Shown here: in pieces, positions 1-38,664 of the stretch
Numbering within the stretch: position 1 is the stretch's first letter
How the letters are laid out: the number at the start of each line of letters is the position of its first letter
Assembly (NCBI GenBank): GCA_007693535.1
Contig: REDK01000081.1
Location: forward strand, 1 to 38,664
Source: Chromatiaceae bacterium
GTDB taxonomy: Bacteria > Pseudomonadota > Gammaproteobacteria > Chromatiales > Chromatiaceae
Direction of reading: 5' to 3'
Length of the DNA stretch: 38,664 nucleotides
Notes under the pieces: generated by a model
Told to the model about the DNA's origin: nothing
What the model saw: only the letters and a program-made list of their open reading frames with translations
The model's database searches: none
Translations under genes and position numbers: made by a program

Positions 1-187
1 CCAGGGTCGGGACCAGGGTCGGGACCAGGGTCGGGACCAGGGTCGGGACCAGGGTCGGGACCAGGGTCGGGACCAGGGTCGGGACCAGGGTCGGGACCAG
101 GGTCGGGACCAGGGTCGGGACCAGGGTCGGGACCAGGGTCGGGACCAGGGTCGGGACCAGGGTCGGGACCAGGGTCGGGACCAGGGG
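1..187. repeat. 12-bp perfect tandem repeat (15 full units), cut by window edge
   Basis: The unit CCAGGGTCGGGA is repeated 15 times without a mismatch from base 1 to 180, then a partial unit runs into unique sequence. The array starts at the window edge, so its true length is unknown. GGG runs recur every five to seven bases on the plus strand, so G-quadruplex formation is possible. There are no spacers, so it is not a CRISPR. It looks like a variable-number intergenic repeat. Confidence 0.97.
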
Positions 188-506
188 AGGACAGCGGCGC
201 ATGGAGCAGGGCGGATACATCGCCTGCTATTGCGCCAGTATTTGTCCGGGCGTGCAAGCCCAACGCTGGCCGTGCTGCGCTGATCGGCCCTACACTTGAC
301 AGGGCGGCGGCGGGGTGGAAGCGGCGGGTGGCGAGGCCGGCGCAGGCGAGCCCGATTAGGCCGCGCGCCGCGCTTTCCCGCAGCAGGGCACCCGCGCGCA
401 TCGCGTGGGCGCAAGCTGGATGTGCGGCGCTCAGAGGTCGTCAAAATCGACACCTCATTCACGCATCGATCCCCGACCTTATCCATTGCATCAGGAGGCT
501 CGTCTC

Positions 507-818
507 ATGTATGTCGTGACCAACCGCGTTCCGGTCGCCCCGGAGTGGCAGGCGGCCTTCGAGGAGCGCTTCCGGCAGCGGGCCGGACAGGTCGAGTTGC
601 AGCCCGGTTTCGTGCGGATGGCCGTGCTGCGCCCCGATAGCGAGGGCGCCCCCTATGTGGTCGAGACCACCTGGCGCGATCGTGCTGCCTTCGAGGCCTG
701 GCTGCAGTCCGATGATTTTCGTGCCGCCCATGCCAATCCGCTGCCCAAGGCGGCCTATGCCGGCGAGGGCCGCATCGAACGCTTCGAGGAGATCATCGCG
801 GTGAGCGGCCCATCCTGA
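507..818 (+). CDS. Antibiotic biosynthesis monooxygenase (ABM) domain protein
   Basis: A 103-residue protein matching the size and pattern of the single-domain ABM/dimeric alpha-beta barrel family, which includes heme-degrading IsdG/HmoB-like enzymes and quinol monooxygenases. It opens with a beta strand (MYVVTNRVPV), has the central WRDRAAFEAWLQSDDF helix typical of the family, and ends with an ERFEEI strand. The ATG at 507 is chosen because a clear AGGAGG lies at 493-498; longer in-frame starts upstream have no such site. It is convergent with rpoH, separated by the rpoH terminator. The substrate cannot be assigned. The cysteine-free sequence and small size fit a cytosolic dimer. Confidence 0.8.
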   Translation: MYVVTNRVPVAPEWQAAFEERFRQRAGQVELQPGFVRMAVLRPDSEGAPYVVETTWRDRAAFEAWLQSDDFRAAHANPLPKAAYAGEGRIERFEEIIAVSGPS

Positions 819-908
819 GGCGCTTGCAACTGCACCAGCAGACCAGCAGGCCGCCATTGCTGCGGCGCGGTGGGTTGGGCACGTTGTTGCTGTCCACGCG
901 GCACCAGC

Positions 909-942
909 CAAAACGAAAAGACCCGCCTTGCCGGGCGGGTCT
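909..942 (-). terminator. Rho-independent terminator of rpoH
   Basis: On the minus strand a 9-bp stem (AGACCCGCC pairing with GGCGGGTCT at 919-927/934-942, 6-nt loop) is followed by TTTTCGTTT. It lies about 90 bases after the rpoH stop. Confidence 0.85.
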
Positions 943-1032
943 AGGGGTGCCGATCACCGTGGCGGCCGCGCGGGTGGCCGATCGCTCGGCGGCGCGCGAG
1001 GCTTGCGGCGGCCGACTTCGGCGTGCCGCGCT

Positions 1033-1917
1033 TCAGAGTTCCAGTTGCATGCGCAGCTTGTTCATCGCGTTCTTTTCGATCTGGCGGATGCGCTCGGCGG
1101 AGACGCCGAACTGCTGGGCCAGTTCGTGCAAGGTCAGCTTCTTCTCGTTCAGCCAACGCTCGCGCAGGATGGTCTTGCTGCGCTCGTCCAGGCCCTTGAG
1201 GGCCGCGAATAGGCGCTCGCGCTGATAGGAGTCGCTATCCTCGCGCTCCAGCGCGGTGGCGGGCTCCATCCGCATGTCCGGCAAATAGGTCGAGGGGGCG
1301 GATGGGCCGTCCTCATCGTCGTCGTCGTGGCCGTCGAAGGCCATGTCATGGCTGGACAGGCGCGATTCCATCTCTAGCACGGTCTCCGGCTTCACGCCCA
1401 GATCGGCGGCGACTGCCTGGACCTCCTGGTGGGTGAACCAGCCGAGGCGCTTCTTGGCGCTGCGCAGGTTGAAGAACAGCTTGCGCTGGGCCTTGGTGGT
1501 GGCGACCTTTACGATGCGCCAGTTGCGAAGGATGTATTCGTGGATCTCAGCGCGGATCCAGTGCACGGCAAAGGACACCAGGCGCACGCCCACGTCGGGC
1601 TCGAAGCGGCGCACCGCCTTCATCAGGCCGACCGTTCCTTCCTGAATCAGGTCGGGCAGCGGCAGCCCGTAGCCCAGATAGCCGCGGGCGATGCGGATCA
1701 CGAAGCGTAGATGGGACAACACCAGCCGGCGCGCGGCCATCATGTCGTTGTTGTCGCGCAGCCGAAGGGCCAGCTCTCGTTCCTCTTCGGCGGTCAGGAC
1801 GGGAATCTGGTACGCGCTACTGATATAGGCGTCGATCGTTCCGGTGGCCAGTGTGCCGACGGCGGCGATGTCCTGGTCGGCGGCCCCATCGATGGTCGCA
1901 GTCATCGTGTCGCTCAT
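1033..1917 (-). CDS. rpoH: RNA polymerase heat-shock sigma factor (sigma-32)
   Basis: A 294-residue sigma-70-family factor that directs core RNA polymerase to heat-shock promoters. Region 2 contains [19 protein letters not shown] and the following [21 protein letters not shown]. The RpoH box [15 protein letters not shown] comes directly after and separates RpoH from RpoD and RpoS. Region 4.2 ends with [27 protein letters not shown]. The ATG at 1917 is preferred over the longer start at 1956 because CAGGAGCC precedes it at normal spacing. The gene stands alone and ends in its own terminator. An acidic DDDDED stretch sits in the region 3 linker. Temperature control of translation, as in E. coli, cannot be judged here. 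Confidence 0.97.
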
Positions 1918-2293
1918 GGTCTGGCTCCTGTAACGGTTGCTGGTCGCAATACCCAAGTATTTTGCTCGGAAATCATGTTAGCACCCGGGTGCGGGTTTGC
2001 CAATGGTCGAGACGGGGTTTTCGAGCAGGCTTTGAACGGAAAGTTCCTATGGCAAAGGATGGACAAAACACGCCCATCTGCCAGTTTTCCGTAGACCGCA
2101 GATCTGCAAGGCATTTTCGGCGGATGCGCGAGCCGGCACGGCGCAGGGTTGACGGTCGGAGCGGTCTGAGGCCGCTCTCAGCCCAGAATCTTACGAAAAA
2201 ACCGAAGTATTAGGGCCGAGTTCCGGTGGCTTTTCCGCCCGGCGGGGGCTGCCGGGGCAGAGCGGTCACCGGCTGGCGGTCGCCAGCCACTGA
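1918..2293. other. Intergenic region upstream of rpoH
   Basis: No convincing gene. A short palindrome GCACCCGGGTGC sits at about 1981-1992, within 80 bases of the rpoH start, and could be a regulatory site. The short ORFs here have no family-like features. No clear heat-shock or sigma-70 promoter was identified. Confidence 0.5.
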
Positions 2294-2542
2294 TCAGCAC
2301 GCCGAAGCGGGCCAGCGACCCTCCAGCAGGGCCAACATCCGCTGTAGCTGGTGCGTCGGCGGATACAGGATACCCGTCGCGCTCAGCCATGCCTTGAGGG
2401 CCTGGTCGACGGCTTGCGGAGCTTGCCGCGCACCGGGTCAGATCTCGTCGGCGCACAGCGGCGAGTCGCCCATGCCCATCAATGCAGTCAAGGCCCTGTG
2501 CGCGAGGCGCACCAGCAACCTGGCTTGCTCAAGGTCGCCCAT
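2294..2542 (-). pseudogene. Decayed HEPN-domain protein
   Basis: The minus-strand frame starting at 2542 reads as a HEPN protein: an N-terminal helix (DLEQARLLVRLAHRALTAL), an ADEI segment, then QAVDQALKAWLSATG followed by YPPTHQLQRMLALLE, the usual QAVEKALKAWL and YPRTHDL blocks. An in-frame TGA (2438-2440) falls where the conserved FGFHAQ segment should be, so the protein is broken. HEPN proteins of this type are normally encoded just after an MNT nucleotidyltransferase as a toxin-antitoxin pair, and a remnant of that partner overlaps the start. Assignment rests on residue patterns only. Confidence 0.7.
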
Positions 2543-2642
2543 GGAGCACCCGTCCTTCGCGATACGCACGGCCTAGGACGTGCTTGAGCGACCCCTTCCA
2601 ATGCCCGAGTTCGTCGCGGCGATACAATATTAGGTCCGTGGA
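2529..2642 (-). pseudogene. C-terminal remnant of MNT-type nucleotidyltransferase
   Basis: The minus-strand frame ending at 2529 contains TDLILYRRDELGHWKGS then VLGRAYREGRVLHG, matching the C-terminal end of MNT-domain nucleotidyltransferases (a VDLVL strand, then a helix ending in REGRVLYE). The catalytic GSxxxG...D.D region is absent. What lies upstream in frame is low-complexity sequence including a duplicated 24-bp block. It overlaps the start of the HEPN remnant by 14 bases, as intact pairs do. Best read as the truncated antitoxin half of an old MNT/HEPN pair. Confidence 0.6.
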
Positions 2643-2647
2643 AACCG

Positions 2648-2695
2648 GCCGATGGCGCAGGGCCATACACGGCCGATGGCGCAGGGCCATACACA
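2648..2695. repeat. Direct duplication of a 24-bp block
   Basis: Two exact adjacent copies of a 24-bp sequence beginning GGCCGATGGCGCAGG. They lie at the point where homology to the MNT protein ends, suggesting a scar of the rearrangement that truncated it. Confidence 0.9.
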
Positions 2696-2891
2696 GCCGC
2701 TTGGCCTCGCGCAGCCGGCTGCGCTGGGCGGACGTGGATTGCAATGGCCGGGTGGTTGGCAGCGAGAAATGGGAGCGAGCAGCGCCGGGTTTCAGCGAAG
2801 TAGCGGGCCAGCCCGGCGCCGATGAGATCGGGCAGGCGTGCGTCATGCGATGGTGGCGTCGGCGGGAATCTATCTAACTTGTTGTTTTTTT

Positions 2892-2967
<76 letters not shown>

Positions 2968-3167
2968 GGGGTGTCGCCGCGGGTGGAATGACCCGATTGC
3001 GGCTGGTGAGCCAGTGATCCGCAACCATCACCATGTCGCCCCAACGTTCGGCCTGTTGTGCCCAACCCCGAACGCCGCCGGCTGGCCATCGGCAGGATGC
3101 GGGCGCCTGCGGCAGGCCGGCCGCCCCGGGGCGGGCGCCCGATGCCCGAGGAGGCCGCCGGCCCGGC

Positions 3168-5015
<1,848 letters not shown>

Positions 5016-5486
5016 TCGGGTACCTGTTCGGCGAAATCTCGAGGTTCGGCGAAGTCGAGGTGGGGGTGGAACGCTTGGCTGATGACCGCGACGGGGCCGG
5101 ATCTCGTCACCGGGGCCTGCGCCGAGATGGACGGCCGGAAGGCACGCAGAGCGGCGGCCGGATCGCGCCCGGGGTGCGGGCGCTGATGCCGGTCGGCTCG
5201 CGCTGGGCCTCGACCTGGCCGAGCATCTGTGACGGACTGGCGCGGAAAGACCGGCGCGCAACGATCGTCGCGCAGAGACGGGCGCGGAAATACGGGCGCG
5301 GAAAACCTCCCAAAATAGCACAGCCTGGCACGTTGCTCTAGCCTCTAAGTCTAGCCGATCCCTGGCGCGATGGCGGCCGCCGGGCTGGCTTGATCCTGCA
5401 TCGAGCCGCGCCGGCAGCGGCTGCGGTCCGGAAGGCCGGGGCGAGCCCTCCGTTGCCGGGGCCGGGTCGGGCAAGGCCGACGCGGG
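5016..5486. other. dnaG-rpoD intergenic region
   Basis: 471 bases with no convincing gene. On the minus strand an AT-richer block around 5315-5345 (reading TGTGCTATTTT) is the best candidate for an rpoD promoter, but no full -35/-10 pair is convincing. TTCGGCGAAATCTCG and GGTTCGGCGAAGTCG form a near-direct repeat at about 5027-5060, just before the rpoD start. Confidence 0.4.
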
Positions 5487-7214
5487 TCAGTGGTCGGCGC
5501 GACGGCCGCGCCGCGCACGCAGCGCGGTGCGCTGTTCCGGCGTGAGATCCGCGAGCGAGCGAACCTCCCACAGGCGCGCCCGGCCGGCCCGCCCGGCCTG
5601 CTCGTTGAGGCGCTCGATGGCCCCTTGCACCTCCGCTGCTTTGCCCTCGTAGGTAAGGTCGATGGCCAGCAGTTCCGAGCGTTGCGCGATGATCGGCTCG
5701 TAGGGGCTGTCGCGCAGGCGTTCGCGCAGCATGCCGCCGGTCAGCCCCGGGGCGGCGTCGATCTGGGCCAGCAACTCTTGCAGCAGGTCGGCCCCGGGCT
5801 GGCGCAGGGCCGACCAATCGGTCGGCCGCACGGTCAGGGCCGCGGCCAGTCCTGGTTCGTCCAGTAACAGGGCGATGGCGCGGCGGGTCAGATCCATCTG
5901 CGGGGCCGGCACGCGGGCGGCGCGGCGCGGCGCGGCGCGGCCGCCTACCGGCGGCGGCAGGCCAACCAGCCGCGCCAGTTGTTGGGCCAGTAGGCCGCGG
6001 TAGGTCCCTGCCGGCACCCGCTCCAGCAGCGGGCGGGCGGCGGCGTCCAGGGCCGCGCGCCCCTCGGCGGTGGTCAGGTCCAGGCCGGTGCTCAGGTGCT
6101 CGAACAGAAAGGTCGAGAGTGGCGTCGCCCCAGTCAGGCGTTGCTCGAAGGCGACGCGCCCCTCCTTGCGCACCAGCGTATCCGGGTCTTCGCCCTCGGG
6201 CAGAAACAGGAAGCGCACCGGCTGCTGGCGGCCGACCTGGGGCAGGGCCGTGGTCAGTGCCTTCCAGGCCGCGGCGCGGCCGGCGCGGTCGCCATCGAAG
6301 CAGAACACCAGTTCGGGGGCACTGCGCAGCAGGCGGGTCAGTTGCTCCGGGGTGGTGGCGGTGCCCAGGGTGGCCACGGCGTAGGGGAGTTCGAACTGGG
6401 CCAGGGCAATCACGTCCAGGTAGCCCTCGACCACCAGCAGTCGGGGCGGTTGGCGGCTGGCCGCGCGCGCCTGATACAACCCGTAGAGTTCGCGCCCCTT
6501 GTGGAAGACCGCGGTTTCGGGGGAGTTCAAATACTTAGGCTCGCCCTGGTCGAGGATGCGCCCACCGAAGCCGAGCACGCGGCCGCGCCGGTCGTGGATC
6601 GGAAACATGATCCGGTCGCGAAAGCGGTCATAGCAACGGCCATCGTCGCGCTCGATGATGAGCCCGGCGGCGGCGAGCCGGGCGCGGCCGTCGCGGCCGG
6701 CGCCCAGCTGCGCCAGCAGCGCATCCCAGCCCGGCGGGGCAAAGCCGAGCCCGAAGCGGGCGGCGATGGTGCCGCTGAGGCCGCGCCCCTTGAGATAGTC
6801 GACGGCGCGCTGGGCCTGCGGATGGGTGCGCAACTGGCGCTGATAGAAGGCGGCGGCCTGCGCCAGGGTGTCATAGAGTGGACGCGGGTCCGGTCCTTCC
6901 CGGGGCGGCGCGTCGGCGTTGGGCAGGTCCATGCCAGCCTGGCGTGCCAACTCCGTCACTGCCTCGGGGAAGTCGAGGCGGTCGTACTGGATCAGGAAGT
7001 CGATGGCGTTGCCGTTCGCCCCGCAGCCGAAGCAGTGGTAGAACTGCTTGTCTGGGACGACGGTGAACGACGGGGTCTTCTCATTGTGAAACGGGCATAG
7101 CCCGAGATATTCCTTGCCAACGCGGCGCAAGGCGACGCGCGCGCCGATCAGCTCGACGAGGTCGACGCGGGCGAGCACGCGCTCCTTGAACTCGGGGGTG
7201 ATGCCGCGGGCCAT
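5487..7214 (-). CDS. dnaG: DNA primase
   Basis: A 575-residue replicative primase that makes RNA primers at the fork and works with DnaB helicase. The N-terminal CHC2 zinc-binding domain is complete: C40-PFH43 and C61-FGC64, with the EKTPSFTV motif between. The TOPRIM core shows LLVVEGYLDVIALAQ and CFDGDRAGRAAW. The C-terminal part is the helicase-interacting bundle, ending in LRARRGRRADH. The ATG at 7214 gives the normal MARGITPEF start. It lies 83 bases downstream of yqeY in the rpsU-yqeY-dnaG-rpoD group, the classical macromolecular synthesis cluster. Confidence 0.97.
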   Translation of the reverse strand: MARGITPEFKERVLARVDLVELIGARVALRRVGKEYLGLCPFHNEKTPSFTVVPDKQFYHCFGCGANGNAIDFLIQYDRLDFPEAVTELARQAGMDLPNADAPPREGPDPRPLYDTLAQAAAFYQRQLRTHPQAQRAVDYLKGRGLSGTIAARFGLGFAPPGWDALLAQLGAGRDGRARLAAAGLIIERDDGRCYDRFRDRIMFPIHDRRGRVLGFGGRILDQGEPKYLNSPETAVFHKGRELYGLYQARAASRQPPRLLVVEGYLDVIALAQFELPYAVATLGTATTPEQLTRLLRSAPELVFCFDGDRAGRAAAWKALTTALPQVGRQQPVRFLFLPEGEDPDTLVRKEGRVAFEQRLTGATPLSTFLFEHLSTGLDLTTAEGRAALDAAARPLLERVPAGTYRGLLAQQLARLVGLPPPVGGRAAPRRAARVPAPQMDLTRRAIALLLDEPGLAAALTVRPTDWSALRQPGADLLQELLAQIDAAPGLTGGMLRERLRDSPYEPIIAQRSELLAIDLTYEGKAAEVQGAIERLNEQAGRAGRARLWEVRSLADLTPEQRTALRARRGRRADH

Positions 7215-7297
7215 CTGCAACTCCGGCCGCTCGCGGGTGCGAACGCGACTGTCAGGCGGCGCTGGCGGGAGGCGCCGGGCCGGCCGCGGGAGGCCGT

Positions 7298-7741
7298 TCA
7301 GCCGGCCAGCCGCGCCTTCACCTGGGCGCTGACCGCGGCCATGTCGGCGCGGCCCTGCAGTTGCGGCTTCAGTTGTGCCATCACTTGACCCATGTCGCTC
7401 ATCGCGGTGGCCCCGGTGGCACCGATGGCGGCGTCGATCAGGCTGGTGATCTCCGCGGCGGTGAGTGCCGCCGGCAGATAGACCTGGCACACTTCGACCT
7501 CGAAGCGTTCCTGGGCCGCCAGATCCTCGCGGCCGGCGTTCTGGTATTGCTCGATGGAGTCGCGACGCTGCTTGAGCATCTTGTCGAGCACCGCCAGCAC
7601 CTGGGTGTCGTCCAGCTCGATGCGCTCGTCCACTTCGCGCTGCTTGATGGCGGCGTTGATCAGCCGGATCACGCCGAGCCGGGCCTTGTCGCCGGCCTTC
7701 ATGGCCGCCTTCATGTCCTCTTGCAGGCGTTGTTTGAGCAT
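7298..7741 (-). CDS. yqeY: GatB/YqeY domain protein
   Basis: A 147-residue single-domain YqeY protein, resembling the tail domain of the GatB subunit of Asp/Glu-tRNA amidotransferase. Typical blocks are MLKQRLQEDMKAAMKAGDKARLGVIR near the start, LKQRRDSIEQYQNAGREDLA in the middle and the C-terminal MGQVMAQLKPQLQGRADM. The ATG at 7741 is preceded by GAGG; the ORF continues five codons upstream without support. It sits between rpsU (82 bases upstream) and dnaG, its common place in gammaproteobacteria. The function is not established; tRNA binding is usually assumed from the GatB relationship. Confidence 0.93.
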   Translation of the reverse strand: MLKQRLQEDMKAAMKAGDKARLGVIRLINAAIKQREVDERIELDDTQVLAVLDKMLKQRRDSIEQYQNAGREDLAAQERFEVEVCQVYLPAALTAAEITSLIDAAIGATGATAMSDMGQVMAQLKPQLQGRADMAAVSAQVKARLAG

Positions 7742-7823
7742 CGCTGGACCTCGCAAAATGGGCCGCGACCGACCTGAGGCGATGGCCGGCAGCGCGACGG
7801 TCGCAATCCAGGGTAGGGGTGGC

Positions 7824-8039
7824 CTAGAACGGCCGTTCCCAGCGCCGCGATTCCCGCGCCAGCTTCTTATGATGGCGCTTCACCGCGGCCGCCTTCTTGC
7901 GCTTGCGCTCGGCGGTGGGCTTCTCGTAAAACTCGCGGCGACGCACCTCGGCCAGCACGCCGGCCTTCTCACAGGAGCGCTTGAACCGGCGCAGGGCGAC
8001 CTCGAAGGGCTCGTTCTCTTTGACGCGAACGCTGGGCAT
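7824..8039 (-). CDS. rpsU: 30S ribosomal protein S21
   Basis: A 71-residue, strongly basic protein with the full S21 pattern: [20 protein letters not shown], then [18 protein letters not shown] and a basic tail rich in Arg and Lys. S21 binds near the anti-Shine-Dalgarno end of 16S rRNA and helps initiation. It is the first gene of the macromolecular synthesis cluster, so it couples ribosome, primase and sigma-factor production. A promoter candidate lies about 75 bases upstream. Confidence 0.98.
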
Positions 8040-8110
8040 GAAGAATCCTTGGCAGAATGGACACGGGAACAGACACGAACGGCGATGGCCGTCAGCAGAG
8101 TTAATCAGGC

Positions 8111-8140
8111 ATTATAAAATAGCTGCACCTGGCAGCGCAA
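8111..8140 (-). promoter_or_regulatory. Candidate sigma-70 promoter for rpsU cluster
   Basis: On the minus strand a perfect TATAAT (8111-8116) lies 18 bases after TTGCGC (8135-8140). It is in the divergent rpsU-tsaD region, 72-100 bases upstream of the rpsU start and in the right orientation. Found by eye only. Confidence 0.5.
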
Positions 8141-8249
8141 TCCTGAGCCGCCGGCGATCCCACCTCGCAGCCGCCCCCCGGCTTGATCATCAGGCGCGAT
8201 CAGCAGGCGCGTTCATCCGGCGCGATCCTCCCCAGCAGGCCCCACCCCT

Positions 8250-9311
8250 ATGCGCGTCCTTGGCATCGAGACCTCTTGCGACGAGACCGGCGTCGCCATC
8301 TACGACGGCGACGCCGGGCTGCTCGCCGACGCGGTCTACAGCCAGACCGCGATCCATGCCGAGTATGGCGGGGTGGTGCCAGAGTTGGCCTCGCGCGACC
8401 ATGTGCGCAAGCTGCTGCCGCTGATCCGTCAGGTGCTGACGGCGGCCGCGGTGACGGCCGACCAGATCGATGGCGTGGCCTACACCGCCGGTCCGGGCCT
8501 GATCGGGGCGCTGCTGGTGGGGGCGGCCCTGGGCCGCAGCCTGGCCTGGGCCTGGGGCGTGCCAGCCCTCGGGGTGCACCACATGGAAGGCCACCTACTG
8601 GCGCCGATGCTGGAGGACCCGCCGCCGGCGTTTCCCTTCGTGGCCCTGCTGGTCTCCGGTGGCCATACCCAACTGGTGGCCGTGGGTGGGGTGGGCGACT
8701 ACCAGATCCTCGGCGCCTCGGTAGACGATGCCGCCGGGGAGGCCTTCGATAAGACCGCCAAGGTGCTCGACCTGACCTATCCGGGCGGTCCGGCCCTGGC
8801 ACGGCTGGCCGCGGCCGGCGATCCCGGGCGCTACCGCTTTCCGCGGCCGATGACCGATCGCCCCGGGCTCGACTTCAGCTTCAGCGGGCTCAAGACCTTT
8901 GCCCTCAATACCTGGCGCGAGGCGCAGGCGACCCGCCCCGACCGCGCTCAGGCGCGGGCCGATATCGCCCGCGCCTTCGAGGAGGCGGTGGTGGAGACCC
9001 TACTGATCAAGTGCCGGCGGGCGCTCGCGCAGACCGGTATCCCGCGGCTGGTTCTGGCCGGCGGGGTCAGCGCCAACCGGCGCCTGCGCGAGCGCATGGC
9101 CGCGGCGCTCGGCGCGCCAGGTCGGGTGCTGTTCTATCCGCGTCCAGCGCTGTGCACCGACAACGGTGCCATGATCGCCTTCGCCGGCCATCAACGCCTG
9201 GCCGCCGGTCAGCGCGAGCCGCTGGCCTTCGCCGTGCATCCGCGCTGGGCGCTAGATACGCTGCCGCCGCTCGCGAGCACCGCCGGCAGGGCGGACCCGC
9301 CCGCCCGCTGA
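8250..9311 (+). CDS. tsaD: tRNA N6-threonylcarbamoyladenosine synthase subunit TsaD
   Basis: A 353-residue Kae1/Qri7/TsaD protein. It transfers threonylcarbamoyl from TC-AMP to A37 of ANN-decoding tRNAs together with TsaB and TsaE. The start [19 protein letters not shown] is canonical. The metal-binding HHMEGH motif supplies H111 and H115. [10 protein letters not shown] and [10 protein letters not shown] are further family signatures, and the C-terminal [13 protein letters not shown] block carries the last metal ligand region. It is divergent from rpsU, a common gammaproteobacterial order. The last 15 residues are non-conserved. Confidence 0.98.
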
Positions 9312-9353
9312 GTCGCGGCTACGCCTGGCAGTTCGGGCGCGGCCGGGTCGGCG

Positions 9354-10421
9354 TCAGCGCTGCTGCTGCAGCAGGTGTAGCCGCACCCGGCTGCGCCTGA
9401 GCATCCGATGGAGCCGTGGCATCTGCGACAGCAACAGCAGGTAGGTGGCGAAAACCGCCAGCGCGCCGTAAAACATCAGCGCCGAGGGCAGCGCAGCAGT
9501 CAGGCCGACGACCCCGACCACGGCGAGCAGTCCCGCCGCGCCCAGCAGCACCACCAGCGCCCGGCGCGAATTGCCCAGCACCCGCGAGAGCAGATGGTGC
9601 AGATGGGTGTGGTCGCCACTGAATGGCGATTGACCGCGCAAGATGCGCCGCAGCATCACGCTGAACATGTCCAGCAGCGGGAGCGCTAGCAGCCACAGGC
9701 CGGTCACCGGCTGGATGCAGCGGGTGACCTCGGCGGCATCGATCAGCATCCAGGCCGCCAGATAGCCCGCCAGCAGGCTGCCGGCATCGCCAAGAAAGAT
9801 CCGGCGGCCACGCTGGCCGAACAATTGCAGATTCCAGACGAGGTAGGGGACGAACGCGGCGATCGCAATCAGGGCGATGCCCTGGACCGTCCCCAGCGCC
9901 GGTGCGATCAGCAGCAAGGTGCCCAGTGCGATCACCAGTAACCCGCCGGCCAGGCCGTCGATGCCATCGACCATGTTGAAGGCATTGACCACCCCGACGA
10001 CACAGACCACCGTAAACGGGACCGATAGGATGCCGAGCCGGACCGGACCGAATCCGAACAGGTCGCCGAGCGAGGTCAGGTTGATGCCGGTGCCCAGGAT
10101 CAGCACCAACGCGGCAGCCACCTGCGCCAGCAGCCGATCTCGGGGCTTGAGGTGGTGGCGGTCATCCTGGGCGCCTAGCCCCACCAGCAGGGCGGCGCCG
10201 AGCAGCGCCAAGGATTCGGCCTGGCCCAGTGGCAGAAAGAGCAGACTACTGAGCAGGATCGCGATGAAGATGGCGACCCCACCGATGGTGGGGACCGGCT
10301 GGCCGTGGCGCTTGCGCCTGCCGCTCGGGTGATCCACGAGCCCGAGGCGGGGCGCCAGCGGGTAGAGAATATACAGCGCGATCAAGCTGATCAGGGCCGC
10401 GACCAACGCACTCGTCAACAT
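9354..10421 (-). CDS. WecA/MraY-family polyprenyl-phosphate sugar-1-phosphate transferase
   Basis: A 355-residue polytopic membrane enzyme, probably loading GlcNAc-1-P or a related sugar phosphate onto undecaprenyl phosphate at the inner membrane to start O-antigen, ECA or capsule synthesis. Visible motifs are HGQPVPTIGGVAIF after the first helix, the AQDDRHHLKPRDRL acidic pair, NAFNMVDGIDGLAGG, RIFLGDAGSLLAGY, and the HTHLHHLL histidine motif of WecA-type enzymes. About ten hydrophobic segments are visible. The ATG at 10421 has a GCAGGAAG ribosome site; the open frame upstream is unsupported. It is convergent with tsaD. The absence of MraY-specific sequence argues for WecA/WbpL type; the exact sugar cannot be told. 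Confidence 0.9.
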   Translation of the reverse strand: MLTSALVAALISLIALYILYPLAPRLGLVDHPSGRRKRHGQPVPTIGGVAIFIAILLSSLLFLPLGQAESLALLGAALLVGLGAQDDRHHLKPRDRLLAQVAAALVLILGTGINLTSLGDLFGFGPVRLGILSVPFTVVCVVGVVNAFNMVDGIDGLAGGLLVIALGTLLLIAPALGTVQGIALIAIAAFVPYLVWNLQLFGQRGRRIFLGDAGSLLAGYLAAWMLIDAAEVTRCIQPVTGLWLLALPLLDMFSVMLRRILRGQSPFSGDHTHLHHLLSRVLGNSRRALVVLLGAAGLLAVVGVVGLTAALPSALMFYGALAVFATYLLLLSQMPRLHRMLRRSRVRLHLLQQQR

Positions 10422-11159
10422 CACGATGACTTCCTGCTCCCCTCGCTCTAAATCGACTCTGTGGAATCCCTTAGCGCTGCATGGGCAGCAGGCAGTGGCG
10501 GCTGCCCACCCCTGTTGGGATTGTGACTGATCGGTCGCGGGTGCCGCGGTCCGCGTTCGGCGCCGGCCGTGCGGCCCGCTCGAACGGTTTTGCATCGGCC
10601 GCGCTCGATGGCTTGGCGATGATCCACCCACCACCCCCAACGCCGCGTGATCTGGAGCAAGCGCGGCGCCACCCCCGCAGCGCAGGCCGACGCCGGATCA
10701 TAGCCGGTTGCTGTTGCAATTGCTTGCGATCGATTCGCAGTTCGGCGCGGCCGGCTCCGCCGACGAGCGATCGAGCCAGCGCGAGCCGTTCACCAACGAG
10801 GCCGACGCCGGCGCTGGTGCCCAGCACCTGCGGCAGGTCAGGCTGACGGCCGACTGGCACGGGCGCTTCGACCCAACTGCCTGGGCGGCGCTGCACCCCC
10901 TAAATCGGGTCGTCGTCAGGAAGCCCAGTGTTCAGCGGGCTTGGGCTGGTCCATGAGTCCTTGGCGTCGGCCGCGGGGGCCTTGGCCGGTTGCGGGAGGG
11001 CTGTGTGTCGTGCTAGGGACGCCTGCGATCGTCAAACCGCGTGCTACACTCATCGTCAACAGGAATGCTCGGTGACCTCGCGGTTGCGGGGTTTGGTTGT
11101 CCGACCCTGCGGGCCAAGCCATCTCTCAACAAGCCATCTCGTCAGACGAGGTTCCGTCG
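10422..11159. other. Long intergenic region before the SdrD B-like gene
   Basis: 738 bases between divergent genes with no ORF I can support. The open frames here are Arg/Pro/Ala-rich and unlike any family. The last 120 bases hold a possible -10 (TACACT at 11044-11049) that could serve the downstream gene, but no good -35 was found. Confidence 0.45.
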
Positions 11160-13721
11160 ATGCCAAAGCCCCCCCCCCATCGACAGTGGAAGGTCATTGC
11201 TGCGGCCCTGTGGCTGGTTTGCGTTGCCCTGCCCGCGCTCGGGCAGGAACCCGCGTGCCTCAGCACCGGCGGCTGTCTGGGCTTCCCGGATGCCGATGCC
11301 CAGAGCGGCAAATTCATCAACGTCACGCGCGGGCTATCCAGTCTTGGCGATGTCGGCACCGGGCAGCGGGTGTTCAACATCAGCCTGGAGATTCCGGCCG
11401 CGCGAGCCGACTTCGAGCTGGCGATCTTCGACGGTGAACTCGGTGGCCGCTGGGATCGGTGGACCGGCTCCAGTGCGAACCTGGACAACATCATTTTCAA
11501 GCTCTACCGCGACCCGCAGGGGGTGGGCACTACCGACCCGGGCGATCTCCTCTACGCCTGGCCGGCGGCCTCGATGCCGGACGATGCCTGGTGCACGCTC
11601 AACCCGGATTACCCGCTCGATCCCGTCAACAACCCCGTCTGTGTCAGCGGTTCCATCCCCCAGGACGCCGGCGCCTTCAACCTGGATCGTAACGCCCACA
11701 TTTACCACCTGGTGGCCGATTGGGCCACGACCAACCGCACCAACGAACAGAACAATTTCAAGGTCGTGGTCGAAGGCCAGCCCTTCCTACTGGCGGGCAG
11801 CACCATCGGCTTTCAAGGCTTCAAGTACCAGCATAGCAACGGGCTACAGCTCGGTGCCCCGACCGTCTACGACGGCCGGTTCGGCTTCAAGTTCTTCGTG
11901 CCGGACGGGACGAGCAGTCTCGTCTTCTATGACGGCGACGCCGACTTTGCCGACGACACCGACGATCTAAATTCGGACAATTGCACCCCCAACACCACCG
12001 GCTGCGGCTTCCCGCCATTTCAGACCTCGCCGGCGACGATCGCACAAGGCGCCAATCCCGGCGTCCCGCCGGATGATCTGACGAGTTCCGACCCGGCGTT
12101 CGACGCCCTGATCGCTGCGTTGATACGGGTGGAGCCATCGGTCTTCTACCGGATCCTGCCGCCGGCAGTCTCGGACTGGCCGGAGGGGCGGATCAATGAC
12201 GACGTCTCCGGCGACAAGGAATGGGAGTTCTACGGCCTCGGTGTGACCATCGCCGACTGCGTGGCGCCGGGTAATCCCGGCGTGCCCGGCTGTGACGATA
12301 CCGTGCCGTCCATCCCCGCCGGCCTCTACACCTGGCAGTTCGAGGGCGTGGATGGCTTCAACACGATCTATCTGCACACCGACTATGACGTGTTTCCGGA
12401 GCTGGCCTCGATCGGCGATACCGTCTGGTTCGACGCGAACCCGGACGGCTTCTGGGCCGACAACCCGTTCGTGATCCCGGTGGGCAATGAGCCCGGCATC
12501 CCGAACGTGCAGGTGAACCTGTATCGGGATGTGAACCGGAATGAGGCGCTGGACGCTGGCGACGACTTCGAAGGCTTCGCCTGCACCGATGCCGGCGGGC
12601 AGTACCTCTTTGCCGATCTGCCGTTGGACAAGTACATCGTGGAGATCGCCCAGCAGAACTTTGCCACTACCGGGTCCGCGTGCACGGGTGGCGGTCCCGG
12701 CGCCTTGGTCGGCCTGACACAGACCCTCGACCGCTCCACGGAGCCCGGCGATCATTTCAACCGCACCACCCCCTGGCCCGTCGATCTGCCGACCAACATC
12801 AACTATTCGCGGGCCGACTTTGGTTTTGTTGAATCGGAGCTGGCCTCGTTGGGTAATACGGTTTGGTACGATGCCAATCGCGACGGGTTCTGGGACGACA
12901 ACCCGTCGAGCCCTAGCCCTACGGGCGACGAGCCCGGTATCGCGGGCGTGCAGGTAAACCTGTACAGGGATGTGAACGGGGATCAGTTGCTGGACGACGA
13001 TGACGAGTTCGTGGGCTTGTTGTGCACCGACGGCAACGGCCAATATCTCTTCACCGATCTGCCGCTCGGCGACTACCTCGTGCAGATTGCGCCGGGGAAT
13101 TTCGACGCGACCGCTGGTTCCCAGTGCACCGCAGGCGGTCCTGGAGTGCTGGTCGGCCTCACGCAGACGGTGGATCGCTCCTCGGAGCCTGAGGACCATT
13201 ACAACCGCATGACCCCCTGGCCGGTCGACTTGTCAACCAGCAGCGACTATATCCTGGCCGACTTCGGTTACGTCGAGGCGGACGGCGGCGGCCAAGGTTG
13301 TACCCCTGGCTACTGGAGGCAGCCGCACCATTTCGGTTCATGGGTCAATTACCAGCCCAGCGATCTGTTTGCGAGCGTCTTTGATGATGCCTTCCCGGGC
13401 AGGACCCTCCTAGACGTGGTCAGGCAAGGAGGCGGCGGCCTGAACGCCCTTGGACGCCACACCGTCGCCGCACTGCTGAACGCCGCTAGTCCGGGCGTGA
13501 GCTACGACCTCTCGGTGGAAGCCGTGATCGCGTTGTTCAATCAGACCTATCCAGGTTCCCGCCAGGAGTATGAGGCACTGAAGGATCTGTTCGAGGGCTT
13601 CAACGAGCAAGGGTGCCCGTTAGGGAGGAGCGGAAACGGGGACAATGGCTCCGGACGCCCGGGCAACCCCCCCGGGAACCAGGGCAATCGCCCCGGGAAC
13701 CCGGGCAATGGCCGTCGTTGA
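11160..13721 (+). CDS. Secreted SdrD B-like repeat protein with CTPGYW-type C-terminal region
   Basis: An 853-residue exported protein. A signal peptide follows the basic PPPHRQWK start (VIAAALWLVCVALPALGQ), with cleavage likely after GQ. The first 400 residues form a large beta-rich domain of unknown type. Two SdrD B/Cna B-like repeats begin near residues 414 and 559, each with ASxGxTVWxDAN, PGIxxVQVNLYRDVN, GQYLFxDLPL and PWPVDL blocks. From about residue 713 comes a GCTPGYWRQPHHFGSW domain, seen in many secreted proteins of environmental bacteria. The tail is a Gly/Asn/Pro/Arg-rich stretch. No LPXTG or PEP-CTERM anchor is visible. ATG at 11160 is chosen because the signal peptide starts there. 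It lies 212 bases upstream of the RiPP genes; any link is unproven. Confidence 0.85.
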   Translation: MPKPPPHRQWKVIAAALWLVCVALPALGQEPACLSTGGCLGFPDADAQSGKFINVTRGLSSLGDVGTGQRVFNISLEIPAARADFELAIFDGELGGRWDRWTGSSANLDNIIFKLYRDPQGVGTTDPGDLLYAWPAASMPDDAWCTLNPDYPLDPVNNPVCVSGSIPQDAGAFNLDRNAHIYHLVADWATTNRTNEQNNFKVVVEGQPFLLAGSTIGFQGFKYQHSNGLQLGAPTVYDGRFGFKFFVPDGTSSLVFYDGDADFADDTDDLNSDNCTPNTTGCGFPPFQTSPATIAQGANPGVPPDDLTSSDPAFDALIAALIRVEPSVFYRILPPAVSDWPEGRINDDVSGDKEWEFYGLGVTIADCVAPGNPGVPGCDDTVPSIPAGLYTWQFEGVDGFNTIYLHTDYDVFPELASIGDTVWFDANPDGFWADNPFVIPVGNEPGIPNVQVNLYRDVNRNEALDAGDDFEGFACTDAGGQYLFADLPLDKYIVEIAQQNFATTGSACTGGGPGALVGLTQTLDRSTEPGDHFNRTTPWPVDLPTNINYSRADFGFVESELASLGNTVWYDANRDGFWDDNPSSPSPTGDEPGIAGVQVNLYRDVNGDQLLDDDDEFVGLLCTDGNGQYLFTDLPLGDYLVQIAPGNFDATAGSQCTAGGPGVLVGLTQTVDRSSEPEDHYNRMTPWPVDLSTSSDYILADFGYVEADGGGQGCTPGYWRQPHHFGSWVNYQPSDLFASVFDDAFPGRTLLDVVRQGGGGLNALGRHTVAALLNAASPGVSYDLSVEAVIALFNQTYPGSRQEYEALKDLFEGFNEQGCPLGRSGNGDNGSGRPGNPPGNQGNRPGNPGNGRR

Positions 13722-13933
13722 ACGCGATTGAGCGGGTCTGCACGACCACCTGGCGCGCCCGCGGTTCGGTGCCCACCTGAGCTGGCAGCGGCTGCGCTGG
13801 CCGCGGGCGCGCGGATGATCGGGGCGGCCGCGGCATCCGCCTTGGCGGCCGGGCCGGATGGCGGCAACCGGGACACCTGGATGACAATGCTGCCGTCCGA
13901 CAGTGACCGGCAGCGGCCCCCTGAAGGCGTGTG

Positions 13934-15865
13934 ATGGCCAGTATCGCGGGTGTCTATCAAGTCGACGGCGCGCCGGTCGCTCGCGGCGTGCTACAACGAT
14001 TGGCAGGAGCCATCGCGTATCGGGCAGCCGATGGCGTCGATGTCTGGCAGCAGGGATCGGTGGGACTCGTCCACGGCCACTTCTGGACCACGCTGGAGGA
14101 GGTCGGTGAGCGGCAGCCGATCTCGGCTGCCGACGGTCGGTTCTGGGTCACCGCCGACGCCCGTATCGATAATCGCGACGAGCTGATGGATGGGCTGCGC
14201 GGCGGCGGCGATCTGACTCAGAAAACCCCGACTGACGCCGAGCTGATCCTGGCGGCCTATGCCCGCTGGGGCGAGGGCTGTGCCGAACGGCTGGTCGGCG
14301 ACTTCGCGTTCGCACTCTGGGATGCGGCAGCGCGGAGGTTATTCCTGGCGCGGGACCTGATCGGTATCCGCCAGCTCTACTATGTGCAGGTCGACGGCGC
14401 CTTCTACTTCGCGACCACCGTTGGCGCGCTGCTGGCGGTGCTCCCGAGTACGCCAGCGCTGAACCGGCCGCTGATCGACGCCTATCTGCGCGGCAACTGG
14501 TCGCTGTGGGTCTGTCAGACGGTCTATCAGGGGATCTTGCGCCTGCCGCCCGCGCATGCGCTGAGCGTTGTGCCGGAGCGCAGCGCAACCCCGCGCCTGT
14601 TCTATGTGCTGGGGTCACAGCCGCCGCCGGCCTATGGGTCCGACGAGGCGTGGTTCGCGGCCTTTCGCGACGTCCTGAACACGGCCATCCGCGCCCGGCT
14701 GCGGAGTCGCGAGCCGGTCGGGCTGCTGCTCGGCGGTCTGGACTCGTCCGCGATCGCCTGCGCGGCGCATGAGCTGGTGCGCGCAGAGCCGGGTCTTCCG
14801 GCCGTTCGGCTCTATACCTCGGTCTATCGTGACCTGCCCAGTGCCGACGACTCCCCCTACAGCGCCGCGGTCGCCGAGCGCTGTCCGGCCTTCACCTATA
14901 CGCGAATCGAGAGCGACGACTGTTGGGCCTTTCGTGAGTACAGCGAGCGACAACTGGCCTGCGACGAGCCGGTGATCTCCCCGCTGCGCTGCCTGAATCT
15001 CCACCAGTTCCGCACCATTGCCGCGGACGGCGCCCGCGTTGCGCTGCACGGCGACGGTGGGGACGGGATCCTTGGCCGGTTTCTCTACCACGATCCGGTC
15101 GCGATCAGGGGGCTGCCCTGGCGCGAGTGGTTTGGCCAGCGACGCCAGCTGTGGGCCCACGGGCGCTTCGGCTTGGTCGGGCTGTTGCTGCGGGCCTATC
15201 TCGCGCCCGCGGTCCCGGCGCCCGTGTGGCACTTCAAACGCAGCCTGCTCCAGCGGGTGGGGCGCTGGGAACCGGCCTGGCTGGCGGATCTCGGCTATGG
15301 CCCCTATCGAGTGACCTGTCGGTTGGATCGCCGCTTCCACGATCCCCGCGGCCTGCCGCCAGCTGCTGCCGTCATCCATCGGCAATTGCGGCATCCTTAC
15401 GACATTGCCCGGCAGAGCGATCACGACTTCGTCGCCGGGCTTGCTGGTCTGGAGCTGCGCGCCCCTTTGTTCGATCGGCGATTGCTGGAGTTCATGCTCG
15501 GCAACCTGCCGCCGCATCTGCGGACGTGGCGCGGCGCCGATCGGGTGATGGCACGCGAGGGTCTGCGTGCTATTCTTCCCGAGACCGTTCGTCAACGGTT
15601 CAGCAAGGCCACGGGAGAGGGGCTCGTGCAGCGTGGACTCAGGCACCGGGAGCGGGCGTTGATCGAGAGGCTGCTCGCGGGCTCAAGCGCGCAGCGCCTC
15701 GGTGTCTTCGATGCAGCGGCGCTGCGCGCGGCCGTCGTGGACTATTGGCAAGAACGTACGAATAACGCCGCGCAGGTCTCCAAAGCCCTGCACCTTGAGG
15801 CCTGGCTGCGGATGCAATGGACGCCGCACCCTAGCGCAGGCGCTGATCCAACCCTAACTCCTTGA
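13934..15865 (+). CDS. Asparagine-synthetase-like protein, probable lasso-type macrolactam cyclase
   Basis: A 643-residue AsnB homologue. The class II glutaminase-like domain starts MASIAGVYQVDG, so the catalytic Cys that should follow the initiator Met is Ala: the glutaminase half is probably inactive, as in lasso cyclases. The synthetase domain has the ATP pyrophosphatase loop at about 266-271, but reads LGGLDS instead of SGGLDS. Further blocks are RDLIGIRQLYY, DDSPYSAAVAERC, LHGDGGDGILGR and a C-terminal helical region. In lasso biosynthesis such a protein adenylates an Asp/Glu side chain and closes the ring with the N-terminal amine. The precursor follows 13 bases downstream, which supports this role. 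ATG 13934 is preferred over GTG 13931; GAAGG lies upstream. Confidence 0.85.
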   Translation: MASIAGVYQVDGAPVARGVLQRLAGAIAYRAADGVDVWQQGSVGLVHGHFWTTLEEVGERQPISAADGRFWVTADARIDNRDELMDGLRGGGDLTQKTPTDAELILAAYARWGEGCAERLVGDFAFALWDAAARRLFLARDLIGIRQLYYVQVDGAFYFATTVGALLAVLPSTPALNRPLIDAYLRGNWSLWVCQTVYQGILRLPPAHALSVVPERSATPRLFYVLGSQPPPAYGSDEAWFAAFRDVLNTAIRARLRSREPVGLLLGGLDSSAIACAAHELVRAEPGLPAVRLYTSVYRDLPSADDSPYSAAVAERCPAFTYTRIESDDCWAFREYSERQLACDEPVISPLRCLNLHQFRTIAADGARVALHGDGGDGILGRFLYHDPVAIRGLPWREWFGQRRQLWAHGRFGLVGLLLRAYLAPAVPAPVWHFKRSLLQRVGRWEPAWLADLGYGPYRVTCRLDRRFHDPRGLPPAAAVIHRQLRHPYDIARQSDHDFVAGLAGLELRAPLFDRRLLEFMLGNLPPHLRTWRGADRVMAREGLRAILPETVRQRFSKATGEGLVQRGLRHRERALIERLLAGSSAQRLGVFDAAALRAAVVDYWQERTNNAAQVSKALHLEAWLRMQWTPHPSAGADPTLTP

Positions 15866-15878
15866 ACGGAGGTTGACG

Positions 15879-16043
15879 ATGACCAAGCAAGTCGAGCAGC
15901 AGACCGACCAAACGAGCGCCGCTGCGGTCCCCGTGAAGCGCCCTTATGAGCCACCCCTCGTCAAGCCCTACGGACCGCTTGCAGATCTGACGCAAGCGGG
16001 GCTCACGGGTACTCCTGATACCCTAGGCTCGCAACAGACCTAA
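15879..16043 (+). CDS. Probable lasso-type RiPP precursor peptide
   Basis: A 54-residue peptide with a perfect GGAGG six bases before its ATG. The leader carries RPYEPPLVKPYGPLADLT, matching the lasso leader pattern YxxPxLxxxGxxxxLT read by RRE (PqqD-like) domains. Thr38 at the usual -2 position predicts a core starting at Ala40: AGLTGTPDTLGSQQT. Asp47 is then core position 8, giving an eight-residue ring and a seven-residue tail ending in Thr. The start resembles the AG...TPD core of paeninodin, a lasso peptide made with an HprK-like kinase. A Gly41 start with a seven-residue ring is possible but breaks the Thr -2 rule. It lies between the cyclase and PRTase-RRE genes with 12-13 base gaps, so the three probably form one operon. 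Confidence 0.8.
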   Translation: MTKQVEQQTDQTSAAAVPVKRPYEPPLVKPYGPLADLTQAGLTGTPDTLGSQQT

Positions 16044-16055
16044 CAGCCATTCGGG

Positions 16056-16973
16056 GTGCTTGTCGGGCTGCCGGCAGCGATTCCGACCCGTTCGCTCAGC
16101 TACGAACAGGCCGAGGCGGCGGCCGGTGCGCTGGCTGCGCGGCTGATCGCCTCGGTCGGAGAGGCGTTCCTTGGCCGCTGCGGCTTCGTCGCCATTCCAC
16201 GGGGCGGGCTCTTCGTGCTGGGCATGCTCTCGTATCTGCTGAATCTGGAGCGGGCGAACCTTTGGCCCCTGCCGGCCGACCGCCCGGTGGTCGTCGTCGA
16301 CGATGGCAGTTACTCGGGGTCACGCCTCGCGTGGATGCTGGGGCAGCTCGGCCAGCCCGAGGTCATCTTCGCCCACCTGTACTCCCACCCCGACCTGCGG
16401 GCCGCCGTGCTGCAGGCCGAGCCACGTGTGATCGCCTGTGTCGCCGCCCACGATCTGCGCGACCACGCGCGCGAGACCTTGCCCGACGAGCAGGCCTACC
16501 GGGAGTGGCAGCAGCGCGGCCGGGAACGTTTCGGCGACAAGCGCTACTGGATTGGCCGGCCGGATCTGGTGATCTTTCCCTGGACCGAGCCGGATCGGCC
16601 GGTCTGGAACCCGGGTACCGGGCGGCTGGAGGAGCATTGGCGGCTCGCTCCGCCCGATCGGTGCCTAGGGAATTGGGCGCGGCTGGGGATGCTGCCGCGC
16701 GGCGATGTCCGACGCACATTACGCAGCCCGGATCAGGTCGCCTTCAACCTGCAGGACGACGAGGTGCTGCTGTGTGATCTGCGCAGCGAGGAGGTGATCG
16801 GTCTGCAGGGCACTGCGGCCGAGATGTGGCGGGCACTAGCCGCCTACGGCGATCCCGAGGCGGCGCTGGGCCACCTGCAGACCTGCTTCGAGGTCGACGA
16901 GGCCAGGCTGCGCCGCGACCTGGCGCACTTCATTGCGGACCTGCTGAGCCGCAGGCTCTTGGAGCGGGTCTAG
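16056..16973 (+). CDS. Phosphoribosyltransferase-fold protein fused to PqqD/RRE domain
   Basis: A 305-residue two-domain protein. Residues about 1-185 read as a type I phosphoribosyltransferase: GFVAIPRGGL (46-52) is the first loop and VVVVDDGSYSGSR (78-90) the PRPP loop with two Asp. An unusual RYWIGRPDLVIFPWTEPDRPVWN block follows (164-184). Residues about 222-305 form a PqqD-like RiPP recognition element (VAFNLQDDEVLLCDLRSEE, then GTAAEMWRAL and two helices). The start is GTG at 16056, 12 bases after the precursor stop; the ribosome site is weak, suggesting translational coupling. In lasso clusters an RRE (B1) delivers the leader; here it is fused to a domain that might bind PRPP or a nucleotide. 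I do not recognise this fusion from characterised lasso systems. Confidence 0.8.
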   Translation: MLVGLPAAIPTRSLSYEQAEAAAGALAARLIASVGEAFLGRCGFVAIPRGGLFVLGMLSYLLNLERANLWPLPADRPVVVVDDGSYSGSRLAWMLGQLGQPEVIFAHLYSHPDLRAAVLQAEPRVIACVAAHDLRDHARETLPDEQAYREWQQRGRERFGDKRYWIGRPDLVIFPWTEPDRPVWNPGTGRLEEHWRLAPPDRCLGNWARLGMLPRGDVRRTLRSPDQVAFNLQDDEVLLCDLRSEEVIGLQGTAAEMWRALAAYGDPEAALGHLQTCFEVDEARLRRDLAHFIADLLSRRLLERV

Positions 16974-17113
16974 CGGGCGACTCCTCACTGCCCCGTTCTG
17001 CCAGTGGATTCACTGTTCTTGCCAGCAGTGGCAGCACCTCGCACTGGGTCGTTCGATCTTGAAGTCTGTGGCGTCGGCGCGGACGTCCGAGCGGTCAGCG
17101 CAGACGCTGCGTC

Positions 17114-17671
17114 TCACTCGCCAAGCATGTAGGCCAAGTCCAGCTCGCTGTCATCGAATGGGGGGATGTGCGCGCGTCGGCCTTCGTTGGCGGCCAAACT
17201 GAAGGTCATCGCCACGCGGTAGTGGTCGCCGTCCAGTTGATGCACGATCAGGGTGCGGTCCTCGGGCCAGATGAGCCAGTAATAAGGGACCCGATGACGC
17301 TGTAGCAGCAGGAACCGCGTCAACGTGTCCTTGCGCTCATGGCCGGGGGAGACGATCTCGCACACCCAGTCGGGCGTCAGCTCGACGACGCCGCGAGGGC
17401 GCGCCGGCATGCGGTCCTTGCGCCAGCCGGCCAAGTCGTGGCTCGGGCACTGATAGCGCTCATAGGCGACGCCCACCTCGGTGATGATCCACCAGCCACC
17501 AGGGCCGGCCCGACGCGGCAGCTCGCCAAGCTCGGTCGCCGTCGCCACCTGCGCCATGCCGTGGTCCGCCCTCGCCATCGGTCGGCGCACGAGCTCGCCG
17601 TCGATCAGCTCGACGCGCTCCTCCGGACTCTCGCGGAGATCATCGATGGTCTTCCGCTTATGGGCTTCCAT
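17114..17671 (-). CDS. Uma2-family putative restriction endonuclease-like protein
   Basis: A 185-residue Uma2 (DUF820) protein with a PD-(D/E)XK fold. Visible blocks are ERVELIDGELVRRPMARADHG near the start, TPDWVCEIVSPGHERKDTLTRF (the D...E.xS nuclease-like strand) and VPYYWLIWPEDRTLIVHQLDG. The ATG at 17671 gives the normal MEAHKRKTIDDL beginning; the much longer open frame upstream is shadow sequence containing the GGGGCC repeat. It lies on the opposite strand between the RRE-fusion and the kinase and splits the RiPP genes. Uma2 genes are often present in dozens of copies in such genomes, so it is probably an unrelated insertion. Function unknown. Confidence 0.88.
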   Translation of the reverse strand: MEAHKRKTIDDLRESPEERVELIDGELVRRPMARADHGMAQVATATELGELPRRAGPGGWWIITEVGVAYERYQCPSHDLAGWRKDRMPARPRGVVELTPDWVCEIVSPGHERKDTLTRFLLLQRHRVPYYWLIWPEDRTLIVHQLDGDHYRVAMTFSLAANEGRRAHIPPFDDSELDLAYMLGE

Positions 17672-17875
17672 CGGCGCTGGTGATTCCTCCGAATGGGGTC
17701 GGCGGGATGATCGTCCGGTCTTGCAAGCAATCACCCAGTCCCCGGGCCGCCTGATCGGTGCCCTGGCAACCTTTCGGGCCTTCGGTATGATGCATCGATC
17801 TCTGCAGCATGTCAGCCGCCGCTGGGCGACAGGCGGTGCGCGCAAGGCAGGTGCGTGACAACAACATGACGTGAC

Positions 17876-17905
17876 GGGGCCGGGGCCGGGGCCGGGGCCG
17901 GGGCC
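17876..17905. repeat. Five tandem GGGGCC hexanucleotides
   Basis: (GGGGCC)5 lies 68 bases upstream of the kinase ATG, with the G-rich strand as the sense strand. It can form a G-quadruplex in DNA or in the 5' leader of the mRNA. A GTG at 17871 would translate it as a GP-repeat N-terminus, which I reject as the protein start. Confidence 0.95.
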
Positions 17906-17972
17906 GCAGGGCCGCAATCGGACTGGTTCGAGTCGACCTGAACGCTGCGAACAACGAACGCTGCAAATAACA

Positions 17973-19013
17973 ATGGTGGGTGTCGGATTGCAAGACCTGA
18001 CCCGGGCAGGCGCGCACGGCTGGCCGCGGTATCGGCTGTTCGGGCTGACGCTGGCGAGCAACTTTGCCTTCCAGACGCACTTGCCGACGGTCACGGATGC
18101 CCCGGACCTGGGCTTCGTCTGTACGGCCGATGCCCCCGCGGGGCTGGACCTGGCGCAGCCCAGCCCCGACTATTGCAGCCCGTACCGCGATCAGCATGGT
18201 GAGCCGGCGCTTAGCATCTATCGGTTGCCGGGGCGGGACCTGCTGCGCTTTGCGGATGCGGTGGATTTCCATCTCTACCCGGACTTCATCCATTGCCACG
18301 TGCGCGATCCGGAGACGGCCTTTTGGGTCGAGATCCGGCTCTTGGGCGTGGTCTTGTCCTTTTGGATGGAGCGCCAGCAGATCCCGATGCTGCACTGCGC
18401 GGCGACCGTCGTCGACGGTCTGGCCGCCGGATTTCTCGCCAGCAATCAGGGCGGCAAGAGTTCGTTGGCGGCGGCCTTGATGCAGGCGGGCTATCCCCTG
18501 TTGACCGATGACATCTTGCCGATCGAGACCGCCGGGCAGCGGTTCGTCGGCCGCCCCGGCTATCCGAGTACCAGGTTCTGGCCGGCGGCCGCCGAGCATT
18601 TTCTCGGGCGCTCGGCGGATCTGCCGCAGGTCCATCCGGACCTGAGTAAACGGCGCGTCTCGGTGGTGGGTGACGGGCTGGGCGGGTTCTGGGACCGCCC
18701 GGCACCGATTGGTTGCCTCTATCTGCCGGAGCGCTACGACCGGGACGCCGAGGACGCGCCGGTGGAGATCACGCCGTTCGCGCCCGCCGCCGCCCTGATG
18801 GAGCTGCTGCGCCATTCGTTCATCGTCCGGCCGGTGCAGGCGCTGGGCTGGCAGCCGCGGCGTTTGGCCTTGCTGTCGCGGCTGGTGCAACAGGTGCCGC
18901 TGCGGCGGCTGCGCTATCCGAGCGGTTTCGAGCATCTGCCACGGGTGCGCGCGGCGGTGCTGGCCGATCGCGGCCACTGGGCTGGTGGCCCGGGCCAGTT
19001 AGGGGCCAGTTAG
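17973..19013 (+). CDS. HPr kinase-related protein (HprK-related kinase A type)
   Basis: A 346-residue protein with an HprK-like C-terminal core: MLHCAATVVDGLAAGFLASNQGGKSSLAAALMQ holds the P-loop (about 157-165), and GYPLLTDDILPIE matches the HprK DD motif (179-180). The first glycine of the P-loop is Ala. The N-terminal 125 residues are not the HprK regulatory domain. Proteins of this class occur with PqqD and nucleotidyltransferase genes; in paeninodin-like lasso clusters they phosphorylate the C-terminal residue of the precursor. A precursor ending in Thr fits, though the characterised examples use Ser. ATG 17973 is chosen because the upstream frame is repeat sequence; no strong ribosome site is visible. 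The stop codon lies inside an 11-bp repeat. Confidence 0.85.
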   Translation: MVGVGLQDLTRAGAHGWPRYRLFGLTLASNFAFQTHLPTVTDAPDLGFVCTADAPAGLDLAQPSPDYCSPYRDQHGEPALSIYRLPGRDLLRFADAVDFHLYPDFIHCHVRDPETAFWVEIRLLGVVLSFWMERQQIPMLHCAATVVDGLAAGFLASNQGGKSSLAAALMQAGYPLLTDDILPIETAGQRFVGRPGYPSTRFWPAAAEHFLGRSADLPQVHPDLSKRRVSVVGDGLGGFWDRPAPIGCLYLPERYDRDAEDAPVEITPFAPAAALMELLRHSFIVRPVQALGWQPRRLALLSRLVQQVPLRRLRYPSGFEHLPRVRAAVLADRGHWAGGPGQLGAS

Positions 19014-19024
19014 GGGCCAGTTAA
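18990..19024. repeat. 11-bp tandem repeat overlapping kinase stop codon
   Basis: Three copies of GGGCCAGTTAG (the last ending TTAA) cover the 3' end of the kinase. The kinase stop is the TAG of the second copy. A change in copy number could alter the C-terminus. Confidence 0.85.
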
Positions 19025-19058
19025 GGACCATTTTGCGCGTCAGTTCTGGGCCGTCGTC

Positions 19059-20531
19059 GTGTCGCTTACTGAGTTGAGATGCCGCAGGGCGATGCTGGCG
19101 CGTCTCGTCGCGGTCGGCATGCTGGTGGCCGCGCTCGCGAACGGCGCCGGCTTCTTTCTGAAGCGCATCGGCGTGCTCGAGCACGCCGCCTATGCGGCCT
19201 ACCTTGCCGACTACTGCGATCCGGACCGCACCGCGCGGTGGCTTGGTAACCGCTGCAGCCATTGGCGTCCTGCGCCGGAAGCGGCCGGCGGCTACGCGAT
19301 GTACGAGCGTAGCCACCTCTACGCCACGCCGGGCGCCGAGCTGCTGCTGAAGCTGGCGAAGGATCTGTTCCTGGCGCTGTTCACCATCGGATCGCTAAGC
19401 CTGATCCTGCTTGGTCGCCAGGGCACTGCAGGTTCCGCGGTCGGCGACTGGTTCGACGGACGCGGTCTACACGGCGGCCTGGCGATCCCCTGGCCGGCCG
19501 TGCCGCTGCTGGCGAGCGTCGCCGTCGGACTGGCGATGGCCTGGGCACGGTTCGGGCCGGACTTGGCGGCGGCCGGGCTGCGGTCGTTCTGGTTCCTGGC
19601 GGTTGCCCTAGTCGGCGGTTGGCTGGTGTCGCGTGCGTCCATGAGCCGCCTTGCCGATGCGGTGGGGCTGCTGTTGCTGTTGCAGGTGCCGATTCTGGCG
19701 CTCGAGACCTGGTCTGGGTTGCCGTTGGACAAGGGCTATGCGGTGACCGCGCACTGGAATCTACCCAGTCGTATGTCCGGCAGCTTCATCATGCCCAATA
19801 GCCTGGGGCTGGCGGCGGCGCTCGCATTGGCCTTCTACTGGGCCTACTCGGCGCAACGGCGCTGGTGGTGGCCGTTGGTCGCGGTCGTGGTCGTGCTGCT
19901 GCTGCTGAGCCGGTCGGCCGGCGGGTTCGCGGTCCTGGGGGTCTCGCTGGCGTCGATCACCGTGCTCAAGGCCGATCGCGCGCGGCGTGCGCGGCTGCTG
20001 CTGTTCTCGGTCGCGGTTGCGTTGCTGCTCGTCTGGGCACTGCCGCACATGCTGATGCGCGGCAGTCTCGTCGAATCGGCGTTCGGCCGGCTGGATAAGC
20101 TGGGGTGGCTGCTGACGCAGACGGATGCGTGGCAGCAGTGGCTCGGGCAGGGGCTTGGGGTGGGCACCAACAGTTGGCTCAATCTGCTGACGGCGCGCGT
20201 GCAGGCGGATCCGACGCTGGCAGCCGGTGCGGCGCCGCCGGCGGCGGTGGCGTTGGCGGCAGACTCCACCGTGACCATGCTGTTCGCGCAGATCGGGTGG
20301 CTGGGTGTGGCTGGCTTTTACGGGCTCATGGGCTGGTGGCTTTGGGTCGACCGGACCGGTCGGGTCTTTGCTCTCAGCCTGTTGCTCGGCAGTCTGGTCA
20401 TCAATCTGACCGAGCTGTTCCCCGTCAACTTCCTGCTCGGGCTGGGGTTGAGCCGCGCGCTGTGCCGCACCGGCTGGCGACCTTTTCAACCCGGCGGTTT
20501 GCGCAGGCCTTCGGCGATGCGGCGCACATAG
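19059..20531 (+). CDS. O-antigen ligase/polymerase-like membrane protein
   Basis: A 490-residue polytopic inner-membrane protein with ten or more hydrophobic segments and a large loop before the last ones, the layout of the Wzy/WaaL/O-antigen ligase superfamily. An early periplasmic loop has several cysteines (DYCDPDRTARWLGNRCSHW). The GSFIMPNSLGLAAALALAF block and the loop with GLGVGTNSW are typical of this group. Such proteins polymerise or transfer lipid-linked oligosaccharide. The GTG at 19059 is 45 bases after the kinase stop. The 3' end overlaps the convergent nucleotidyltransferase gene by 46 bases. It could belong to the polysaccharide locus or to the RiPP genes; polysaccharide is more likely. 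Confidence 0.75.
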   Translation: MSLTELRCRRAMLARLVAVGMLVAALANGAGFFLKRIGVLEHAAYAAYLADYCDPDRTARWLGNRCSHWRPAPEAAGGYAMYERSHLYATPGAELLLKLAKDLFLALFTIGSLSLILLGRQGTAGSAVGDWFDGRGLHGGLAIPWPAVPLLASVAVGLAMAWARFGPDLAAAGLRSFWFLAVALVGGWLVSRASMSRLADAVGLLLLLQVPILALETWSGLPLDKGYAVTAHWNLPSRMSGSFIMPNSLGLAAALALAFYWAYSAQRRWWWPLVAVVVVLLLLSRSAGGFAVLGVSLASITVLKADRARRARLLLFSVAVALLLVWALPHMLMRGSLVESAFGRLDKLGWLLTQTDAWQQWLGQGLGVGTNSWLNLLTARVQADPTLAAGAAPPAAVALAADSTVTMLFAQIGWLGVAGFYGLMGWWLWVDRTGRVFALSLLLGSLVINLTELFPVNFLLGLGLSRALCRTGWRPFQPGGLRRPSAMRRT

Positions 20532-21670
20532 AGCAACGGCAGTTGCCAACGGCGCTGGGTGTCGTACTTGGCCAGGATGTACGCGGGGGGCGGAAACAGA
20601 TAGCTAGCGATCAACCCCAGGCGCCGCGCCCAGCTGCGCGTGGCGCGCAGGGTGGCGAGCAGCCGCTGCAGCTCGTTGCCCTGGAGTGCCTCCAGCGGGA
20701 TGGCGCGGTGCGCGGTTCGGGTCAGCGCCGCCATGACAGGGCCTGGAAAGTTGGTGCCGAGGGCCTGTCGGGTCAGCGTGAAGCTGTCGAGGCAGATGCG
20801 TTGCAGGCGCTTGGCGCTGGCCAGCCGGGTGAAGCATTCCCAGTCGGTGGTGGTCATTGCCTGCGCGAGGAGATGGATGTCGTAGAGCCAGATGAGTCGG
20901 TCACCGGCGTATCGGTCCTCGCCCTCGCCGGCTGGCTCGTAGGCATGGTGGGCGCGATGGGCGCAGGCCAGCAGCAGCGCATCGGCGAAGCCCAGGGCAC
21001 GGACCGCCGGCCCGAGGGCGGGTACCGGGACGGCCCGCTGCGCCAGCTCCGTCTGCGTCCAGGCCAGCGCGAACAGCTCGGTGTTGCTGATGCGCCAGTG
21101 CAGGTCGATGGTGTGCCTGATGTCGTAGCCGTCGCGCTGGTGGTATTCGATTTGGTGGTTGAAGTGAGCCAGTGCGTCAAGGCGCTGGGCGCTGCGGTAG
21201 CCGCGCGCCTCGAGCAGGCGGGCGGTCGGCGCGGCCTGATCCCGCCGGACCAGCAGGTCAGTATCTTGGCGGGTACGCAGGGCCGGGGCGGGGTAAAGGC
21301 TGTGCGCTAGGGCCGCCCCCTTCATCACCAGAGGCGTGATGCCGGCGGCGGTCAGGGTGGCGAGGGTGGCGACTAGCTCGCGCGTGCGCAGCAGATCCCG
21401 CGTGGTCGCCGTCTGCGCCTGTTGCTCGAGCGCCCGGCGCAGCGCCTCGGGCCAGGTCTGCCAGGACGCGGTTGGCTTGAGTCGAGCGTAGAGCAGCAGG
21501 GTAACGCCGTGGTGTGCTGCCGCGGCCAGCAGGTCGCGTGCCGTCGGCCCGGGCCCGCGGGGCTGATCGGCGGGGGCGTCATCGCCTGGCCAGTCGATGC
21601 CACCGGAGCGCAAGACGGCACGGACGAGCTGCTCTGCTGCATGGGCCGATGCTGTCGCGATGTCGTTCAT
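20486..21670 (-). CDS. Nucleotidyltransferase family protein (NTP_transf_5)
   Basis: A 394-residue protein. The family core is LVMKGAALAHSLYP then LRTRQDTDLLVRRDQ, the G-S-like strand and D-x-D metal site of polymerase-beta-fold nucleotidyltransferases. RHTIDLHWRISN supplies the third acidic strand. The C-terminal part is helical, with an ALLLACAHRAHH motif. Such genes recur with HprK-like kinases in lasso clusters; in pseudomycoidin the homologue adds hexose units to the phosphorylated peptide. Here it is on the minus strand, convergent with the membrane protein and divergent from the stand-alone PqqD gene (91 bases). The likely role is decorating the phosphate placed by the kinase, by analogy only. 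Confidence 0.85.
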   Translation of the reverse strand: MNDIATASAHAAEQLVRAVLRSGGIDWPGDDAPADQPRGPGPTARDLLAAAAHHGVTLLLYARLKPTASWQTWPEALRRALEQQAQTATTRDLLRTRELVATLATLTAAGITPLVMKGAALAHSLYPAPALRTRQDTDLLVRRDQAAPTARLLEARGYRSAQRLDALAHFNHQIEYHQRDGYDIRHTIDLHWRISNTELFALAWTQTELAQRAVPVPALGPAVRALGFADALLLACAHRAHHAYEPAGEGEDRYAGDRLIWLYDIHLLAQAMTTTDWECFTRLASAKRLQRICLDSFTLTRQALGTNFPGPVMAALTRTAHRAIPLEALQGNELQRLLATLRATRSWARRLGLIASYLFPPPAYILAKYDTQRRWQLPLLYVRRIAEGLRKPPG

Positions 21671-21761
21671 GCTGGGGTATGCTGCGGGGGCCCCGCGGGG
21701 AAAGCCGGTGGAGAGCCGGCTGCAACCCGTTAGAAATCTGCAGACTGGAAGATGGTTGTCA

Positions 21762-22043
21762 ATGGCGAGTGCACTCGATCAGGTGGTGAGCATCCCCGAC
21801 GTGGTCCTCTTCCAGGAGGTTGCCGGTCAGGCCGTGTTGCTGAATCTGCAGACTGAGCGGTATTTTGGCCTCAACGAGGTCGCGACCCGAGCCTTGCAGT
21901 TGCTGCAGCAGGATGGGCATCTGGCGGCAGCGTTCGAGACCCTGGCCCGGGAGTACGATGTCGCGCCGGAGCGCCTGATGCAAGATCTTCTGACATTGGT
22001 TCGCGACCTGGAGGCGGCCGGGCTGGTCGTGAGCGAACGCTGA
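21762..22043 (+). CDS. PqqD-family RiPP recognition protein
   Basis: A 93-residue stand-alone PqqD-like protein: VVSIPDVVLFQEVAGQAVLLNLQTERYFGLNEVATRALQLL gives the three-stranded sheet and first helix, and a C-terminal helical pair (LMQDLLTLVRDLEAAGLV) completes the winged-helix fold. Such domains bind leader peptides and present them to modifying enzymes. NCBI models name a close class 'HPr-rel-A system PqqD family peptide chaperone', which fits the HprK-like kinase nearby. It is the second RRE in the region beside the PRTase fusion, so one may serve the cyclase step and the other the kinase or transferase step. The gene is divergent from the nucleotidyltransferase. Confidence 0.88.
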   Translation: MASALDQVVSIPDVVLFQEVAGQAVLLNLQTERYFGLNEVATRALQLLQQDGHLAAAFETLAREYDVAPERLMQDLLTLVRDLEAAGLVVSER

Positions 22044-22168
22044 CGGGGCGCCCGCAGTCGATCGGCGGTTTTTTCACCGGTGCTCACCTCGTTGTGCGCT
22101 CCGAAGCGATCCCCTCGTCGGTGTGAGCCAGCCCTTGCCTCCAGCCTGTGCCCCAGCCTGGCGCTCGC

Positions 22169-23050
22169 GTGACCCTTTATCTCAGCAAACTACTGGCGCT
22201 TGTCCTGCTACCCATGAGCCTGGCGTGGCTGCTGGGCCTCGCGGCGTTGCTGCTGGCGGCCGTCGGGCGGCGGCGGGCCGCCTGGGTGCTGCTGCTCGTC
22301 CAGGTGGGTCTGCTGTGGCTGGCGGCGGCACCCTGGGTAGCCGAGCGACTCGCGCTGTGGCTGGAGCGGGACTACCCGCCGATGGCACTCGCGGCGACGC
22401 CGACGGCCGATGTGGTCGTCGTGCTCGGGGGGGCGGTGAGGCAGGTTGGCGAGCCGGCGGTGGAGAATCTAACCAGGGCATCCGATCGGTTGCTGCGCGC
22501 CGCGCGGCTGTATCGTGCCGGCAAGGTCGAGGCGGTGCTGGCGGTGGGCGGGAACCTCTCCTGGATGCGGGAGGCGGCCCCGGAGTCGGCGCTGATGCGC
22601 GAGCTGCTGGTGGAGTGGGGCGTCCCGCGGGACGCCATCCTGCTTGAGACCAGGAGTCAGACGACGCGCGAGAATGCGCTGTTCGCCGCGGAGATCCTCG
22701 CGGCACAGGATTGGGAGCGGGTGCTCCTGGTGACCTCGGCCGGGCACATGCGGCGTGCCGTCGGCGCCTTTCGTGCCGCAGGGGTGGAGGTGATCCCGTC
22801 GCCAACCGATTACGCCGTGTTGACCTACGCGGCGCCAGCGGCGATGAACGAGCCGGTTGGGGTGACCGGGCAACTGCAGGCGGGCCCATCGGATCGCGCC
22901 GCTGCGCCGCCATCGCGCGGCAAGTCATCGGCGGGCGCGATGGTCAACATCGCAGTGTTCCTGCCAACAGCGGAGGCACTCGCGCGAACGACTACCGTGA
23001 TGCGCGAGCTGCTCGGCAGGATCTACTACCGCTGGCGCGGCTGGATGTAG
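22169..23050 (+). CDS. YdcF/ElyC-family DUF218 membrane protein
   Basis: A 293-residue protein with two N-terminal membrane helices and a cytosolic/periplasmic DUF218 domain. ADVVVVLGGAV, then ASDRLLRAARLYRAG and VLAVGGNLSW, LLETRSQTTRENALFAAEIL and RVLLVTSAGHMRRAVGAFRAAG are the standard family blocks. ElyC of E. coli affects peptidoglycan and undecaprenyl-phosphate metabolism, and homologues are common in polysaccharide loci. GTG at 22169 puts the start just before the first helix; GTG at 22148 is an alternative. The last third contains a low-complexity insertion (AAPPSRGKSSAGA). Its place between the RiPP genes and capsule genes suggests a lipid-carrier role. Confidence 0.85.
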   Translation: MTLYLSKLLALVLLPMSLAWLLGLAALLLAAVGRRRAAWVLLLVQVGLLWLAAAPWVAERLALWLERDYPPMALAATPTADVVVVLGGAVRQVGEPAVENLTRASDRLLRAARLYRAGKVEAVLAVGGNLSWMREAAPESALMRELLVEWGVPRDAILLETRSQTTRENALFAAEILAAQDWERVLLVTSAGHMRRAVGAFRAAGVEVIPSPTDYAVLTYAAPAAMNEPVGVTGQLQAGPSDRAAAPPSRGKSSAGAMVNIAVFLPTAEALARTTTVMRELLGRIYYRWRGWM

Positions 23051-23517
23051 CCTGGTTGTCGAATCGACTGTACGACCTTTTGGGGCCAGAGTGCCCTGTG
23101 GCTGAAGCCGCACGGATCAGTCCGTTGGAAGGGGGTGATCGGCGGCCGGAGATCCCTGGGAGACCTCGCCGCGGCCTTGATCGCGCGCTGCCCGCGGTAG
23201 CAAGACGCCCTCACCCGTGCCGCCGATGCGTTGCAACGCGACGCTGTGGGAAACGCTAACCTCATCAGGGCGACCCGCGCAGCCGGCTGCGCGCAGGCAA
23301 CCGCATCACCGTGAAGCATTCGAAAACCATCTGCAGCGGGCGCCGGCTTGCAGCGTCCCGTGCGTCGGGCTTCCGGGACTCCCACCAACCAGGCATCGAA
23401 CCTGTGAAACAATCGCGCTTGGAACCTGATTGGATCGTAAGCCCTAACGCCGGCCTCCGCCCGATCCTGCCTGATCCTGCCTGATCCCACCTGATCCTGC
23501 CTCATCGCGCCGCTCCG
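23051..23517. other. Intergenic region with 10-bp tandem repeat
   Basis: 467 bases with no supported gene. A 10-bp unit (TGATCCTGCC) occurs about five times at 23462-23511, with two imperfect copies, ending just before the phosphatase gene. A GCGGTAG core at 23194-23200 resembles an ops element but has two mismatches to it and is not called. Confidence 0.7.
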
Positions 23518-23955
23518 TTGTTCGACCACCTCCTTGTCCTTTGCGTTGGCAACATCTGCCGCAGTCCGATGGCGGAGGCGCTGTTGCGACACGCCTTGCA
23601 CCAGCGCGGTCGCGACACGACGGTGCGCTCGGCAGGGCTTGGGGCGCTGGTCGGGCATGCCGCCGACGAGCATGTGCTGCAGTTGACTGCCAGTCGCGGT
23701 CTCGACCTGAGCGGCCACCGTGCAGTGCAGGTCGATCGCCAAATGCTGCACTGGGCGGACCTGATCCTGGTGATGGAAGCGCCGCATCGCGCGGAGGTGC
23801 GGCTGATCGACCCGAGCGTGGCGGGCAAGGTCTTCTTGCTCGGGCATTGGATCGGCGCCGAGATCCCAGACCCCTATCGGCAGGGTCTTGCCGTATTCGA
23901 AGACCGGCTGGAACTGATCGAGCGCGCTGTGGGTGCCTGGATAGCGCGTTTGTGA
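23518..23955 (+). CDS. wzb: Low-molecular-weight protein-tyrosine phosphatase
   Basis: A 145-residue LMW-PTP. The catalytic P-loop is at the N-terminus: VLCVGNICRSPMAEALL (C-x5-R-S). The general acid Asp lies in AEIPDPYRQG near residue 121. The family recycles the tyrosine-phosphorylated Wzc kinase during capsule or EPS export. It starts at a TTG at 23518 immediately after a 10-bp repeat; no ATG is available before the P-loop, so TTG is likely. It lies 439 bases upstream of wza, with wzc after that, so this is the wzb-wza-wzc set in a slightly unusual order. LILVMEAPHRAEV is the typical central block. Confidence 0.93.
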   Translation: MFDHLLVLCVGNICRSPMAEALLRHALHQRGRDTTVRSAGLGALVGHAADEHVLQLTASRGLDLSGHRAVQVDRQMLHWADLILVMEAPHRAEVRLIDPSVAGKVFLLGHWIGAEIPDPYRQGLAVFEDRLELIERAVGAWIARL

Positions 23956-24102
23956 GAAGGCTCGGCCGGCGAGCGACGCTGGGCGCGGCCGTAACCAAGA
24001 ACCCACCGTGATTTCATGTTAGCATCGCACAGCACAGCAAGGCAGCGGCTGCCGACGTGCGGATAACCGCCACCCGCGGCCGGGGCTTGTCTGAGCCCAG
24101 TG

Positions 24103-24164
24103 CCAGGGCAATACCAGGGCAATACCAGGGGCAGCACCAGGGGCAGCACCAGGGGCAGCACCAG
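24103..24164. repeat. 12-13-bp intergenic tandem repeat
   Basis: Two units of CCAGGGCAATA and three of CCAGGGGCAGCA, in the 439-base gap between wzb and wza. Each unit begins CCAGGG like the array at the window start. The rest of the gap (23956-24394) holds no supported gene. Confidence 0.9.
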
Positions 24165-24394
24165 CGTGGCCTCCGGCCCGCAGGCTCAGCGTGCTTTACA
24201 CCCCGCGCACTGAGCACATCAGGACCGCATCCGATGCAACCAGCGCTGAGACGCCCACGCCCGGCATGGACGCTCTGCCCGAGCGTGCTGGTGACGCACA
24301 GAGACCTTGTCTCGCGCAAGTGGAGAAGTGGGTGAATCGGGTCATGCCGCAGGCGCGTTCGACTGTTGCCAGGATCTATTAGCAAGAGCTGATC

Positions 24395-25537
24395 ATGCGA
24401 TTGTTGCATCGTCCATCCCGTTCCTGCCACGTCTGCTTCTCACGCTACGCTGTTGCTGTGTTACTCCTGTTGCTGCAGGGCTGTGCGATCGTGCCGGGCT
24501 ACGATGCCTACACGCTACGCACGCAGGGTCAATCGTCGATCGAACTCCCGGTGCGCACCCCGGCCGGGGTCGTACCCGCCCGCGTTCGCGTGCAAACCAT
24601 CGATGCCGAGATGATCATCGCCATCGCCGCGCAGGAGCAGAGCCGAAAGGACACACTGTCGGCTGCCCAGGCGCCGCCGGCCAATTTCGACTACCGGCTT
24701 GGTCCGGGTGACATCGTCAGCATCGTGGTGTGGGGGCACCCGGATCTCACCATTCCCTCTGGCGAGTTTCGCACCGCTGAAGAGGCCGGCACCGTCATCT
24801 CTGAGCAGGGCACGATCTTTTTCCCCTACGCCGGGCTCATCAAGGTCGAGGGGCTGACGCTGCCGCAGGTGCGCGCGCGGCTCACCGAGGCACTCAGCCG
24901 GGTGATTGAGAATGTCCAGCTCGAGGTCCGAATGGCCGCCTTCCGCAGCCAGCGTGTCTATCTGACCGGCGAGGTCAGCAGCCCGGGCGTCTACAACATC
25001 ACCGACATTCCGATGACTATCGTCGAGGCCATCAGCCGGGCCGGCGGCTTCAGCGGGAATGCCGACCAGAGCAACGTGGTCCTCAACCGTGGCGGCCAGC
25101 TCACCCGGCTCGATCTACTGGCGCTCTTCGAAGAAGGCGATATGAGTCAGAATGTGCTCCTCCAAGACGGGGACATCGTCAACGTCTTCGATAATGCTGC
25201 CAACAAGGTCTTCGTCATGGGTGCGATGGGCACCCGGACGCTGGCGATCAACAAGGGCCGGTTGACCCTGGCGGAGGCCATCAGCGACGTTGGCAACATC
25301 CAGGAGAATATTGCCAATCCGTATCAGTTCTTCGTGGTACGCGGCGGCGATATGCCGGAGATCTTTCATCTCTCTGCCAAACAGCCGGATGCGCTGCTGC
25401 TGGCGGATGGTTTTCCGATCAGGCCCAGGGATATCGTCTATGTCGATACGGCCGATCTCGTGCGCTGGAACCGCTTTATCAGCCTGCTGTTGCCGACTCG
25501 CCGCGAGCTGAGTGTCGACGACCCGGTGATCGACTGA
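24395..25537 (+). CDS. wza: Capsule/EPS outer-membrane export lipoprotein Wza
   Basis: A 380-residue polysaccharide export protein. The signal peptide ends in a lipobox (LLLLLQGC, Cys30), so it is an outer-membrane lipoprotein. The Poly_export domain begins FDYRLGPGDIVSIVVWGHPDL (about 97-117). It is followed by SLBB-type repeats: VYLTGEVSSPGVYNITD and KVFVMGAMGTRTLAINKGR. The C-terminal DIVYVDTADLVRWNRFISLLLP is the amphipathic helix that forms the octameric pore in Wza. The ATG at 24395 is 51 bases before wzc plus its own stop, so wza-wzc is one transcription unit. It forms the outer-membrane channel for the polymer. Confidence 0.95.
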   Translation: MRLLHRPSRSCHVCFSRYAVAVLLLLLQGCAIVPGYDAYTLRTQGQSSIELPVRTPAGVVPARVRVQTIDAEMIIAIAAQEQSRKDTLSAAQAPPANFDYRLGPGDIVSIVVWGHPDLTIPSGEFRTAEEAGTVISEQGTIFFPYAGLIKVEGLTLPQVRARLTEALSRVIENVQLEVRMAAFRSQRVYLTGEVSSPGVYNITDIPMTIVEAISRAGGFSGNADQSNVVLNRGGQLTRLDLLALFEEGDMSQNVLLQDGDIVNVFDNAANKVFVMGAMGTRTLAINKGRLTLAEAISDVGNIQENIANPYQFFVVRGGDMPEIFHLSAKQPDALLLADGFPIRPRDIVYVDTADLVRWNRFISLLLPTRRELSVDDPVID

Positions 25538-25587
25538 CCTACGCAGCCTGTGCCACCCACGAGTTCGCCCGACCACCGGTAGAGAAC

Positions 25588-27897
25588 ATGCAGGATAATG
25601 TGTCGTATCGGCCCACGGTGGCCGACCGGGCGCCGCCGGAGCCTATCAGCACGCCGTTTTTCGGCCAAGAGTCGGAAGACGAGGGCACGGGCATCGGCGA
25701 ATACATCGCCGCGCTGTTCCAATACAAGTGGCTGATCCTGCTGCTCACTGCGCTCGGCTTCGCCGTTGGTTACGCAAACTACTTTCGTGCCGTGCCGCAA
25801 TATCAGGCGAGCGCACTGATTCAGGTCGAGCGCCGCAGCAGCGGATTTACTGGGGATTTCCTGGGATCCTTAGCCCAGTATCAGCCGGTGTTTGCGGACT
25901 TCCTGAACATACCCGCCGAGGTCGTCCTGATGCGCTCGCGTGAATCCATGCGCAGCGTCATGCACGACCTCAACCTCGATATCCAGGCCCAGCCCTTATA
26001 TTACCCGCACATCGGTGAGCCCATTGCGCGGCGCTTCAGGGGCAGCGGGGTTGCCAAGCCCTGGTTCGGTAGAGACGAATACGCCTGGGGTGGGGAACGC
26101 ATCGAAGTCGATGCGCTCGATGTCCCGGACCGCCTGCGTGGCGTCGGCTTTGTGCTGGTAGCGGGGTCGGATGGCCATTTTCGGCTGTTCCGCGGGGCGG
26201 AAGAGATCCTCGCCGGCCAGGTTGGGGAGCGCGCCGTCGGCCAGGTCGGGGATGACGCGGTTGCGATCTTCGTCACTCGCCTGAGGGCCCGGCCCGGCAC
26301 CCAGTTCCGGGTTGCCAGGCTGCCGGAAGGCTCCGTCATTGGCCGTCTTCAGAGTCGCTTCTCGGCCCGCGAGAGCCCTCCGGGCACCGGCATCATGCAG
26401 GTGCAGTTCAGCGGGACAGATCCGGCCGAGATTACCAAGATCGTCAACGCCATCGTCGGCAACTATCAGCGCGGCAATGTCGAGCGGCGATCGGCCCAAG
26501 CGGACAAGACGCTGACCTACCTCGAGACCCAGCTACCGCAGTTGAGAGAGCGTCTGGAGGCCGCCAAGGCTGCCTACAACAGCTATCGTTTGGAACATGG
26601 GTCACTCGATATCGACCGCGAAATGCGTAACGTGCTCGATAGCATGGTCAATATCGAGAGCAGTCTCGGTGCTATCGCTCAGGAGCGCGAACAACTGCGG
26701 CAGCTCTACACGCCCGAGCATCCTAAGATCCAGTCCCTGGATCGCTCCGCGGTGCGGCTCTCTGCGCAGCTGCAAGACACCGAGCAACGCATGAAGCGGC
26801 TGCCGGACACGCAGCAGCGCATCCTTGGCCTCCGCCGCGACGTCGAGGTCAACAATCGACTGTACTCGGAGCTGGTCAACTCGCTGCAGGGGCTGCGCAT
26901 CGCCAAGGCGGGGATGGTCGGCAATGTCCATGTCATCGATGAGGCGCTGCCGCCGGGCGGGCCTTACGCGCCGAACCGAAACAGGATCATCGCGACCTAC
27001 ACCGGGGGCGGTCTGTTACTCGGTCTCGGTCTGGTGTTTGGTCTGGTGCAGTTACGCAATAAGGTCGAGAGTCCGGAGCCGATCGAACAGCAGCTCAGAC
27101 TGCCCGTGTATGCCAGCATTCCACACAGTGACCAGCAAGACAAGCGGACCAAGCGCACCAAGAAGGGCAAGCAGTCACAGGCCTTCGTGCTGGCTACCGA
27201 GCTGCCTGACGACCCGGTCGTCGAGACATTCCGCAGCCTGCGGACCAGTCTGCATTTCATGACCTTGGAGTCGGACAGCAACGTCGTTTTGATCACCGGG
27301 CCGCGCGAGGGCGTGGGCAAGAGCTTCGTGGCGCTGAACCTGGCCGCGGTGCTGGCGCAAAGCGACAAACAGGTCTTGCTGATCGACGCCGACCTGCGGC
27401 GCGGTCATCTGAATCGGTATTTCGGTGTCGACAAGGAGCCGGGACTGGCGGACTACATCGTCGGGCAGATCGAGCTTGCCGACGCGATCAGGCCGACCGG
27501 CATCCCTGGCCTCGGCTTTATCCCCACCGGCAAGCGGCCGCCGAACCCGTCGGAACTGCTCATGGCCAATTGCTTCTCCGCACTGCTCGCGCATGGCTCC
27601 AACGATTATGACTATGTCATCGTCGATGCACCGCCGGTAATGGCTGTCGCCGATGCTGGCATTATCGGGATGCTCGTGGGTGCGACGCTGCTGGTCGCCA
27701 GGGCAGGGCAGCACCACATCTCCGAGCTGGACGCGACCGTCAAGCAGCTGAACCAGAGCGGCGCCAAGGTGCGCGGTTTCGTGCTGAACGATGTACGCAC
27801 CTTCCGGGGCTACGGCTACGGCTACCGGTACGGTTACCGGTATAGCTACAAGAAATATGCGTACAAGTACGGCTATAATCCGAAGGGCGCGGCTTGA
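25588..27897 (+). CDS. wzc: Polysaccharide co-polymerase/bacterial tyrosine kinase Wzc
   Basis: A 769-residue BY-kinase fused to a Wzz domain. Transmembrane helices lie at about 47-67 (KWLILLLTALGFAVGYANYF) and 466-488. Between them is a long periplasmic coiled region. The cytosolic kinase has Walker A at about 570-579 (GPREGVGKSF), Walker A' VLLIDADLRRG near 595 and Walker B YVIVDAPP near 675. The C-terminus is a tyrosine-rich tail (about 741-762) with a Tyr at nearly every second position, the autophosphorylation cluster. It controls chain length and export with Wza, and its phosphorylation is reversed by the upstream Wzb. The N-terminal 40 residues are non-conserved. Confidence 0.95.
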   Translation: MQDNVSYRPTVADRAPPEPISTPFFGQESEDEGTGIGEYIAALFQYKWLILLLTALGFAVGYANYFRAVPQYQASALIQVERRSSGFTGDFLGSLAQYQPVFADFLNIPAEVVLMRSRESMRSVMHDLNLDIQAQPLYYPHIGEPIARRFRGSGVAKPWFGRDEYAWGGERIEVDALDVPDRLRGVGFVLVAGSDGHFRLFRGAEEILAGQVGERAVGQVGDDAVAIFVTRLRARPGTQFRVARLPEGSVIGRLQSRFSARESPPGTGIMQVQFSGTDPAEITKIVNAIVGNYQRGNVERRSAQADKTLTYLETQLPQLRERLEAAKAAYNSYRLEHGSLDIDREMRNVLDSMVNIESSLGAIAQEREQLRQLYTPEHPKIQSLDRSAVRLSAQLQDTEQRMKRLPDTQQRILGLRRDVEVNNRLYSELVNSLQGLRIAKAGMVGNVHVIDEALPPGGPYAPNRNRIIATYTGGGLLLGLGLVFGLVQLRNKVESPEPIEQQLRLPVYASIPHSDQQDKRTKRTKKGKQSQAFVLATELPDDPVVETFRSLRTSLHFMTLESDSNVVLITGPREGVGKSFVALNLAAVLAQSDKQVLLIDADLRRGHLNRYFGVDKEPGLADYIVGQIELADAIRPTGIPGLGFIPTGKRPPNPSELLMANCFSALLAHGSNDYDYVIVDAPPVMAVADAGIIGMLVGATLLVARAGQHHISELDATVKQLNQSGAKVRGFVLNDVRTFRGYGYGYRYGYRYSYKKYAYKYGYNPKGAA

Positions 27898-27987
27898 CTG
27901 GTCCTGGCGCGCGTGGAGGGCACGTCACCGCGAGTTGCAGCGAACATCGACCTAATTTGAGCAGGATGCGCCCGACGGGATAGATCC

Positions 27988-28494
27988 ATGAAGCGCTGGT
28001 ACGTTGTGCATACCAGGCCGCGCCAAGAGGTGGTGGCGGAAGAGAACCTCTTGCGCCAAGCGTTCGACGTCTATCTCCCGCGCCTTAAAGTGAGCCGCCG
28101 GCGCCGCGCCAAGTGGGTGGATGTGGTCGAATGCCTGTTTCCGCGCTACCTGTTTGCGCGTATCGACATCGCCGTCGAGTCCACTGCCTTGTTCCGCTCC
28201 ACCCGTGGTGTCAATAGCCTGGTGCGCTTCGGCGACCAACTGGTGCACCTCGAAGACGAGATCGTCGCGCAGATCAGGGCCCATGAGCATCCGCAGAGCG
28301 GTCTGCATCAAGCGGGCGGCGGGCGGTTTCAGCATGGTGATCGGGTGCGCGCCGTTCGCGGCCCTCTGACCGATATCGAAGGCATCTTTTTGGCCGAAAA
28401 GGGTGCGGATCGGGTCGTCATCCTGATGCACCTGCTCAACCGCGATACCTGTGTGACCCTGCCGTGCCATCACATCATCCCCATCAGCGCCTGA
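27988..28494 (+). CDS. rfaH: RfaH/NusG-family transcription elongation factor
   Basis: A 168-residue NusG paralogue. The N-terminal NGN domain starts MKRWYVVHTRPRQEVVAEENL and includes ECLFPRYLFARID, which contacts RNA polymerase. The C-terminal part (GRFQHGDRVRAVRGPLTDIEGIFLAEKG) is the KOW region. Short paralogues of this kind inside polysaccharide loci act as operon-specific antiterminators (RfaH, LoaP, UpxY classes). An exact ops element lies 2.9 kb downstream at 31437-31448, which supports the RfaH assignment. It is 90 bases after wzc and 21 before the decarboxylase gene, so it is part of the operon it may regulate. Confidence 0.85.
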   Translation: MKRWYVVHTRPRQEVVAEENLLRQAFDVYLPRLKVSRRRRAKWVDVVECLFPRYLFARIDIAVESTALFRSTRGVNSLVRFGDQLVHLEDEIVAQIRAHEHPQSGLHQAGGGRFQHGDRVRAVRGPLTDIEGIFLAEKGADRVVILMHLLNRDTCVTLPCHHIIPISA

Positions 28495-28515
28495 GATGAT
28501 CTGAGCACATCCATC

Positions 28516-29475
28516 ATGCGAGACCTGACCCGTAAGCGCGTGCTCGTCACCGGTGGCGCCGGCTTCCTCGGCGCCCATTTGTGTCAACGCCTGCTTCAGA
28601 GCGGACACGATGTCATCTGCGTCGACAACTTCTTCACCGGCGCCAAGGACAACATCGTCGAGCTGATGGACGATCACCACTTCGAACTGATGCGTCACGA
28701 TGTCACCTTTCCACTCTATGTCGAGGTGGACGAGATCTACAACCTGGCTTGTCCAGCCTCACCAATCCACTACCAGTTCGATCCGGTGCAGACTACCAAG
28801 ACCAGCGTGCACGGCGCCATCAATATGCTTGGCCTAGCCAAGCGGGTGAAGGCCAAGATCTTCCAGGCGTCGACCAGCGAGGTCTATGGTGATCCTCAGG
28901 TCCACCCGCAACGCGAAGACTACTGGGGACACGTCAACCCGATCGGCATGCGTTCCTGCTACGACGAAGGCAAGCGCTGCGCTGAGACCCTGTTCTTTGA
29001 CTACCGGCGACAACACGGCCTGCGGATCAAAGTCGCCCGCATCTTCAATACCTATGGCCCGAAGATGCATCCAAACGACGGGCGCGTCGTCTCCAACTTC
29101 ATCATGCAGGCGCTGCAGAACCAACCCATCACCATCTACGGCGACGGTTCACAGAGCCGTTCATTCTGCTACGTCGATGATCTCATCGATGGCTTCGTGC
29201 GCCTGATGGATAGCCCCGATGACATCAGCGGACCGATCAACCTAGGCAACCCCGGCGAATTCACCATCCGCGCGCTCGCCGAACGGGTCATCGACCTCAC
29301 CGGCTCGGCATCGCGCCTCGACTTCAAAGGCTTACCGCCCGACGACCCCAGCCAGCGCCAGCCCGACATCACCCGGGCACGCCAAGACCTTGGCTGGGAA
29401 CCGACCATCACGTTGGAAGACGGCCTGACCAGGACGATCCCCTACTTCGACGCACTGCTGCGCGCACGCGCCTAA
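28516..29475 (+). CDS. UDP-glucuronate decarboxylase (UDP-xylose synthase)
   Basis: A 319-residue extended SDR enzyme. The NAD-binding motif is [14 protein letters not shown]. The UXS-specific blocks are [23 protein letters not shown] and [17 protein letters not shown], followed by [19 protein letters not shown], where Y-x3-K (YDEGK) is catalytic. [21 protein letters not shown] is also conserved. It oxidises, decarboxylates and reduces UDP-glucuronate to UDP-xylose, giving a pentose donor for the polysaccharide. Length is normal. It follows the RfaH-like gene by 21 bases and precedes galE by 80, in one operon. Confidence 0.95.
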
Positions 29476-29555
29476 CTCCAGACCCATGGTCGAACCTGCA
29501 GCGCGCCTGGCCCGCGCCCGGTTTAACCGGTCGGTGCACCGCTCCACCACCGCCC

Positions 29556-30548
29556 ATGAACATTCTCGTCACTGGTGGCGCCGGCTACATCGGCAGCCAC
29601 ACCTGCAAGGCGCTGGCCCAAGCCGGCTACCGGCCCATCGCCTACGATAACCTCAGCTATGGTCACCGCTGGGCCGTCCGCTGGGGGCCGCTTGAAGACG
29701 GCGACATCAGTGATCGCGCCCACTTGGACGCGGTCATCGCCCAGTACCAGCCCGCCGCCGTCATGCACTTTGCCGCCTTCGCCTATGTCGGAGAATCCGT
29801 GCGAGATCCCGGCAAGTACTACCGCAACAACGTCGCCGGCTCCCTCACGCTGCTCGAGGCCATGCGGGACCACGGCATCCGCCAGTGCGTCTTCTCCAGC
29901 ACCTGCGCGACCTACGGCGTGCCGCAGCAGAGCCCGATCCCCGAAGACCATCCGCAGCGCCCCATCAATCCCTACGGTGCCTCCAAGCTCATGATCGAGC
30001 GTATCCTGCAAGACTTCGATGCCGCACACGGATTGCGCTCCATTGCACTGCGCTACTTCAACGCCGCCGGCGCTGACCCGGATGCTGAGATCGGCGAAAG
30101 CCACGATCCGGAGACGCACCTGATCCCGCTGGTCCTCGACGCCGCCGCCGGCCGGCGCCCCGCCATCACCATCTACGGCGACGACTACGACACCCCGGAT
30201 GGCACCTGCATCCGCGACTACATCCACGTCACCGATCTGGCCCAAGCCCACGTGCTCGCCCTACAGACCCTGCTCCGAGGTGCCGGCAGCACCGCCTACA
30301 ACCTCGGCAACGGCCACGGCTACTCAGTGCGCGAAGTCATCGACCGGGCAGCACAGATCACCGCCCGGCCCATCCCGCGCGAGCGCAGCGCACGCCGTCC
30401 CGGCGACCCACCAACGCTGGTCGGCGATGCCCAACGTATCCGCCGCGAACTCGGCTGGCAGCCCCGATATGCCGACCTCGACAGCATCCTCAGCACCGCC
30501 TGGCAATGGCATCAACGCCGGCTGCGCTCAAGCGTTGGCGTCGAGTGA
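29556..30548 (+). CDS. galE: UDP-glucose 4-epimerase
   Basis: A 330-residue SDR epimerase that interconverts UDP-glucose and UDP-galactose (or the N-acetyl forms, or UDP-xylose/arabinose). The NAD motif is ILVTGGAGYIGSHT, the catalytic site is SSTCATYG plus YGASK (Tyr-x3-Lys), and RSIALRYFNAAGADPDAEIGE is the usual GalE block. DTPDGTCIRDYIHVTDLAQAH is also diagnostic. Because the previous gene makes UDP-xylose, this may be a UDP-xylose 4-epimerase in practice; sequence alone does not decide. It is the last intact gene of the operon before the repeat-rich zone. Confidence 0.93.
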   Translation: MNILVTGGAGYIGSHTCKALAQAGYRPIAYDNLSYGHRWAVRWGPLEDGDISDRAHLDAVIAQYQPAAVMHFAAFAYVGESVRDPGKYYRNNVAGSLTLLEAMRDHGIRQCVFSSTCATYGVPQQSPIPEDHPQRPINPYGASKLMIERILQDFDAAHGLRSIALRYFNAAGADPDAEIGESHDPETHLIPLVLDAAAGRRPAITIYGDDYDTPDGTCIRDYIHVTDLAQAHVLALQTLLRGAGSTAYNLGNGHGYSVREVIDRAAQITARPIPRERSARRPGDPPTLVGDAQRIRRELGWQPRYADLDSILSTAWQWHQRRLRSSVGVE

Positions 30549-30630
30549 TGCTAGGCCTCTGCTGGAGCTTCAATTCGGCTCTCTCAGCAACAGCCGGCGC
30601 GCAACCTGCGGTCGCCCACCCGACGCGCCT

Positions 30631-30746
30631 CGTCCGCGGCTCAAGCCACGGACTCCAAGCACCGGGGGCCCCAGGAGTGCGGAGCTTCAGCGCCGTGCGT
30701 CCCCGCCCGGCCGCGCACCACGCCCGCGGCGGTACCACGGACTGCT
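30631..30746. repeat. REP-like two-hairpin repeat, copy 1
   Basis: First of four related copies. Core blocks are CCACGGACTCCAAGCACCGG, then GGAGTGCGGAGCTTCAG and CGCCGTGCGTC. The central GCGGAGC-TTCA-GCGCCGT can fold as a hairpin. It follows galE and precedes the DUF29 gene. Just upstream (30597-30620) is a degenerate arm of the inverted-repeat element seen at 38303. Confidence 0.85.
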
Positions 30747-30808
30747 AATCTCGGAGATTGGGAGCGAGGACAACGAGCGCAATGTGCCGACACGACGAGG
30801 ATTGCTGA

Positions 30809-31252
30809 ATGACACTCGCCAATCTCTACGAGCATGACATCCATGCGTGGACACAACAGACCGCGGAACTGCTCAGGCAGCGCCGATTCCAGGATCTGGA
30901 TATCAAGCACCTGGTCGAGGAGCTGGAAACCATGGGGCGTCGCGATCGGCAGGAGTTGATCAGTCGGCTGAAGATCCTGCTTGCCCATCTGCTCAAATGG
31001 CAATATCAGCCCGCTCATCGCTCAAGTTCCTGGCGTGGCTCGATCCTTGAGCAGCGGCTGCGCATCAGGGACCTGCTGGCGGACTCCCCTAGCCTCAAAC
31101 CCCTATTGGCAGAGGCTGTCGCCGCTGCCTATGGTGATGGCGCGAAGCTGGCGAGCAAGGAAACCGGTTTGCCAATGGCGCAGTTTCCAGAGGCCATGCC
31201 TTATGCACAGGAGCCGTTGCTCGATGATGATTGGCTGCCTGAGGACGTTTGA
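30809..31252 (+). CDS. DUF29 family protein
   Basis: A 147-residue DUF29 protein. The pattern LYEHDIHAWTQQTAELLRQRRFQDLDIKHLVEELETMGRRDRQEL is characteristic, followed by KILLAHLLKWQYQP and RSSSWRGSILEQRLRI, then PYAQEPLLDDDWLPED at the end. Function unknown; these small alpha-helical proteins occur in many copies in cyanobacteria and purple bacteria. GAGG precedes the ATG at suitable distance. It lies between two repeat elements and looks unrelated to the polysaccharide genes. Confidence 0.92.
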   Translation: MTLANLYEHDIHAWTQQTAELLRQRRFQDLDIKHLVEELETMGRRDRQELISRLKILLAHLLKWQYQPAHRSSSWRGSILEQRLRIRDLLADSPSLKPLLAEAVAAAYGDGAKLASKETGLPMAQFPEAMPYAQEPLLDDDWLPEDV

Positions 31253-31436
31253 TCATGCCCCTGGAGCCCATCGCCACAACGATCCCGGCCACTCTCATCG
31301 AAGCCGCCACCACCCCAGACCGCTGCTGCTGGTCGCTCGACCCCCAACCCGGCCGCGTGCTAGCATCGCCGCCGTTCAAAAACTGAACGACCGCGCCCCC
31401 AACGTCCCCCTCGCCATACTGTGCCCGACACGGTAG

Positions 31437-31448
31437 GGCGGTAGCGTG
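31437..31448 (+). promoter_or_regulatory. ops element (RfaH recruitment site)
   Basis: GGCGGTAGCGTG is identical to the canonical 12-nt E. coli ops sequence that pauses RNA polymerase and recruits RfaH. It is preceded by AGG, close to the GGGGCGGTAGCGTG end of JUMPstart. A NusG/RfaH paralogue is encoded 2.9 kb upstream. Downstream lie remnants of EPS regulator and exporter genes, then an intact ABC exporter. Confidence 0.8.
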
Positions 31449-31477
31449 CCCGCTGGCCCCCCTATGTCAGGCTAGTA

Positions 31478-31502
31478 GGATCTGTGCGCGCAGCGTGCGC
31501 AC
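31478..31502. repeat. Partial copy of the GTGCGCGCAGCGTGCGCACC repeat
   Basis: CTGTGCGCGCAGCGTGCGCA followed by CCGGA is one arm of the element that is complete at 38303-38385. A similar single arm is at 33376-33406. Confidence 0.75.
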
Positions 31503-31524
31503 CGGACCTGAGACCCGCGCCAAT

Positions 31525-31660
31525 TTGACCGATTTGACCGACGAGGCCCACTTCCGCATCCTGGGCCTCCTCGCCGAGCGCCCCGACGCCAGCCAGCGCC
31601 AGCTTGCCGAATACGACGCCCTAGAGCGGGAAATCGCCCAACTGCGGGCCGAGGTCCATG
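31525..31660 (+). pseudogene. Internally deleted EPS-type MarR regulator remnant
   Basis: The frame from a TTG at 31525 reads LTDEAHFRILGLLAERPDASQRQLAEYDALEREIAQLRAEV when its two halves are joined. The first half matches the N-terminal helix and start of the winged helix of MarR-type EPS-associated regulators; AEYDALEREIAQLRAEV matches their C-terminal helix. The DNA-recognition helix and wing are missing, apparently by an in-frame deletion. It is just downstream of the ops site. Assignment is from recalled family pattern, so moderate. Confidence 0.5.
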
Positions 31661-31767
31661 CGAACGCCGCCGCGCCCGAGCACTGGAGCCCCGGCGGACC
31701 CGCAGTTTCACCCACGTACCGAACGCCATGGCAGCTCCCATCCCGCGCGCTCAGGCGCTGCACCAAG

Positions 31768-31875
31768 CCCGCGGCTGCGCCACGGACTCCAAGCACCGGC
31801 GGCCCCTGGAGTCCGGAGCTTCAGCTCCGTGCGTCTGCGCCCGGCCGCGCATCACGCCCGCGGCAACGCCACCGC
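31768..31875. repeat. REP-like two-hairpin repeat, copy 2
   Basis: CCACGGACTCCAAGCACCGG leads into a second half with TGGAGTCCGGAGCTTCAG and CTCCGTGCGTC. CGGACTCCA pairs with TGGAGTCCG, and CGGAGC-TTCA-GCTCCG forms a second hairpin. It is inserted between the MarR remnant and exporter remnant. Confidence 0.87.
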
Positions 31876-31884
31876 TGCTGCGGT

Positions 31885-31912
31885 GCGCCCGCTGCGCGCG
31901 CGCAGCGGGCGC
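31885..31912. repeat. 28-bp perfect palindrome
   Basis: GCGCCCGCTGCGC, two bases, then its exact inverse GCGCAGCGGGCGC. It abuts REP copy 2 and has the GCTGCGCGCGC core of the GTGCGC repeat family. Confidence 0.9.
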
Positions 31913-31914
31913 GA

Positions 31915-32520
31915 CTTCGCCAACGTCCTCACCGCCACCTCCAATACTTTCGCCGGCAACGCCGGCATCTTCGACAAGGTCTACTTCCCGCGCCTGGCAG
32001 TGCCCATCGCTGACCGCATCTCCAAGCTCATCGCCTTCGCCATCCAACTCGTCTTCTTCCTCGCCTTCATCGCCCTCGCCTTCATCGCCTGGTTTGCCTG
32101 GCGTGGCACCGCGCTCAACCCCATCGCCGCCATCGTCATCCACATCGAGCACCTCAGCACGTACGACTGCCGCGGCCTGAGCGGCGGCGGCACCCTGCGC
32201 GAAGACCTCAACCGCTGGTGGGCGAAGGCGCGCCGCCGGCCCGACCCCCTGCTCAAGATCGGCGAGACCGACCACGGCAACCGCCAGGGCGGTCAGATTT
32301 GGGCGCGGCGCGACAGCAAACTGGAGGTCAGAGAGGGCGATGCCCATCTTGGAGTCTGGGGCCTCATCGGCCGCAACGGCGCCGGCAAGCGCACCCTACT
32401 CAAAGTCCTCTCGCGCATCACCGCGCCCACTGAGGGCCGCATTCGGATCAAGGGCCGCGTCGGCGGGCTGCTCGAGGTCGGCGCCGCCCTCCACTCAAAG
32501 CCGCCGGCTCGGAGGTCGTT
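31915..32520 (+). pseudogene. Fused remnants of polysaccharide ABC exporter (permease tail + ATPase start)
   Basis: One open frame joins two gene pieces. The first (about 31915-32125, NTFAGNAGIFDKVYFPRLAVP and two hydrophobic segments) matches ABC-2 permeases of the Wzm/TagG/KpsM type. The second (about 32126-32520) matches the N-terminal half of the Wzt ATPase: VREGD, then GLIGRNGAGKRTLLKVLSRI and GGLLEVGA. The Walker A motif has GKR instead of GKS. Permease start and ATPase C-terminal half (signature and Walker B) are missing. The frame runs on into unrelated sequence. This was an O-antigen/capsule exporter pair and is no longer functional. Confidence 0.75.
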
Positions 32521-32701
32521 CTGTCACGACGTAACCTGGGCCATGCAGCTTCACAGCCCGCGCGGATCGGCCGTTAGCAACGTTCGTGTTCAAGCGGGGT
32601 TCAACCCTGCCGATGAACGACTCAGCGACTCTGAATGATGGATCAACTGGCGCATCCTCCGCCAGCCACGAGCTGCGAGGCCGGTCGGCACCAAGAGCGA
32701 T

Positions 32702-32983
32702 TTGCTGCGTCTGCTGAGCCAGAACGAACGGCGGTTACGCGGCTATGGCATACAAAGGCCGGGATTTTTCGGCTCCTTCCAGCGTGACCAGCCCACCTCC
32801 GATAGCGATGTGGATCTCGACGTCGAGTTTGCGCCGGGACAAGCGACCTTCGACCACCTGATGGAACTGGGTGAGTTCTGCGAAATCATGCTTGGGCGGC
32901 GCGTCGAGATTGTCACATCCAATAGCCTCGGCCCGCACCTGGGTGCCAGCATCCTCCGGGATTTCGAGTATGTCCTTCGATGA
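32702..32983 (+). CDS. MntA-type minimal nucleotidyltransferase antitoxin
   Basis: A 93-residue MNT-domain protein. GFFGSFQRDQPTSDSDVDLDVEF carries the GSF signature and the catalytic D-x-D pair; MELGEFCEIMLGRRVEIVTSN follows, and the end RDFEYVLR is normal. MntA enzymes neutralise the HepT toxin by adding AMP to its tyrosine. No good ATG exists: the conserved frame extends upstream as VGTKSDLLRLL, and TTG at 32702 is the first start-like codon, so the true start may be lost. It overlaps the hepT start by 14 bases. Confidence 0.75.
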   Translation: MLRLLSQNERRLRGYGIQRPGFFGSFQRDQPTSDSDVDLDVEFAPGQATFDHLMELGEFCEIMLGRRVEIVTSNSLGPHLGASILRDFEYVLR

Positions 32984-33409
32984 GCTTGCCTATCTCAAGC
33001 ATATGCTGGACGAGGCCCGCTATCTCGAAGGTAAGGCGACTAACCTCGCTGCGCGCGATTTCCTCACCGATCCAACCCTGCAGAGGGCCTTTGTGCGCAG
33101 CTTAGAAATCATTGGCGAAGCGACAAAACACGTCCCCAATCCTTGCGCACCCGTTATCCCACGGTCTCCTTGCGTGCAATGGCAGGGATGCGAGATCGCG
33201 TCATGCATGACTACATGGGCATCGATTACGAGATCGTCTGGGACGCGATCGAGCAGAAGATTCCCGAATTGCGACGGCACCTCGAACTGATCCTCGACAC
33301 AGAGGCAAAACGCAAGCCTGCCGGCACCTCGTGCAGCTCTTCGGTCACACACCCGACGTTGGCGATGGCCCGGTTAGGGTGTGTGCGCAAAGCGTGCGCA
33401 CTGGACTAA
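32970..33409 (+). pseudogene. HepT-type HEPN toxin with single-base frameshift
   Basis: The first part (32970 to about 33140) reads MSFDELAYLKHMLDEARYLEG through FVRSLEIIGEATKHVP, a normal HepT N-terminus. After CCCCAAT the match moves to the +1 frame: LRTRYPTVSLRAMAGMRDRVMHDYMGIDYEIVWD. This includes the R-x4-H-x-Y RNase motif (RDRVMHDY). Restoring one base near 33140 joins the halves, so the toxin is inactivated by a one-base deletion (or a sequencing error). Homology ends near 33310; the frame continues into a GTGCGC repeat. Confidence 0.8.
33376..33406. repeat. Single arm of GTGTGCGC...GTGCGCAC repeat
   Basis: AGGGTGTGTGCGCAAAGCGT followed by GCGCACTGGAC, related to 31478-31502 and to the arms at 38303-38385. 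It overlaps the end of the broken toxin frame. Confidence 0.7.
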
Positions 33410-33411
33410 GA

Positions 33412-33659
33412 TGCATCAATGCCGCCACTAGTGCGCTTCCGCGGGGGCTCTTGGCGACCAGATGACAGTGTTTGTCCAACATCACCCATTGTTCCAGTCG
33501 CCATGGTGCCGCAGCGCAGGCCGCATGCGACAATGTGATCAGTCGCTCCTTCAGCTCCGTGTCCAACAGTCGACGGCGGTTATGGATGGCGGCGGTAATG
33601 AAACAGTGCTGGTCGTCCAGCAGCAGGTGGGCAGGTCAATGGGCAGCGCGCTTGAACAT
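33412..33659 (-). pseudogene. N-terminal remnant of REP-associated tyrosine transposase (Y1, IS200-like)
   Basis: The minus strand reads PAHLLLDDQHCFITAAIHNR then LLDTELKERLITL and WRLEQWVMLDKHCHLVAKSPRGSAL. This is the start of a RAYT/Y1 transposase including the HUH motif (here HCH). An in-frame TGA at 33636-33638 lies just before PAHLLL, and the catalytic Tyr part is missing. Such transposases mobilise REP-like palindromes, several of which surround it. Confidence 0.75.
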
Positions 33660-33698
33660 GCGTCTGGAATTTGGTGGATGGCCACTGCGTGCTGGTCA

Positions 33699-33813
33699 CG
33701 TCCGCGGCTCAAGCCTCGGACTCCAAGCGCCAACGGCCCTGGAGTGCGGAGCTTCAGCGCCGTGCGTCCCCGCGCTCACCGCGTATCGCGTCCGCGGCTT
33801 TGCCACGGACTCC
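33699..33813. repeat. REP-like two-hairpin repeat, copy 3
   Basis: CCTCGGACTCCAAGCGCC followed by TGGAGTGCGGAGCTTCAG and CGCCGTGCGTCC, closest to copy 1. A second partial start (GCCACGGACTCCAGGC) follows at about 33801-33816. Confidence 0.85.
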
Positions 33814-33944
33814 AGGCCCGCGGCTGCGCCCAGCGCAGCGCAACAGTGCCTAATCCGCAACCTAACCGAGGTCACGCAGCGGCACGAGAGCAGCCGCCGC
33901 CAAACGCTCGGCGTCACCCCCGCTGATCACTGCCGACTGCTTTT

Positions 33945-35744
33945 ATGGCCAATCCTATTCGCGACATCCCCCATTATCTGAAGCTGTTTCAGATCTATCT
34001 CGGCAGGCGGATCTACATCCTGTTTGCGCTGGCGCTAGCCAGTTCGTTGGCCGAGGGCCTCGGCATCGTCATGCTGCTGCCGTTACTGCAAAGCCTCGAT
34101 GGCATCGGCGGCGACGCCGTCGGCGGGTTTGCCAAGACCCTCAATGGGTTCATCGCGGCACTCGGTCTCGGTGAGTCCACCGTCGCCATCCTGTTGATCA
34201 TCTGCGCCTTCTTCCTGCTCAAGGGGCTGCTGCTGTTCTTGGCCGGGGTCTACCGCGCTCACCTCAATACCCAGCTTCAGGTGCAGCTCAAAGGCCGGCT
34301 GTTCAATCACTACAGCCGTATGCGTTACCAATACTACGCATCGCGCGACACCGGTCACTTCATCAACGTCCTCAATGCCCAGGTGGCGCAATTCCTAGGT
34401 GCGTTCGGATCGCTCGTGCAGCTCGGCGCCACCGTCATCATGACGGCGACCTATCTCGTGCTCGCCTTTGTCGTCGCCTGGCGCTTCGGGCTCATCGCGC
34501 TCGTGCTCGGCGTGCTGCTGCTGCTGCTCTTCCAGCGCCTCAACCGCTTCGTCCGCGAACTCTCCCGAGCCAACTCCAGAGAGGCCGGCCTGCTCACCAA
34601 GCTCCTGGTGCAAACGCTGCAGGCGTTCAAGTACCTCACGGCGACCGGCCAATTCGATCACCTGCGCCACGAGTCGATGGGTTCTATTCAACGCCTGGCC
34701 CACAATAACTTCAAGCTGGGCGTCGCTCGCAGCTTCACCAGCTCGATTCTCGAGCCGATCGCCGTGGTGAGTGTCGTCCTGATCGTGATCATCAAACTCA
34801 GCGTGCTGCAACAGCCCATTGCACCCATCCTGGTGTCCATTCTGCTCTTTAAGCGCGGACTGAATGCCGTGCTGGGCATCCAATCCGGCCTGCAAACACT
34901 GTTCGGCCAAGTCGGCAGCGTCGAGATGGTGCGCGATGAGTTCAACCAGCAGCGCCAGCACCGCGAGGCCGACGGCACCCAGCCGGTGCCGCCGTTCGCC
35001 CGCGCCATCGAGCTGCGTGACGTCCATTTCGCCTACAACCCGGCGCTGGGCAACGTCATCAAGGGCGTCTCCTTGACCATCCCCAGCCGCACCTCCGTCG
35101 CCTTGGTCGGGGAATCCGGCGCCGGCAAGTCCACGCTGGTGGACCTACTCACCCTCATGCTCAAGCCAGACCGCGGCCAGGTCCTCATCGACGGCATCCC
35201 CGGCGACCAGATCCAGCTCGCCAGTTGGCGCTGCCAGCTCGGCTACGTCTCGCAAGAGACCGTCGTCTTCGACGACAGCATCGCCAACAACATCTGCCTC
35301 TGGCAGGGCGATCCCCGCCAGGATCAACACCTGATGCAGCGCGTCCGCGAGGCCGCTCGCCAGGCCTACATCGACCAATTCATCGAAACCCTGCCGGAGG
35401 GCTACCACACCCTGGTCGGCGACCGCGGCATCCGCCTCTCCGGCGGCCAGCGCCAGCGCCTGTTCATCGCCAGAGAGCTATTCCGCAAGCCCAACCTGCT
35501 GATCCTGGACGAGGCCACCAGCGCGCTGGACACCGAATCCGAGCGCTTCATCCAGCGCAGCATCGACGCCCTCAAGGGCGAGACCACCGTCGTCATCATC
35601 GCCCACCGGCTCTCGACCATCCGCAATGTGGATCGAGTATATGTGTTCGACCAGGGGCGGCTGGTCGAGGAGGGGGCCTACGAAGAGCTGCGTGATGCTC
35701 ACCAATCGCGCTTCGGCAAGTTGGTGGCGATGCAGGCACTATGA
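33945..35744 (+). CDS. ABC exporter, fused permease and ATPase (MsbA/ABCB type)
   Basis: A 599-residue half-transporter. The N-terminal 330 residues hold six hydrophobic segments of a type I exporter membrane domain. The ATPase begins IELRDVHFAYNPALGNVIKGV, with Walker A GESGAGKSTLVD (about 388-399), signature LSGGQRQRLFIAREL, Walker B LLILDEATSALD and the H-loop IIAHRLSTI. All key residues are present. There is no N-terminal peptidase domain, so it is not a bacteriocin-processing transporter. It could flip lipid-linked oligosaccharide, or, being the only intact exporter here, carry the predicted peptide, but it lies 18 kb from that gene. Its upstream flank is repeat DNA. Confidence 0.92.
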   Translation: MANPIRDIPHYLKLFQIYLGRRIYILFALALASSLAEGLGIVMLLPLLQSLDGIGGDAVGGFAKTLNGFIAALGLGESTVAILLIICAFFLLKGLLLFLAGVYRAHLNTQLQVQLKGRLFNHYSRMRYQYYASRDTGHFINVLNAQVAQFLGAFGSLVQLGATVIMTATYLVLAFVVAWRFGLIALVLGVLLLLLFQRLNRFVRELSRANSREAGLLTKLLVQTLQAFKYLTATGQFDHLRHESMGSIQRLAHNNFKLGVARSFTSSILEPIAVVSVVLIVIIKLSVLQQPIAPILVSILLFKRGLNAVLGIQSGLQTLFGQVGSVEMVRDEFNQQRQHREADGTQPVPPFARAIELRDVHFAYNPALGNVIKGVSLTIPSRTSVALVGESGAGKSTLVDLLTLMLKPDRGQVLIDGIPGDQIQLASWRCQLGYVSQETVVFDDSIANNICLWQGDPRQDQHLMQRVREAARQAYIDQFIETLPEGYHTLVGDRGIRLSGGQRQRLFIARELFRKPNLLILDEATSALDTESERFIQRSIDALKGETTVVIIAHRLSTIRNVDRVYVFDQGRLVEEGAYEELRDAHQSRFGKLVAMQAL

Positions 35745-35862
35745 CCAACGCGGCAAGCATGCGGGGCGGTCCAACGGCAGTCGGACCAACCAGGGACAGA
35801 CCACGTTTTACCCGCTAGGAGTCCCAGGCTTCCCGCCGCGGACGGGGAAACGGGGACGGGGC

Positions 35863-36190
35863 AACGGTGACAGATTTATTTTTACTTCGCGCGGAGGGAA
35901 GCGCGGACTGGAAGCTGGAAAAAAATGAAACTGTCACCGTTTCCGGCGAATGCTGGATCGATCTGGATCCGAATGACCTCGATCTTGGCAAGAACGAGAC
36001 CGAACGCCGCGCCCGCTACCGCGCGTTCGTCGAGCAGTGCGTGCCGGAAGAGGAACTCGGGCTGCTGCGCGAGGCGCTTCAACGGGGCCAACTGACCGGC
36101 AACCGCCGCTTCGTGGACGAAGTGCAGCGGGTGCTGGGGCGCAGGATCGAGCCGCGTCCACCTGAGCGGCCGGCGGTGGCGACGGTCTCG
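35863..36190 (+). pseudogene. C-terminal remnant of REP-associated tyrosine transposase with flanking inverted repeat
   Basis: The frame reads LDLGKNETERRARYRAFVEQ then LREALQRGQLTGNRRFVDEVQRVLGRR, the C-terminal end of REP-associated tyrosine transposases. The catalytic HUH and Tyr parts are absent. At its start, ACGGTGACAGATTTATTTTT (35864 on) faces ATGAAACTGTCACCGT about 60 bases later, forming an inverted repeat; GGAAACGGGGACAG at 36967-36980 and the AAATCTGTCCCC copy near 36215 are related. It lies between the ABC gene and a toxin-antitoxin pair. Confidence 0.65.
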
Positions 36191-36290
36191 GACGTGGCTC
36201 GGGAGGGAGGAAAACAAATCTGTCCCCTTTGTCGGGGCCGGATGGATGTGCTACAAGTTTCGGGAACGAAGCACACACGAGGGATATTGG

Positions 36291-36518
36291 ATGAAAGAAC
36301 TCAATGTGCGGGAAATGCGCGCCGCGATCGGTCAGCTCGACAAGCTGGTGGACGAGGCGGGTGAGATCGTCGTGAGTCGCCGCGGCCGCGCCATCGCGCG
36401 CATTCTGCCCGTTGCGGGGACCCGGCGGCGGCCCGATCATGCCGACCTGCGTGCCCGCACCCCCCGGCTGAAGACCCCGTCGGCCGAGCTGATCCGCGCC
36501 GAGCGCGATGAGCGCTGA
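36291..36518 (+). CDS. Phd/YefM-family antitoxin
   Basis: A 75-residue antitoxin: MKELNVREMRAAIGQLDKLVDEAGEIVVSRRGRAIARILP is the Phd/YefM DNA-binding N-terminal half, and the C-terminal half is a basic, Arg-rich toxin-binding tail. GAGGG precedes the ATG; an in-frame extension upstream is unsupported. The last 11 bases overlap the PIN gene, a sign of translational coupling. It should neutralise the PIN toxin and repress its own promoter. Confidence 0.88.
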   Translation: MKELNVREMRAAIGQLDKLVDEAGEIVVSRRGRAIARILPVAGTRRRPDHADLRARTPRLKTPSAELIRAERDER

Positions 36519-36948
36519 CAGCCGCGTCTACCTCGACACCAGCGCCCTCGCGAAGTGGTATCTCAATGAACCGGGGTCCGACGCCTTTGTCGATTACCTT
36601 CAGGCGATCGACGTGGCCATCATCAGCAGGCTCACCCGCACCGAGATGCGTTCGCTGCTGAGTCGGCGCCGGCGCATGGGCGAACTGAACGCCGAACTCG
36701 AATCCGTGCTGTACGCCGCGTTCCTGGATGACATCGCCCGCGGCTGGCTGCAGGACCATCCGGTAACCGACGCCTGCTTCGATGAGGCGGTGAACTTGAT
36801 CACCCGCTACCCAGAACATCCACTGCGCACACTGGATGCCCTGCACCTCGCGTTGGTCAACCAGTTGGGGATCGAAACCGTGGCGACGGCGGATGCCGTG
36901 ATGGCCGAAGCGGCTTCCACCATGGGGCTTGCGGTCAGAACCTTCTGA
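36508..36948 (+). CDS. PIN-domain toxin (VapC type)
   Basis: A 146-residue PIN RNase. The four acidic sites are visible: VYLDTSALAKWY, TRTEMRSLLS, LRTLDALHLAL and VATADAVMAEAA. Length is normal. VapC toxins cleave tRNA or rRNA when their antitoxin is lost. It overlaps the Phd-like antitoxin start-to-stop, so the two form an operon. The pair looks intact, unlike the neighbouring elements. Confidence 0.93.
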   Translation: MSADSRVYLDTSALAKWYLNEPGSDAFVDYLQAIDVAIISRLTRTEMRSLLSRRRRMGELNAELESVLYAAFLDDIARGWLQDHPVTDACFDEAVNLITRYPEHPLRTLDALHLALVNQLGIETVATADAVMAEAASTMGLAVRTF

Positions 36949-36979
36949 GCGGGAAATGGGACCTAGGGAAACGGGGACA

Positions 36980-37500
36980 GTGCGGCCTGGCACGGCCGCG
37001 TGTTCTAGCGGGTGGAAGTCCCGCCTGGGTAATCGTGTGCCGCGAGCCCAGTATCGAGCCTTGCGGTGCGTCTGGTAAAAGGACCTGGAAGCGCGACTGG
37101 AGGACCTGTCGGCGCGGATACGCCGAATGGGCTATCGGCCGCAACCGGTGCGGCGCAGCGACATTCCCAAGGGGGATAGACGCTACCGTCCGCTGGGTGT
37201 GCCGATCCTCAGGGGGTGGGTAGGCTACTTTCGGGTGGGGCACTCCAGTCGCTGTTTCGGGTATGTCCAAGCTTGGGTGGAGAAGAAGATTCGGCGCCAT
37301 CTGATGCGCGCGCGTCAGCGTCAGGGCTTTGGCTGGAAGAGGTGGAGTAGGACGTGGCTATACGAGGTGCTCGGGCTCTACGACGGGTACCGAATCGGGC
37401 TGCGTAAGCCGAAAGCGCTCCCAGTGCAAGCGGTCTCATAACCCTGGATGTGAAGTCGGCAGGAAAGCCCGGTGCCGGAAAACGGCACGCCGGGTTTGAC
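36980..37500 (+). mobile_element. Degenerate group II intron
   Basis: It begins GTGCGGCC at 36980, matching the GUGYG 5' boundary, directly after GGAAACGGGGACA. It carries a shortened maturase reading frame and a domain V hairpin at 37465-37497: AAGCCCGGTGCCGGAAAACG, then GCACGCCGGGTTT, with the AGC triad and a GAAA loop. The 3' end after domain VI is not placed; sequence to about 37690 may still belong to it. Confidence 0.75.
37076..37441 (+). pseudogene. Internally deleted group II intron reverse transcriptase/maturase
   Basis: One frame joins the RT N-terminus (LEARLEDLSARIRRMGYRPQ, then DIPKGDRRYRPLGVP) directly to the maturase/X domain (LRGWVGYFRVGHSSRCFGYV, WVEKKIRRHLMRARQRQGFG and WLYEVLGLYDGYRIG). 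The whole catalytic RT core including YADD is missing, an in-frame deletion of several hundred codons. No start codon is obvious before a TAA near 37075. It cannot reverse transcribe; splicing with another maturase remains possible. Confidence 0.85.
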
Positions 37501-37755
37501 GTGGCGGGGGCTGGAAACGTGATCATGGGAGCCGGACTGAGGGCCAGCGCGAAAGCGCTGGAGGATCCACCGGACCCTAACGTCGGCGCGCCAGTTCTCG
37601 ACCCTACTGATGAGGGAGGGCTGGCATCCTGTGGCTACGACTCGGCTATTGAGGCACCGCCAAACGAAAGGGGCGGAAACAGATAGGCCGGATCTACGGA
37701 CGCCGGATGCCTGCTCTCTACTCTACCCTTTTCGTATTCACACCCGACGCGACTC

Positions 37756-37869
37756 TTCCGCGGCTTAAGCCACGGACTCCAAGCACCGGCGCCCCCTGGA
37801 GTACGGAGCTTCAGCTCCGTGCGTCTGCGCCAGCCGCTGCGGTGCGCACGCTGCGCGCGCACACCCTAC
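37756..37869. repeat. REP-like two-hairpin repeat, copy 4
   Basis: CCACGGACTCCAAGCACCGG followed by TGGAGTACGGAGCTTCAG and CTCCGTGCGTC; ACGGAGC-TTCA-GCTCCGT is a perfect 7-bp hairpin. It runs directly into an arm of the GTGCGC element (CGGTGCGCACGCTGCGCGCG, 37839-37869). Confidence 0.87.
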
Positions 37870-37980
37870 GTCTGCGGATCAGATCGCAGATGCGGCCAGT
37901 GCATTCGACGTCTCGCCGCTCCTGATCAAGACCACGCTGGCCAACCAGCACATCATGGATCGTCAGGCGCTCATCTCGGA

Positions 37981-38277
37981 ATGGCCATCCTCTTCCGCTG
38001 CAACGCCGGTCCCGTCATCGGCTACGGGCACCTGACCCGCTGCCATGCGCTCGCGCAAGCGCTGCGCCGACAAGGCAAGACCTGCGTCATGGTCGGTCCC
38101 GACGCGGCCGATGCCAGGCCCGAAGATCGAGAGATCTTCGCCGAGACGGGTAATATCGACATGTCCACTCACGAAGATCTGCGTGCCATTCGTGTCGAGC
38201 AGCATGAGCAGTCCGTGGATCATGCGTCTTGGATCGTAAGACAGCCCGGCAACACTCTGGCCGACAAAAAACGTGGT
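37981..38277 (+). pseudogene. Truncated PseG-like sugar-nucleotide hydrolase remnant
   Basis: ATG 37981 starts MAILFRCNAGPVIGYGHLTR then CHALAQALRRQGKTCVMVGP, the N-terminus of PseG (UDP-2,4-diacetamido-trideoxy-altropyranose hydrolase of pseudaminic acid synthesis), including the GxGHxxR nucleotide-sugar site. After DAADARPEDREIFAE the similarity ends, and the frame passes into unrelated sequence and the inverted-repeat element. About 50 of some 340 residues remain. It suggests a lost nonulosonic-acid branch of the surface polysaccharide pathway. Confidence 0.65.
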
Positions 38278-38302
38278 GCGTCCCCTATTTCCCTCGGCCA
38301 AC

Positions 38303-38385
38303 GTAGGGTGTGCGACCGCAGGTTGCGCACCGAAGGCGTCCAGCCACGCCCCACGCGGTGCGCACGCTGCGCGCGCACACCCTAC
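38303..38385. repeat. 83-bp inverted-repeat (MITE-like) element
   Basis: The left arm GTAGGGTGTGCGACCGCAGG continues TTGCGCACCG; the right arm, read in reverse complement, starts GTAGGGTGTGCGCGCGCAGC and also ends GCGCACCG. The 30-base arms differ mainly in the middle. Partial copies occur at 30597, 31478, 33376 and 37839. Confidence 0.8.
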
Positions 38386-38453
38386 CGACTCCAACAACAG
38401 CCACCCTCACGCGTACGCAGACCACAGTTGTTCACGAACCAGTCAAACAGGCG

Positions 38454-38664
38454 ATGAACCGCATCCGCGTACTCAGTGCCGACGAAGAAGCACGCCGCCT
38501 GGCATTCGTGCGCGAGCGGGCGCTGCGCGACGAACTATCGCTGCTCAATGAAGCGAAGCGAGAAGGACGCGAAGAAGGACGCGACGAAGGACGCGAAGAA
38601 GGACGCGAAGAAGGACGCGAACAGGTTGCGCGGAACCTCATTGCAATGGATCTGCTCACCGACG
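38454..38664 (+). CDS. Rpn-family recombination nuclease/putative transposase, C-terminal part, cut by window end
   Basis: ATG 38454 gives MNRIRVLSADEEARRLAFVR, ERALRDELSLLNEAKREGRE and then a run of REEG/RDEG repeats before VARNLIAMDLLTD. This is the C-terminal part of Rpn/PD-(D/E)XK transposase-like proteins, which carry the same charged repeat tail. The nuclease domain is missing upstream, where the inverted-repeat element lies, so the gene is probably truncated at its 5' end. It runs off the window. The 12-bp GAAGGACGCGAA repeats (38559-38622) encode the tail. Confidence 0.7.
   Translation, partial: MNRIRVLSADEEARRLAFVRERALRDELSLLNEAKREGREEGRDEGREEGREEGREQVARNLIAMDLLTD

Follow-up and report, generated by a model that had tools for sequence, protein, structure and literature searches.

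The locus examined here, from a Chromatiaceae bacterium, raises the question of what a phosphoribosyltransferase (PRTase) domain fused to a leader-binding RRE domain is doing in a lasso-type RiPP gene cluster. We analysed the whole stretch of 38,664 nucleotides (hereafter, the window), in which an initial annotation had seen a single lasso-type pathway that includes a kinase and a nucleotidyltransferase. The main novelty is the PRTase-RRE fusion, which recurs in the lasso gene sets of other bacteria. It was present as the initial annotation had listed it, yet this most distinctive part of the cluster had been assigned no role. We consider the chances about even that the fusion is a leader-guided tailoring enzyme that uses PRPP, in a subfamily of phosphorylated lasso-type RiPPs marked by the fusion, although the chemistry itself is still conjectural.

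Every gene that had been listed was found where it had been placed (Table 1). The cluster occupies 13.9-22.0 kb and runs from the AsnB-like cyclase through the precursor, PRTase-RRE fusion, Uma2 gene, HprK-like kinase, membrane protein, and NTP_transf_5 gene to the stand-alone PqqD/RRE, with all of its pathway ORFs open and a Wza/Wzc polysaccharide locus downstream. Two genes had been said to interrupt the pathway. One is indeed a Uma2 gene, but the other, described as polymerase-like, encodes a membrane protein without a Pfam family. The Uma2 gene is probably an insertion rather than a pathway member, since the fusion and kinase genes adjoin in most relatives. Perfect short tandem repeats flank the kinase gene (17875-17906, 6 bases; 18992-19023, 11 bases), and a 12-base repeat in 15.5 perfect copies lies at the window's edge (1-186). 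Just upstream of the cluster, positions 11097-13721 encode an 874-aa protein with SdrD B-like domains, possibly a surface protein. An ORF at 31658-32638 contains only a short ABC ATPase piece (PF00005 positions 13-47) and is possibly a degraded polysaccharide exporter.

Table 1. Features of the candidate lasso-type cluster, with their positions in the window and the evidence for each.
Feature	Position	Strand	Evidence
AsnB-like lasso macrolactam cyclase	13934..15865	+	PF00733 145.4 bits; NF033535 353.6 bits (cut-off 525)
GGAGG, likely ribosome-binding site of precursor	15868..15872	+	Direct reading of sequence
54-aa precursor ORF	15879..16043	+	Leader-model score, profile search, leader/core alignments
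Precursor leader, 39 aa, ending LTQ	15879-15995	+	Predicted cleavage point, set by Thr at -2
Precursor core AGLTGTPDTLGSQQT	15996-16040	+	Predicted boundary, set by Thr at -2
PRTase-RRE fusion; RRE about 16725-16964	16056..16973	+	PqqD 41.9 bits (cut-off 23.4); Pribosyltran 17.8 bits, N-terminal (cut-off 26.3)
Uma2 gene, probable insertion outside pathway	17114..17671	-	PF05685 74.3 bits
HprK-like kinase	17973..19013	+	Weak family matches, catalytic residues kept, kinase tree
Polytopic membrane protein, without Pfam family	19059..20531	+	No Pfam match
NTP_transf_5 nucleotidyltransferase	20486..21670	-	PF14907 163.7 bits (cut-off 31.2)
Stand-alone RRE (B1-like PqqD)	21762..22043	+	PF05402 55.2 bits; lasso PqqD model NF033530 51.5 (cut-off 70)

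When the whole window fusion was used as the query, no other fusion was found among 54 relatives, where G021 was matched by the RRE only, or in 368 class genomes, a pattern search of genome contigs, or plasmids. By contrast, the PRTase part alone matched a protein of Litchfieldella qijiaojingensis (G829, Halomonadaceae) at 42% identity (E 1.2e-36). Used as a query in turn, the G829 protein found no fusion in plasmids. A second match to the PRTase part, in G807 (E 3e-4), was dropped because its neighbourhood had no matches to the other query proteins. With a two-row profile, 15 of the 250 Halomonadaceae genomes searched proved to carry the fusion, and we therefore rejected the possibility that it exists only in the window. 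In one of these, G906 (L064, 9365-10575), the PRTase and RRE halves are two ORFs with a 4-base overlap, which could be a natural split or a frame break. Among 194 genomes of the family to which the window belongs, six gave a match, namely the window's genome and five others that matched by the RRE only (profile positions 307-408). A wider class sample, with few candidates scored per genome, gave one match in 340 genomes, again the window's own. This patchy spread suggests transfer.

To describe the surrounding gene set, we examined stretches of up to 20 kb that surround the fusion in the 15 genomes and the B2 gene in nine. The cyclase and precursor lie beside the fusion in all 15, and the kinase lies within the fusion cassette in 14 and ~23 kb away in G895. 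Counting the fusion and B2 stretches together, NTP_transf_5, an ABC exporter, and B1 were present in every genome. B2 (PF13471) was likewise above cut-off in 15/15, located 1.2-33 kb from the fusion in 14 genomes and on another contig in G1083; this model recovered several B2 genes that tblastn had missed. Because the examined stretches of 8 of the 15 genomes contained a second cyclase, two cyclases may share a single B1/B2 set. The claim of a single lasso-type pathway that includes a kinase and a nucleotidyltransferase was thus borne out, as the genes recur together in 15 other genomes, each with a leader-motif precursor beside the fusion and cyclase and the same leader/core layout. Because this gene set recurs in distant bacteria, it may point to a previously undescribed type of peptide decoration.

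The 54-residue precursor had been proposed to carry a YxxPxLxxxGxxxxLT leader. Both the ORF and the layout of the motif held up, but the leader reads Y23..P26.V28...G32....L37-T38, with YxxPxV instead of YxxPxL. The published leader consensus, [Y/W]xxPx[L/V/I/A/F/Y], covers this variant (PMC13381572). With the curated leader model NF033521, the ORF scored 16.4 bits (E 0.0067), below the cut-off of 19. We also ran a profile trained on 14 precursors, taken from 13 genomes and excluding the window, on the 468 window ORFs of at least 25 aa. The 54-residue ORF was the sole significant match (E 4e-7, with the next ORF at 0.2). This score partly reflects the leader motif, because the training precursors were chosen by the same motif beside the fusion, and core similarity (QxGLT) also contributes. 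Still, the ORF is conserved beside cyclase and RRE homologues and does not score as random sequence.

Across the 16 precursors from the window and the 15 other genomes, Thr at -2 and Gly2 of the core were invariant, and position 4 always carried a hydroxyl (Thr in 11, Ser in 5). The core would allow the predicted Ala1-Asp8 ring, but among the 15 other cores the ring acid is at position 9 only in 14 and at both 8 and 9 in one (L051), leaving the window as the only core with the acid at 8 alone. For controls, we hand-picked 15 other lasso precursors, leaving out that of G404 (L020), whose boundary was unclear. Thr/Ser4 occurred in only one control core (L059b), itself a second precursor of the same type, although this contrast overstates independence because the sequences share ancestry. 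Second precursors within the fusion cassettes of L057, L059, and L064, which were among the controls, carry Leu, Asp, and Ile instead of a hydroxyl at position 4, which is therefore not a universal target. A GS in the tail was rejected as a signature since it was present not only in 16/16 cores but also in 9/15 controls. The window core has this GS internally and ends in Thr, not Ser. Its predicted [M+H]+ is 1446.707 when linear and 1428.697 as a lasso, 1508.663 with phosphate, and 1640.705 with phosphoribosyl. In G847 (L052), positions 931-2790 contain a row of four ORFs, upstream of B1/B2, that look like precursors and are related to one another in leader and core.

Within the window fusion, the PqqD match passed its cut-off and the Pribosyltran match did not, and the Pfam family PRTase-CE also fell below cut-off on the G829 protein (24.0 bits vs 27). 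AlphaFold2, run on an alignment of 15 rows (the window and 14 relatives, with G906 left out), gave a predicted structure with pLDDT 79.3 and pTM 0.59. In Foldseek searches, the C-terminal part of this structure matched leader-bound TbiB1, a lasso RRE (E 1.2e-6), while PRTases were matched by the N-terminal part, including 4trb (E 3.8e-5, TM by target 0.40) and XGPRT 4jls (E 1.8e-3, 0.62). The fold match to PRTases was partial, and the ppGpp-bound PRTase-fold protein 5vog and the regulator PyrR were also among the matches. Checking the cluster against lasso and RRE models gave a mixed outcome, with PqqD above cut-off and the fused RRE resembling TbiB1, but NF033521 sub-threshold and PF13471 absent from the window.

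In all 15 rows of the fusion alignment, IPRGG, DD, and G-x-R were invariant, and the Ser preceding that Gly was replaced by Thr in one row. The RGG and DD loops also lined up with the sequence of E. coli XGPRT in a comparison that was not significant (probability 1.9%). From these motifs and the modelled structure, the N-terminal domain is predicted to have a type I PRTase fold with PRPP (DD...SG) and RGG loops. The fusion resembles type I PRTases (XGPRT, HGXPRT, APRT) and PRTase-CE in its fold matches and its RGG and DD loops, but it differs from type I enzymes in its attached RRE. The general base of purine PRTases, an Asp within DDxxD(T/S)G, is absent from the fusion, which has Tyr86 at this position in the window and, among the 14 relatives, Leu in all but one, where it is Ile, making a purine acceptor unlikely. 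Of the 410 positions in the family profile, only those from 94 onwards are matched by the window fusion, with ~90 N-terminal residues missing.

In the pathway that we propose, the fused RRE and the stand-alone B1 would hold the YxxPxV...LT leader, and the HprK-like kinase would phosphorylate a hydroxyl of the core. Brought to the precursor by its RRE, the PRTase domain would use PRPP to place a ribose-phosphate-type group there, most plausibly on the ring hydroxyl at position 4. By analogy with pseudomycoidin, the phosphate may then be decorated by NTP_transf_5. A B2 encoded elsewhere in the genome, on contig C27, would cut off the leader after Gln39, and the cyclase would link Ala1 to Asp8. 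In favour of this pathway are the recurrence of the fusion with the gene set, the clade shared by the window and linked kinases, the conserved Gly2 and position-4 hydroxyl of the cores, the fold matches and invariant loops of the fusion, and the placing of a methyltransferase with a weak PqqD match after the precursor in the C27 cluster. The changed cyclase loop, the lack of a B2 in the window and of a clear exporter orthologue in the genome, the replaced general-base Asp, the partial PRTase fold match, and the second precursors without a position-4 hydroxyl weigh against it. A narrower version of this proposal, in which the fusion is a peptide phosphoribosyltransferase that moves ribose-5-phosphate from PRPP onto the ring Thr/Ser (or its phosphate) of the lasso precursor and so founds a phosphoribosylated lasso class, is tentative and somewhat doubtful.

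The main rival to transfer by the PRTase domain is that this domain acts as a sensor or scaffold, binding PRPP or a related phosphate and gating maturation through the RRE while transferring nothing, in an otherwise ordinary phosphorylated lasso pathway. Replacement of the usual catalytic Asp by Tyr, Leu, or Ile would be in keeping with such a role, as would the structural likeness to 5vog and PyrR. However, the invariance of the IPRGG and DD loops and the position of the fusion beside the precursor in 15/15 relatives, as for a tailoring gene, point towards an enzyme, even though both are compatible with a sensor. We regard a purely sensory role as rather unlikely.

Whether the window copy of the pathway works is a separate matter. 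As had been noted, its AsnB-like protein has no N-terminal Cys (it starts MASI, with no Cys2). The best NCBIfam match of this protein was the lasso cyclase model NF033535, at a score below cut-off. In the cyclase tree, it grouped with L017 and the 15 fusion-linked cyclases (95/96), a placement that carries a long-branch warning; the short L017 contig had no fusion on it. HprK-like family scores of the kinase were weak (Hpr_kinase_C 12.8 bits, cut-off 33.3; TIGR04352 23.6, cut-off 200), and its H, GKS, and DD residues were invariant in a seven-row alignment. The window kinase, on a long branch, and the 15 linked kinases grouped in a single clade (100/98) that excluded the host's C27 kinase.

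Even in a genuine family, the window copy may be impaired or inactive because it has no B2 beside it and because its cyclase loop reads LLGGLDSS, with Leu in place of a Ser that is kept in 30 of 31 aligned cyclases (25 SGG, 5 SSG). These two features could be part of a broader decay, in which the window copy of a genuine pathway type has also lost its exporter, for which the host genome had no clear orthologue (best 33%), had its fusion shortened, as the truncated profile match would indicate, and had Uma2 inserted between fusion and kinase. Yet every pathway ORF in the window is open, the precursor retains its leader and core pattern, and pathway parts are scattered in relatives too. On balance, we consider decay unlikely.

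The tailoring pathway that we favour can be set beside known systems, as described in the accessible parts of the cited reports. The Bsf lasso cluster of Bradymonas sediminis resembles the window family in having A, B1, B2, C, and D genes together with a kinase and a nucleotidyltransferase, and its kinase modifies ring residue Ser3, aided by B1 (PMC10368454). By contrast, it has Ile and not Thr at -2, and the accessible text describes no PRTase-RRE (PMC10368454). Pseudomycoidin and paeninodin share an HprK-like kinase with the window, and the pseudomycoidin NTP transferase adds hexose to the phosphate, but the residue phosphorylated in both is a C-terminal Ser, whereas the window has a C-terminal Thr plus the PRTase-RRE (PMC8498205). 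Tailoring of the paeninodin/pseudomycoidin type, as previously suggested, thus agrees with the kinase and NTP_transf_5 but not with the C-terminal Thr and leader Tyr, which contrast with Ser and Trp (PMC8498205, PMC13381572). The LPP clusters of Bacillota also share the polysaccharide locus, RRE, HprK, NTP transferase, and YxxP leader, but have an SpI-like peptidase (PMC13381572). A linear LPP-like phosphopeptide with no closed lasso would fit the changed cyclase loop and the presence of two RREs together with a kinase and an NTP transferase at a polysaccharide locus, but it is improbable given that cyclase and B2 are kept in 15/15 relatives, that Thr at -2 and a ring acid at 8 or 9 occur in 16/16 precursors, and that LPP clusters are described in the accessible text as having no cyclase of their own (PMC13381572), whereas the window has one (13934-15865).

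Neither the fusion nor a phosphoribosyl lasso modification was found among the titles listed in searches of the lasso/RiPP literature, which covered few subscription papers, and two reviews did not contain "ribosyl." In PMC11705953, phosphoribosyltransferase names a marker gene. If the fusion does transfer a PRPP-derived group, this would be a peptide modification absent from the lasso literature searched, made by a tailoring enzyme that brings its own leader-binding domain.

The initial annotation had missed that its cluster contains no B2 peptidase. The only PF13471 match in the host genome (E <= 0.001) lies in a second lasso cluster on contig C27 (L007, G000; 1825-7410), which carries B1, B2, cyclase, precursor, a PRMT-like methyltransferase, and a kinase. 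Over 76 aa, the B1 proteins of the window and of C27 share 54% identity. We rejected this likeness as specific because the G021 B1 is equally close (48% over 89 aa, with a score as high), so the window B1 is only of the host-family type. Identity to the B1 proteins of the 15 fusion-linked genomes was 20-34%. We infer that the window B1 could work with the C27 B2 in trans, and citrulassin provides a precedent for a remotely encoded lasso tailoring enzyme (PMC9266682). For genome mining, the lesson is that lasso pathway parts can be scattered over up to 33 kb, with one B2 possibly serving two cyclases. In the C27 cluster, the methyltransferase occupies the place of the fusion, after the precursor. 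Its C-terminal part matches PqqD weakly (15.7 bits, cut-off 23.4), so it is possibly another tailoring enzyme fused to an RRE.
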